Assembly: GCA_014058105.1 (NCBI GenBank)
Contig: JACGCM010000940.1
Location: 682,001 to 746,000, forward strand
Source of the DNA: Kingdonia uniflora
Lineage: Eukaryota > Streptophyta > Magnoliopsida > Ranunculales > Circaeasteraceae
DNA: 64,000 nucleotides
Reading direction: 5' to 3'
The position numbers and the translations under genes are program-made. Position 1 is the first letter of the stretch. Every line of letters begins with the position of its first letter. The notes below the pieces were generated by a model, which worked only from the letters and a program-made list of their open reading frames with translations, was not told the origin of the DNA and did no database searches. Below are positions 1-64,000 of the stretch, piece after piece.

Positions 1-193
1 ACTAAACGCTAATAGCATTCAAAAAATGTTATCAAAAATTTTTCAATAGCATACACAAATGCTATGCTTTAATAACGTGCACAAAAATACTATTATTTAA
101 AAAATAGCATTGCTTTAAACAACAACGAAAAATGCTATCGTAGCTTTTTATAGCATTTATCAAATGCTATTATATGTGTTTTTTCTTGTAGTG
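1..193. mobile_element. CACTA (En/Spm) transposon terminus, copy A
   Basis: The sequence ends at 193 in ...TTTTTTCTTGTAGTG. Read on the other strand this is CACTACAAGAAAAAA, the standard terminus of plant CACTA elements. Upstream, 1-180 is packed with inverted and direct copies of ATAGCATT/AATGCTAT, the kind of subterminal repeats that bind the element's transposase. The rest of the element lies left of the window, so the target duplication cannot be checked. A second copy of this end is at 2655-2720. Confidence 0.8.
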
Positions 194-242
194 AATTGTT
201 TGAGATAACTTTTCTTTCCCTATTTATTTTTCTTTCACCTTA

Positions 243-446
243 TCACTCTTGACCCTTGTCATCCTCAGTAGAGTCATTACCAGTGTTGTGAGCATCACCA
301 TTCCCTGCTATATCTGTAACTTGAGTATTAGGGGTGTCGGTGGTGTTATTTGGGCTCTCTGGTTCATCCACTCCATTAGTGGGGAGAACAATAACTTGAG
401 CTTTAGTGATGTCATTGGTGTCATTTGGGCTCTCTAGTTCTTTCAC
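243..446 (-). pseudogene. Fragment of duplicated unidentified ORF (copy A)
   Basis: This 67-residue frame is a partial copy of the ORF at 2749-3004. Both share ESPNDTNDITKAQVIVLPTN and a Thr/Asn/Asp-rich tail (NTQVTD, AHNTGND, TED). In this copy an ESPN...T unit is repeated internally (ESPNDTND, then ESPNNTTD). It begins about 50 bp after the CACTA end at 193, exactly as copy B follows the CACTA end at 2720, so the CACTA end and its flank were duplicated together. The composition is low-complexity and hydrophilic, with no recognisable domain. I do not know its function. Confidence 0.5.
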
Positions 447-470
447 ACCATTCGTGGGGAGAGAAAAATG

Positions 471-632
471 CTGGCTATGGTAATAGTCATATTAGGAACT
501 TGAGCAATAACTTATCATTTTGAGGTATAGGATAAATGTTGGCTATGGTAACTCGAGCAAAATGTTGGCTATGGTAACTTGAGCAATAACTTATCCTTTT
601 GAAGTATAAGATATATGCTGGCTATGGTAAGA
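471..632. repeat. Short local repeat, GCTGGCTATGGTAA-type units
   Basis: Four copies of ATG(C/T)TGGCTATGGTAA occur near 470, 539, 562 and 617, interleaved with copies of ACTTGAGCAATAACTTATC. The tract sits at the junction between the duplicated flank and the broken gypsy gag, and probably marks the truncation point of the retrotransposon. Confidence 0.6.
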
Positions 633-1700
633 GTCATATTGGGAAGACAGGGTATTGGCATATTATTGCCTTTCCGAGGTCGATCATCATTAGATTTGGT
701 CCTCTTCCTGTCTCCTCCAGGATCAGCAACGCGATTGAAATCTTGGCTTGTAGATTGATCTCGTGCTGTCAAGGTCGATTTCTGAGCTTTGTGTCTTTCG
801 GATACCATTTTTTCGAGATCGATATATCTGTTGACCTTCTCAATCATGTTTTTCAAAGTTGTCAGCTTGGTCAGAATTAGGTATTCCTTCGCTCTACTAT
901 CCACAAGCAAAACAGTGGTGAAGGCTGAAATAGTAATCTTTTGATCGAGTCGGTCTACCTTCCTGGCTAACTCCAAAAATTTCTTAGTAAATTTTTTGAG
1001 CTTCTCCCTTGATACTTGCTTAAGGCTAAACAAAAAATATAAGTTCTCTTCCTTATCACTATTATGCAAATAGTTCTTGACGAAAAGTTCCTACAATTGT
1101 TCGAAAGTCATAATGGACCCTTCTGGCAGTGAATGGAACCATCGCAAAGGCTCGCCAAATAAAATGGTAGGAAAGAGCCAGTATAGAATGTTGTTAGATA
1201 TAGAATGTAGGCCGAGAGCGTCCTGGAATTCTTAAACGTGCTCAACTGGATAATTTCTCTTGTATTTTTGAATTTTTGGTTTGTGGAAACCTCGACATCC
1301 AATAATTCCTGAGCAATCAGGCTTTTTTGTAACCTGTTATGAATGCCTTTAGTAGTTTGAGCCAGAGCATCGAACAGTTCTTTGATATGTTTTTTAACTT
1401 GTTCCTGAGTCACGTACGGACGAACTGTAATGGTCGGTCATGGGACGCGTCCTTCTCGAGGGTTGTAGTCGCCACTTTCTTCACTTAGTCGATCACATGC
1501 GGGAATACAAACTCTTCCTCGGGGTGGCTCTTCTGCTTGTCTGACTCCAGCAAATCTTCCATCAACTTCTTGGTGAACTTCCTGCACCAGAGCGGGCTCG
1601 CCCCCATGTCGCTTATGAACTTTACCTCCCAGATTGTTCGCATAAGGTCCTATTCTGTTGAAAACAAAAACCCGCGAAGCAACTGGCAGCACGCATTTGT
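570..1700 (-). pseudogene. Ty3/gypsy gag, broken
   Basis: This is the retrotransposon Gag (capsid) region, read from about 1700 down to 570. The 569-1069 frame has the typical plant gypsy Gag pattern: a basic helix (SREKLKKFTKKFLELARKVD), then DQKITISAF, an L..KLTTLK segment, a YIDLEKM helix and a basic tail. The block before it, seen in another frame around 1108-1180 (WFHSLPEGSI), is the canonical Gag motif just upstream. Frames change at about 1080 and 1430, so the gene is broken. No pol follows: the sequence runs out at the 471-632 repeat, so the element is truncated. The primer-site/LTR junction lies at about 1950. Confidence 0.7.
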
Positions 1701-1929
1701 TCTACTGAACTGCGATCTGTTGACTCTACAAAACCTTTAGCGTGTCTTGTACGCTTTCTAGCTGCTGCTCCAGAACGGTTCGCCTTTCAATTTTAGAGTT
1801 TAGATTGGCCCGCAATTCTTCTAATACGGCGTTTCCTTCTCCTGGAGAAATTTGCGTACTCTAATTTAGAAGTGTCATGTCATAAAGAGATAATCAACTA
1901 TTTTTTAAGACAATAAGTTTGAGAACTTC

Positions 1930-1950
1930 ATTCCACAGATGACGCCAAAT
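1930..1950 (-). promoter_or_regulatory. Gypsy 5' leader / primer-site region
   Basis: Read on the minus strand, the LTR ends ...TTATTACA and is followed by TTTGGCGTCATCTGTGGAAT. This is a one- or two-base variant of the TTTGGCGCC(G/A)TCTGTGGGAA junction found directly after many plant gypsy 5' LTRs. It fixes the inner LTR edge at 1950. Confidence 0.6.
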
Positions 1951-2560
1951 GTAATAATCTAATTTCATGATCCAAGCTTAGTCTTTACAACAAAGATATC
2001 CAGAACAATTAATAAATAAAGAGTAATAATTAACTCGAAGTTTAGCGTGAAAAATCTTTTAATAGGTTAAAAACCATCACCTCTCTTGAGGATTTAAAAA
2101 GAGAGAGATATTATATTGAGGATTTGCTAACTATTATAATGGACGTTTATGAATTATTCTGTATAGAGTGTTTAGTAAGCATTCATTCATCCTTTATTTG
2201 GAATTCTCTGGTCTTATTTATAGATCTTATAATATGACTGTTTGACGACCATTATTATCCTTAATGATGGACGTTACAATAAATATTTGATAAACTTTGA
2301 TCTGATTGTGTAACGTTCTGATTTTACTATTTTGTAACGACTTCATTGATGGTGGTGCGTTTTGTTGGCTTGAACTGTAGATGTAGAGGTCAAAGGTGAT
2401 GACTAGAACTCTGTAACTGTAATATGTTATACACTGTGCCACATGTCTGCTGATCAGGTCGAGTGGTCGTATGATGGTCGAAGATGAAGCATGAGTCTGA
2501 GATGCGAGATAAACCACTACAGTCCCGAATACATCTGGATCAGTATGTAGTTCTTCACTA
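1950..2560 (-). repeat. Ty3/gypsy 5' LTR (outer edge uncertain)
   Basis: The inner edge (TG on the plus strand at 1950, i.e. ...CA on the minus) is set by the leader next to it. A TATA-like CTATAAATAAG on the minus strand at 2213-2223 fits an LTR promoter. The outer edge should end in CA on the plus strand somewhere around 2530-2560, but with no second LTR in the window it cannot be fixed. No gene is seen in it. Confidence 0.45.
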
Positions 2561-2654
2561 TATTCTAATGCAAAATAGATGCCAAGATATAAATGTTTTA
2601 AGGTAATACTTGAGATATAACTGTTAGTTTTTGTCTAAGGTTGGGTAATTTTAT

Positions 2655-2720
2655 AAATATGCTATCGTAGTTTTTTATAGTTTTTTTTAAATGCTATTAT
2701 ATGTGTTTTTTCTTGTAGTG
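2655..2720. mobile_element. CACTA terminus, copy B
   Basis: The last 65 bp repeat the CACTA terminus of 1-193 (ATGCTATCGTAG, AAATGCTATTATATG, then TTCTTGTAGTG). Only this short stretch of the element is kept. The flank after it (2721 onward) aligns with the flank of copy A, so this is a duplicated junction rather than the opposite end of one element, which would be inverted. Confidence 0.7.
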
Positions 2721-2748
2721 TTGCCTGAGATAAGTTTTCTTTCCCCAT

Positions 2749-3004
2749 TTATTTTTCTTTCCCCTTGTCATTCTGACTCTTACCATCCTCAGTAAAGTCA
2801 TTACCAGTGTTGTGAGCATTACTACTCCCTGCTAAATCTGTAACTTGAGTATTAGGGGTGTTGGTTTTCACTCCGTTAGTAGGGAGAACAATAACTTGAG
2901 CTTTAGTGATGTCATTGGTGTCATTTGGGCTCTCTGGTTCCTCCACAACATTAGTGGGGAAAGCAAGTACAACTTGTCCTTTACTCTCACCACTATGAGC
3001 ATTC
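2749..3004 (-). pseudogene. 3' part of ORF split by LINE (copy B)
   Basis: This is the C-terminal half of a minus-strand reading frame whose N-terminal half is at 8862-9271. The LINE at 3020-8846 separates the two. Removing the LINE and one copy of the 15-bp target duplication leaves the two halves in the same orientation and adjacent. The segment is hydrophilic with an ESPNDTNDITKAQ block and a Lys-rich end (DKGKEK), and it ends close to the CACTA terminus at 2720. No domain is recognised. A related shorter copy lies at 243-446. Confidence 0.5.
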
Positions 3005-3019
3005 AATAAGCGATCAAAG
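3005..3019. repeat. LINE target-site duplication, left copy
   Basis: AATAAGCGATCAAAG occurs here and again at 8847-8861. It is 15 bp, identical, and cannot be extended in either direction. It brackets the LINE. Confidence 0.9.
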
Positions 3020-3082
3020 TTCGATGCGATAATCTCTCATCATGTCTTAATTGGGGTAAGAAACATACAGACTAACGAAGTT

Positions 3083-4645
3083 TTGAGTACTACGATCTCT
3101 ATGGCGTCAATGTCAAATTCAAGCTATAACGATCAATCACCATCAACATTAACTGGAATGGGGAATGGAGAGTTACCACCTCAGAAGATTAGAAACCATG
3201 AGGATTTTAAGTCAAATGAAGAGGGGAATAAAATCAATCAAACAAGGGTAGGAACTGTTCGAACAAATGCCAATTACGCCTCAGTTGTGTAAGAGTCTTT
3301 GGTGAAAGAGAAAACTCCTGACAAAGATGACTCAACTATGCAAAGGAGCAACCCAGCCACAACTGAAGCTGCAAACATAGTGAACTATGCATCAATTGTT
3401 AGGGGGGATTATGCATTCAAAGGAAGCATGAAGCTGGAATATTATGAACCATCCTTTAGCATGGATAGAGGTAAATTTGTAGTTAAATTCCCTCAAGAAG
3501 TGATTAAAGAGGGTATATCTCAGTGGAAAGAAACAATTACAGGATACTTTCTGGGAGCAGGAATACCTTTTCATATGGTTAGAGATAGAATAAGATGGCT
3601 ATGGGGAGTAAAGTGTTCTATCAAGATCTCTGTGCAAAACTCAGTTTACAACTTTACTTTTGAAGATTTAAAGGAAAGAGACAAGGTACTAGAAGGACCA
3701 TGGCATATTGCTGGGAAATACTTCATGGTGCAAAAATGGGATCCCTATAATGAAGTTGATGTTAGTAAGATCAAAAGTATCCCAATCTGGGTCAAATTTC
3801 TCAATCTCCCCAAACATTGCTGGACTGTAAAAGCTCTTAGCTACATAGCCAGTGCAATAGGAAAGCCTATCTGCCTTTATAAAGCAACAAAATGCAAATC
3901 TAGAATGAATTTTGCTAAAGATTGTGTTGAAATAACTCCTCATCATACATTGCCTTCTTCCATACTTGTTGATAGAGGGGATGGGGTCCTGACAGAAGTA
4001 AATATGGAGTACCCTTGGAAACCCCCAGCCTGTGAGGAATGTAGCTTGTTTGTGCATTATTCAAACCAATTTAACAAAAGATAAGCTGATTCTACGAAAG
4101 CTATTCCATATTTGAGAAGAAAAGATAAAGAGCAGAAGAGTAATGGCATAATGAAAAAGGAAAAAGGAACGGATAAGAAAGAGATAAACAAAACTACTAA
4201 TGCACATGTTGAAAAAGAGGGGAATCCGAACATCCAAACGGAAAACCAATGTGTAAAAGAAGATGAAGGCTGGGGAACAGTGCAAACAAAGAGAAATAAG
4301 ATAAAGGTAAACCAAAGCATAGCTGCTGCTACTCTCCCACAACAACCATATGAAGATATTCCACAAACTCCAATTGAAGTAAGCAAGGAGAAAACAGGAA
4401 AAACAATCTCTCCAGTAAAAGCTACACCATCAACTCCAAATGGTTAAGGTGGTGAAACATTTCCTGATGATTCAGGTAGTATCTCCACTAGTCAGGCTAT
4501 GTCAAAACATCAAAGAAAGCATGCAAAGAAGAAGGCAAATAAAATTGAAAAGAAAGAAAGAGAGAAAATTAGTAGCAGATTGTTTGAAAAGGAGAAGCCT
4601 AGTGCAGAAGGTGCAACTCTAAAACCACCTGATATCCATGCATAA
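3083..4645 (+). pseudogene. LINE ORF1 (DUF4283 / zinc-knuckle RNA-binding protein)
   Basis: ORF1 of plant L1 elements binds the element's RNA. From ATG at 3083 a single frame runs to TAA at 4643-4645, interrupted by in-frame stops at 3290, 4082 and 4445. The DUF4283 region (about 3440-3830) is clear: GKFVVKFPQEVIKEGI, then FEDLKERDKVLEGPWHI, MVQKWDPYNEVDVSKI and PIWVKFLNLPKHCW. After it comes KPPACEECSLFVHYS, where a CxxCxxFGH-type zinc knuckle normally stands; its Gly is lost. The rest is a Lys/Glu-rich basic tail. The end overlaps the ORF2 start by eight bases (ATGCATAA). Length and order match plant L1 ORF1; the stops make it a pseudogene. Confidence 0.85.
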
Positions 4646-7600
4646 ACTAATGATTTGGAATGTTAGAAGCCTGAATAGACCTCAGATGCAGTCAGAAGTT
4701 AGAAACACTATAAGAGCAAACAAACTTGGGCTTGTTGGTCTTTTGGAAACAAAGATTAAAGAGGAAAACTTTGAGAGGGTAAAAAAAAATATTGCGCCAA
4801 ACTGGAGCTCTTTATGCAACTATTCTTATTCGATAGAAGGAAGAATTCTAATGTTTTGGGATTCATATATATTCAACATTGCTTTACACTCATCAAGTGC
4901 TCAGGTACTTACAGTCCACATTACTACTAATGGTACAAACCAGGAGTTCTATTTGTCTTGCATATATGCTTCTAATGCGGCAAATGAAAGAAACATGTTA
5001 TTGGATTACTTCAACAACTTATCTACACATATACAGACCCCATGGATCTTAGCAGGGGATTACAATTGTGTAGCTTATGCTAGTGATAAAAAAGGAAGAG
5101 ACCCCCCTATTGAACCTGAAATGTTACCACGTACTGAGAAATTTTATTGACTACATGGGCTTAACTGATCTGAGGTGGAAAGGTCTAAAACACACATGGA
5201 CAAACTTTCAAGTTGGATACAGCAGAATATTTTCTAAACTTGACAGAGCTTTGGTTAACAATCATTGGATGCTTGATTTTGTGGAATCTGAAGTGAACTA
5301 TATGCTTTATGGGATCTCTGATCATGCCTCTCTTCATATTACTATAAGTACAAGTCATTCAAAAGTTGCTCCTTTTAGATTCTCAAATGTTTGGCTGGCC
5401 CACCCTACTTTTAAAGACCTCGTTAAGAAGGCATGGAGCAATAAAGTTTATGGACCACCTATGTTTGTGCTAGCCCAAAAGCTCAAGCTTTTGAAAGAAG
5501 ATATCAAAATTTGGAAAAAAGGAAGTATTTGGGGAGTTAAAGCAGAAAGTTCAAGATGCAGGAGAAAAATTGCAGAAGATACAAGAGGATCTAACAGAAA
5601 GTGTTGATTGTGAAAGTTTGCAGGCAGAAGAAAAAAATTGTAGAATAATTCTCGACTCTTTGCTTCATTAAGAGGAAATACAAGCTAAACAACAATCTAG
5701 ATGTAACTGGCTTACTTTGGGGGATTCAAGCATAAGCTATTTCCACAACTGCATAAAAGAAAGGAAGAGAATAAACTGGATCCATTATATAAAGAACAGT
5801 GAGGGTGTTCTTCTAACTGAGAGAACTGACATCGAAAGTGAAGCTGTTAATTTCTATAAAAAGCTTCTAAGTGCCAATGATGAAAAATCTTTTCAACCTG
5901 ATGTGCAACAAGGTCTTACAGAAAATCAGCAGAAAGAAATGTGTAGAGATTTCACAACTGAAGAGATAAAGGACATGATTTTTAATGAAAAAGATGGCAA
6001 TGCACCAGGAATGGATGGATACAATGTGGAGTTCTACAAGCAATGTTGGGACATTGTGGGGCTGGATGTCATGAAATCTATCAAAGCCTTCTTCAGGTCT
6101 TTCAAAATCCTAAAGGAGATAAACATAACAGTAATTAAACTCATCCCTAAGACCAAAAGTCTAAGCTCTTTTGCAGAATTCAGGCCCATATCCCTATGCA
6201 ACACCATACACAAGTTTATTTCGAAGTTACTGGCACTCAGAATGAGAGATGTTATGAAAGATCTTATAGACTCAAGCCAATCAGCCTTTATTAGAGGAAG
6301 ATATATCCAAGAAAATATCCTTCTAGCTCATGAAATCTCAAGAGGATTTGACAGGAAAAATGAAGTCTCTAAAATGCTTTTGAAAATAAATTTGCACAAG
6401 GCCTTTGATTCTATAAACTGGGGATATCTTTTTCAAGTCCTGCATGGTATGAAGTTTCCTCCAAACTTTATAAAGTGGATTGAATTGTGCATAACAACTC
6501 CAAGCTTTAAAGTAGATGTTAATGGTGCAATGACTGGATTCTTTTCTAGTTCCAAAGGGTTGAGACAGGGAGACCCCATCTCCCCCTATCTGTTTGTGAT
6601 AGCCATGCAACACTTGTCTGTAATGCTCAATAAAGCCTCAACCTCTCAAGAAATCAGCCTCATTCCTACTTCCAGAAGTGGAAATCTCAGACACATTATG
6701 TTTGCTGATGATCTTATCCTTTGCTTAAAAGCTACTACAACCAATGCCATAAAGATTATAGACATTATTAGAAGGTTCTCTCAAGATTCAGGTCTGAGGA
6801 TTAACAATAGCAAGAGCTCTGTCTTCTACTCAGGTGCTACAAATGATGAAGAAATTAAAGAAATAAATGTTATTATGAATTTCAAGGTAGAAAAGCTCCC
6901 TGTCAAGTATCTGGGGCTTCCTCTTCTGGCAACAAAACTTACTGAAAAGGATTGTGAACTGATAATAGAGAAGATACACAAAAAGGTTTCCAACTAGAAG
7001 AACAAATGCTTATCATATGGAGGCAGACTAGAGTTAGTGAAAAGTGTACTATTTTCTTACTCTGTATACTGGGCAGGATGTTTTGACTTCTCAAAAGCAA
7101 TCTTGACAAAAATAGAATATCAATTCAAATGCTTTTTAAGGAGTGGATCTGAGAATGTGAAGTGTCTGTCTTCAGTTGCTTGGGTAGATGTATGTGTCCC
7201 CAAAAGTGAAGGAGGTTTGGGATTAAAGAGGCTAAAAGATTTTAATGACTCTATTATGATGAGAACCTTGTGGAATCTAGTTTCTGGTACTGTTAATCTA
7301 TGGACACCATGGGTGAAAGCAAACTATCTTAAAGATAATTCATTTTGGACAGTGAAACCCCCCGGTGATTGCTCGTGGGAATGAAGATCTATTTTGAAAA
7401 AAAGAGTTACAACCCTCAAACACTGTAAGATCATAGTTGGAGATGGCAAATCTACTTCATTTGGCAAGATCCATGGTTGATTGGAGATAATCTAAACCTA
7501 ACAACAAGTAGACATTCTATAATGGTTTCAGGCCTTCCATACATCTCCAAAGTCAACGAGATGATTTCTGCAAATTGTGATTGGATAATCCCACACAAAA

Positions 7601-8798
7601 GTACAAGAGCTGAAGATCTAAAAGGAATATGGAAAACTATTCAAGTTGGTCCAAAACCAGATATAAAAGATAAAGATAGAATGGTTTGGAGTTTGACAAC
7701 AAATGACACTTTCAGTAGTAAATCTGCTTGGAATGCCATTAGAATCCATCAAAATCCTCCAAGTTGGATCTCAATTAGATGGGACAGAAGGGCAGTTCCT
7801 AGACATTCTTCATCCTCTGGCTAACTCTTAAAAATAGACTCAAAACAAGAGACTTTTTGGTGAGAATAGGAAAACTGGAAAAGTCTTACTGCCCCTTATG
7901 CACAACAACAGAAGAAAATAGAGATCATCTCTTCTTTTCTTGTCCATTTTCTCATAATCTATGGGGTAACATTCTCAGCTCTTTAAACATTACAAAAAGT
8001 ATAGGAGACTGGGCAGAAGAAACAAACTGGATTGCAAACTACAATAGAGATAATAACATCTTGAGAATCCTCAAAATAATATTTCTTGCTGCTATCTATC
8101 ATTTATGGGCAGAAAGAAATAAAAGACAGTTCCGGCAACAAAGCAGCGATGAAAAAACAGTTATGGGCATCATTAAATTTGAAGTGGAGACAATGTGCAA
8201 TATTTATACTTTTAATCTATTCTCTACCCCAAATACTGTTGCTATCACAAGCACTTGGAGAATAAAATTCACCCCTAAAAATCTCAAGCAGATTAACTGA
8301 ATTGGATGGAATCCTTCTATGGATATAGTGATAAATACAAGTGGATGTCTCTCCCCAACTAGGAAAGCTTTTGGGGGCATCATAAGACTGAAGAATGGAA
8401 TCTCAATTCTTGCTTTCAATGGTTTGGCAAATCACCTTAGTAGTATTGGGGAAATTGCTTTATATGTTGTCTGTGAAGGAATTAAAGCAGCTACAAGCCT
8501 AGGTATCAAGAGATATGAAGTAATGACAAACTCTTGTTATGCCCAAAACATCACAAATAAAATTTGGAAACCTCCCTGGCATTGCATCCATAATTTCATA
8601 ATGGCTCAGAAGATGAAAGATGAAGTTGAAAATTTTATTTGCTCATTCATTTATAAGGAGGGGATCAAAGCTGCCAATCACATAGCTGCTGAAATGGATA
8701 TTCTCTCCGATCAGCTTGCCTTTCCTCAGGATTTTAGTTGTAATCTAAAGAAAATTTGTATAGCTGATGTACAAAGTAAATACCCTAGGCTGTTTTGA
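4638..8798 (+). pseudogene. LINE ORF2: endonuclease, reverse transcriptase, zf-RVT, RNase H
   Basis: ORF2 starts at ATG 4638 with an AP-type endonuclease (MIWNVRSLNRP, GLLETKI, ILAGDYNCV, then SDHASLHI near 5315). The reverse transcriptase follows: NITVIKLIPK, FRPISLCN, SSQSAFIRGR, LRQGDPISPYLFVI and the active site FADDLIL near 6700. The zf-RVT region (YCPLCTTTEENRDHLFFSC) is at about 7890-7950. A C-terminal RNase H-like domain at 8319-8798 (FGGIIRLKNG, GEIAL, CIADVQSKYPRLF) is the extra domain some plant L1s carry; its expected acidic positions read INTSG and MTNSC, so it looks catalytically dead. Frameshifts occur near 5145, 5570, 7400 and 7800, with in-frame stops including 6995, 7382 and 8298. 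Confidence 0.9.
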
Positions 8799-8846
8799 TT
8801 AGTAATGAAATCTGGTGAGGGTCTGCCTTCTCTTCAAAAGAAAAAT

Positions 8847-8861
8847 AATAAGCGATCAAAG
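8847..8861. repeat. LINE target-site duplication, right copy
   Basis: AATAAGCGATCAAAG, identical to 3005-3019. It directly follows the A-rich LINE tail. Confidence 0.9.
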
Positions 8862-9271
8862 CTCCCATCTATATTAGTCTGGTTAGCCACATGGTCCCCA
8901 TTGCTATTAATGCTAAAACCCATCAAAGAGTTATGAGAAGGGGGCATAGAATCATTATCTTTATTGAGAGATTTCTCTCTTTGCTTATCCAGAAACGTTG
9001 AGTGATGCCTTTTGTTGTTTGATTGAGCACTTAAATTGTCCATCTCTCTCTTCTTCTCCAATTGGGCTTTTTCTTCAGGATTGTTATTGAGCCTCTTTTC
9101 CAGCATGTACTTGTAAATGGCTCTCTCTTCCTCGGTTAAGGTAGGCACACCATTACTGTTGGGTTTCCCCTTAACCAAATTATTAAGCTCCAAGATTGAG
9201 ATTGGAGATGATTTATCTCTTGCTTCTGCTCTTACGATGGCGTCGTTTGTTTGTTGAATCAGACTTTCCAT
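8862..9271 (-). pseudogene. 5' part of ORF split by LINE
   Basis: The ATG at 9269-9271 opens a frame beginning MESLIQQTNDAIVRAEARDK. A helical, charged central part follows (LTEEERAIYKYMLEKRL, EEKAQLEKKREMD), then an Asn/Ser-rich stretch up to the LINE junction. The frame is open to the insertion point and its continuation is 3004 down to 2749. No domain is recognised. The helical, charge-rich composition could be an N-terminal region of another transposon protein or a plant-specific nuclear protein; I cannot tell which. Confidence 0.5.
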
Positions 9272-10360
9272 CTCTAGATCTCAAGGAGGACTAAAAGGTG
9301 AATCTCCTCGTGGTGAATTAGGCATGTGTTCTCTAACAGCAACATTAAGGGCTTGGATTCTATTCCTACTGTACTCTGTATTGAGATTTTAAAAGGAAAT
9401 TGGGTTTGGTGTAGGGAAGGTGAGATTGCTGATCGAATCATCGTCTGAGAAATACCTTGTTCCCAGAAATTGCTGTTTTGGGAGGGAGGCTACGAAATTG
9501 AAACTGCCACAATATACTCGAGTTACCGAAAATAGAAAGTGATGCCGTAGGAATGGTCTCAGCCGTTTAGATCATCATCAATATAAAGTTAAGAACAAAA
9601 CTGGGGAGGCAAAAATTATTAAAATGGCTTTTATAGTCTTCCTACGAGACTCCCTATCCCTATTTTTTTTCTTTCTCTCTCCTCAGGACTAGGGAGCCGA
9701 GGGGAAGGTTTGGTATGCCACGTTGCCAACTTCTCAAATACTCGGAAATGGTTTTTCTTGGGTGCAAAGCAGATTTGTGGTGGGGATAGTATATTTGGGA
9801 AAATGCCCACGATCTAAGGAAAACCGCTCTCATCTCTTTTATCTACAATAAAAGTTCTTCCTTTCCCTTTTGTTCTTCTTATAACTTTAATTTTTCTCCT
9901 TCTCTTAGCAGTCCTCCAAATCAGGTAAATAATCAACTTGAATTCCTACTTTTTTGTACTATTTTTTTGTGTGAATAGTTGATTTCTTCTTTGATGTTAA
10001 GAATTGAGATTTTTAGGTACTTTTCTCATGATTTGAAATTTTTGATTCACTCTCTTTAGATTTAGATGTTTATTATTTGGGATGCATTCATCTATCACCA
10101 TCTCTACCTTTGATTTCAATGGCAGTCTCATCATTTTGGGTTCATGTGTGTTGGAGTTAAGCCTTTTGGTTTTACACTCTCTCTGTGTATGTATCAAACT
10201 CTAATTCAATCCATTTTGTCTAATGTAGGCGTTGGATTAAGTTGAAGAAGAGGTGAATGCGTTAGGTGAATGTGCTTTCACAAGTAAGGTTATTCCTGTT
10301 TGCTTTCAAATAATGTTTATTTTCATATTTTATATTTTCTATTTATATTTTTTGTTCTAG
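9272..10360. other. Non-coding stretch before helicase exon
   Basis: No convincing gene. The part next to 9271 would be the 5' region of the minus-strand ORF. The part around 9830-9925 is pyrimidine-rich with many TTCTT/CTCCTT runs, like a plant 5' UTR. The last 60 bp are T-rich and end TTTTGTTCTAG, a good splice acceptor for the exon at 10361. Confidence 0.4.
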
Positions 10361-10476
10361 GACTTCCAAGAAGGTAGTGCTCCTATATTTCTCTTGACAT
10401 CTCAAGTTGCTGGTCTTAGTCTTACACTTACTAAAGCAGATCGCATTATTGTGGTTGATCCTGCGTGGAACCCAAG
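10361..10476 (+). pseudogene. Single exon of SNF2-family helicase (CHR24/ERCC6L-like)
   Basis: The 116-bp exon has an acceptor TTGTTCTAG before it and a donor AAG|GTATAC after it (donor now split by the copia element). It reads DFQEGSAPIFLLTSQVAGLS, then LTLTKADRIIVVDPAWNP. This is helicase motif V of the SNF2 ATPase C-terminal lobe; motif VI (the Q..R.YRIGQ region) would be in the next exon and is not found. Wording around LTLTKAD and DPAWNP is closest to the Rad54/ERCC6-like plant subgroup. No other exon of the gene was found, so I treat it as a stranded fragment, possibly captured by a transposon. Confidence 0.7.
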
Positions 10477-10479
10477 GTA

Positions 10480-10663
10480 TATTAAGAGTATATAAACATA
10501 ACCTTTGTAACTACTTCCAGCTGTAATAACTATAAACAGTGTTTGTTACAACAGTAAACTACAGTCTGTTATTTTGTTATTTGTATCTCTATAAATAGAG
10601 TTGTAACAGTTTAGATCAAGAGATATAATACAAAAACAATGTTTCTCTGCTCAAAGTCTTTCA
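10480..10663 (+). repeat. Copia 5' LTR
   Basis: Begins TATTAAGAGTATATAAAC (TG lost compared with the 3' LTR) and ends ...AGTCTTTCA. CTATAAATAGAG near 10590 is a TATA-type promoter element. Confidence 0.88.
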
Positions 10664-10676
10664 TGGTGTCAGAGCC
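10664..10676 (+). promoter_or_regulatory. Copia primer-binding site (tRNA-iMet type)
   Basis: TGGTGTCAGAGCC directly abuts the LTR. It is one base off TGGTATCAGAGCC, the standard plant copia primer site complementary to initiator tRNA-Met. Confidence 0.88.
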
Positions 10677-10851
10677 ACAAACCAAACAGTGATCTTGATC
10701 ATTTTTATTTTATTTTGGTTTCATTCCTCTCTATCACAACATCATCTCAAGCTTCTGAAGCTCATTCATGGCGATCAAAGCTTGAAGGTTGTTATCAAAG
10801 ATCATAAATTTGAAGCTAATCATCCTCTACTACAACTCATCATCATCAACA

Positions 10852-13800
10852 ATGGCGTCCTCGAGCTCCAATTTAGGTTCAGCAATAACGATTCACAACA
10901 TTGCAAACCTCGTCTCGATCAAATTGACCAAGGATAACTACATACTGTGGAAATCACTTTGGATTCCAATACTACATAGTTTCAATCTTCTTGGTCTTAT
11001 TGATGGTTCTAACACATCTCCAGCTGAATTCATCACCAACATTGATGAATTGGGGAAAGAAGTTATGATCTCCAATCCTCAATTCTCAGAATGGATCAAA
11101 AAAGATCAAACTCTTCTTATATGGCCGAATGCAACTCTTTCTGAAGGATTATTTCCCTATGTAATTGGATTACCATCATCAGAACTTCTTCGGCGTACTT
11201 TGGAACGAAGGTTTTCGTCAATCTCTCGATTACATGTGATGCAACTCAAGTCGAAGTTATAATCAATCAAGAAGAACAATGACTCTATCTCAGATTATCT
11301 CCACAACATCAAGCAAATTGTGGATAATCTTGCAACATCTGGCTTTCTCATGGATGATGAAGACATAGTCTATCACATTCTCAACGGTTTACATCAGAAT
11401 ATGATGTGTTTGCAACCTCTATTCGAGTGCGATAAACTTCAATAACTACAGATGATCTTTACGGCCTCTTGCTGAGTGAAGAGCTGCCCATTGAGTCAAG
11501 AAATAAGACTCATCTACCCAGTGACTCTACTACACAAGCCTTCACTGCAAGCAAAACACAAGGTGTTCAACAAAATGTGCAAGTCAGAAATTTTAGCAAC
11601 TATATAGGCAGAGGAGATAGAAATGGCAGAGGTGGAAGGAACTACAGTCAAAATTATCAGAACAATGATTCTCAGCCACCTCTTCACAACAACAACCATA
11701 ACAATGGCTATAACAGGGATTCTTCACGAAACTTTACTCAAGGAAGGAGTCAGTCTTACTATCAAAATAATGGTGCAAGTTTCAGTTACTCACAAAGGCC
11801 AACTTGTCAAATCTGCAACAAATTAGGGCAAGCCATGTTGCAATTGATTGCTATAATAGGATGAATTATGCCTATCAAGGTCGAATAACACCCTCCAGAT
11901 TAACTGTACTAATAGCCAACAGGGGCTCAACAAGTTCAACATCCAATTGGTATGCAGATACAGGAGCATCCAACCATATTACCTCTGATATCAACAATCT
12001 ATCTGAACCTTCAGACTATGATGGAAGTGATACAGTCATGGTTGGCGATGGACAAGGTTTGCACATCTCCCATACTAGTTCTTCAAAATTTTCATCACCA
12101 TACTCCAATTTTAGACTCACTAACATCTTGCATGTTCCTCAAATCACAAAAAATCTCATTTCAGTGCACAAATTTGTTAATGATAACAATTGTTCACTAA
12201 CTTTTGCCTACAACTCATTCTTTGTTAAGGACAACACCTCAGGGAAGATTCTTTTCAAAGGACAACATGAAAATGGCCTTTACCCTCTCCCTCTTCAAGT
12301 ACAGTCTATAACATCCAAACTCTTACCAACTGCATTCATTGGAGTCAGGACTAGCTCTACCATTTGGCACCAGAGACTCGGTTATCCCTCTCTTTCTACT
12401 TTACATATTCTAGTTAGTCACAATAAACTTCACCTTAGTAGTTCAATAAAAGATGCCACTTTCTGTAATGCTTGCCAATTTGGTAAAAGCAAGAAATTGC
12501 CTTTTAATCTTGCTCAATTAAAATCTTTGTTTCCTTTGCATATTATACATACAGATTTGTGGGATCCTTCACCACATAAATCTAACTCAGGATTTAGATA
12601 TTATGCAAGTTTTGCTGATGACTACTCTAAATATTGTTGGATTTTTCCTCTATATGCCAAATCAGAATTTTACAGCATCTTTGTAACTTTCAAATCTCAA
12701 GTAGAAAACCAACTTAACAAAAAAAATTAAAATCCTCAGGTCTGATGCAGGGGTTGAGTTTACTAGTAATGTTTTCAAATCTTTTTTGACCACACATGGT
12801 ATTTCTCATAAATTTTCCTGCCCACACACTCCTGAACAAAATGGCATAGCAGAAAGGAAGCACATGCACATAATTGACCTCAGTAGAACCCTTTTCTCTC
12901 AAAGTCATATTCCCCTTGATTATTGGGTTGATGTTTTTCATACCTCAGTATATCTCATTAACAGACAACCCTCCAAAGCTCTTCAAAATATATCTCCCTA
13001 TCAAAAGCTCTTCAACCACATACCTAATTACTCATTTCTTAAAGTATATGATTGTGCATGTTTTCCTTGGCTCAAACCATACATGTCCTACAAACTTCAT
13101 CCTAGGAGCAAATTATGTGTCTTTATAGGGTACTGTCAACATCATAGCGGTTATAGATGTCTTGATATCACTATAAAGAAAGTTTATATCTCTAGGCATG
13201 TTGTTTTCAATGAAACAACTTTTCCCTTTCTATCCAACTCTTCTCAGTTTAATATCACTCCTCCAAAATCACAAAACTTTATACCTCTTACTCTCCCTTT
13301 ATTTTCTTCAAATCATTCCACAACCAATAATGCAATATCACATCCTCCAATACCTTCAACTACTCCTACCTTCAATAATACAGTACCACTACAAACCAAT
13401 TTCTACTCCATGTATCATACTTCCACACACTGACTTACCTACACCTACTAACTTACCTACTCCTACCCAAACTATTCCTACATCTATATCTATCCATGTA
13501 CCATTACCTACCAACAATGAATCACTGCCCACTGTTTTTGTTTCTGCATCTACCACTGTTTTATCACATGCCTCTAGATCCACCAGAATAAATTGCAACA
13601 ACAGTGCCCCTATACATCACATGGCTACCAGATCAAAAAATAGGATATATAAACCAAAAGTACTACTGGCAACAAAGTATCATCTTTCAGACTTGCATAC
13701 TAATACAACAACTATACCTGTACCAACCTGTTTTTCTCAAGCTGTAAATGAACCAAAGTGGAGAAGTGCCATGTCATCAGAATACAATGCCCTACAAGCT

Positions 13801-15143
13801 ACAAACACTTGGTCTCTTTTACCCTATCCTCCTAATCATCATATTGTTGGTTGTAAATGGATTTTCAAGGTCAAACAACACTCAGATGGCTCTATAGAAA
13901 GATATAAAGCCAGACTAGTAGCTAAAGGCTATCACCAAATACAAGGGATAGACTTTTTGGATACATTTAGTCCTGTGGTTAGGCCTACAACAATCAGACT
14001 GGTTTTATCCTTAGCTGTTTAATTTGACTGGGTCATAAAACAACTAGATGTGACCAATGCCTTTATTCATGGACATCTCCAATAACATCTTTACATGTCA
14101 CAACCTCCAGGCTTCATCAACAAAGACCAAACCACACATGTGTGCAAGCTACACAAGTCCCTTTATGGTTTAAAACGAGCTCCTAGAGCTTGGTATGAGG
14201 ATCTAATACATGGCCTTCTTGGTTTGGGTTTTACCACTTGTACATCTAATCCCTCATTGTTCACAAGACACTATGCTGGTACAATCACCTTTATCCTTGT
14301 ATATGTAGATAATATAATCATTACAGACACATCCCTCTCTTATTGCAATCAGATAATCACCCAACTCAGTGCAAAATTTGCAATGAGAGATCTGGGTAAT
14401 ATCTATTATTTTCTGAGATTAGAGGTACACAGAACATCACAAAGACTCTTCTTATCTCAGTCCAAGTACACACTTGATCTTCTCCACAAAGCCTCTATGG
14501 AAAGGGCAAAGCCTTGTAGCACACCTGTATCCTCTGGATTCAAGCTAGATACAACAAGTGGAGAACTTCTTTCTAATGCATCTGAATACATGTTTTTAGT
14601 TGGTGGTTTACAATACTTAACTTGGACAAGACCAGATTTATCTTTTGTTGTTAACCAAGTCTGTCAACACATGCATGCACCAAGAAGTTCTCATATGACT
14701 GCAGTCAAAAGAATTTTAAGATTTCTCAAAGAAACTGTTTCTCATGGCATCAACTTCACAAAGGGTACACTAAGCCTCACAACATATTCTGATGCAGATT
14801 GGGCTGGGTGTCCATATGATATATAATCTACAAGTGGTTATTGTGTATTCTTTGGTAATAATTCCATCTCTTGAAGTGCTAAAAAACAACCCACTGTGGC
14901 TAGATCCTCCACAAAATTTGATTACAGATCACTAGCTCATACCAGTGCTGAGCTCACTTGGATTTGTACACTTCTCAAAGATCTTCAATTTCCTTTATCT
15001 TCTGTACCTATTCTCTGGTGTGACACCATTAGTACAATAGCCTTGGCATCAAATCCTATTTTTCATTCAAGGTCCAAGCATATTGAGGTAGATTATCACT
15101 ACATTCGAGGGCTAGTTTTACTTAAACTTCTCACAGTAAAGTA
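10852..15143 (+). pseudogene. Copia gag-pol polyprotein, broken
   Basis: The order is gag, protease, integrase, RT, RNase H, as in Ty1/copia. Gag starts at ATG 10852 (LTKDNYILWKSLWIPIL) with a stop at 11260. The zinc knuckle near 11808 keeps CQICNKLG then shifts frame. Protease shows WYADTGASNHIT at about 11950. Integrase has WHQRLGYPS, FCNACQFGKSKKLPF, IIHTDLWD, then after a frameshift near 12725 RSDAGVEF and HTPEQNGIAERKH. RT runs from [13 protein letters not shown]; its active site reads YVDN instead of YVDD. RNase H has SDADWAGCPYD followed by a stop. Further stops lie at 13431, 14020, near 14082, 14824 and near 14873. It cannot make active enzymes. Confidence 0.9.
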
Positions 15144-15258
15144 ACTCTGCACTCAGGATCAAATTGCAGACATCTTCACAAAAAGACTCTCTACACAGAG
15201 GTTCAAGATACTTCAATACAAGCTCTCAGTTCTTCCTCCTCCCTTCAGCTTGAGGGGG

Positions 15259-15457
15259 TGTATTAAGAGTATATAAACATAACTTCTGTAACTACTTCCA
15301 GCTGTAATAACTGTAAACAGTTTCTGTTACAACAGTAAACTACATTATGTTATTATGTTATTTGTATCTGTTATTTGTATCTCTATAAATAGAGCTGTAA
15401 CAATTTAGATCAAGAGATATAATGCAAAAACAATGTTTCTCTGCTCTAAGTCTTTCA
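15259..15457 (+). repeat. Copia 3' LTR
   Basis: Starts TGTATTAAGAG right after the GAGGGGG polypurine tract and ends TCTTTCA. Compared with the 5' LTR it carries an extra TATTTGTATCTG unit. Confidence 0.9.
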
Positions 15458-16323
15458 AGGTATACAAGTCTTAATATTGGTGTAGCAACCATATAGTCCT
15501 TTACTTACTGTTTAGTTAATTAAATCTCTTTAAATTAAACTAAAAATATCATACATTATAATGCACTTGTAGAGATCATGGTTGCAAAGATATTATGAAT
15601 TCATTTTTTTGATGCAGCCTGCGAGTATTACATGTTACTGTTACCATCAAATAATGTTAAAGGGACGATGTTTTATAACTGGTTCATTGCTAATGAGTAA
15701 CAACTGAAAAAAAATAAGTTTTAAAAAATAGCAACTGGCTATATAGAAAGACCAATAAATTTTTAGAATATTTTGAGATAGTGCACATTTTCAGAGAAAC
15801 AAACTCTGTAGCTTATGGCTTGTCCAAACTAAGAACTACAGAGGATTATGAGGATGTTCTGTATGCCGATTTCAGTGATGATATGAAGAATATGGTTCAG
15901 AGTGATGCTAGAGGGAAAATTTTCTTTAGGGTGTAGCTCTTTAGTATTTTTTGTTTTTGCCATCAAATTTTGTATTGGATTTGAGTATAAGGGTTTTTAT
16001 ACAATTGGGTATACTTAGTTAGGTTTGAAGGCTGATTTGATTATAGGATTGAACTCATATAACTTGATCTTCTACTTTTCTTAAGTTTATTTGTTACATA
16101 TTCCACAATGGTGATCTTGCCCAAGTAATTTTTATGACTAAAAACTTAATAGATCTTTGCGTCAGTCTTAATTTAAATTACTCTAAGTGGTAAACTATTG
16201 CGTGGAACCAGAAAACGTTGGCAATATCTAATGTTTTATTTCTTCTCTTTAATTCATTTCGCAGGCAAAGTCTTAATTTACTTATTAACATATCTCTGTA
16301 CCTCAAAGTTAGGTGATTCAAAT
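15458..16323. other. Former intron, possible small exon near 15790-15935
   Basis: GTATACAAG at 15460 is the rest of the helicase intron donor. The stretch is AT-rich. One segment is exon-like: TTTTCAG before 15795, then a frame reading SKLRTTEDYEDVLYADFSDD... to a TAG at about 15935. I do not recognise it and it does not look like SNF2 motif VI. Nothing else is seen. Confidence 0.3.
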
Positions 16324-17452
16324 ATGACACTTAGTAATCAAAATCCGTAAGTTGATCAATTCATCAATGACTCTCAACAAGCCATCGTTGTTGAGGACAT
16401 TTCCCATCAACAATCTCTTATGCAACAACAAATTTTTATGCAACATTACATACAACAACAACACGCATTCTCGTTGCCTTCTTTCCCCCAACCAGTTTTT
16501 TCACAAGCCCAATCTTCAAATATTTCTCAAGCACCCGTTCATGACTCATGTCCTGTTTAGCCAACAATTATTAAAGATTTAATCGAGGACATAAAGTTTG
16601 TCAGAGTACGTGGTGGGGGATACACATCAGAAGAAGATTTGTTGCTTGTATCAGCTTGGCTGAATACTAGCCAAGATGCCATTCATGCCACATACCAAAA
16701 ATTTAGTACTTATTGGAATTGAATATGGAGTTATTTCGAGGAGCACAAGAAATCCGATGCGCAACGCAGTCTGAACTCTTTAATGAAGCGGTGGTCACAT
16801 ATTCAACTATAGACAAACAAATTTTGGGGGTACTGCGTCGCAATTGTAAAACAAAATTCCAACGGGAAAGTTGAAGCTGATTGGGTATGTCTGATAAGTA
16901 TTTATTGCTTTTATTCTTATTAATCATTTACTTTATCTTTTATTAACTACTCCTCAGGTTAAGATGACCCGTAAAATGTACAAAAAGATTGAGAAGGAGT
17001 ACTTTAAGCTGGATCATTGTTGGGAAGAGCTTAGGCATCATGGAAAATGGATGTTAGAATTTGAAAAGAAAAAAGGGAAAGCCAAAGTCTCCAACGAATG
17101 CCCAAATCCAGAAAATGGTAATCCTACAACTCCCATAACTAATCTTGACGAAAATGAAACAGTTGATGGTAACGAAGGTAGCGCACAAAGGCCGAATGGA
17201 AGGAAAGCGGAGAAAGAACTCAGGAAGAGGAGGGGAAAAGAAAAAGAAAGCCCTCTTGACTCAAAATTTACTAAAGTGTTGCAAGAATTTATTGAGGGAA
17301 AAAAGAACGATAGAGATAGGCGTTTTGCAATGGACCAATTTCAAGAAGATGAGCGAATAATGTTACAAGATACCGACGGAATGGATGAAATGACAAAAAA
17401 AAATTACAACAGTAAGAAGGCTGAAATTCTTGCAAGAAACAAATCTAAATAG
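16324..17452 (+). pseudogene. PIF/Harbinger Myb/SANT-like accessory protein
   Basis: Harbinger elements need a trihelix/Myb-like partner that takes the transposase to DNA. From ATG 16324 the reading gives a Gln-rich N-terminus, then the SANT-like block GGGYTSEEDLLLVSAWLNTS, SLMKRWSHIQ and, after a 73-bp intron (GTATGT at 16885, CTCAG at 16957), MYKKIEKEYFKLDHCWEELR and a Lys/Glu-rich tail ending ILARNKSK. The tail is the NAM-associated C-terminal region of these proteins. Stops at 16348, about 16558 and about 16720 kill the first exon; the second exon (16958-17452) is open. It is convergent with the transposase at 18981-20009. Confidence 0.8.
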
Positions 17453-18980
17453 TTTAGTTGTATTCTTCTTTGAAGTTTGTAACTTTTTATTTTGGATATT
17501 TTTATTTTCTTTGTGTAACTTTCTCTATTTTAATGAATTTTTTGTTTACACCCAAACCTTGTTCCCATGGAGACAAAGCAGAAAGCACAAGAGGAAAGCT
17601 ACAACCAAGACTGTCTCTAATTATGGTGCCAGAAGTTGCTGCCATAATAGTGCCAAAGCTGTCTTTAATTATGGCCTCAGTCCCTCCAATATTGCATTTT
17701 AAAGAGCCATCAGTGTTCAGAGTAAGAACATCTCTTCCAGGTGGCTTCTATTTCATACAGACACAATAAAGGTTTTGATTGAATCTTCTTCACATTTTTC
17801 TTATCGTTACATGTCTTAAGTTCAACAAAAAACAACACTCACTTGGATAGTGCAAGTTAATACAAAATGATGCAAATACGATGCCTTATCAACAATATGA
17901 TTGGTCTTGCTTATTCTTATCAGGCGCCTTTATATCTGGTGCATCTAAATTTCAACACCAGACAAATCACTACAGGGAAAAGAAAAAGCAAGGTATTTAC
18001 TATTTTGAATTTGTACACATTCTGATTCTACTAAGAGAGTAAGAGTTAATCATAAATAGGGGAAGCTCAAAACTGTACCCACCTTCACTCCTTCAGATTT
18101 GGAAGAAAACAGAACAAAACAATTTTGTGAAAACATGAATATTTTCATCAAACTAGGGAAGGTTAAGGTGCATTTCAGAATAATAGAAATGGTTACAAAG
18201 ATGATATCCACCTATAATCAGAAACAAGGTATTCTAATTTTTCAGAGTAAAAAGCTTATGACCTCTACTTTGATTCAAGACCATAATCAGTACTCTGAAA
18301 CCAGTTTAAAGTACATTTGATTATTTCAGAAAACATGCACAATCATCAAAATATCACAAAAAATGTGGGAAAGTGGTTAATTACTAAAGCAGTTTGACAA
18401 ACACTTATATACATTTTTATAGGTTCCTCCATAGAAAAACTAGCATTTTGGTTCTAATTTTGCATAAATTTCTAATTTTTTCATTATCAGCAACAACAAT
18501 ATAATGATAAGAGATCTTAATTCTAATCCCATTTACAAGGTTAAAGCAAACAACTTTATAATGGCATTTTTTACTCGGGAAAATTTTAGTATTTCTCTAT
18601 TTCCACACTATAAAAGTAGGAGTTTATAGCAAGTTTTTTTAATAGTAGCCACCATATTTTTCCTTGAAAGTATTATGAAAAGCATCTCACGATTCCAATT
18701 CCCAATATTCCCATTTGAAACAGAATATCAACATGACAACATCATACTTCCTATCTTAAAAAAAGATGCCACAACTCAATAGAAAGCGGAAACATCTTCA
18801 ATTTATTTATAGAGAAATAAAAGAGGACATGGACGAAATTGCAAAAATTATGTTTAGTTTACATTAGGTGAACTTGGTTAGTCATTTGCGATAACATCAT
18901 CTGAACTTTCACCTCGTCGCGCCCACAAATGTTCGATAAGGTCTTTTTGGAACTAGGAGTGTTGTTTCGAATCTCGAATC
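17453..18980. other. Spacer between the two Harbinger genes
   Basis: AT-rich, with no supported gene. At 17600-17690 CTGTCT(C/T)TAATTATGG(T/C) is repeated twice about 60 bp apart. Several long poly-T/A stretches occur. This would be the 3' UTR space of both convergent genes. Confidence 0.4.
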
Positions 18981-20009
18981 TCAAATTTTTATATGCATAT
19001 CTAAGAACTCATTGAACGGCGCAATGTGATCACGAGATACAGGAGGAAAGATATTGTTCCCTTCATTAACGAAGTCATTCGTGTAAAGGTGACGTTCATC
19101 CTCTACAATCATATTGTGCATAATAATGCACGCTGTCATGATATCCTTGAGATTAACAAGATCCCAAAAACGTGCAGTCCCTCGCACAATAGCAAAACGT
19201 GCCTAAAGCACTCCAAATGCTCTTTCGACGTCCTTCCTTGCTGCTTCTTGTTGTTTAGCAAAATATTTACTTTTTCTCCTTGCGGATATGTAATCGACTT
19301 CACGAATGTGGACAACGTTGGATAAATACCATCTGTAAGGTAGTATCCCATCGTATAAAGGTTCTTCCCAATTTTGTAATTTGTAGCTGGAGCGCGACCT
19401 TCCGCAAGATCTGAGAATAGGTTAGACCTTTGAAGAACATTTATGTCATTATGGGAGCCCGACATTCCAAAAAAAGCATGCCAAATCCAGAAATCATATG
19501 AAGCAATAGCTTCAAGAATAATTGTTGGTTTGTGGGCGTAACCCTTATACATTCCATGCCATGTAGTAGGACAATTCTTCCAGGTCCAATATATACAATC
19601 AAGGCTCCCAAGCATTCCTGGAAATCCACGACTCTCGCCAACTTGAAGCAATGGGCGGACATCATCACTATTAGGTGATCTTAAGTACTCAGCTCCAAAA
19701 ACCTTAATAACTGCTACACAAAATCTCTTAAGGCTTTCTATTGTGGTGGTTTCGCTGATCCTTAAATTTTCGTCTAGGCTATCTGCTGCTACTCCATGAG
19801 CAAGCATTCTCAAAGCAACAATTATTTTTTAAAGCAAGGAAATCCAAGGATTTCTGCAGCATTTCTTCGTTGTACGAAGTATGAATCGTGTTGAACTACG
19901 CTTTCTACGATACAAAGAAATAAAGAACGCCTCATTCGAAACCTTCTCCTGAATATGGTGTTGTTGTAAACAGAAGGATTAGCAAAGTAGTATGAGAAAA
20001 CCTTTCATG
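18981..20009 (-). pseudogene. PIF/Harbinger transposase (DDE_4, HARBI1-like), broken
   Basis: The transposase cuts and joins Harbinger elements at TWA targets. Reading down from about 20009: YFANPSVYNNTIFRRRFRMR, SLFLCIVESV, HDSYFVQRRNAA, then (from 19813) a long open part with GFPGMLGSLDCIYWTWKNCP (first catalytic Asp), GMYKGYAHKPTIILEAIASY, FFGMSGSHNDINVLQRSNLF (second Asp) and YYLTDGIYPTLSTFVKSI. A frameshift near 19255 moves the rest to another frame, where ARKDVERAFGVL holds the catalytic Glu, followed by a stop and then ARFWDLVNLKDIMTACIIMH, MIVEDER. The order and spacing match plant PIF-like transposases. Breaks at about 19830, 19255 and 19203 make it inactive. Confidence 0.9.
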
Positions 20010-21696
20010 GCCAGCAATTCATTCTCGTTGCATAGTCGATCTTGATTCTCTACAGCGACTCTTCGTCCGATTATTGTTTTCGATCCTGCAAACTTCTGCA
20101 TATGCTAAGCTTGCAATAATTATGAAATCATTTTCCAAAGAAGAATTGTGAGACATTATGCTAAGCTTGTGAGCTTACCTGATTACAACAAACCCTTAAT
20201 TCGATGCTTTTGAAACCGTTGCTCCAAACAACTTCCCCACCTGAATACAACAAATACCCAAAACTTAAATTAAAAATTAAATAAGATAAAACCTGGTAAT
20301 TAGGTAAATAGAATTTATGATAGAAATATGCTTATCTACTATTTATGGAGATAATTCTTTCACATAGATACATAACAAGAGTTCTCAGCATATGAAAAAC
20401 TAGCAATTTAAGGAGCAAGTTAGAAATTTATGATAACTTACTAGTTGGATCAAGCATAAAAAAAAGAAAAGAATTCAAAGGAGGTAAAAGAAGGAAGTGT
20501 TCTTCAAGAGAGAGAGAGAAAATTTGTTGTAACAAATTATGGTTTTTTGTTTTACGTGGCATACTTACTTTTTACTTGGATTCTTTATTAAGGGAGGTTG
20601 GTTTGTTGATAGGGATAAATCTGATTTCAAACTCCCCAAAATGACTCCCTAGTTAAAAGAGGTTGTTGTGGATGTTCTTACCATCCTACTCTTGGTGTTA
20701 GCTAATGCGCACTTGAAAAACTCATGTGCTAGCGTGCACTTTCAGAACGTAGGTGGGAAGTCTAGGATGTATCAGTCAATGTGAACCGTGGCAATATTTG
20801 TATATTGAGGATTTTCTTAGTGATTGATATGAATTTCCTGTTTACGATTTCATTGCATTCAGGAAAGAAAGTTATAAATGAGTGTAGTTCAATATAGTTT
20901 GTGAATTTCACCTCAAGATTCTCTTAAGAGTTTTTTTTAGGCCTTTGACCCCTAAACCGTGAGTCAAAGTTGGCTGACTTACCTTGACCCCAGCTTCTTC
21001 CTTCAATTCCTATTTTATCCTTCACATAAAACGACGTGAATGTTTAACCAGGTCTAAAACGGGGGAAAAAAATGTTAAAACTGGGTTTTACAAAATGAGG
21101 TGTGTGATAAAATGTGAGGTCAACATGGGTCAACCTAGTTTAACTCGCGGTCAAGGGGATTTGGGGTGTAAAGAGTAATACGTGGCAAACTGGGGGTCAA
21201 AGGGAAATTTAGATTTATAGTGGCTGACAAAGGCTACAAATATATTCTTTCTGTAAACTAGAAAGAGAAAAAAATGAAGGGAATCTATATCACATTACAC
21301 AATGGTGGACAAGTTTACCCACGAGAGAGAAGGTTTAAGTAAGATGTAAAGTGGGGCTGAGATAGAGTTTAGAGAAATTTTAACTACAGTCTCACCTACA
21401 AACTAAATATTTGCCTTTAGTCCCTAAGTTGTTTAAATATGCAGTATTTTGGTCCTCAAATTACCTCTGACCGCAGGTCAATCTCAGTTAAGCTCAAATT
21501 TTGACATAAAATGACTAAACTACCCTCATGCGAGTTGCACGTGATTTCCTCTAACAGGTAAACAAGTTGTCTTCAGGTCATCTTTTCACCAAAATAATCC
21601 CCAACGGTCATCTTTTTCCCCAAATACCCCAACGGTCATCTCCTTTCCAAATCCCTTTACTTTTTTCTAAGTTTTGGTGTTGGTCATCTCCTTCCC

Positions 21697-21702
<6 letters not shown>
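20010..21702. other. Harbinger flank and intergenic DNA
   Basis: No gene. GGTTGTTGTGGATGTTCTTA at about 20665-20685 resembles the end of a Harbinger/Tourist element with a TTA target, but I could not find the matching left end. Around 21395-21540 there are TTTAGTCCCTAAGTTG- and GGTCCTCAAATTA-type phrases that often occur in plant transposon relics. Confidence 0.35.

Positions 21703-21756
<54 letters not shown>
21703..21756. repeat. (CT)27 microsatellite
   Basis: An uninterrupted CT dinucleotide run of 54 bp, followed by TTATTTTTAAG and, about 45 bp further on, a GGAGGT-rich purine tract (21786-21838). Confidence 0.97.
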
Positions 21757-21762
<6 letters not shown>

Positions 21763-22233
21763 TAAGTTTTGGTGTTGGTTTGTCTCTGTGTCTATGGGAG
21801 GTGGAAGTGGAGGTGGAGGTAGAGGTGGTGGTGATGATATAAAGTTAAAATCACTTTATATTTCTCTGTCTCTCTAATTAATTATCCCATAAATGAATAT
21901 AATACAAAGCAAGGTCCAAGTCTAGCAAGAATATTCTACATATAAAAGCTCCTAAAGTGTAAAGTATAAATAAAATCAAAACAGTACCCTACTGTCCTAA
22001 GAATAAAAATTAAAAACAAAAACAATCTAAGACATGGTAAGAAACATACCTAATCAATGGAGCATACTGATAACCCGTCTCAGTTGATATTCATTACCTT
22101 ATCAAAGCAACATTGCACCTTATCTGTGGTGCCAAATCAATCTTTCATACCCAAATGCTTCGAAGACTCCTTCGAACTGTGGTTTCCCGTGTAAACCACC
22201 TATACACATTCTCACTTTTCATATTAGTAGAAA
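21757..22233. other. Intergenic, no gene seen
   Basis: GGTGGAAGTGGAGGT-type purine repeats, then AT-rich DNA up to the end of the copia gag relic. The sequence around 22130-22200 does not continue the gag into a protease. Confidence 0.4.
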
Positions 22234-24115
22234 TCACATTAGCTTATATCTTTGTCCATTGAAAGGGCGTGCATATGGTTGATAGGATCCAACAAATCTA
22301 CAAAAAGATGCAATATGACCATTTCGATCATATATTCCACAATAATAAATATGAGAGTAAGAGAAACTTTTGGTTTTATTATGAGTGGAAGATATTATAT
22401 TATGTTTGGGCAACGATGTAGTAGCAGTTGCTTTTACAAATTTTGTGACTTGAGGAGTCTTGGCATTAGAGAGATGCTCCTGACATCCAAGACCCCTTTT
22501 GTTAGCATCCATCTTTCCCATACATAATATCTTATCAATGTTCTTAGCCCCATGACAGAATTTTTTAACTTTCTGCTGAGATAAAACTAGATCAAGCTTG
22601 GCCGAATGAAGTTCGTTCAAAGTTGATTTCATGTTCTCCTTGACATCATGAACTCCTTTTTCTAAAATCACAACCTTGTCATGGAGGCATTGTTTCCCAT
22701 CTTCAGTCATTTTTATCTCTTGACTTATATTATCTATTTTTTTCTTGAAGTTCACACGTAATAGTATTAACTTGGTCTTTCAAGACTATGTTAAGTTTAC
22801 CAAGTTTAACACACTTAGCAAAAGTTTGAGCATATAAGTCTTCAAGATTCAAGTCCTCAAACTCATTTTGTTCTGATTTTTACTAGAATTTTCAAGTTCA
22901 AAAGCGTCAGAGTTATCATTACCACAATTAAGAAAAACTGGATATGCACAATATTGTCCGTTATCAACTACTGGGAATTACTCACATTATTATCATTCTC
23001 ATCATCACTGTCATCCCAAGTATCACTGATATTCATAGCTTTGTAATTGGTTCCAAATTTCATATTAGGACAACTATGAGCATAATGACCAAACTTGTAA
23101 CACTTATAACATTCAACTTGACTCAGGTCAGTGTCAAGGTTGGTCTGCCGGTTATTCGATTTAAGATGATCATGAGTTCACGACTTGTATTTCACTGATT
23201 GTTCATGTTTTTGAAATTGACAGTTTTTCACAAGGTTTTTAAGTTGATTGCTTATAGAGGCAATCTGTGAATCCATATTGGACCCATCATCATTATCTGA
23301 ATCAGATGAGTTTTCAGCTTCTTTGGTACCCTTAGAGGAAGAGGAATAAGATGAACATTTAAAAGAAATATTCGTGTTCTTCTCAGGGTTTTCCATTTTC
23401 ATCTCGAGTTCAAAAGTTTATAATTTTCCAGCTAATGTATCTGGTTTCATTTTCTTAAGATCTTGAGCTTCTTCGATAGTATCACGTCTGGATCTAAAGT
23501 TCTTAGGAAGAGATCATAGAACTTTGCGAACAATTTGAACATCTGAGTAAGTTGTACCTAATGCGGCACTAGTAATGACAATGTCACTTAGTCTCACATA
23601 GAACTTATCAAAGGGTTCCTTCTCATCCATTTGAATATTCTCAAATTGTGAGGTGAGCATTTGCAATTTGCTTTCCTAACTGTACCATCGCCTTCATGAG
23701 TTTGAACTAATATGTCCCAAACTTCTTTCGAAGTGGTACAAATAAATGTGTCAAAACTCACTTGGGCTCACGGCCATGAAAATAGCATTGCAACCATTAT
23801 TATTATAACCAGCAGCTTCCTTTTCATCCTTAGACCATTGATTCCTAGGCTTAAGAACCTCTTCAGATTTATCACCTGCTCCTTTCGTCATAGTAGGGTG
23901 CGTCCATCCATCCTCGATTGTAATCCAGACATCTTCTCAGAGTGATTGTAAGAATGTAACCATTCAGACCTTTCAATAAGGATAGTCTTTGCCATCGAAG
24001 AGGGGCAGACGATTTATAGAACCTCCAAATTTTTCGGAATCCATTATTCTCAAGCAATCAAGTCAGGATCTACGCTCAGGTTGTTAATCCTCAAAGCATG
24101 ATCGCTCTGATACCA
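22234..24115 (-). pseudogene. Ty1/copia gag relic (UBN2/zinc-knuckle)
   Basis: Reading down from the primer site at 24104, several frames carry pieces of a copia Gag: a Ser/Asp-rich hinge (SSYSSSSKGTKEAENSSDSD) with NQLKNLVKNCQFQKHEQ (23402-23178), the zinc knuckle ECYKCYKFGHYAHSCPN at about 23130-23075 (CX2CX4HX4C complete), then a coiled-coil segment (22755-22234) with STLNELHSAKLDLVLSQQKV, FCHGAKNIDKILCMGK and a second knuckle-like HIYYCGIYDRNGHIASFC. Frameshifts and stops separate the pieces. No protease or integrase follows on the minus strand, so only gag is left. This layout is common for plant copia elements of the TGGTATCAGAGC class. Confidence 0.75.
24104..24115 (-). promoter_or_regulatory. 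Copia primer-binding site (tRNA-iMet type)
   Basis: TGGTATCAGAGC on the minus strand, an exact match to the usual copia primer site. It places an LTR immediately to its right (24116 onward), although the LTR edge TAAT does not end in the usual CA. Confidence 0.75.
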
Positions 24116-24716
24116 ATTAAAATTCCTTATCACTTGAGACTAACCGATTTTTATTAATTTTAGGTCAAAATCAATAGATCTGAATTTCTTTGAAATAATG
24201 TTCTAACATAAACCTAATTCAAATTGGTTCAATTATCTAGTGTCAACAAGCAATTGAAAATTAACCAAAAGACCAAACAATTTTAACCCTGTGAGAAATA
24301 TTTCTCAAGTGAAAAACCTACAAGTCACTGTCGAATCACCCGACAGCTAAACAATCCACTATTGAAAACAAATTACAAGTATTTAATTACTTACAAACTC
24401 GATAAACACATCTCGTGGTTACCACTCTTCTAATTCTTCTAATTGAACTCCTCGCAGTCAATTTCACGTTCTCGCAATGCCTCGCCTCGGATAACGCACC
24501 AAAGCTACAAAGCTTGAATCGCTCAAACTTTACAAATCAATGATTAGGTTTTCTAAATCTCTCCGATTGATTCAATTTAAGTTTTACTTCGCGTTGAATT
24601 GCTCGTTAAAATCTCTCATATTTCTAAATATCAAGCTCTGAAAAAATAGGTTTTAGACGTGAGTTATGAAAAAAGAAAGGGTGTCTTAAATAGGAAAATT
24701 AAAAACCCGACCTCTG

Positions 24717-25055
24717 TTCGAATAGAAACAAAGTCTATTCGAATAGAACAATTATTATTCGAATACACCAAAAATGTATTCGAACAAATAAAGACCTGAG
24801 TCAATTTATTCGAATAGAGAAAAAGTCTATTCGAACAAAACAAGTTTTATTCGAACAAAGAAAAAATATATTCGAACAAAACAAGTTTTATTCAAACAGT
24901 GAAAAATATATTCGAACAACTAAATTCCCAAAAAAGTTATTCAAATAAAGAAATAGTCTATTCGAATACATATTGTCTTGAGGGCAAATATTCGAATAGA
25001 ACTAAGTTTTATTCGAACAAAAATCTTATTCGAGTAGAGCAAAAGTCTGTTCGAA
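24717..25055. repeat. TTCGAA minisatellite, ~20-21 bp period
   Basis: About 16 units centred on TATTCGAA(C/T)A, with TTCGAA (or one-base variants) starting at 24717, 24738, 24758, 24779, 24809, 24830, 24850, 24871, 24891, 24911, 24940, 24961, 24991, 25012, 25029 and 25050. The usual step is 20-21 bp, with three steps of 29-30. The consensus is roughly TCTATTCGAAYAGAACAAGT. It lies in what should be the LTR or leader of the copia relic at 22234-24115. Confidence 0.85.
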
Positions 25056-26108
25056 TAAAGACCAGTTTTTCTCAAATAAGACAAACACTTTCTTTTCATA
25101 TTCTCTTAAATACTACGGGCTTGGCATTTAGAGCAAGGAGATATAAACCCACTTACCTATTCAGTGCTTACCTGTTCAGTGTCAGTTCAACTATAGTCAC
25201 TCAAGGTGTAATCTCTGACGACGAGTATCCACAATATAATACTGACATCTAAACTAGACACGGAATGAAACAAACTCCAAATATGGGTGTTTCAATGCAT
25301 GAAAATAGTTTTGATTATTAAAATCTGACATTAATATGTTATAACCTTTTAATGTGACCCATTAATGTGTCCCATTATTGTCTTGATATGGACCCTTGGG
25401 ATATTATGGGTTTAGACTTAGGCAGGCTAGAATAAGCTGCAGCGTAGTACTTCTACAATGTATTTAAGCATTTGAGTAAATACCAATCCACTCATATCAC
25501 TTCAAGAGATTAAACAAGAGATAGAATACCTCAAATGTATTATCTGTCAAGGAAATGCGCATAACTCATATAAGTTACACGCGGGCATACAAATATACTA
25601 GATGGGATTTCCTCTTATTGATGAATCCCAAAAAAAGGACTGTATATCATCAATTAATGACATAAAGCTTTGAATCTTTAATCGTAAGCATATAACATAC
25701 AAAATTATATTACAATTCAAGAGAATAAACAAGGACCTCCGTATGATTTGTAGCATGGTGGTATGTATATTTTCATTTTTGGACATGTAGTTAGACTATC
25801 TTCAGTTCAAGAACTATTAAGTGTCTGCAAGTTCATAATTAAGAACATTGTTAAACAGAGGAAACCGCCAAACTCAACTTGAAAAATGATATTTTCTAAA
25901 GTATAGGTCATGCCAATAATAGACATTCTCTGTAGAAAATCATAAAGACCAGCTTAAAAGCTCGAAGGCAGAGAGAGATGGGCGTACCAGTTCTTTAAGA
26001 GCTTCCGAGATATAGGGTGTGATCAAACTACTTGATAATTTATGTGATAATAAGCTTTCCATCTGACTCAGTCTCCCTGATCCACACTTTAGGAATGTGT
26101 TATATCAT
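25056..26108. other. Intergenic, no gene seen
   Basis: AT-rich and without a supported gene. The outer edge of the copia LTR may lie around 25250. The rest is downstream DNA of the NLR pseudogene. Confidence 0.4.
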
Positions 26109-28885
26109 TCAATGGTCCCGTCCTGCCGCAGCAACTATTTCACCACCACCGGGACGTAACCTCTTTACGAAATTCTCTAGCATTTTAATTATTTCTAGGC
26201 ATCGTAGAGATTTGAGGTGTTGAAATCCATCTGGGAGCTTTTTCAACTTTGTACATTTGTGAATCGCAAGAAATTCCAAGCATGGCATTGTTGTACCCTC
26301 CGCTATGAAGCTCAAACTCCTCTTATTGAGGTTTTTCACCCATAAATAATAAACGGAGTTTTGGAAACTTGAAGCCTTCTTCGCCAATGATGTCACCTAG
26401 CCCCAACTTCCTTCCCATGCAAGAATTTTAATACATGAAAAGTAAACTCAAAATTGGCAATTGCGCCAAGGTAAGAAAGGGGTCCTCCTTTAAATTGCTA
26501 TCATACAATCGCAACTTTGGGAGACATCTGACATATCCAAACCATTGTGGTAGTCATCCTTCTTTCCTAATCCCCCCATGAATAATTTCTCAAGATGGCG
26601 TGGAGGTGGAGACATGTTTTCCAAATTTAAAGCTTTATCACCGGTACCAGGATATTTTATAATTTGCTAGTACCGAAGGTCTTGCATCTTTTTAATGGCA
26701 TAACAAAGCTCTTTTCAACTTTGAAGTTCAGTTGAAAGATGAAGTTGTCTTATCAACTGTTCATCAACTATTACTCCCCATAGCGATATCGATTGAAGGT
26801 TATATAAGCCCTTGACGCTTCTGGATAGCACATACATGCCCTTAGTTATATAAAGATGCCTCATTTCAAGAAATGAGGTTAATTCTATTCCACGGGGGAA
26901 GAATCTTACCTTTGTTTTTCGAAAATCAAAAGTTTGCAAACTCTGAAGCCTATGCAATGACTTTGGAAGTTCATTGACGCGCATCCTCTTCAAGTTCAGA
27001 TAGCGTAAATGAATCAAGTTACATACCTCATTTGGCAAGTGCTTGATATTTGCTTCAAATAAATCCAAGACCTGCAGATGCTTAAAAGACCACCATTTGG
27101 CACAAAGTCAATACAGAAAACCCGTTCAAAGAAAATATGAGCAATGAGCGAGCTCTTAGATGACCAACTATAATTGATGGAGAACACATGAAAGTGTTAT
27201 TCATTGCCATACGATGTAGTCTTTCTAGAGACATTATTGTTATGTCTTGCAATAATCACACCAAACTCTTCTATCTGCAACATGTGTATGGCGGCAATAT
27301 CACGCATGAGATCATGAAGTTTACATGCTCTTAACCAGACCGCAAATGCATTTTCATGAACTTGGAGCATGTTACTCTTTATAAGCTAATCAAAGTAATT
27401 GCTTGCAACTTCTTCAAGTTTTTTTTTTCAGGATGCTCTTTGATGAAACCTCCTGCCACCCAAAGACGAATTAATCTCATTCTCTTAATCACATGATCTT
27501 CAGGAAACATACCACAAAATAAGAAACAGGGTTTGAGATGATAGGGTAAATATTTATAGCCTGTCAACAAGGCTTGATTAAGTCTTTCAAGACCTTCGTC
27601 ATTCAAAGCACAATAAAGGTTTTCAAGTACGCTATCCCATTTCAAATAATCCGTGGCTATAATCTTTGATAATAGGCCTCAAATGACCGCAAGGGTGAGT
27701 AAAATCCTGTACACCTTTGTACTATAGCTTCTACAAGTTGTTTCACTTGTTGAGGACAAGAACCAAGAGGGTTGCTATTCTTAAAGGTTTTCCTACAGAA
27801 GAGTATCCAAGCCAATTCGGTAGATAATGGAGTAGGTGGATGTGGGATGTTTCCCCGATAGGGCAAGCTAGGCTCATGATTCGAGTTGTAAAGAAGATGC
27901 TACCATTAGCTCTATGTGGCAGACCGTGTTTAATCTCATCCCATACTTTATTATCCCAAATATCGTCAAGAATAAGGAGGTAACTTTTATCTAGCAAATA
28001 GGTATGTACTTCCTCCCGCAACTCGCCTATTGACATGTCCTCCAAGTTACTTGGTAATGGCTCGGCTCGGCTCGGCTCGGCTCTGCTCTTAAAAAATCCT
28101 TTGAGCATGGAACATAAGATCTGCTTAGGTTGATAGTTATGGGACACCGAGATCCAAGTATTACAATCAAATTCGGACAAGATGTTTTTGCAAACTTTTT
28201 TTTACTAAAGTCGTCTTTCCGGTATGTCCTATAACAACTACTGAGATGATTATGCGATTTTGATGTAGCCTATGTTCTTCATTTAGAAAAATATTTTGTA
28301 TTTTGTCCACATCACCATCAAACCCTATGATGTCATTTCTTCAACAGAAGGATGGGATACGCCATGATCTCCTTTTTTTTTTTTGAACTGTTCTTTCTTT
28401 CTTCTTTGAAGTTTGACATGGTTCCTTTCTCTTGAAGTTTGTAATCGAGCCTTCTCCTAGATATATAAGTAACCTCCTTCTTGATAACTTCGATCTACAA
28501 GTGAAACCGACAACAGTTTTGCATCTGTTTAAAGAAGTTAGGACCATAGCTGAAGGATAACTTGATATAGGCAACTATTTGGCCGCCTAGATTTGAGGAG
28601 TTGCATTTGGAGAATGAACTCCTCGAGAGCATTCTCGACTCTGTAGGCTTGGTCTCTGACATGAGTCACCCACAGCCCTACAACTTTGCCGCTGTTACTT
28701 TCCGCATCTTTTACAAAAGTTTTCACCTCTGTGTTTCTTAAGAAAGTCTTTATCGTAGAAAACTCACTCTCGATGAACTGAATATCTTTACTGATACCGG
28801 TTTGAATTTGGAATTTTGAAACAACTTCATCAACAGTCATATCTTATAGTTTGCCAATCATAAATCCTAGCAAAGCTTCCACCAT
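26109..28885 (-). pseudogene. CC-NBS-LRR (NLR) resistance gene, broken
   Basis: NLRs are intracellular immune receptors. The start ATG at 28885 gives an Rx-type coiled-coil domain with an in-frame TAA at codon 14, then DMTVDEVVSKFQIQTGISKD and the EDVID-like YRVENALEEFI (about 28620). The NB-ARC follows in pieces: P-loop GHTGKTTL (about 28225, missing the usual GGLG), WISVSHNY, kinase-2 YLLILDDIWD (about 27985), RNBS-B SIFFTTRI, a damaged GLPL near 27700, RNBS-D LKPCFLFCGMFPEDH (about 27510), RLIRLWVAGGFI, and the MHD-type block LHDLMRDIA (about 27310). LRRs run from 27068 down (IHLRYLNLKRMRVNELPKSL...). Several frameshifts and stops, including one in a poly-A/T run near 28375, make it a pseudogene of the RPM1-like class. 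Confidence 0.92.
28059..28083. repeat. (GGCTC)5 pentanucleotide repeat inside the NLR
   Basis: Five GGCTC units in the NB-ARC coding part read RAEPSRAEP on the minus strand. Since five is not a multiple of three, any slip shifts the frame. Confidence 0.9.
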
Positions 28886-30806
28886 TACTGTCAATCAACG
28901 ATTAAAGCTAAAATGGGGGATTTGACACTATAAATGTCACTCCACAATCCTACAACTCAGGAAGAAGCTAAAACCGTAACTTTCTTGTTAGAAAAAGATT
29001 TGTAGCTTTAGGTAAGAAACTGAGCTGAATTCTTTTCATTCATTTATTTTCATCAGAATAGGACATTTACCTATCAAGCATTTTGTATTTGATAAATCTC
29101 CATTTTTTACTTCAAATATAGATGGAAAAATTAGTGACATCCATAAGTTCCTTCTGTTCAAACTTTAAAGTCAAAAGCCAGATACTTTCAAAATCTTGGG
29201 GTGTCGTGCATTATTCTTTTTCAAGTACAGTAATGAGGATTCTTTCCCTACAAAGAGCACCCACTGTATAACTATGGCTAGTTGTCTGATGTGGATGCAA
29301 GATTTAAATCTCCACAAAAACCAAACTCCTCAAAGTAACAAACTTAATATTTGACATGACGAAAATCTATTGGGAGATATAAAGAAGATGAGTTTTTTAT
29401 TTTCCAAACATTTTTCACCTATTAATTGTAATCAAAAAAAGACTTTCTACACAAGAAATTTGCCTATCAGGCCAGATAAATTTCTCTTTCCTTTCTAGTT
29501 ATCTTTGAAGAGAGAATGGTTAAAGCTAAAATAACCACTAGTTTGGAGAGCCTGAAAAAGGCGCTTTGAGCATTTTTGCCTCTCAAAAAGAACTTAAGAA
29601 GTTATATTTTTCTTTCCATACATATTCATACTTATTTTACTCATCTGGCTCAATTTTTGTTCTGGAGAATTCTGCATACTCACTTTACAATTTTTATTCA
29701 ATCATCTAAACCTAGCAAACTGTCTATATTTTACTAAAAAAAATCTTGCTTTTTTCTTTGTCTTGAGTCCTGATAATTTTCCAATAATTTGGATACTTTA
29801 AGGTCCTCCCAATTTTGTACTTGTAGGAATGTTTATTAGTATATGTACTTATGATTACTGTCTTTAGCATTAGTATACATAGAAGTGAGATTGTAGCAGG
29901 TTTACTTAAATTTTTCCACATTTTCAGTCTATCCAATATATTTTGATGTGTTTTCTATTTTTCTTTCTCCGGCTAAACATCCTCCTACATGTGTTTTGTT
30001 TCTGTATGTATTTATTTGCTTATATAGATTCTTATCCTTACTTATTCCATCTTTAGTATCCTACTTTCGGAGAGTTATTAGAGGCCTTATCGTTACTATA
30101 CATAGGAAGGTTCCAATGCCTTTGTATACATGAATTTCCAACAACAGCTGTTAAATATATGGAATAGTGATATTATCCACTAGAATCAGTAAATGAGATC
30201 AGAAAAATTAACTGCAAATGTCTTTGCCCTTATAGAAAAACTTTTTTTTTTTTTAGTTTTCAAAACATACTAGGAGTGAATACAGGGAAGTGTGCACTAG
30301 ATAATTTGCTCAGGACAAGATTTTCAGTCTGGCCTTATAAATGAATATACTAAGAGAACCAATGTACCTAAAGACCTACCAGCTATTGTGGTTGCTTTAT
30401 ATCAAAAAAAGAGAAGAGATTCCGTTGCTCCATTCTTCATCCAACGACCACTGTGGCTGGCAACATTAAGTAAGAGCAACCTATCAAAAACAATTTTTTG
30501 TTGAAGTAAGCATGTAAAACATGTTTCTCATATGATTGCATGAAAGATTGAAATATGAGAGGAAATTAAATAGAAGAATATAATTAAAAAAATCTGCCAC
30601 ATTTACAAGAGAATTCGTAACACTAAAGATATCTAAAACTGTCATTTCATGCCTTCCACTCTCTATCTCTTGATATGATACAATAAACTGAAACAACAAA
30701 ATTGTGTGCCTCAGCTGGAATCCTTGCCTCTAATTAGTTTCATTAAATTTGCCTAATGAATAATTGCAGCTGTTCTTGAGCAGTTGAGCTGCACAGCAAC
30801 GTATAT
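28886..30806. other. Intergenic, no gene seen
   Basis: The promoter side of the NLR pseudogene and AT-rich DNA. I see short open frames only, with no motif I can support. Confidence 0.45.
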
Positions 30807-31331
30807 CTAGTAATTGGCTCCTTGATCCTTTGTGTATTTGGGAGTATGAGATAACATGTATTTAAATGCCTTTAGGTCTTTAACAGAACAACGAGGTATT
30901 CTTCTCCGAACAAACATCATAATCACTTCAGCGTCTTTGCGGTTTACATTCTTTACAAGGCCTTCGAGCAACCTACAGATGGTATCCCCACTTGGAAACC
31001 AATTCTTTTTCATGCTGTCCTTACACATTGTAAATGCCAAATAAAACTCCCGTCCAATAGAAAGATAATGTATCATTGTTTGGTAAATCCTGGAATTTGG
31101 ATTGTAACCCTTACCATGAAGAGATGAATAAACCTTTTTAGCCATTTCAAGATACTCTGCCAGGCAAAACCCCTTGATCACCAAATTAAACGTCACCTCA
31201 TCAGGACTTATCCCAAAATAATGCATCGTAACAAGCAACTTATTTGTTTCCCAAGCTTTTCTAATGGTAACCAAGTACTGAATCCTGACGTTGAATGTAG
31301 CGAGATTGGGTAGACATTGCCTAAGTACCAT
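30807..31331 (-). CDS. C-terminal part of PPR protein
   Basis: PPR proteins bind organellar RNA. The 174-residue frame has about four PPR units: CLPNLATFNVRIQYLVTIRK, then GISPDEVTFNLVIKGFC..AEYLEMAKKVYSSLHGKG, YNPNSRIYQTMIHYLSIGRE and WFPSGDTICRLLEGLVK. It ends with a non-PPR tail (KYMLSHTPKYTKDQGANY). Position-typical residues (TFN, SPDEVTFN, YNPNSRIYQ) are kept and the frame has no stop. Only the 3' end is present: upstream, the same frame is open to a TAA near 31415, with no targeting peptide or earlier repeats. It is a gene fragment, or the last exon of a gene whose start I cannot find. The short mitochondrial PPR proteins are the closest class. Confidence 0.7.
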   Translation of the reverse strand: MVLRQCLPNLATFNVRIQYLVTIRKAWETNKLLVTMHYFGISPDEVTFNLVIKGFCLAEYLEMAKKVYSSLHGKGYNPNSRIYQTMIHYLSIGREFYLAFTMCKDSMKKNWFPSGDTICRLLEGLVKNVNRKDAEVIMMFVRRRIPRCSVKDLKAFKYMLSHTPKYTKDQGANY

Positions 31332-31414
31332 TAGATTCCATAGACCATTACCGATCTCGGGATTTTCGTTCTTATAAGAAGAAAAAAGTGTTGTCAGCTT
31401 TTGCCTACATTATA

Positions 31415-33874
31415 ACCTCGTCATAAGTTTACCTGTTGATTCAGAACAGTCCTAGATAATTTAGACGAATGCCCGATTTTTCAATTTGAAGGGACGCACC
31501 TAAGGGGGCTTTTAAGCTAGAGATAGGCAAGTTGGTATCTCAAGCTAGTCGGGTTCGCGGTAATGGCCCCCTAATTTAAATTTCTGATCAAACCAAATAT
31601 ATCCTTAGCCATCCATCCAATACTAATAATTATAACATATAAATTTTAAGTTAGAATGACAGTGTTGGTTGATAAATAACAAAAACATACTATGTTTAGT
31701 CGTCGTTTGAGAGCAAGTCCATTACAACGATGGGGCTCCTCACTGTGTGTTTCCCCTTACTATCAACCCAAGCAAGAGCGCCCGAGCCCGAAGAAACTCT
31801 CCCCTTTCTTTGTTTGGTGTCAGTGACAATCACAACAAAAACAAACTATGTTGCTGGATATACTTCTGCAACACACAAATCAACAATAAACATCCATCAT
31901 TAACCAAATTGAATACCAATTCAAGCTCCAATCTTCAAATTCAAAACCCTAGATTCATATCTAATAACAGCAAATTCGAGATAAAACCTTAAATTTGGGG
32001 AGATTAGGGTGTACCTTGGCGAGATTGACGTAGAAGAAGCGAGGTTTCTTGGTGTTAGAGACTTGAATTCGATGATAAAATTGGCGAGATTCGTACCAGA
32101 GAAAATGATACATTTTTTAAGAAACGATTTAAGTTTTATCTTTGAGGTAAGATAGATAGAGAAGAATGAGGGAGAAGAAGGTTTAAACCCATCAATGTGA
32201 TACAAATCGGCAATTAGGAGTTGTATGCCAAGATCATTTCCATGGTACCTCGAAAGCACACCTCGTCATACGCACCGGTGCAATGGACGTCTAAAACCAA
32301 AGATGGTCTATGAAAGAGACTTACATTGAAACTTTTGTGGTACATTTCCAAGGAATAGAATAATTTTTCTTTTGGTGAAGTTGGAGCATATATCGAGGCA
32401 TATTTTGGATGGCTAAAATATAGATTCACACTAAATTGTTAAATTGCCTTTACTACTTGAGCACCATCTATTTCTAAACCTACCAAACTTACAGAGGAGG
32501 ATGCATAGCTGCTGATAAAATTACGCCCATGAAAATCTCAGCCTATTCTACTGTCACTTGCATAAGTGAGCTCCAGAGACTAAGAAACTTCCATTAGCAT
32601 TATCTCCCATTGAGCTCTTCTATATTTCATATACTAATCAATTTGTGTGAGACCCTAAATGAACTAAGGTAACTGAAAGAGCTCAGAACTCTAACCACAA
32701 AAAGTAATATTTATCAATAATTACTTTCAAATGTTAACATCCATATCATAAGATTACCAGTGTTGATCATGCAGTCGAGCTTTTTCATTTCTAAGATATC
32801 TAAGCTAAGACTCCTCATCAATATTATACCAAATATATATCACGATAATAATATTTCAAAGCTTTGTAATTCGTCATTACAATTAAATATGTCTTAACAT
32901 GATTTCGTGTTTCACCTTCTTCCCAAATCATAAATATCAATAATTGTTATAGAGCTCAGACTATAACTGTTGAAGACATTCATGTATGGTATAGTTATTA
33001 GTGACCATAATCTTTGCCAAATTCCAAGTAATTACCTATTATTAGTCAGAGAAAGAAAGTCCGCTCACATCCCTTAGATGTCTATACTTAGTTTTTTACA
33101 CCGTGGTGTTCCTCACTCTTATCGAATTAGTGGCTAAAATTCAACATTTTCCCGCCATGTAAATATTTTCCATAACTCATGCTCAAAGAAAGAAATATTT
33201 CTTGTTAAGTTAAACATAAAGAAATCATGTTAAGTGAACAATACAACAGACATAGCCCGAGTTTTCGACATGGGAGGTGGAACCAGCAATGTTTATCCCC
33301 ATAAATATCAACTAAGTTTAATTGGATTATGGAGTATTATCATGACTCATGGTAATTCAATACTATTCCCTTTTGTGAGTATCCATTAGAAGTAACTAAA
33401 TAATACATATGTGGTGATCAAATCCAGGAAAATTAGATATGTGTGAGACTAACTTTTATATTTACCATGCAATCATATAATCTAAACCTAAAGTCTCATA
33501 AATTAAATTGAGAAAAAGAAATTGACATATTATAATATCTTCAGAGTTGTAATGACCCATACAATCTGAGATGTTAAATCAATCTGCAAAAAATACAATT
33601 TGATCATATTAGACAATATTAATAGTAACGAACTAACGGCCAATAAGTAAAAATAAATAAAAACTAAATCAAGCTACTTAATCTACGAATAATTATTTGG
33701 CATATATATTTAAGATCATATTAAATAGAAGGGAAAAAAAGGTACCATAGTCCCTATAGTTACACATTATAACAACTCGATATATGTTCCACTTCGTACC
33801 TCAATTACATTCCCAATGACAAAACTGAAGGTAGGAATTCCAAAACACCAATATCCAAACTTTAACTAATTCAG
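31415..33874. other. Intergenic with a dispersed repeat copy
   Basis: No gene is supported. GAGCAAGTCCATTACAACGA at about 31710 resembles one end of a MITE, but I found no partner. A copy of the repeat shared with 35090 and 50210 lies at 32236-32300. Confidence 0.4.
32236..32300. repeat. Dispersed repeat, copy 1
   Basis: ATTTCCATGGTACCTCGAAAG and CTCGTCATACGCACCGGTG, then AATGGACGTCT, match the copies at 35122-35180 and 50252-50312 (CCATGGAAAT, CTCGTCATACG, CGGTGGAATGA). See the copy at 50140-50337 for the likely identity. Confidence 0.6.
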
Positions 33875-33928
33875 ATGGAATTCAGAACACTGTTGTTTTT
33901 GGTCTCTCTGCTTATACTTCTTCATCTG
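33875..33928 (+). CDS. Possible first exon with signal peptide
   Basis: The ATG at 33875 gives MEFRTLLFLVSLLILLHL (18 codons), a strong hydrophobic signal sequence, followed by a GTAATC donor at 33929. No second exon is found before 34800. It could be exon 1 of a secreted peptide gene, or chance. Confidence 0.2.
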
Positions 33929-34849
33929 GTAATCCATCTCAGTTAATGTGTATTTGTATGATTCATTAGTTATATAAATTTAGTTAAAATCAAATACCCT
34001 GTTTGCTATTAAAGTTAAGCTGATCCAGTTTCTAACTATTTTCTCAATCCACTATATAGTTAGAATAGGAACAACATGGTTCTTAATATAAACCAGTAGT
34101 TAACCTAGTTAATATAAATTCCTTCCTTCAGCTTTTATCCATTAAATTCAATAATGAGAGGAAAGTATGGTTAATCCAATAGTCAACAATTGTTGAATCA
34201 ATACAAATTCCCTGGATCACAAATATTCCTGAGATACCAAGCAGAGCCACAACCTCAAAAGTAATGCCCCTATACTCACACTTCGACATTCTATCTAATA
34301 TAACTCTATCTTCTTTGACAATAAATATAAACATCTCTTTCTCACAGCATTTCGCCCTCGTACGTTAATTTTAAAACCCATCTCCAAAATTAGTTCAATA
34401 GTGACTTGGGTATCCATGATTCATGATTGTCCCACTACTAGACACAACTCACAAATATATCATAGATAGACAGGTACATACATGCATATAATGAGTGAGT
34501 AACTGGGGTTTGCACACAAGTACAATTTCAACACTAAATACTACAACTAATCCATCTCAATTACATTAGAGATCATAATCTCTCAAAAGCTTCAATCTTG
34601 CAAATACAATCATACCCAATACATAAAACAATATCATAAATTCACTATAGCAAGAGATCTAATGTTCAAATTATAGAATTTGCAAAGAAATTGAGTTAAG
34701 AACAGTAAAAAAAAAACAATGTCAAAACTTGCGAAGTAATCAACAAACACTTCCCTAACTATGAAACCCAGTTCAAGCAACAAGCAACAATCAACCCCCT
34801 TAATCCATAATATAATCAACAGACACCAATGATCACCTTAAATTCAAAG
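33929..34849. other. Intergenic, no gene seen
   Basis: AT-rich. The minus-strand frame at 34128-34334 has a hydrophobic centre but no support. Confidence 0.4.
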
Positions 34850-35190
34850 AGGGTTGAAGTTGTTGGAACCCTCGGTTGAAACTGCCGTGAACAAACTTTG
34901 AAATTGAAGTGGAGGAGTAATTGAAAGATCAAACGAATGGAAACCCCTTTCAATCGTGTACAAAATTGAGCTAAATAGTCTTTGAAGAGAATCACAGTTT
35001 GATTTACAGAGGAGAACCGGAAAAGGATTTGTATAGAGAAGGAGTTTAAAATCCAAAACTGCCATACAATTGGGCAATTTAGGGTTGGACGGCCCAGATC
35101 AATTCCATGTCGCATAAGTACCATGGAAATAATCGAGGCCATCGAAAGCATGCCTCGTCATACGTGTCGGTGGAATGAAGTACAAAATTT
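34850..35190. repeat. Dispersed repeat, copy 2
   Basis: TGTATAGAGAAGGAG, ATACAATTGGGCAATTTAGGG, TTGGACGGCCCAGATCAATTC and CCATCGAAAGCATGCCTCGTC follow in the same order and orientation as in 50140-50312. The end beyond 35190 diverges from that copy. Confidence 0.65.
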
Positions 35191-36273
35191 AAATCCTAAG
35201 GACAAAGTTATAAACGGATGTGATGAACTAAACTTACCCGAGAGAAGATGCCCATGTTGCTTGAAATAAATGTTTATTATGATGCCAATCAAAACAATTT
35301 TTTAGATTGAGGGAAATTTGGAAAATCAATTAACAATATTAAAATAAATCAAGTTTTTATTAATTAATGCCAAGTAAAATTGGAAAAACAAAACAAGTAC
35401 GATAAATTTGTATATAAGCTACTATCGTCTACCAGCACTTTGACTTGATTTGTATCGCCAGGGACAGTGTTATCCTTGAGTAGCTTATGATGACTTTAAG
35501 TAACATTGCAATTCATATATTATACTTTATGATAGTCCAGATAATAAGAAGAAAATTACACCTGTAATAAAGTATAAACATGACTCAGCATTGGGTGAAT
35601 ATGTAAAGTACCCACATAATAATTGCACAAATCTGTAAGAAGTTAAGAATAGACCTCAAAATTTATGAAGCCAGTGTATGACATACTTCCATGAATACCA
35701 TTAGATGCGTCATTGTCCTTCGCCAGCTCAAAATTCAAAGAAGCTTATGAAAAATATAATGAGAAATGGAGTTTTGAGACTAAACAGTTAAAATACTAAA
35801 ACAAGCCCATAATACTCATTTATATTTTCTAGGGCTATGGTTGAACATGGTGTCTTCTTTCTTAATGGGGGAACAAACCAAAGATAGCATACACAAATAA
35901 ATACTTTAGAGGGATGAGTGACGAACAAGTGTGGTCTTCATCGAATAACCTGTAGCAACACAAGAAGTACTGAAACTCTACTCATACGATACTGCAAAGG
36001 GGTTTGGAGGTCGACCTTGCTCAAGCTCTTAATTTTTCTTTCTTCCATTGTGTTGTCAAGATTAAATTTTAGAATTGAAGGAGAATTGAAGTGAAATTGG
36101 TACTTTGTAATTGGTGATTTTGGATTTCTAGGGTTTTGGATGATTTCAATTTGGGGAATTTTTAGGAGAAGAGGAGAGAAGATAGTTGTGGAATTTAGAT
36201 AAAGTTATAGGGTATTCAAGGTACCTCGTGGGGTTTAGAGGGCGAGTCTGAGGGGGAAGATGGTTTTGGGTGT
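35191..36273. other. Intergenic, no gene seen
   Basis: AT-rich DNA without a supported gene. Confidence 0.4.
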
Positions 36274-36504
36274 TTGGGCTTAGGGGAACCGAATGAGATA
36301 TTGAATTCGGTTGTTGGTGATGGTGATGATGCTGTTGTTGTTAAGATTGAGCATGTGAATTTAGGGATACATATTGTCGAAAGACCTATTAGTAACAAAG
36401 AACTTCACAAAAGATTTTTATCAAAATTAACCCCTTTCATTTATTTCAAAACACTAACTTTAAAACTGAAGTTTCATGTGAGCATCGGCCATTGTTGTAG
36501 TTGA
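36274..36504 (+). CDS. Hypothetical exon-like frame
   Basis: Higher GC than its surroundings, reading GLGEPNEILNSVVGDGDDAV, then VVKIEHVNLGIHIVERPISN. Codon use looks coding as far as about 36420, after which the sequence turns AT-rich. I do not recognise it. It lies about 370 bp upstream of the amine-oxidase exons and could belong to the same broken region, but no link is visible. Confidence 0.25.
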   Translation: MGLGEPNEILNSVVGDGDDAVVVKIEHVNLGIHIVERPISNKELHKRFLSKLTPFIYFKTLTLKLKFHVSIGHCCS

Positions 36505-36875
36505 ACTTTAATGGAAGTAATGACAGTTGATGATGCTTAGTGGTTACATGCATTATTGGTCGAAAATGGGAGTACCTTTTACTAGGTTTGAAGAAAATGG
36601 ACATCTACTTCAGAATGACGGTTTTCTTCATTTACCATTTCGATCATAAGAGTAGGGATGCTCTAGAATGTGCCCTTGAAACCAATTACTCCACGGCTAT
36701 TAAGGCATACTAAATTGTCACTGAAGGTGGAATAGAGCAGAGAAGTAGAAGATAAAAGGGAGATAAAATGAATAGTTAAGCCTCCTCAAATTATTTTTCA
36801 TTTCAGAAAGTTGCTACTTAAGTGACGTTATTAGACTATAGAAATGGTAGAGGACTATAGTATTTTTTTGGTTAG

Positions 36876-37628
36876 GTATCATGTCCAAATATGATGGAGT
36901 TCTTTGACAGTCTTGGAGTAGAAACGGAGATAACAGATATGCCAGTTGCAGTGAGTTTATACAAAGGAAAAAGCTACAAGTGGGGCACTCAAAATAGATT
37001 GTCAAGTTTGTTAAAACAGAACCTACTAGACCCATACTTTTACCAAATGATCCGAGAAATTCTCAAGTTTAAGGATGAGGTTATCAAGTAAGACATACTA
37101 TACGTACTTTCACCTCTCAAATTCCATAACAATGTCTGCATGATATAGACAGGCCTGGACCGTTAACTATGGTGCAAATACCGCTTTTCTTTTGGACGGT
37201 TTATATAGCAACAAATATATATGTACCAATCTACTACGTCGTATATATGTTATTTAAAGCTTAAATACTCTATCATGATAAAAATATTACATTTTAATCT
37301 TCTAACAATTTTGAGTTTGGATTTTTTGTTCTGAGTAGGTTCGTTGAAGATCTTGAGAGTAATCCTAATCATATTCATAGCAATGAAACCTTAGAGCATT
37401 TCGTCAAGTGACACGGCTATTCTAAACTATTTCAGAAAGCTTATCTTGTGAGATATTGCACTTTTTGTTCTTTCAGATTCTTAAACACTCATTCATACTT
37501 TAATACTAATTAATAGTCCTAATATAATTGTAGTTTCCACTCTGTGCTTTGATATGGTCATGTCCTTCAAAAGATGTACTCAGCTTTTCCTGTACTTTCG
37601 TTTTTCCAAAACCATCAGCTACTGCAGG
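36876..37628 (+). pseudogene. FAD amine-oxidase domain of cyclopropane-fatty-acid-synthase-like gene, 3 exons
   Basis: Plant cyclopropane synthases carry an N-terminal FAD amine-oxidase-like domain before the methyltransferase. Three exons with proper splice sites match that domain. Exon 36876-37088 reads CPNMMEFFDSLGVETEITDM and, further on, YFYQMIREILKFKDEVIK, ending AAG|GTAAG. Exon 37340-37450 (after GAGTAG) reads FVEDLESNPNHIHSNETLEH, then an in-frame TGA, then HGYSKLFQKAYL. Exon 37533-37628 reads FPLCALIWSCPSKDVLSFS. The FAD-binding GxGxxG exon and the methyltransferase part are missing, and the TGA disables the rest. It is an internal fragment of a paralogue. Confidence 0.75.
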
Positions 37629-38706
37629 TATATATTATACATATATATACATATATATACCCCTTCATGAATATATCTCTTGTTACTTCAGCAATGGGTA
37701 CTAATTATCCCCTTTTTGTGTAAATAACAGTTAAGAATTATTGAATATTTTAATTTTTTGAATCATTTTTTCCCCTTCCCTAATTAGGATTGGGTCCCGA
37801 GTATTTCAGACTCTTACTTCAGAGCAATTGTGGTGTTAGCATTCTGGATTTCATTCCAAGAGTTGAAGAAGGAACTCCACATATCTGCCTTAATCATTTA
37901 AATCAGGTTTATACCCGTTTTATTCATCATATGCATTGTGTATCACTAGTGGAGTCGGATGCTGCAATCCCAGAACTTTCTTATTTTGATGAACCAATAC
38001 AACTGCTAATTATATCGCTTATTACTTCTTTTGTTGGAGACCTCTTGCTCTCCTATAGTAACATTAAATTTTGAAAGTAGAAAAAGTTACAAACGAATTA
38101 TACTTGTCTGTGATGTATCCACAGAGAACAATATCAAGGTAAGTACTTGAATACGGGTAAACTCGACTCTGCCGTATGCGAAATCATTCCCTGTAGGGGT
38201 AAATGCTTGAGAATCTCCATATTGGTACTTGCATATTCACGTGTCCAGAGCGCTTTAGCCCTTGCACTTGCGGTGGGAGCTAGAAATGGTGGTTATGCAA
38301 GGTTGGTTTGAGGTTAATTAGCTCTCACAGGGCAGAAAATCCTCCCATGGGGCTCTATCCATTTATGCCCTCTTGAGGAGAAATGTGATACTTATTTTGG
38401 ACCCTCGTATACTAGGACTGGTGTGACCTTGGAAATACTAGGGCTGCCTATAAGCATGGGCTGGATGTGTATATATCTAGAAAGGTCTACCGTCTACCAA
38501 GTCCATCCTAATTCGAGACGAGCACAAACATTTATTTGGGAGGTTCTAAATCATAAAACACATGCATGTTTCATATTCCTAACATTCAAAAATTATCTAT
38601 GTACATGTACACTTATTACACACTATCTTTATGTGGTTTTGCAAGTTGGCAAAAGTTATCAGCCTCATTGAAATGCTAGATTTGCCCATCCGATGATATA
38701 TATATA
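37629..38706. other. AT-rich DNA, no gene seen
   Basis: A TA-rich run at 37627-37660. Frames at 37790-38074 and 38423-38671 are open but not recognised; the former starts just after a splice-acceptor-like TTAG. Confidence 0.35.
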
Positions 38707-38732
38707 CTAGTAATACCCGTGGCTCGCCACGG
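38707..38732 (-). mobile_element. Helitron-type 3' terminus
   Basis: On the minus strand the sequence is ACCGTGGCGAGCCACGGGT, then ATTACTAG followed by T. CCGTGGC and GCCACGG form a perfect 7-bp stem with a 2-nt loop, about 8 nt before CTAG. Helitrons end in such a hairpin plus CTRR and insert between A and T; here the base after CTAG is T. The element would extend to the right from 38707. Confidence 0.65.
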
Positions 38733-38852
38733 TACTGAGTTTAGTCAAGGTAAATCTTGGCGAGTGGCCCTGTTGGTGGTGAATTAAACTTAGGATCTCT
38801 GCTTATGTGTATGGAAGTTGTTTTTGTCATCCACAAAAATTACCACTTCTAA

Positions 38853-38987
38853 GAACATTTCCAACAATTTTTTGAGAGAAAGAACAGTTTGCCAAAATCT
38901 GTCATTCGAAGATTGTCCCACGTATTTGCTGGATAAGCGAGTATATGCTCTTCTAGAGACCAAGACTCCTTTTTATTGAAGATGCTC
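38853..38987. mobile_element. 135-bp MITE (Tourist-like)
   Basis: The ends GAACATTTCCAAC... and ...GAAGATGCTC are imperfect inverted repeats, flanked by TAA on both sides (38850-38852 and 38988-38990), the Harbinger/Tourist target. The interior is AT-rich with no coding. Confidence 0.6.
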
Positions 38988-39521
38988 TAAGTTGCCAATT
39001 AATGAAGTTCAAACTCAACAAATACAGGTAACAAAAATAGTGTAACTGCGACTTTTAAACATCGTCAATTAGTGAAGCTCAACTAATACGGTTAGCAAAA
39101 ATTATGCAACAGCTACCAGTAGTGTAACCTTCAAAAAGAAATCTCAGCTCCCAAACTTAAGTAATGTATCAAACACAATCTTATATATTACTGCAGAGAA
39201 CAATATAAATACAACCAACAGGAAAGATGAGAGTTAAAGATTTGTTATAAATTTATAAATAACTAACAAAAGTTTAACAATTTAAAGGCTTATAAAGCCA
39301 ATAATTTGAACCATCCACGGAAAAATGAACCAAATTATTGAGTGGCTTAGGTTATTGCAAAATAAAACAAATAAATATAATCCATGGCAGGAGTCTCAAT
39401 ATTTACCTCAAGTCTAGGATAAATTACTCCCTTGGTAGTTTTTACCCTAGCAAAATGCTACATATATAATATCCGTAGAATCCATTCAGTCAGATGGCAC
39501 TGATGAATGAAAGGCAAGGAT

Positions 39522-39815
<294 letters not shown>

Positions 39816-40571
39816 CTGTGTCACAAGAACCTCATATTAGTTCAACCACGCAAGGGGAATTACCTTAATTTTATAAATTTGTGCGCTTAATCCCAAATCC
39901 CAATCCTAATACACTAATTGGCAATTGAGCGCTTAATAATATATACACACCACTAATTGAGATACATATTGGGAGCACTACATTCAGTTCCCACAATTTA
40001 AAAGAAAATTCATATACTTATTCCATTCTTGTCAAGCCTTTACTTTTTTACTTCTAGTAATTAAAGTTCATCATTACTTACATGTACCACCATTTGCAAG
40101 ATAGTACCTGGAAATACATCAAACGTGTGTAAAAAGTTAAAATTGTAGAGATACTGGAAGAAAATATATTTTTGAAAAAATGTATCAACAACAACCCAAG
40201 TTCATAGTTCCATTGAGATCCCCAAACACAGAAAAATAAAAGGCACAAAAGAACAAAAATCTACACTGACGCCATTCAATTTTCTTTTTTGACATTTTGA
40301 CAACATAAATATTGGCGCCGTTCTTACTATCTTCCAGAATATTTGGTTTTTGTAAATAAGCAAACTTATTTTTTGTAGGTTTTCGAATATAGAATACAGT
40401 GGGTTGCATGCTAGACTAAATTACTAAATAGTGAAGTAGCATATGCATCATCAAAGTCCATTACATCCCATCTAGGTGGGCACCCTATGACATAATCAAT
40501 TTTAGTTACAACACAAAGATTAGAATATAAATTGGAAGCATTCTACATTAGGATCTTTGCAGAAAGGATAC

Positions 40572-41331
40572 CTTTAGGATATAGTCGATAACGACACTGG
40601 CCTCCTGTCCTTCCAGCGTTGTTGCCTGCGATAAGGAAACACAGACTCAACCTCTTGAAAATCAAGATGGAGAATTTATGATCTTATAAAGCTAAAAATG
40701 TTTTAAAGCACCACAACGAAATTCATGAAATGAAGAGTTTAATACTCGAGCAAAATCCATTAGGCCGTTTAGACTATATGCATTCTCACCTTCATGTAGA
40801 CATCGATATCAAGGTCAGGTTTGATGTTTGCAGCCTTCTCTCTTCTTGATAGCCCTGCCAGCATCTCAGTAGTTTTCCCCAATCCCAATGTGAATATTTT
40901 TTTGCACAATTCTCTGGTATACATAAAAATACTTACCATTTGAACCAAATTAATTTCGTTTAGCTTACCGTAGCCAGTTCCAGCTCCTTGACATCTAGCC
41001 GTAAATGCCAAAGTTTCTCTTACTGTCATTTCTCCAATATGTAGGTCATATTGATTAATATATGCAGATGACCTCTGTGGTACAAACTCATCCATTCCAT
41101 GGCCATTGTAAGTTACTTTTCCTGAAACCTAAAATTTTAAAATTGAATCCATTTCAAACTTTGATTTTCTAACAAAATAATTTACACATTGTAGCAAATA
41201 TCGTAAACACGCTCATAAAAATAGACAGGGATAAATCTTTAATTACCTTAAGACTCGAATCAAGCTTTCCAGTCAATGCCAACATCAATGTGGTCTTCCC
41301 CGAGCTTGGTGGTCCTAAAAGTAATGTCATT
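40572..41331 (-). pseudogene. PDR-type ABCG transporter, four exons (NBD1)
   Basis: Full-size plant ABCG (pleiotropic drug resistance) proteins export metabolites. Four exons of nucleotide-binding domain 1 are present with canonical splice sites: 41331-41247 [20 protein letters not shown] (Walker [10 protein letters not shown]) and GKLDSSLK; 41128-40969 [41 protein letters not shown] and [11 protein letters not shown]; 40864-40790 [25 protein letters not shown]; 40625-40572 ATTLEGQEASVVIDYILK. The rest (signature, Walker B, membrane domains, NBD2) is missing on both sides. Each exon is open, but as an isolated block it cannot make a transporter. It sits between the CDC48 and Hip-like fragments, all on the minus strand. 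Confidence 0.9.
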
Positions 41332-43515
41332 CTGTGAAACTCCAGTGAATTCAAATATTAAAAGATTTTCATAAATAAGACCAAATTAAAGTGAGACTTA
41401 ATTAATGGGATCCTTGTGTACTTTGAAGCCAGGAACCTCATGAAGCTCATGGCCAAATATGTTATGCCTTTAAGACCACAATAGTTAGTATGGAAAAGGT
41501 ATTCGGCTCTTATTGATTTATATAAAAATGGCTAGGATGTAATCATAAGTCAGTAAGTTCATTACTTTTGAGTTCATAACGTGCACGTATTTGCACTCTC
41601 AAGTGACATGATGCATCATGGTAATGGTTCTCACAACATAAGAAAATAAGAGCTTTTTGGACAATAATGAGTATCAAAATGTGAGATGTGAACGTGGTCC
41701 ATTGGCAAAACAATTTTTGGGCCCAGGAAATTCCATAAAGGGCATTCTTAATAGTGACTTCCAACAGCTTAGAGACCACAAATACTGAGTGTAACCCCAG
41801 AGTTTTGGTAAAGGAGGACCGTAAATGGAGGCAAACTTCTCTGAGAAGAAGGAAATGATTATAGTTGAACTGAGCTTTTTTGGAAATTCTTCTTATTCGA
41901 TACTCAAAGATGGTCAGAATCCATAGCACCCTCCCTTGAGAGAGAAAAATCTATTCGAGACTTTATCAATCTGAAATATGTGCACAACTACACATTGCGT
42001 TACATTTGTGTGGTAGCATGGTAAGTCAGTGGGGATCTTCTAGCATCTTTGTTTCCTAAATTCTGGTAAAACAACTAAAATTGAGCTTTTGAAATACTTT
42101 GTATCTATATTTTAGTAAACAATAATGTATAAACCTAGCCTAGCTAGAAGGGGACGCCATTGTCTTTTCTTCTTCCCTGTTGAAATATTGGAGATTCAAG
42201 TAATATAAAGCTTCACCTTAAGCTTGTGCTTAAACGCAAAGACCTTGGAAGCTCTAATTCTTTAATGAATTTTATTGCATTGCCTAATGATGAATAAGAT
42301 CGTAAAAATTGTTGATTTTAGTTTAGATCTATTTCATGTTATGCGGAGCCAACGAAGAGAGTTTCGCAAAAACATTGAGCTCTAAGCCACAACTCTTAAA
42401 TATGTTAGAGGGCTTCACATGAATTGATTGTTTTAAAAAAATGATAGTTTACTCACCTCTAAATCCATATCTTTACAACTTAATGTTGTCGATTTTGTGG
42501 CTTCAAACTACGATTAGAATTCTTGTCGCAGTAATATAAGTGAAGTGGATTATTTCTACAAAAGAGGAAATGTCACAACGAAGATACTACGATAAACTGC
42601 AAATATTTCAAATTAATTTATGCTATTAGAAGTTGAGTTGAGAAAGTTTTTGTTACCTGAAAAATTTGGTTAAAAGAGATAAAGGCTTATTACCTTGAGG
42701 CATCTTTTTTTAAATGAAAAACTTTAACTCCTTCAACTATGGTGAACTCAATTCACTATTCGACGTAATAATGATTAATTTAATTGTACCTCTTCCCTCG
42801 CAGCATTTGCCCATGTTGAAGTTACTATTGGTGCTATACTTCACATGATATTAACTAAACTACGCTGGATTTGGGGTTGGCAACTATTGCTGCAGTTTTG
42901 GAACAATACCATCAGCAACAAATGATGAAGAATACAATGCAAAAGGGCCATGGCAAAAGAAATACATCGGGAATATATTAATATCTACTGCTTCAACTAC
43001 TATTAAACCGGGTTTGTTGCGAACCCCGCAATTCAACCATTGCTCTACTTGCGTTTTCATTTACCGCATGACCAATACCTCTATTCCCTTGCCCTCATCT
43101 GTAATAAAGATAAACCTAATGAAGGATGGTTGTAAAACTACTTAGCCAACATTTGGAGGTAAGTTTATGAATCCAATAATAGGCAATCACATAATCAACA
43201 TTAAACTACCTAAGCAAACATCATTAGAACCAATTAAATCCGGGATTAATAAGTAAACTTAACCATGGCAGAGATAGAGAGAGTTCCTCATAAACGTTTC
43301 TTAAGAGAAAGAAAATTGCTAGATAACAAATTTACACCAATTGCAAGCTAGCATCAACTCAAATATGCAGATGAAATCGGGAATTTCTAAATTCGAGATA
43401 AACCTACCACAATTGCAATGAGCAACCCAATGAACACCGATATTTCCCCCAAATCTAACAGAAACCCTATATGCAATAGCAGATCAGTAGAGTGAGCGTG
43501 GCATCGTATCCAGAA
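41332..43515. other. Presumed Helitron interior, no gene recognised
   Basis: AT-rich. At 42725-42755 AACTCCTTCAACTATGGTGAACTCA repeats a phrase of the Hip-like exon at 43675-43698, so that exon start exists in a second, more decayed copy. The minus frame at 41543-41929 is open but not recognised. Confidence 0.4.
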
Positions 43516-43710
43516 TTAGAGAGATGGAGAAAGAATTAATGAGAGAAAAAAAATATAGTAAAGGATAGAGAGAACGGTATTTTTCAAGCATCGATGGGTC
43601 ATCTTTGAAGAAGGAGAGAGAGGGTCATTGAGCATCGAAGGGTTTGATTTACATTGTTCGATGAAAAGCTTCAACTCCTTCAACTGTGGTGAACTCATCA
43701 CAAGTACCAT
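43516..43710 (-). pseudogene. Hip/FAM10 N-terminal exon fragment (probable)
   Basis: ATG at 43698 (or 43710) opens MSSPQLKELKLFIEQCKSNP, then SMLNDPL. This matches the N-terminal dimerisation domain of Hip (Hsc70-interacting protein, FAM10 family), which begins with a Lxx(F/L)IxQCKxxPSxL pattern. After about residue 30 the resemblance stops and the frame runs into unrelated sequence, so only the first exon is present. It would be the most 5' of the three same-strand gene pieces. The match is short, so the family call is moderate. Confidence 0.5.
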
Positions 43711-43712
43711 GA

Positions 43713-43738
43713 AGAGAGAGAGAGAGAGAGAGAGAGAA
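43713..43738. repeat. (GA)n microsatellite
   Basis: About 12 GA units directly upstream of the Hip-like exon on the minus strand. Confidence 0.9.
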
Positions 43739-43972
43739 GGAGGCCTTTGAAGAGAGAGATAAACATCTTTGGGAGAGATGAAGAGATGGCTTTGGGAGAG
43801 ATAAGAGTCAGGGCTTAAGATGGGAGATATATGTTTTGTTGAAACTACCCACTAAACATGAGAGTTAAATTAATCTAGGCCGTCCATCTCCCTTCTTACC
43901 ACAATTCCCAGCCCCTCTTTATGCCTGAGACAATGGCGAATGGCGAATATGTCTATACGAAAAACACCGTTG

Positions 43973-43973
<1 letters not shown>

Positions 43974-44004
<31 letters not shown>
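43974..44004. repeat. (TA)n run at pararetrovirus edge
   Basis: About 15 TA units. The endogenous pararetrovirus begins directly after it. TA-rich junctions are typical of some endogenous caulimovirid integrations. Confidence 0.85.
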
Positions 44005-44008
<4 letters not shown>

Positions 44009-44336
44009 TGAACAGCTTATAGATAATTGATAATTAAAACTTAAGATTGAGTTAATAGAAAACTTACTCACTTTATTGATGAAGTAGTACTATAATTACA
44101 AGCAAGCAACCAGAATGGGGAACAACAAGAGTAGAAAATAAAGAGAGAAAAAAGATAGGATACCCTGAATAAGCTTCAGGTTAGACTATAAATAGAATCA
44201 TCTAAAGATCCTATGCGGACTTCAAAATAAGAATTTGAAATCCGAAAACACAAATACAAAACCGGTTAATTAAAACTATGGACTGAAACCATGGCGCCCC
44301 TGGTTTTGTTACAATAATGGAAAGGCAAAAGTAAAG

Positions 44337-45626
44337 TTATTCCATTTTGCCTTTTCCTTTGTCGGTAGCCTGTCCCTTAGTGGACTGAATTGAAATTAAA
44401 ACATCGAAAAAATCTGAAATAGTGGGTCCGCTAGATTTAGTCGTGCGGGCTAAGGACATAGTGTCATCCATATTGTCCTCATCTTCGAATGGGTCTTGAG
44501 ATTCTTCAGTTGTGTGCACAAAGCCTCTACATGTTGGTGTATTTAATTGAGAAGCCAAAAATTGATCCTTTAATAATTCCATCACCTTGACATGTTGTTC
44601 GGGTATGGAGAGAAGGGGATATTTGTTTTCAACGGAATCTAATAATATAAAAAATAAATTACTAGACTCCATTATGGTACCAGCAGATTTCTGGCTCTCT
44701 GATTTATGAATTTCTTCATAATTCTTCACAGTAGCTTTAATTGTTTCTACTGCCTTGGGCATTTCAAACTTGTCCCACCATCTAAACCAAAATGTCCTCT
44801 GAAGAAATGGTATTTTTAATTGATCCCATCCAATCTGGAAGTCCCATTTCCAGATCCAAACTAGACAAAATTCTATAAAGAACCATAAAGTATTTCTCCC
44901 AATGGGAGGATTATTTGTTGTTTAGCCCTTTAATTTTGGGTGTAACTGATACCACATAAGAAAAACATCTCTTATGGCTGGAGGTACAATGCTCATGTCT
45001 GGACCCATCTTCTCCCACCATAACAAAAACCATGTAGGAAAACCTTGACGGAGACAAATATCAGGATTAACAGGTTTTGGTAATAAAAAGCATAATGCCA
45101 TGCTTGGGTATAATCCCAGTAATTAAATGGGGTATTGTTTAATTTAAAATTATGGGCTTGGTAGGCTCCAGACCCCATTTATGAATATGAAGGACTCTAG
45201 TGATATAACACTTAGAGTGAGTAATAGCACTTTTCATGTCTTTGGGGTTGACATAAATTTTTTTAATTTGTACAGAACCAGTTTTAATAAGAATGGCCTC
45301 AAAAATGTAACGCATTCTTCCCTCTTGAACCATGTAATTCTGGCTTCCAAAATATCATTTCTTTAATCCCCAAACATCTTGATGAAGTTTGAGGTCCTCA
45401 AAAGATAATGAAAGAACTTCTTTAATATGTCGTTTTGAACAAAAACAACTTCTTGTTGAAGTACATCTTTAATAGATTTTTGTGGGGAGGACGAAGCTCC
45501 TGCAGAATTGGCGGTATTGCCTTTAATCTGAGAGGCAGTAGTGCCTCTTGATGAAGCCCCTTTATTGGGCTTTTTGTTCTTCTTAGTGATGGTAGTAAAC
45601 CCATCCTTATCCGGAGGTTGATGCAT
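44337..45626 (-). pseudogene. Pararetrovirus downstream ORF region, unidentified
   Basis: Downstream of RNase H, several frames run in series (45626-45363, 45333-44993, 44762-44337) with stops between them. The first has a Lys/Ser/Thr-rich start (DGFTTITKKNKKPNKGASS); the last ends in an acidic and then basic tail (FEDEDNMDDT, TDKGKGKME). I recognise no domain. Its position after the polymerase matches a second ORF seen in some endogenous caulimovirids. It is broken. Confidence 0.5.
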
Positions 45627-45870
45627 AATTCTTCAAAAATTCTCTAGTCAGAAAATCAGGGAGAGAATTACTTTCTCCTTTAATATATTCTATGGAAAAG
45701 TCAAAAGAGGATAATTCAACTTGCCATCTAGCAAAAAAAAATTTAGAAACTAAATTTTTAACATCTTTTTGTAGACTGGTTTTTGCTGCACTACAATCGA
45801 TTCTTAATAAAAATGATTGATTTAATAAATCATCTTGGAATTTAGAAATACATTTCACAATTGAAAGCAT
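45607..45870 (-). pseudogene. Pararetrovirus RNase H region
   Basis: Read from 45870 down, the frame carries LRIDCSAAKTSLQKD and FFARWQVELSSFDFSIEYIK, ending SNSLPDFLTREF. The ARWQ...F.IEYIKG....PDFLTREF pattern is the C-terminal RNase H signature of caulimovirids. The part upstream of 45870 is interrupted by stops (e.g. near 45876), so the domain is incomplete. Confidence 0.8.
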
Positions 45871-46287
45871 TTCTTTTTAAATAGTGGAATAATTTCTCTG
45901 AGCATTTTTTCACATTCCTGAAGTAAAACAAAGTAACTCTTCTTTATGAGAGGAAGAATTTCTTTGTTTTAATATGCCACCATAACCTAAGTCAGAAGCA
46001 TCTGTTTCAACAATTTTGAACCATTTAGGATGAGCCAAACCTAAACATGGTAATTATTTAACATGTAATTTAATTTTCTGAACAGCTCGAGTATGTTCAT
46101 CAGTCCATGGTAATGGATTCTTTTTTAATCTATTATGCAATAATGCACAGTCACTTGATAAATTTTTGTAGTAGTCACCAATATAATTGAGACTTCCTAA
46201 AAATCTTTATAATTGAGATTTGTCCCTAATTTCGTCAGGAAATTTGGATGCAAACTCTATACTCCTTTGTATAAGAATAACACTGCC

Positions 46288-46890
46288 TTAATTAATATTA
46301 AATCCCAAAAATATAATTGTTGTTTGAAACAATTTCATTTTAGGGGCAGATAGGACTAAACCATTCCTTTTGATCACATCTTTTAATGTTTTGAGATGTT
46401 TAAAATATTGATCAATATAATTGGAAAAGACAAGAATGTCATCTATATAAGTAATGTAAAATTCAGAATGTGGTGTAAAAATATCATTCATAATATTCTG
46501 GAATTCTGAAGGTGCATTTTTTAATCCAAAAGGCATTACATTCCATTCATAGTGACCAGATGGAACTGTAAAAGCAGCTTTATATTTATATTCTTCTTTA
46601 ATTTGAATTTTCCAGTAACCTGATTTCAAATCAAATTTAAAAAAGATAATTGCTTGATAAAGTCTGTCTGATAAATCTTTTTTATTGGGGATTGGATATC
46701 TAATCTATTTTAAAGCATCATTCAAAGGTTTGTAATTGACAACAAGCCTTGGAACACCTCTCTCCTTTTTAACATTTTTATTAACATAAAAAGTTGTACA
46801 ACTCCAAGGAGAGTAACTTTTTCTAATAAGTTGTTTTTCTAATAAATTATAGATTTCTTGTTTACATAAACTAAGGTATTCAAAATTCAT
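46288..46890 (-). pseudogene. Pararetrovirus reverse transcriptase region
   Basis: Two open pieces (46890-46705 and 46629-46288) cover most of the polymerase: VPRLVVNYKPLND, GYWKIQIKEEYKYKAAF, WNVMPFGLKNAPSEFQNIMN and the active-site motif YIDDILVFS near 46445, with FLGFNIN at the end. A stop or shift lies between them near 46700. The motif set is of the gypsy/caulimovirid RT lineage. Confidence 0.85.
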
Positions 46891-47560
46891 TTGGCTAGGC
46901 CTTGCTTTAGTGGGAATCTAAATTTTTTCATCAAAATCAGATTTATATGGTAATGAAACAATATAATGTTTTCTTTCCCAAAAGCAAAAGGAATCTCACT
47001 GCAAACATCCTTTTGAAAACATTTTTCTAAATCTTGAATTTTAATTTTTAAAGAAGGATTTTGGAGTTTTTGAGAAATATCCATTAAGAAAATATCTTCT
47101 TTTAAAAAATTTAATTGTTTTTCTTTGAGACCAATCATGGTCCTAATTTCATTAATGAGACGAGTCTCTGGTTCTCGTATAAAATTAAAAACTAGATCAT
47201 GACTATCATAGGTACAATAAATACTGGTTGGGTCAATTTTTTGTAATGGCATGAGTAAATTGAGAAAAAGAGTTCCCAAGATAACTTATTGTTGCAAATT
47301 TCTTACTAATAAAAAAGAAGTTGGAATACAAACTCTTTGATTGCAAATATTAACATCAGGTAATTTATATTGAATAATCATTCTACTACCACTAGCAGAT
47401 GTCAAGGATTGGGCTATTTTTTCAAAATACTTAGTAGGAACTAAGCCTTCTTGAATACAATAAAGATCAGCCCCACTATCAACTAAAGCAACCGCTTCTT
47501 GAATAGTATATTCTTTGTTGATAACGATAGTAATTTTAATATACCATTTTTGGTAAGTGA
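46891..47560 (-). pseudogene. Pararetrovirus aspartic protease region
   Basis: On the minus strand at about 47505-47455 VALVDSGADLYCIQEG is visible; DSGAD is the aspartic protease active-site pattern of retroelements. The following open stretch (47279-46887) links protease to reverse transcriptase. Stops are present near 47285. Confidence 0.65.
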
Positions 47561-47724
47561 TTCTTTGAAGATGATTAAGATAAGAGTTATCATTCTCTTC
47601 TCGATGTCTTTTGCCTTTATCTAAGGAATTGGGAATTTCTGTGGAAGAATTTTCTTCTTGTTTTGGAATGGCTTGACAGACTTGAAGATAATTAATCTTA
47701 TCATTCTGTAAAGAAACATAAACT

Positions 47725-48480
47725 TCAGTTTTTAAAATATTTAAGATCTTTAACTTCAGTTTTTAAAATATTTATTACCTTTTTTAAATCTTGAATGGTA
47801 ACTGGCTGCTCTATTTCCATTCTATTAAAAACTTCTTGAAGATTGTAATGTCTTGAAGGCATTTGTATAATCTTCAGAATAGTAGAAGAATTTTGTTGCC
47901 TTCTTTTAAGGCAAAAATTAAGAAGTTTTCCTCTTAATTCTGCATCAGTAATCTTATCAATGGATAATAAAATATCCAATTGATTATCTGTAATGACATT
48001 AATACTTAAACCATTCATAGTGACAAATGGCTTTCCAATAATCATGTTCTTGTGAATAAGCCTGAGTACATGACTCTTCATTATCTGTATTAGGAGTAGA
48101 TGAAGACTCATCTTCTTCTAATTCATTAATTTCATTGTCACTATTCTCATGGGTAATATTAGGACTAGTGTTAAGTAATAATTTGCTTAACTGAAGGCGT
48201 AATCCTTCATCAATATTTAACTCTGCTAATTTTTTCTTAGTGTTACACCTATTAGCTAGATGTCGAGGTTTTCCACATTTCTAACAAGTACGTGGTTCTT
48301 GGTTAGTGGAAGCTTTCTTAACTGCTTTTTTCTTAGCAGGTACATATTTAGAAGAAGAAGCCTGATGTTTAGGTTTGGAAAATCTTTTCTTTTTAGGAGG
48401 AATTTTTTTCTTACCTTTTGGATAATTAATAGGCATGTCATAAGCAAATTGGTAGCAAAAGTCCCCAATTTCTTTTTTGC
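47725..48480 (-). pseudogene. Pararetrovirus zinc-knuckle and linker region
   Basis: Near 48290-48250 a CX2CX4HX4C knuckle is visible (KCGKPRHLANRC), with a stop codon between its first two cysteines. Before it lies a Lys-rich stretch (about 48400-48320), after it an acidic Asp/Glu/Ser linker (48200-48060) and an open piece 48111-47725. This is the nucleic-acid-binding part between coat-like region and protease. Confidence 0.65.
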
Positions 48481-48841
48481 CTGATAAATTTTGTTTTTTA
48501 AGTTGGTATTGTAATTTTAAATTATTACATATACTGAGACCAACTTGAGTACAAACACTTATGAGATGACCATAAATATAAATACTATATGGAATAGAAT
48601 TTCCATCATGTAAATCTTTAACTTTCTGATGAACTTTTTCTGCAAACAGAGAAGGGAGTCCATCAATAAACTTAGCTTTCCAATACTCAGCATTAACATC
48701 CGTTCTTTACATTATTTTGCAAAGGAAAACATCCTTATACCACCTAAAATATGATAAGGTAGGATATCTTAAATTTTGTAATAATTCTCTGTTTCTCTCA
48801 TGTCTTTGAGGAAAGTTTCCTATAAAATGTAAGAGAAGAGT

Positions 48842-49702
48842 TTAGATTAAAGTGTAAACAACATCTTCTCTGGGTGGAGTATTAGCTGCTTCTTGCTTTA
48901 ATGCACTCAAAATTTCTTCTTTTTGAGTAAGAGTTAGTGCATAATCCCACCAACCTCTTAAACACCCAGTAAAACCATTAATAATAAACATAACAACATT
49001 TCTATCATTATTGCCAGTGGTTTTACATATAGAAGCATGCATGAGAATTTTATGTAAAATTTCATGAATTTGATATTCAGATAATCCATCCAAGTTCCAT
49101 TCATAAATGGATCTACCATTATAAGAAACTTGATTTTGAAAAAAATCTTCTTCAAACAAAAGATCTTGAGGTGTAGGTCTTTGGTAATAAGTTTTTAATC
49201 CAGGAGCATCATAACTAATTTTATTGAGACTAGCTTCCATATGTTGAAAAGATTGGAGGTTAGTATCAGAATATGATTGCTCTTCTTCTGATAAAACACT
49301 TATACTAGTCTTGCTTAATTTAGCAACAAGAAGATCCATAAAAGCATCATCTTGTTGGTCAGTTAATTTGAAGTCTAGGACAGACAATGGAGACTGAATA
49401 TCTACTGGTTGAATTTTAGAAATAGAAGCTTCTTTAATAGGTTGATCAAGAAGTTTGTCTTCCATTCGATCTAATTGCTTGCCAATCATAGTTAAAGCCA
49501 TATTAGTCCAATTATTTTGATGAATATTGGCTTTACTATTTATAGTACTGGTACTGGGAACTGTTAGGGATATAACTTCAATTTTAACATTAAGTTCTTT
49601 AGATGTTCCCACTTTTGTTAATGCCAAATGTTCTATTGGTGGATGATGAGATTTAAAAGCTTTTCCATCAATAGTTTTCCAAATTTTTGTATGGTCTTCC
49701 AA
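48842..49702 (-). pseudogene. Pararetrovirus N-terminal / coat-like region
   Basis: A 286-residue open part with TDQQDDAFMDLLVAKLSK, RPTPQDLLFEEDFFQNQ, SYNGRSIYEWNLDGLS and INGFTGCLRGWWD. The GWWD block and its distance to the zinc knuckle are what I expect of the capsid portion of caulimovirid-type polyproteins. The frame opens with a non-ATG codon, and the stretch upstream is short, so the true N-terminus (movement protein part) is missing or rearranged. Confidence 0.6.
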
Positions 49703-49862
49703 AACTTGGATGTAATCCTGAGTTGGAAACTAATCTTCAAACCATTTACAAAACCATATAACTTGATTTTTGGCAGAAAGATTTTGATAATAAAGAAACT
49801 TTATTAATTGAAGTTCACTTTTGGTGAAGGTACTGAAATATACCTCTATAAAATTCTGATGT

Positions 49863-49911
49863 TTTATTAAATCAATCATTTTTATTAAGAATCGATTGTA
49901 GTGCAGCAAAA
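49863..49911. repeat. Inverted 49-bp copy of RNase H segment
   Basis: These 49 bp are the exact reverse complement of 45781-45829 within the RNase H region of the same element. A partial second copy follows at 49915-49945. Confidence 0.9.
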
Positions 49912-49950
49912 ATCATTTTATTAAGAATCAATCATTTTTATTACTGAAAT

Positions 49951-51311
49951 ATACCTATATATATAGGTATGAATCAAGATAATTGTTTTGAGATAATGTA
50001 TAAAACTTGATTCTGTCTTATCAGATGATATATCACGACCAATGGTAGTGTTTTGCATGGATGTTGGAAGAGGCCAGAAATAGAAGTTGCTATTAGGTTT
50101 CTAAAAACTTCTATATTTGTAAGGAAATTAAGTGTCAAATTAATTTTGATCTGCGGATTGTATGGAGAAGGAGATTGAAAAAGAAAACTGTCATCCAATT
50201 GGGCAACTTAGAGTGGACGGCCCAGATCAATTCTTCCTTGTAAAAGTACCATGGAAATGATCGAGGCCATCGAAAGTGCGCCTCATCATACGCATCGGTC
50301 GAATGAACGTCTGAAATCTTTTTATTATTATTATAGATATGTTCAAATTCTATATCTATAATTAGTTGATAAACATCCCAGTTTCATTCACGTATGGTTA
50401 CCATTGTATTTGTCTTATACCTTATATGGGGTATGTACTTAAGCCTTGCTGATAAAGTTGAAGATCACTTATTAATTTCCATATACTGTATTTTACTTTT
50501 ATGAACTTCTATTAGTTTTCTATCTAAAGAATCATTAAGGAAGCCATGCTCTGGTGATTATTATGATGAACATGGATAAATTTTTTGAAGGAAAGGGGTA
50601 TAATCTGTTCTTAACATATGGATAAGAAAACCAGTAGATATTTTCTCGCATGTGACATACCGTGTACATGTAAATATTTCCTCTTTGGTTGTAGCAGTGG
50701 GGGTTAAATTTACTTTATTATACAACATAGCAATATTTTTTCCTTTCTTAAGTGGTCTTTTTTTTTTAGCCTAACGCTTCCATATCTTGGTCACTATGAA
50801 GGAAGAACTTGCTACTCAAGATAGATTGTAGCAGATGGGGCTGATAAACTTATCTTTATGTTGTTTTTCAATGCAAGAAATTTGAGCAACACTCACATGT
50901 TCGTGGCAGGAAAAAAGCATGATATTGGAGCCATTATAATGCAACCTGTTTCCGATGGTTTGTGGCCGCATTTGGAAAAGCGTATAAATACTTTTTTAGT
51001 AGGGAAACTCATACCAAGGTCAAATTGTGGTGAGCATTGAAGTGATCTGGCCTTTCGAATCAAAATGATGATTGCAAAAATGACAATTTTGTTAGAACAA
51101 GGGATGTCTATGATTTCTTCAACTTTTTAGCACTTTTCTTGGCATCAATATTATTCGTAGCTCACAACACTATATATTGGTTTAGATCTTCTTAATTGTG
51201 GTATACGAGTCCTGCTCGAGTAACCATGGTACTTAATTTAAAAACAAAATATGGTGATGCTTGATTGCTTTTAGCTGTGGATCTACCGTGTGTTTTCCCA
51301 TGCCATTATAA
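49951..51311. other. Intergenic with Helitron-type 5' end
   Basis: Includes the dispersed repeat copy 3 (50140-50337). The frame 50858-51040 is open (MLFFNARNLSNTHMFVAGKK) but not recognised. The rest is AT-rich. Confidence 0.4.
50140..50337 (-). repeat. Dispersed repeat copy 3, possible Helitron 5' end
   Basis: It shares GGACGGCCCAGATCAATTC, AAGTACCATGGAAATGATCG and CGAAAGTGCGCCTCATCATAC with copy 2. On the minus strand the right edge reads A|TCTATAATAATAATAAAAAG from 50337 leftward, like the TC-starting, AT-rich 5' ends of many plant Helitrons, with A before TC as required. Same orientation as the 3' terminus at 38707. Confidence 0.45.
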
Positions 51312-51751
51312 GAGCATCTCCAATAGAAATGGGTATGGGATTTTTATTGTGTGGAGATTCCCACACCCATACCACTTGTGACTCCAATAACAAAAAGAGT
51401 GTGGAGTTGGAAAAAAAATTGTGGCTAAGATTTTGCCATCTCATAAGATAGAGAAAGATGTTTAAAATATAAGAATGAGTAGAAGTTATTACCAAGGGCG
51501 CCTAGGTTTTTAGGATAAAAAAGTTGACTTTTTAAACCAAAAGTACGCATTATTTTATTGTGGGCGCTCATTGTATAGGCGCGCGCCTTCACGGCAAATG
51601 CCTATGTCGAGTGAAGATTTTTTCCTAGAGTGCGAATTCTCATTTTTTTTGGCAAGTGGGAGTAAGAATTCTCGTTTCCACTCGCCTATTGAAGGGGATT
51701 TAAGGGGTGAGTGAGGATTTCCACTCTCATACCCCTTTATTGGAGATGCTC
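51312..51751. mobile_element. 440-bp MITE (Tourist/Harbinger type)
   Basis: The ends GAGCATCTCCAATAGAAATG and (reverse-complemented) GAGCATCTCCAATAAAGGGG form terminal inverted repeats. TAA flanks both sides (51309-51311, 51752-51754). Further in, GTGTGGAGATTCCCACACCC and the mirror GAGTGGGA/TTCCACTC phrases continue the symmetry. No coding. Confidence 0.8.
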
Positions 51752-51979
51752 TAAAAGAACTCCCGATTACTATGGAACTATGTCGACATGATACAAAATA
51801 AGTTAGTCTCATTAGAGAAATTGTAGAATTGGATGCCTTTTTTTGGTTGTGGAACTAGATGCATTAGTGGTTTCAATTGGCAATATATAAAAGGGACAGT
51901 GTCTCCTAAATTTGTTGGGATCTGGAGGGACATTGAGGACCTGGTCAGTTTTCTACAGTGTGCATTGATACATACTTTT

Positions 51980-52086
51980 AAAAAGGTAATAATTTGGTTG
52001 ATTTTCTAGCAAAGCTTGGCAGTGAGCATACAAGTTTGTTATGGATTTTAATGTCTCTTCCACAAAAAGCTAGTTATTTCCATTCT
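51980..52086 (+). pseudogene. LINE RNase H tail remnant
   Basis: The frame reads KGNNLVDFLAKLGSEHTSLL, then WILMSLPQKASYFHS and a stop. The (E/K)GN..(V/A)DFLAKLG...W...P pattern is the C-terminus of the plant LINE RNase H domain. Only this end is legible; stops fill the sequence before it (51840-51980). Confidence 0.5.
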
Positions 52087-52239
52087 TGATAAGTTGGGAA
52101 TATCTAAATTAGGAAAATGATGTATTTTTCTTTATTTAGAATTTTAGAAGCAATGTTGTTGTCCTCATCTCTTGTATTTGGTTGTTAATAATTCGATACA
52201 CTATTTGCCACACAAAAAAACACACACTTAATAAGTGTG

Positions 52240-52392
52240 TACAGTGAAACCTAGATAAATGTTCACCCTTGGGATAGCTAAAAAATGTGCAAATATAAAT
52301 ATTGTGCAATTATATAGTTTGCAATTATAAAGGATTTGTATTTCCGGACCAAAGTTTTTGTGCATTTAGAGAGGTTGTGCGTTTATATATGT
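52240..52392. mobile_element. Possible pogo/Emigrant-type MITE, interrupted
   Basis: TACAGTGAAACCTAGATAAATG at 52240 resembles the TACAGTRAAACCTCTATAAATT start of plant mariner/pogo MITEs. The far end near GCATTTAGAGAGGTTGTGCG is weak and is cut by the MITE at 52396. Tentative. Confidence 0.3.
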
Positions 52393-52395
52393 TAA

Positions 52396-52808
52396 GAGCA
52401 TCTCCGGCAGTAAGTTTGAGTTTGGGTGTGGGCTCTGACAGAAGGCCTACAAAAAAACCCAACCCAACCCCTTCCAGCAGTGGGTGTCAGTTTTATTTTA
52501 TTTTATTTTAAAATTTAGTTTGCGGCAGTAATCTTTAGTCTGCGCGGTATTTATTACTCCGCACAACTATTCATCTCTTCTCATACATCAATAAAAAATA
52601 TATTTAAACGCGACGGTGTAATTTAGTCGGCGCGGTAATCAAAAATACGCTAAACTCATTTTTTTGAGTGTGAGGAGCTCACACCCAGTTGAATTCTGAC
52701 ACATCCACGTAATGAAACTCACACTTAAAAATTCGCTGTTGGGAGGCGTTTGAGTGTGGGTTTAGGTGTGAGCTGACAAACCCAACCCAAACCCAACAGG
52801 AGATGCTC
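52396..52808. mobile_element. 413-bp MITE (Tourist/Harbinger type)
   Basis: Ends GAGCATCTCCGGCAGTAAGT and (reverse-complemented) GAGCATCTCCTGTTGGGTTT, then matching GGGTGTGGGCTCTGAC / GGGTTTGTCAGCTCAC phrases. TAA on both sides (52393-52395, 52809-52811). The outer ten bases GAGCATCTCC are the same as in the MITE at 51312, so both use the same transposase class. Confidence 0.8.
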
Positions 52809-52846
52809 TAATAAGAATAGTTTTACTATATGCATATGTTATTTAA

Positions 52847-53017
52847 GGGGGAGGATTTAGAGACACTCAAAAACCAAATACTCAAGTCTCACTCAATACC
52901 AACCACTCATCTCTATTAGATGAGTGGCTCTCAAAATTGGAGATTTTCTATATAGGAAATGAGGTAGAAAACCAAATAGTATATCCTGCCCCACTCATCT
53001 CTACCTGGCAGTCACGT
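52847..53017 (+). repeat. MULE left TIR
   Basis: Starts GGGGGAGGATTTAGAGA and ends ...GCAGTCACGT. Inside, CCACTCATCT (52903-52912) and AGATGAGTGG (52918-52927) are perfect 10-bp arms around a 5-nt loop. Confidence 0.88.
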
Positions 53018-53561
53018 TACATTGTTGCCTTTCCCTCTCTCTTATAAAGATTTGAAACATCACATTATTGTTTTTCCCCCTTTCTCTCTTACAAACCACA
53101 TTCCATCTCTTTCTCTCTCTCTTACAAACAAAACTCTGTGAGTGTAATTCAAAATCCCTAAACCTTCCAAAAAGTCCCACCATTAAAGCTCTTTCTCTCT
53201 CTCGAATAATTTTTCTCACTCAGACAGTTTCTCTCAGTTGTACTCACAGTTAGAGACAGGAGAGACAAATTTCTTTTCATCTTTTCATCGTTAGAGACAG
53301 GGGATTTCCCTTCATCTTTTCCCCATCTTTTCAGGGAAGAATAATTTGTTGTTGCGTTGAATATTTGGTCCAATATTGGAGAACAGGGAGAAAGTAGGAA
53401 TTGACGTCTAGTTGAAGGTATTGGAATTCTCTGTTTTACCTTGACAATAATCCCTCAATAATTATAGTTTATTTACAATCGAATGGAAATTTCCCCAATT
53501 TCTTTTGCCTCTATGCATTGTACCCCTATTTCATGTCCCCTCTATGCATTGGATAGGCAAA

Positions 53562-53884
53562 ATTGTCGAATTCGACAATATGGCAATGGGATTAGAGATA
53601 TGGAAAATTGGTATTTTCGAATTCGACAAAATAACTATGAAATTAGACTTAGTAAAACTATGAAATTGTCGAAATCGACAATTTAAGTATAAAATTAGAC
53701 TAAGAAAAATAGAAATTGTCGAAATCGATAATTTCTCAAATTTAATGGAGTTATGAAACAAAATATTATCGAGATCGACAATTATTATAATGTACATAAA
53801 ACATTGTATATGACATTGTTGATTTTGATAATAACTAAGTACAATTGGGGCTATAATTAGTAGTATATTGTTGATTTTGACAAT
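53562..53884. repeat. Palindrome array 1 (7 units)
   Basis: ATTGTCGANNTCGACAAT and variants start at 53562, 53613, 53665, 53715, 53765, 53815 and 53867: steps of 51, 52, 50, 50, 50 and 52. The units at 53562 and 53665 have perfect arms. The array lies between the left TIR and the ATG at 53935, i.e. in the promoter/5' UTR of the plus-strand gene. Confidence 0.92.
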
Positions 53885-53934
53885 ATTACCCTGAGACTTA
53901 GAGTAATTCCCATCAAATTGTGTATAGGTATACC

Positions 53935-56291
53935 ATGAAAGAGAAAGTCCCTTCTACAACTTCCAATAGAAGAAAAATAGAGTTGGGCAGAGCAGACCCG
54001 GAATACCTGAAATTTGGAAATCTAGTTACATATAAGAGAAAGAGAAAAACTATTAAGACGACAACAGTGGTCCCTTCAAGCACTATTGAAGAATGCCCTT
54101 CAAACACTGTTGAACAATCTCCTCAAAATAATGTTAAAACTGCAAATGAGGGTGTTTCTAAACACAGTGGAGCTCACATTGAGGATGGTTACGAGGTTCG
54201 GGTGATTGGGGGCTCTCAAATTAAGAGTGAGTTAGCCCAAGCTGCGTTGGGAGCTCAACCAATACTCCCAACAGATGGTGATGTTAATACAGATAGTACT
54301 GGCGAGGCGGCTGCAAACAACGATGAGGTTGGCCCTACTAATACTAGTTTACTCAGGAGATTTAAGTTCCATAGAGCGAGGTTGATTGCGCTAGGGTAGG
54401 TATAGTACTTCCCTTATTTGTTATTTCCATTATTTGTTAAATTTTATTTTGCAATCACCAATTTTTTTGACATAATCGATGTTATTGTTCAAGACAAGGC
54501 GTGCCTTCGTATTCATCATCACCCGTCAACATGGGATCTTACAAAGAAACCACAAATGGTCCAAGATTTGGTTAAGTTGAAGGGTTTACATAGAATTGGG
54601 GCCATATTCTATGAATCGTATAACTCTGGCCTAATTTCTGTTTTTGCCGAACGTTGGCAGCCAAAAACTAATAGTTTCCACTTCAAATGGAGGGAGATGA
54701 CTCCAAATTTGGATGATGTAGAACAACTAATTGCTTTTGCGACAGAAGGTGATGTCACTATAATTGGTAGGACTTGGGGATTCCTCATGCTTTTTGAGGT
54801 ATTCGAGAAGAATTTTTTGATAGATCAAAAGGATTCAAGGCTTTAAAAGCTAGTGGTGCTGGTAATTCTTTGTTACCGAAGAAACTAAAAGACCATTATG
54901 CCTACAAATTGGAGAAGGTTCTCAGTGACGGTACTACTGCGAGAGCTAAGAAAAAGGGGTTAACAGCCAAGTCTGTTATTCGTGCATACATGTTATACGT
55001 ACTTGGATCATTCTTATTCCCTACAAAAAGGGCACTGATGTCAACACACATTATCTGGATTTTTTGCCAAGGACAAAGCAGTAAATAAGTGGTCATGGGG
55101 GTCAGCAGTTCTGGCGTACATGTATCACATTCTCGGTGTAGCATCTTAAGATGATGGGAGACAATTTGCATGCTGTACCACGCTACTCGAGGTGATTCCC
55201 CTACTCCTTCACTACTAATTTGTATACATATACATCCACCTATCCCTTTACTAATTTGATTTTGTTTAAGTATATAAATATAGTCATAGATTTTTTCACA
55301 TTTTCCAAAGCTTGCTTGGATACCGACGAAGATGGATTCCGACCAATTCGAGTACTATACTTGTTGGAAATGGGGCGGATCTGTTACAGATAAATACGGT
55401 AGTCTGGCTGTACTAAAGTTTAGGGAAGCATTCGACAAATACAAAGTCGATGATGTAATTTTTTTAGATGAACTATCCAATAATTTTTTGGTAGTTACAC
55501 AGGTCTATATGCCATTGTTATATACTTAGATAAACAACCAATATGTAAGTACATATTGTCGAAGTCGACAATATTGGTAGTGTATATAGAATCAGGTAAT
55601 GTGTAATATTGTTAAGTTCGACAATTATGGCAATATAGATCTAGTTTTTCATATATAATATTGTCGAGCTCGACAATTATTGCAATGTAGTTCTAGTTAT
55701 GCCTATATAATATTGTCGAGATCGATAATTATTAAGTCCATTTGGAGTTATGCATATATTATATTGTCGAAATCGACAATATAAATAAATTACTGTAGTC
55801 TTACTTGGTAAACAGATAATTTAATGCTTTTATCTAAAAAAAAATTGCCTTCACAAAAAATTTTCTTTAGATGTCTTTCCCTTATATTTTTATGTTCTTA
55901 ACATAATATATTTAAGTCATTTTTCATGTAGGTTGTATGGGACCCGTATAGAGATAAAATGGATTATGCACATGGGTTCAAGGAGATCACCTATTTCTAT
56001 GGTGTACTAGCAAGTCCAGACCATGTTCAGCCCTACTACCCAAATAGGGTTGTGCAGCAGTTCTCACGGGAACAAGGTATCCCCCAAAAGCCTTTATGTC
56101 TAGAGGTGTCCAACCTTTGGATCTCCGAAGAGCCAAGGAAATACAGCCCTAAGTATGAGTGGGTTGATTGATTCTCTGAAAAGTGGAAGGATTGGATACT
56201 GAAGAAGGCCGAAAGGGGGCGGATGGATACTTGGAGTGGTTTGTCACTGTCTCGTGGACGACGATCTGTCCCGTTACCATTGACTTGGCTG
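53935..56291 (+). pseudogene. MULE-borne plant mobile domain (PMD) gene, 5' half
   Basis: PMD proteins (MAIN/MAIL family and many transposon relatives) are nuclear proteins tied to silencing and genome stability. ATG 53935 opens a Lys/Thr-rich exon (MKEKVPSTTSNRRKIELGRA) to the donor near 54396. The PMD follows: LVKLKGLHRIGAIFYESYNS, FAERWQPKTNSFHFKWREMT, PNLDDVEQLIAFATEG (54560-54760), then after a one-base shift in a T-run near 54818 LKDHYAYKLEKVLSDG, VIRAYMLYVLGSFLFPTK, LDFLPRTK, SWGSAVLAYMYHILGVAS, an in-frame stop and, after introns, exons 55332-55515 and 55932-56170 (FYGVLASPDHVQPYYPNRVV, QQFSREQGIPQKP). The order matches PMD. Introns hold palindrome array 2. A few breaks make it a pseudogene. 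Confidence 0.78.
55555..55780. repeat. Palindrome array 2 (5 units)
   Basis: Units start at 55555, 55608, 55660, 55712 and 55763 (steps 53, 52, 52, 51). Perfect arms at 55555, 55660 and 55763. The linkers also resemble one another (CAATGTAG.TCTAGTTATGC, TATATAATATTG), showing tandem descent. The array fills an intron of the PMD gene. Confidence 0.93.
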
Positions 56292-56764
56292 TAGATGATG
56301 ATCTTGAGATATTTGGAATTCATCAAAAGAACCAAGCTCCATAAGTCAATGAGGATGGTGACACCCCCGTGGACCACTATGAAGCTGGTGGTGAACAATA
56401 TCATGCATCGGTTAGTACATCTTCCCTTATATTTTGTTCACTCCCTTCCTTTTTGCTTCAAATATTTATTGTCTAATATTATGTTTACAAAATTGTAGCA
56501 CAATGAGCATGCCACTCTGTCTCTAAATTCCCATGATACCATGCCAATACAGGATGAATCTTGCGGGTTGGATAAACAAATCAAGGCATTAAATGATGAA
56601 CTTCAGAAGCTTAAGGAAGATAATGATCAATAGTCTCAAACCAACATAAAGCTAGCAGAGGCCCTGAAAGAGAAGGTCAGTGTTTATCTACAGTTAATGT
56701 TAGTGTTTATCGGCAGTTATCTTTATATCTAATTTAGATATATGTGAAGTTAAAAATATATCAT

Positions 56765-56885
56765 ATTGTCGAGCTCGACAATTATGTAGTTGTTTGTGAA
56801 TTCATCTAAATGTAATATTGTCGAGATCGACAATAATATAGTGAGACACATTAGAAAATTGTCGAATCCCTATTGTATCGACAAT
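56765..56885. repeat. Palindrome array 3 (3 units)
   Basis: Starts at 56765 (ATTGTCGAGCTCGACAAT, fully palindromic), 56817 (perfect arms) and 56858, where ten extra bases (TCCCTATTGT) separate the arms. In an intron of the coiled-coil part. Confidence 0.9.
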
Positions 56886-57873
56886 TTTGAAATTCACATG
56901 TACAGTGTTACTTGGTTATAAAATAATTGTTTCATCTCCTCTTAACCTCAGACAAGTGAGTGTAATTTACTAAGAGAAAGCATTGATCAAATGAGCGAAG
57001 ATATGCAACTAAAGGTGTACTTGACGAGCAATGTACACTAGCATACGCAAATCTACCGGCCCAGTTAGATGCGAAGGTAGGCAGATATCATTATCCCCTC
57101 AATTGATTGTTTTATTCCAAACCATGATGTTGGTAATAATATATTTGTTTATAGATATTGGAGTGCAAGAATTTATAAGAGAAAAATGCAAGTTTAGAGG
57201 CAGAGCTAAGGCAAAAATCTGGCCTTGAAGAATGTAATGTGAGCTTATCGATTGAGTTGAATAAGAAGGTAATGTAGTGTATAACATTATTACTTATTGG
57301 AGTCCATTAATCATTCTTGCATGGCATGTAATTATTTTGTAAATGTGTACAGTCTAAAGAGAATGAGTCACTTAAAGTGGTCAATGCCCTTTTGATGGTG
57401 CAGATAGACTTACAATTTCCACCCGCTACACCTGTGAGTTTACCCACACTTGTATGGAATCTATTGGTTTGTGGCTACATTATTTTTAACTATGCTAACA
57501 TTTTTCTTGTGCTACATATTTTGAATAGCTAGCTATCCTCCAATCACATCAGCCTATAACAAGCATTGATATAGCAAAGAAGTATGATGGCTTGTTGTCT
57601 GCGCAAGTTGATTGCGAAAGAAAATTTTGTCAGTCATTCAAAATTAATTATATTAGTTTTAGTTAGTGAATTGGAGTTTCTGTTTGATAATCCAAAAGTG
57701 AATAGAATGTCTTGGCTAGGTTTCCCTTGAAAATATTGACTTTATATAAGTTCTATTTTGTGAAGCACTTGAGTGTATTTTTTATGTTATATGTTAGGGA
57801 TAATCAGATGTTCCATTCAACTTGATAAACATGGTCAATATCTGTTTGGTTATGGTTTGAGTGATGTATAAAA

Positions 57874-58040
57874 ATTATCGAATTAACTACTGTATTGACA
57901 ATAATAACTAAAGTAATTGTTAATTTTGACAATTTGTATTTGGTTAGACAATATAGTATTATCGAAATCGACAACATAGTATTGTCGAAATTGACAATTT
58001 TTATTTGGTTAGACAACATATAATTTTTGAAATCGACAAT
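57874..58040. repeat. Palindrome array 4 (5 units, decayed)
   Basis: Units at 57874, 57916, 57958, 57981 and 58023: steps 42, 42, 23 and 42. Arms carry mostly C-to-T and G-to-A changes (e.g. ATTGTTAATTTTGACAAT). The 42-bp step is about four helical turns. Confidence 0.85.
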
Positions 58041-58441
58041 AATTGGCTGTCAAATCCAAATACCTAAACTGGATACTCATCTCCTTTATGTCTTTGGAAC
58101 AGATACTAAATTAAACATCCAAGTACAAGAAAGAAGCTGCGAGAGTTACGGAGGAAAATAACGATCTCGTAAGCCCCCCATCTCCATATTTATTTAATGG
58201 AATATTTATTTCATTATTAATCCTAATGTTAGAGTTTATTTTCAGCATAAGAGGTTGGTTAATGCTGAAGAGATGAATAAGTCTTTAGAAGTAAATAACA
58301 ATGAATAGGTATGGCCTATTTCTAACTCTTGTACCTATGTCACCCCATGTCATGTCGTTATTCATAAGCTTTGGTGATGTACCTATTAGTGTATATTATA
58401 ATATCTAGTTATTGTTGTTACAGGAGGTTTGACGTCAATCA

Positions 58442-59247
58442 TTGAAGAAGGCACTGACGAATGAAGGGTTGGGAGACATGGGGGACCTAACGTTTGAAGA
58501 AATTTTTGACCATAATGAAATATTCTTCACAATAGCACAACAAGGACCCAAGGAAGATTATCAAGAAGACTTGGTTTTCACGAGGGTAACCCTTGAAAAT
58601 GTTGTCATTGCTAGGAGGGAGAATATAGCTAAGAAGAATAAGTTACAAGAAGTTTTATTCCAACTGTGGACGAAGTATCTTCTAGATGTTCGTGGTATCG
58701 AAACAAGTGACAACAATTCTACTTTTAGGGTTACTACCACGAATCAACACCAGAGCCAACATAGATTTCCAGATGTAATGAAATCATTGAAGACCTTTCT
58801 CTGTAGGGACCCCACATTCTGAAAGAGTATCTTTAGCCAAACATTGGGTATACAATTCACTCCAGACGGTGAGAATGCGTATTAAATTATGTTACAGGCA
58901 TTTCTTTTGATCATCTGCATGTGGAGTATAGGCATATGGTACATTTACTATCCACTTACTATGAGAAGGTTGCAGTCTTTATTATCCCCACTGAAGCATA
59001 TACATTCTTACCCCTCTTTTGGACACATAAAATAAACAAAACTTCAAATGAGGAGAGGTTTCAAAATCTTATTATGGATACTAATAAGTACAGGTGGTTT
59101 GGTTTGGGGACGGACAACCATTATGTTTGTTTGTTTCCAAGGTTTGATGCACCAATGCCTCCAATTTCTGCTATTTTCTACTGTCATACAAATCTTGAAA
59201 TTCCTCTGGCATTTGTGAAAGAACAACTGACTAGGTATGTTAGATGA
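58442..59247 (+). pseudogene. C-terminal part of the MULE plus-strand gene, unrecognised
   Basis: Two open blocks: 58442-58822 (KKALTNEGLGDMGDLTFEEI, then RVTLENVVIARRENIAKKNK, LFQLWTKYLLDVRGIE) and 58921-59247 (YEKVAVFIIPTEAYTFLPLF, then RWFGLGTDNHYVCLFPRFDA, PMPPISAIFYCH). They are in line with the coiled-coil exons and stop just before array 5, so they are probably the end of the same gene. I looked for the His/Asp/Cys pattern of Ulp1-type proteases that some MULEs carry and did not see it. Unknown domain. Confidence 0.45.
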
Positions 59248-59335
59248 TCTGAATCTCATTTCTAACTGTTCAAAGTATGTACATATTGGTTGTGAAGAAT
59301 ATTTTAACAGTGCACTTGGAACTAAGTAATAAAAT

Positions 59336-59508
59336 ATTGTCGATTTCACAATATTTGTAGTATATATGGTTACTTGCAATATATAATATTGTCGAGTTCG
59401 ATAATTTTGGTAGTATATTTGAAATTATGCATTTGTACTATTGTCGAGCTAGATAATTACCAAGTATAATTAGAGTTAGGGGTATATAATATTGTCGAAC
59501 TCGACAAT
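59336..59508. repeat. Palindrome array 5 (4 units)
   Basis: Units at 59336, 59388, 59440 and 59491 (steps 52, 52, 51). The last has perfect arms. It lies just downstream of the plus-strand gene. Confidence 0.92.
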
Positions 59509-60170
59509 TTAGTTAAATTATAGTCGATCTATTACATAACCCAACAATTTAATGCTGTATTTTAGACAATCTACAAATTCATAGAGGGTGCATAAAGCCA
59601 CACAATCCCTAAATTCCAAATAGTTTATTGCTATTATCCTAAATTCTATCATCAAACCAAAGTTAATGTTGAATGAACCACTACTATCCTTCGCCAACAG
59701 TAATAATCAAATGCAGAATTATTACAATCAATTACAGATCGGTGCCATGTAGACTCCTATTTTCGTTGATGTCTTGGTTGTTAACATTCTCTTACAACGG
59801 CTGAACAAAATCCTCATGAGTATCTCCTATATGGAATTCATTCCAATTGTAAATATGTGGTAAATACATGGGAAACATATTATAGAGAAATCAGAAAATA
59901 TGACATTTATGCATAGTGTCGAATATGTACTTAGTTGATACCACTATCTTCATTTTGAGAAGTGGGCATGTTTGTTTGTCATGGTTGTCAAGTACTCCAC
60001 AATTTTTGTATGTTCTCTTCTTCTTCATAACAGTCTCTTCCATCCCTCCCCTTCCATCTTACCCTTTTCTTGTAATCAGTCTTTGCTCGTCCTTTTGTTT
60101 AAACAATAAGAGGGTTTAAAATGATAGTTCCAGACATCATAGAATCTGCTAAAAAAGTAGAGATGTTTGG
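59509..60170. other. Space between the two MULE genes, no gene seen
   Basis: AT-rich, short frames only. This is the 3' side of both convergent genes. Confidence 0.45.
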
Positions 60171-62489
60171 TTACGATGCATCTGTCTGTGTTAAAAAATT
60201 GTCAAAGTTATCAAGGTAGGACTCAATCTCGTCTAGCTTCAAAACTGCGAATTCAAAGTTTGATTTCATCTTCGAGGCCCTTTCAAATAATTTTGATGCA
60301 TGAAGGGATAGGTGGCTATGGCGTAAGGGATGTCGTAAGTTTTCTCCTCCCAATTGACTTTTATCATACGACCTTGAAAACTTGTTTGAACCAATTGCTC
60401 ACCTTGTCATAATGAAAGCTTCAGGTATTTTGAGAATGTCGTATTTCAAGAAAACCTTCAGGAGGTGACAACATGGGAGTCCAACATACTCAAACAAGTT
60501 ACATCCACAATTACCAGTTAGCTTGTCTAAGTCTATATTTAACTCAAATGGCCCGGTACCACCACTATGGGACTTCACCGTAACTTGTCGAAGGTTGTCT
60601 TCTACGTTTCTTTCTATTTCAATGAAGTGGACAACCTGGTCAAACTGATCTTGAAGTTTGTAGAACATTGTTCTTGTGTAAATCTTTGTAACATCTTTTA
60701 GTAGAGCTTGATGAGGACCAACTTGATGATATTTGTGTTCTAATGCAAAGTCTTCTCCACTCTCTCCTTTGCATACCTCTAAAAGTACAGTCTCATACTT
60801 GGCACAAAATTGTACAACCCAGTTATTACTGGCAACCAACTATTAAAGAAGTTGTTTATGGACTCACTCCGTCCTGTACTGCTCATGCCTACATAGAAGG
60901 TCAAACAATTCCATAATGGTATCCATTTATGCCTAATATTGAAGATGCCTTGCATCTAAAGGTTATCATCCAATTTATGTTTCTTCATTAGGTTCATCCA
61001 CTTCTTTTCAAACTCTACAGCCTCATATGTGTCGTGCATTATCGAATCGATATCTTCTTTAAATGTAGATGGTTCTCGATAAACATGGCCTATCTTCTTA
61101 GGAAATTTGTATGTGATGTGCCTCAGACAAAATTGATGTCTGGTGTAGGGGAAGACCTACAAATAAACCAGAGGAACATAGAATGATTTAGAGACATTGC
61201 TTCATAATCTATAATGTCGATCAAAATCTTGGGTCGACAATAAAATGTCAATACATGATTGTACTTGATAATATATTGGAGTTATATATAACATTGGAAT
61301 TATGAAACAAAATATTGTCGATCTCGGCAATTATGACAATGTACATGACGCATTGCATATATAGCATTGTCAATTTCGACAAATACCAAGTACAATTGGA
61401 GTTATATATCGATTATATTGTCGACCTATATGGTAAATCGATAATTTAATCAGTGCGTAGTCTGTCCAATTCGAACTCCTTTTTTACCTTGGGAATAACG
61501 GCGGCCATAGCTGCATCATGATCAGTGATAATTGAAACAGGGTGTTTGTAGTTCATTAGCTTCAACCAAGTATGGAACAACCATACAAATGTGTTTTCCT
61601 TCTCATTCCTTAGTAGAGCACATCCGTATTGAATTGTTTAGTAGTAGTTGTTGATCCCTGCAAACGGAGCAAAATGCATCTTGTAGATATTGGTCCGGTA
61701 CGTAGTATCGAAGGTGACGACCTCTCCAAATGCCTTGTATGCGCACTTTGAACGTCCATCAATCCAAAAAAATAGGGCTCGGTCCTCCTCATCTAATTCT
61801 ATATTAAAATAAAACATCAGATCTTCAGTTTGTTTCTTCCTAAACTACTCCAACGCGACTTGTGCATCTCCTCTGACTAGTCTTTCCTTATCTACTTTGG
61901 CATTGTAGTTGTAACAATCCCATTTGTTGAAGGTTTGATCTGAGAATAATGACAGGACCTTGCTCACTGGAATATTGTAGAGCTTAAATATTGTTGTCAA
62001 GTTTTTTGCTACTTCTGGAAAGAATCTGTTAACCTTCATATGATGATGATTTCGCGGAGATACGAGTTTATGGTTATGGATATTCGTGAAACTGGTGACA
62101 ATATATTTTCCTATTTTGGTATTCCAATTAATATTCATTATTATTTTACACCCACACTTGTCAGATAATCTCCTGCTGCTAGATATGCCACTAGTCTATG
62201 GATCTATCCCATGGTTTTTTTTTGAGAAGCCATTACTCATACAACAGAAGTGGGCTCTGCCTATATCATTTGATCTGGAGCACTTAGTAGAATTGCGTAT
62301 CTTGGTAGAAAAACCTTGCCCTCTTCCATATCGTTCGTAGCACAGACGTGCGTCCTCAACAATATCAAAATGTTAACTCTTGTATGGGGCTTCTACCAAT
62401 AACGGGTCTATAATACGTTCATTTTCATACCTTTTTGGAGACTCATTACGAATAACTCTACTCCAATTTTTAGGTACATAGTCTTCCAT
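60171..62489 (-). pseudogene. FAR1-like MULE transposase
   Basis: It cuts and joins the element at its TIRs. ATG 62489 starts MEDYVPKNWSRVIRNESPKR. The FAR1 DNA-binding part follows (HFDIVEDARLCYERYGRGQG, TSFTNIHNHKLVSP near 62080). The DDE region has ALFFWIDGRSKCAYKAFGEV, VTFDTTYRTN (first Asp, about 61705), FVWLFHTWLK, then SIITDHDAAMAAVIPKVKKE (second Asp, about 61530). An intron (about 61440-61160) carries palindrome array 6. After it come YTRHQFCLRHITYKFPKKIG, GMSSTGRSESINNFF (Glu) and the SWIM finger CGCNLFEYVGLPCCHLLKVF (about 60510-60450), then a helical tail. Stops at several points (e.g. near 62375, 61845, 60960) disable this copy, but every block is present. Confidence 0.88.
61210..61445. 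repeat. Palindrome array 6 (3-4 units, in transposase intron)
   Basis: Units at 61314, 61366 and 61417 (steps 52 and 51), with a split unit near 61214-61241. Flanks AATGTACATGACGCATTG and ACCAAGTACAATTGGAGTTA match array 1 linkers (53790-53850), so arrays 1 and 6 share whole units, not only the core. Confidence 0.88.
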
Positions 62490-62877
62490 TGTCGATCTCA
62501 CTGACAAGTTAACACATAAAAGAAACAATTGTGAGTTGTCCAACGTAAGTAATTTGAGAAAATATTAGAAACTAAACACAAGTAATGTCCAATGCAATGT
62601 TCATTTCATTTGAAAGCCTTCATTTCATCACATGCTACAAAAGAGGAAATACAAAATATAAACAATGACCCCAAGCAAAACTTGTTGTACAACACAGACT
62701 TCTAGCACATACTCCTATCCAAAAATCTAGTTACATTGACATTCTTCCCAACTATATTGACCCCTTTGCTACCCATTTGAAAAATCGTCAGAAGAATTGT
62801 AATCAGCCCTCTTACACACTGAATTGAAATATGCCAAATATTGCTTTTCCCAGAACTTATTTTTTGTTGCCCAAATT

Positions 62878-63117
62878 CTAATTCCCACTCAATTTGGCTT
62901 GCCTCGCTTCTTGTGCTTCAACATCTTGCAGTGGTGGATAGATTTCTTTATGAGTAGGCAAAAAAAGTGGGATGTAGACACTATCGTAACTCTCTGACTC
63001 CTCCACGGCAAGGCACACACAAAATAATTTATAAACCCAGTGCAAAAAACTAAACACCATTGTCAGGCCTCTAAAATAACAGAAGTAAAACCTTATGAAA
63101 TTGTCATGCCTTAACAA
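62878..63117 (-). CDS. Small unrecognised ORF upstream of the transposase
   Basis: A 79-residue frame with a hydrophobic start and a soluble end (YDSVYIPLFLPTHKEIYPPL). It lies between array 7 and the transposase start on the same strand. It could be a 5' exon or chance. No domain is seen. Confidence 0.2.
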   Translation of the reverse strand: MLRHDNFIRFYFCYFRGLTMVFSFLHWVYKLFCVCLAVEESESYDSVYIPLFLPTHKEIYPPLQDVEAQEARQAKLSGN

Positions 63118-63170
63118 AGCATGCTTACAACATATGGCGTAACCTAAAATAAGCTGAAAATAAATGTAAT

Positions 63171-63400
63171 TTTGTCGAGTTCGACAATATACTCCTATAT
63201 GTCAAGACTTACATGTAAACTATTGTCGAGTTCGACAATGTAGTAGTGTGTAAAAACTTTCATGTCCAATATTATCGATATCAACAATTACAATAATGCA
63301 TGTAAGTAATTACATATCTAATATTGTCGAAATCGACAATTCTTGCGTGATGATTGAGACTTACGCTTACAAAATTGTCGAATTAGACATTTCCGACAAT
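63171..63400. repeat. Palindrome array 7 (5 units)
   Basis: Units at 63171, 63222, 63271, 63323 and 63374 (steps 51, 49, 52, 51). Perfect arms at 63222 and 63323. It lies between the transposase start and the right TIR, mirroring array 1 at the other end. Confidence 0.92.
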
Positions 63401-63788
63401 TCATACACTGGATTGCATGGGGAGACAATATTTAGATTACAAAGAGGATTATTAACAGGGGTTCCTTATTAACAAGGGATTACAATTTGTCAGAACATTC
63501 CATACAAAGCAGGTAGGTATAGTACTGGGGATCCCATACTATTGTGTCTAACTTTGAGAGAGGTAAGAGTTCCAAATACCTGTCAATAAAGATGAGTCTT
63601 CTCCTACTTTCTTCTATCACTGTGGCTGTCGCAGTTATTTGGAGAGAAGAATTACACCTCTAATAACAGAAAATCGCAAGAAAGAGAAAGAGAACGGTAT
63701 GGCTGAGAAAGTGATATGAGAGAGATAAAGTGATATGAGAACCAATTTGTTCAAATTTGAAAATTAGGGGAGGACAGAGGGAAACAAG

Positions 63789-63958
63789 ACGTGACTGAAG
63801 AGAGAGAAAGTGGGGCAGGATACACTATTTGGTTTTCCACCTCTTTTCCTATATAAGAAATCTTCAATTTTGAGAGCCACTCATCTAATAGAGATGAGTG
63901 GTTGGTATTGAGTGAGACTTGAGTGTTTGGTTTTTTGAGTATCTCTAAATCCTTCCCC
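63789..63958 (-). repeat. MULE right TIR
   Basis: Reverse complement of the left TIR: GGGGAAGGATTTAGAGA at the outer edge, ACGTGACTG at the inner. The same 10-bp-arm hairpin lies at 63877-63901. Confidence 0.88.
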
Positions 63959-64000
63959 TTTACTTAATACTTTTTTTTTTTTTGCCTTTATTTGTCCCTA

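Follow-up and report, generated by a model that had tools for sequence, protein, structure and literature searches.

In the window, which is the whole stretch of 64,000 nucleotides of Kingdonia uniflora DNA analysed, a palindrome recurs throughout the non-coding DNA of a single Mutator-like element (MULE). The question raised by this locus is what, if anything, reads the palindrome and to what effect. Its compact form, ATTGTCGANNTCGACAAT, was scored with up to three mismatches against shuffled window sequence. Twenty-nine matches occur in the window, against 0.35 expected (100 shuffles; highest count 2), and 28 of them lie between 53562 and 63391. They are grouped into seven arrays within the MULE, as an earlier note on this DNA had described, with neighbouring sites 49-53 bp apart in six arrays and 42 or 23 bp apart in the fourth. 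Ten of the 28 are perfect, with the centres AT, AA, AG, GC, GA, AC and GT, in agreement with the at least ten perfect copies with 8-bp arms, and the same centres, reported in that note. Its total of about 32 copies is too high for the compact form, of which there are 28; 32 is reached only when degenerate or split sites (56858, 57874, 59336, 59520, 61213 and 61417) are added. Likewise, its remark that no copy was noticed elsewhere in the window is correct for all but one match, a weak one with three mismatches at 40581, outside the element. No compact site (0/28) overlaps an exon of the gene model used here (5576 exon bp), as the note had also observed; this absence would be expected as well if selection on the proteins simply removed exonic repeats. 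The placing of arrays in "both subterminal regions" was loose: the compact site nearest to either end of the element is at least 560 bp away, and the terminal inverted repeats (TIRs) lack the half-site.

Table 1. Features of the palindrome-bearing element, in window positions. PMD, plant mobile domain.
Feature	Position	Strand	Description
Mutator-like element	52847..63958		about 11.1 kb, defective, with TIRs; flanking 9-mers 52838-52846 and 63959-63967 agree at 7/9 (decayed target-site duplication)
Left terminal inverted repeat	52847..53010	+	without half-sites
Right terminal inverted repeat	63800..63958	-	without half-sites
PMD gene	53935..59247	+	copy made defective by frame shifts and stops; exons placed by splice signals and comparison with relatives
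PMD gene, N-terminal portion	within 53935..59247	+	low-complexity
PMD gene, plant mobile domain	exons 54493-56408	+	PF10536, E 7.8e-34
PMD gene, coiled coil	56500-58306	+	part of PMD gene
PMD gene, C-terminal domain	58424-59247	+	no family assigned
Transposase gene	59950..62490	-	defective copy; two exons, with array A6 in the intron between them
Array A1	53562..53884		7 sites; upstream of PMD gene
Array A2	55555..55780		5 sites; PMD-gene intron P3/P4; followed by a decayed split unit at 55791-55825
Array A3	56765..56885		2 compact sites; at 56858 a split site, perfect, with spacer 12; intron P5/P6
Array A4	57874..58040		split site (spacer 13) at 57874 and 4 compact sites; intron P9/P10
Array A5	59336..59548		3 compact sites; a site with a 1-bp deletion at 59336; at 59520 a split site with spacer 13; located between the two convergent genes
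Array A6	61213..61445		split 61213, compact 61314 and 61366, split 61417; transposase-gene intron
Array A7	63171..63400		5 sites, of which the last can also be read as split with spacer 11; upstream of transposase gene

The element is a MULE by its transposase domain, its TIRs and a target duplication of about 9 bp, and it carries a PMD gene inside it, like other PMD-bearing MULEs. Its TIRs pair over 127 bp at 94% complementarity, with an outer part of a further 34 bp. Among seven elements with ends read, the window's included, four (the relatives L014/15, L017, L019 and L020) have a perfect 9-bp target duplication; L008 matches at 8/9, and no clear duplication was found for L005. The transposase contains FAR1 (PF03101, E 2.5e-15), MULE (PF10551, E 6.9e-18) and SWIM finger (PF04434, E 9.9e-7) domains. 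In the PMD protein no known DNA-binding domain was found, and the predicted structures P0010 (mean pLDDT 51.2) and P0040 (56.6) are of fair confidence in the coiled coil only. An OTU-like fold with a replaced catalytic cysteine was considered for its C-terminal domain and dropped, being unsupported by Pfam or by a PDB sequence search. The codon-position counts (positions 1/2/3) are 0.174/0.169/0.242 for PMD and 0.146/0.124/0.175 for the transposase, a modest third-position excess that would be expected if the copies decay.

The PMD gene and the transposase gene make up one unit. Comparison of 101 PMD places with 149 transposase places gave 25 PMD places with a transposase place within 15 kb; the two are on opposite strands in all 25 and 5.7-6.8 kb apart in 24. 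PMD-bearing MULEs described earlier likewise encode PMD and a SWIM-bearing transposase on opposite strands, often with PMD antisense to the transposase, and have TIRs and 9-bp duplications (Dupeyron et al. 2019, PMC6446971). In that source FAR1 is named for Jittery, for part of Hop and for some groups outside plants, and PMD for different plant groups, whereas the window element combines the two. Its main text contains the terms "subterminal", "internal repeat" and "tandem repeat" 0 times each; its table records (mini)satellites in Rehavkus and in elements of aphids, but in the rows consulted not in PMD-bearing plant groups, and lists "PMD and/or DUF in half the members" for the VANDAL group.

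Genome-wide, the palindrome occurs in its perfect form 4971 times. The earlier note had suggested searching the source genome for copies beyond the relatives of this MULE, and confinement is supported: all 16 sampled palindrome stretches, from 13 places, contain parts of this MULE family, on which ground an ordinary satellite was rejected for the sampled places. Sites are present in all 30 loci picked by transposase similarity (the window's own locus being one), and none of the relatives' 216 sites falls in their 26,485 bp of mapped exons. Five complete short elements without genes retain TIRs and arrays; as these were found via the palindrome, they are a biased sample of site-carrying gene-less copies. 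In the window element, these five and the L014/L015 element, no compact site occurs within 560-884 bp of an end. Among relatives, the copy number and period of the repeat differ, and in L007 and L010 an exon is duplicated around an array.

The arrays could be neutral tandem repeats of a 52-bp unit that has spread by slippage and conversion and is harmless as long as it stays in non-coding DNA; the palindrome would then have no function. The differences in copy number and period are consistent with this, as are the linkers, which are homologous between arrays at about 68% identity, and selection would clear exons of repeats in any case. At matching places in relatives, arms are little better kept than linkers (0.872 versus 0.826), with the order reversed in L015, one of seven comparable loci. 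Between arrays, however, conservation is 0.866 for arms and 0.678 for linkers, and both linkers and centres drift more than arms. The comparison of arms and linkers across relatives that the earlier note had called for favours the arms modestly, with L015 as the opposite case. The orientation of the linkers is mixed between arrays; most array pairs align better in forward orientation, but because reverse alignment scores higher in 8 of 21 array pairs, five of the six A4 pairs included, no single linker orientation is claimed. The observed/expected CpG ratio of the arrays, 1.6-1.8, contrasts with 0.44 for the remainder of the element, and 639 of 834 palindrome CpGs are intact. This retention also speaks against neutrality, as CpGs would be expected to mutate fastest if methylated.

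Dyad symmetry may also reflect a structure, such as a hairpin in RNA or extruded DNA, acting for example as a small-RNA source or a splicing signal; the earlier note had considered one acting in RNA. Perfect 8-bp arms and short loops would suit a hairpin. However, only 13 of 497 changed arm position pairs retained self-complementarity, and by this count of compensatory changes a hairpin or RNA function was rejected. A 2-bp loop is unfavourable for an RNA hairpin, the arms of the split form stand 12-14 bp apart, and some arrays lie outside the genes, upstream of each or in the spacer between them. A structural role is therefore highly improbable. The other possibility raised in that note, a predicted site for a dimeric protein, is supported by half-sites that are kept, a freer centre and two fixed spacings.

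The second of these spacings defines a further class of sites, in which the same 8-bp half-sites are separated by 12-13 bp and which are found at array edges. Allowing at most one mismatch per arm, 318 arm pairs have a spacer of 2 bp, 13 of 12 bp and 54 of 13 bp, with two each at 1, 10, 11 and 14 bp. Genome-wide, the spacer is 11-14 bp in 38 among the 50 perfect pairs listed (spacer 3-33 bp). Forty-five of 53 independent split sites are at an array edge, none is inside an array, and eight stand alone. The additional spacer length, from 2 to 12-14 bp, would correspond to about one more helical turn. This argument is limited to that step, since the remaining gaps have no clear 10.5-bp periodicity. 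Of the gaps of up to 130 bp between neighbours, 181/300 measure 51-53 bp; the 90 gaps outside the 48-54 bp peak give a vector of 0.186 at 10.5 and 0.402 at 12, and strict helical phasing of all gaps was rejected.

A sister subfamily (L051-L054), whose PMD protein is about 40% identical, showed the split form and no compact site where it was read. Six split sites at 13-14 bp were detected, with a shuffle mean of 0.0 for spacers of 12-14 bp and 0.03 for all spacers of 0-40 bp. Judged by their flanks, the six represent three distinct sites in several copies, two upstream of exon 1 and one in a duplicated intron, so this support consists of few distinct sites in three copies. Two further split sites, one perfect and one with two mismatches, lie in the sister transposase intron. 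In blastn against the window family, the matches are in exons and the sister non-coding DNA cannot be aligned, while the split sites occupy the same kinds of compartments. Single split sites with the same half-sites in unalignable DNA and quantised spacers are hard to reconcile with neutral repeats, which are decidedly unlikely. The split class at array edges and the split-only sister subfamily are new here.

Auxin response factors bind inverted TGTCNN pairs, and plant factors that act as dimers typically have two fixed spacings. A host transcription factor, for example one of this family, might bind the sites, which the element would have multiplied as enhancers. TGTCGA is contained in the half-site, the two spacings are fixed, and arrays lie upstream of both genes. 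However, the spacer that follows both genes also holds an array, as do introns on either strand, and all sampled genomic stretches hold this MULE family, which makes a host factor quite unlikely.

A reader encoded by the element could be its FAR1-type MURA transposase, binding for transposition or for local demethylation, an effect that maize MURA is reported to have on TIRs. In favour of it are its FAR1 DNA-binding domain and the retention of TIRs as well as arrays in the complete gene-less elements, although these were found through the palindrome; PMC10398659 also cites hypomethylation of TIRs induced by MURA. Against this, the TIRs and the adjoining 560-880 bp or so contain no compact site in any element measured, the window TIRs have no half-site, and it is the central introns that are filled by arrays. 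The transposase, one of the readers proposed in the earlier note, is thus an unlikely one.

The reading tentatively favoured here, by analogy, is that each array may offer several docking sites to a dimeric, sequence-specific DNA-binding protein, for which the PMD/coiled-coil protein encoded by the element is the likeliest candidate, and that the arrays would serve VANC-like anti-silencing. We infer that a protein binds the sites and that this protein would be PMD. It would recognise ATTGTCGA half-sites in inverted pairs separated by either 2 bp or 12-14 bp, and would in this way occupy the non-coding compartments of full elements and of their short gene-less relatives. Once bound, the PMD protein would keep or make the chromatin and DNA of the element open. 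The presumed outcome would be sequence-specific anti-silencing, working like VANC of Arabidopsis VANDALs.

Contrary to the earlier note, which knew of no MULE with such internal arrays, these are already known: in VANDAL21 and VANDAL6, VANC proteins bind arrays of motifs that lie in introns, between genes and in terminal non-coding DNA (Hosaka et al. 2017, PMC5735166). VANC targets are likewise many short, family-specific motifs in tandem repeats of MULE non-coding DNA, mainly outside coding DNA (PMC5735166; Sasaki et al. 2023, PMC10398659). The layout is the same here, with seven arrays throughout the non-coding DNA of the element (exons 0/28; relatives 0/216) and family confinement in 16/16 sampled stretches (13 places; 4971 perfect copies genome-wide). 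In VANC systems the structure of the partner gene changes with the tandem repeats, to which the exon duplication around an array in L007 and L010 is comparable. Differences are also evident from these sources. The VANDAL motifs, YAGTATTAY and AGTTGTCC/AC, are in the same orientation, while that of the Kingdonia uniflora MULE is a CpG-bearing inverted pair with two spacings. The TIRs of VANDALs are described as degenerate, while those of the window element measure about 160 bp and its transposase is of the FAR1 type. Against the analogy, fast change of VANC motifs between related transposable elements (TEs) has been reported, whereas the half-site here is common to subfamilies with PMD proteins about 40% identical.

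The PMD proteins MAIN and MAIL1 act on TE silencing, and an anti-silencing role of MULE-captured PMDs has been speculated on (Ikeda et al. 2017, PMC5418596). Unlike the present case, no DNA target is named in the available part of that study. A promoter motif tied to MAIN/MAIL1, CATGCAGTTT in MORC1 (PMC9899485), was considered and differs from the palindrome. Sequence-specific transposon anti-silencing is known in detail mainly from VANCs, with Spm TnpA and maize MURA cited as further cases (PMC5735166, PMC10398659). The MULE family described here offers a candidate DNA target for PMD anti-silencing, namely an 8-bp half-site with two spacings, in thousands of copies, with the partner gene on the same element. 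This makes PMD function directly testable through in-vitro binding. It is conceivable, though rather doubtful, that this is a second, independent plant-transposon anti-silencing system, in which the PMD/coiled-coil protein would dimerise on ATTGTCGA half-sites and subfamilies would differ by half-site distance (2 versus 12-14 bp) and not by motif. If so, the plant mobile domain would gain a DNA-targeted function, and VANC-like systems would have arisen more than once.

The sites of Spm TnpA are repeated and subterminal in a CACTA element. The resemblance to the present system lies in an element-encoded protein, the repeated sites and the link to demethylation, TnpA activation and demethylation being cited in PMC10398659. 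In contrast to those of TnpA, none of the sites of the window MULE is close to an end; they are found in its introns and spacers.

The proteins differ as well: VANCs carry DUF1985 and DUF287 in the sources above, whereas the Kingdonia uniflora element encodes a PMD protein, in which neither domain was found at E <= 1 in the window copy. No VANC homology was found. Sub-threshold DUF1985 matches appear in 3 of 31 aligned relatives (best E 0.073), inside the PMD in the two looked at, and are taken as a lead only. DUF1985 is present elsewhere in the genome.

The 18-bp palindrome ATTGTCGANNTCGACAAT, here called the compact site (two 8-bp arms and a 2-bp centre), matches the window 29 times at up to three mismatches, against 0.35 matches expected. 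Of these, 28, ten of them perfect, lie in seven arrays within a single MULE. The earlier note had given about 32 copies and none elsewhere in the window; the clustering stands, but the count is 29, with one match outside the element. The element carries a plant mobile domain (PMD) gene and a transposase gene, both interrupted by stops and frame shifts. When 101 PMD places (among 122 listed) were compared with 149 transposase places (among 150 listed), 25 PMD places had a transposase place within 15 kb, a lower bound; all 25 pairs are on opposite strands and 24 are spaced 5.7-6.8 kb. Database matches of the PMD protein all come from Kingdonia uniflora (39/39), and those of a conserved C-terminal domain, which has no convincing match in Pfam or PDB, from Kingdonia (42/42, query counted).

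Features and their coordinates (C, contigs; L, loci taken from the Kingdonia genome; P, proteins)
Feature	Location	Strand	Remark
MULE with terminal inverted repeats	window 52847-63958		
PMD gene		+	PF10536, E 7.8e-34
FAR1-MULE-SWIM transposase gene		-	
Conserved C-terminal domain, ~220 aa	window 58424-59247		homologues P0040-P0064
20- and 41-bp tandem repeats built on TTCGAA	window 24717-24919		outside MULE
Open frames	window 3299-8798		presumably LINE
Open frames	window 10789-14826		presumably Copia element
Open frame	window 19136-19813		presumably Harbinger-type transposase
Perfect split-site clusters	C22:79565-95515; C2:678204-686913; C30:601307-601457; C34:65508-65812		spacers mostly 11-14 bp
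Half-site pairs with 7-bp spacer	C36:324417 and 324642		spacing otherwise absent among 50 listed places
Coiled-coil exons duplicated along with array or split site	L007 906-1277; L010 4734-5147; L052 347-822		

The perfect palindrome occurs at 4971 places in the 1.003-Gb genome, and its reversed control at none. Following the list of these places from its start, sixteen 10-kb stretches were taken around them; some are paired halves of a single stretch, so that 13 places are represented. Blastn with the window element found terminal inverted repeats (TIRs) or exons in 15 of them; in the remaining one, L009, the array alone matched initially, but the stretch was later identified as part of a relative (82% to L020). 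Confinement of the palindrome to relatives of this MULE is thus borne out in 16/16 sampled stretches. Five loci (L005, L008, L017, L019 and L020) are complete elements of 2.2-2.7 kb with TIRs and arrays and without matching exons. The avoidance of exons claimed for the window extends to the relatives, where none of 216 sites falls in 26,485 bp of exon-mapped DNA. Conversely, loci picked by transposase match, without use of the palindrome, all carry at least two sites (30/30, the window's own included); being the best 30 of 150 scored, from 1556 candidates, they are close relatives.

Between the seven window arrays, agreement is highest in the arms (1268/1464, 0.866), followed by the linkers between sites (1379/2035, 0.678) and the centres (91/170, 0.535). 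Arm positions carry 1.05-2.0 bits of information, the two central ones 0.33-0.47 and flanking positions no more than 0.91, a contrast partly built in by picking the sites by their arms. Across relatives, identity at window-aligned places is 0.872 in arms (793/909), 0.826 in linkers (1551/1877), 0.763 in centres (87/114), 0.848 in the arms of split sites (168/198; same half-sites, wider spacer), 0.832 in exons and 0.824 in other non-coding DNA, with L020, L011 and L016 contributing no aligned arm positions. The lead of arms over linkers, a comparison proposed in the earlier note, therefore appears overall but is reversed in L015 (0.825 against 0.869). Taken alone, this is a weak test, since decay in dead copies is neutral and should strike CpGs first. 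Each palindrome contains two CpGs, and the 56 CpG places of the 28 window sites read CG 43, TG 7, CA 2, TA 2 and AG 2. In 417 sites from 46 sequences, 639 of 834 places are CG, 88 TG and 81 CA, counts also affected by the use of the arms in choosing sites. Observed/expected CpG is 1.59-1.79 in the arrays, against 0.44 for the remaining DNA of the element and 0.43 for the window outside it. Hence the dinucleotide expected, if methylated, to mutate fastest has mostly been retained.

The half-sites occur at two main spacings. At up to one mismatch per arm, 318 arm pairs have a 2-bp spacer, 13 a spacer of 12 and 54 of 13, compared with two each at 1, 10, 11 and 14. Minor peaks at 24-25 (21 pairs) and 34-35 (33 pairs) fit, by arithmetic, combinations of neighbouring sites. 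Split sites (spacer 11-14) mostly mark array edges: 45 of the 53 independent ones lie there, eight stand alone and none is inside an array. Genome-wide, the pattern ATTGTCGAN{3,33}TCGACAAT occurs at 3984 places (reversed control, 13); among 50 listed perfect pairs the spacer is 11-14 in 38, 18 in three, 7 in two and another length in seven. No compact form is listed at the split-site clusters on C22, C2, C30 and C34, which are possibly further split-only PMD-MULE subfamilies.

A separate set of elements is marked by the PMD protein P0039, whose identity to its relatives is about 40%. This sister subfamily has the same convergent gene pair, and over the main matched pieces its transposase shares 51-68% identity with that of the window. 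The DNA examined comprised 8.5 kb of one copy (L051, L052, L055) with a further 1.1 kb (L056) and, at the upstream end, 1.1 kb of two other copies (L053, L054). Blastn matches of L051-L054 to the window family (E <= 1e-4) lie in exons. No compact site at up to three mismatches was found in L051-L056, and no 52-bp array in L051-L054, which hold a few weaker repeats upstream of exon 1. Six split sites with spacers of 13-14 occur in L051-L054, against shuffle means of 0.0 (spacers 12-14) and 0.03 (spacers 0-40). Flank comparison shows them to be interdependent and reduces them to three: an upstream site present in three copies (flanks 0.80-0.94 identical), a second in L053 and, with two mismatches in one arm, in L054, and an intron site duplicated within one copy (flanks 0.78). 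The transposase intron, flanked by exons mapped at L055 and L056, adds two spacer-13 sites, of which one is perfect and the other has two mismatches; none was found in L055, which takes in the spacer between the genes. Since the DNA examined from this subfamily showed split sites and no compact ones, we infer that the split form came first and that the compact, arrayed form derives from it.

The earlier note had suggested a site for a dimeric protein or a structure acting in RNA. Compensatory change in the arms affects only 13 of 497 changed position pairs, which speaks against the RNA structure. Together with kept half-sites, a freer centre and two quantised spacings that differ by roughly one helical turn, this favours a dimeric protein bound to double-stranded DNA. 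Because the sites travel with the element, the putative reader is probably one of its own products. The transposase, which has a known DNA-binding domain, is the less likely candidate: its binding should be close to the element ends, and elements with measured ends are free of compact sites over their outer 560-884 bp. Arrays recur instead upstream of the PMD gene, in its introns P3/P4 and P5/P6, in P9/P10 or around exon P11, in the intergenic spacer, in the transposase intron and upstream of the transposase gene. Exon P11 is doubled around an array in L007 and L010, and in a sister element an exon is duplicated with its intron and split site. A long coiled coil, predicted in the PMD protein at fair modelling confidence, may change in length together with the sites. 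The PMD protein is preferred as reader because the coiled coil suits dimers and its exons were duplicated with arrays; it would pair through this coil, dock on the arrays and act as an anti-silencing factor for the element, like VANC of Arabidopsis VANDAL MULEs.

According to PMC5735166, VANC targets occupy introns together with intergenic and terminal non-coding DNA, and the anti-silencing protein is recruited to them; the present arrays share this layout. Ikeda et al. speculate that PMDs captured by MULEs serve anti-silencing (PMC5418596). On this likeness and that speculation, VANC-like anti-silencing by the PMD protein is proposed tentatively, at slightly under even chances. The Kingdonia system is proposed to work like a VANC system yet is not classed as one, because neither DUF1985 nor DUF287 was found in the window protein. 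No account of a PMD-MULE with palindromic arrays was found among the papers listed from the accessible literature on PMD, MULE repeats, Kingdonia and VANDAL/VANC, subscription journals lying mostly outside it. PMD and/or DUF domains occur in half the VANDAL members in a published table (PMC6446971), so the domain test may overstate the distance between the two kinds. Elsewhere in the Kingdonia genome, 134 DUF1985-like matches (best E 3.3e-6) fall chiefly on the last third of the profile. Sub-threshold DUF1985 matches occur in 3 of 31 PMD relatives, and the two inspected share one register within the PMD (P0058 208-255, profile 91-138; P0056 4-46, profile 91-133). This shared register could reflect remote kinship of the PMD and the VANC domain, or chance; DUF7745 also matches at these regions of both proteins.
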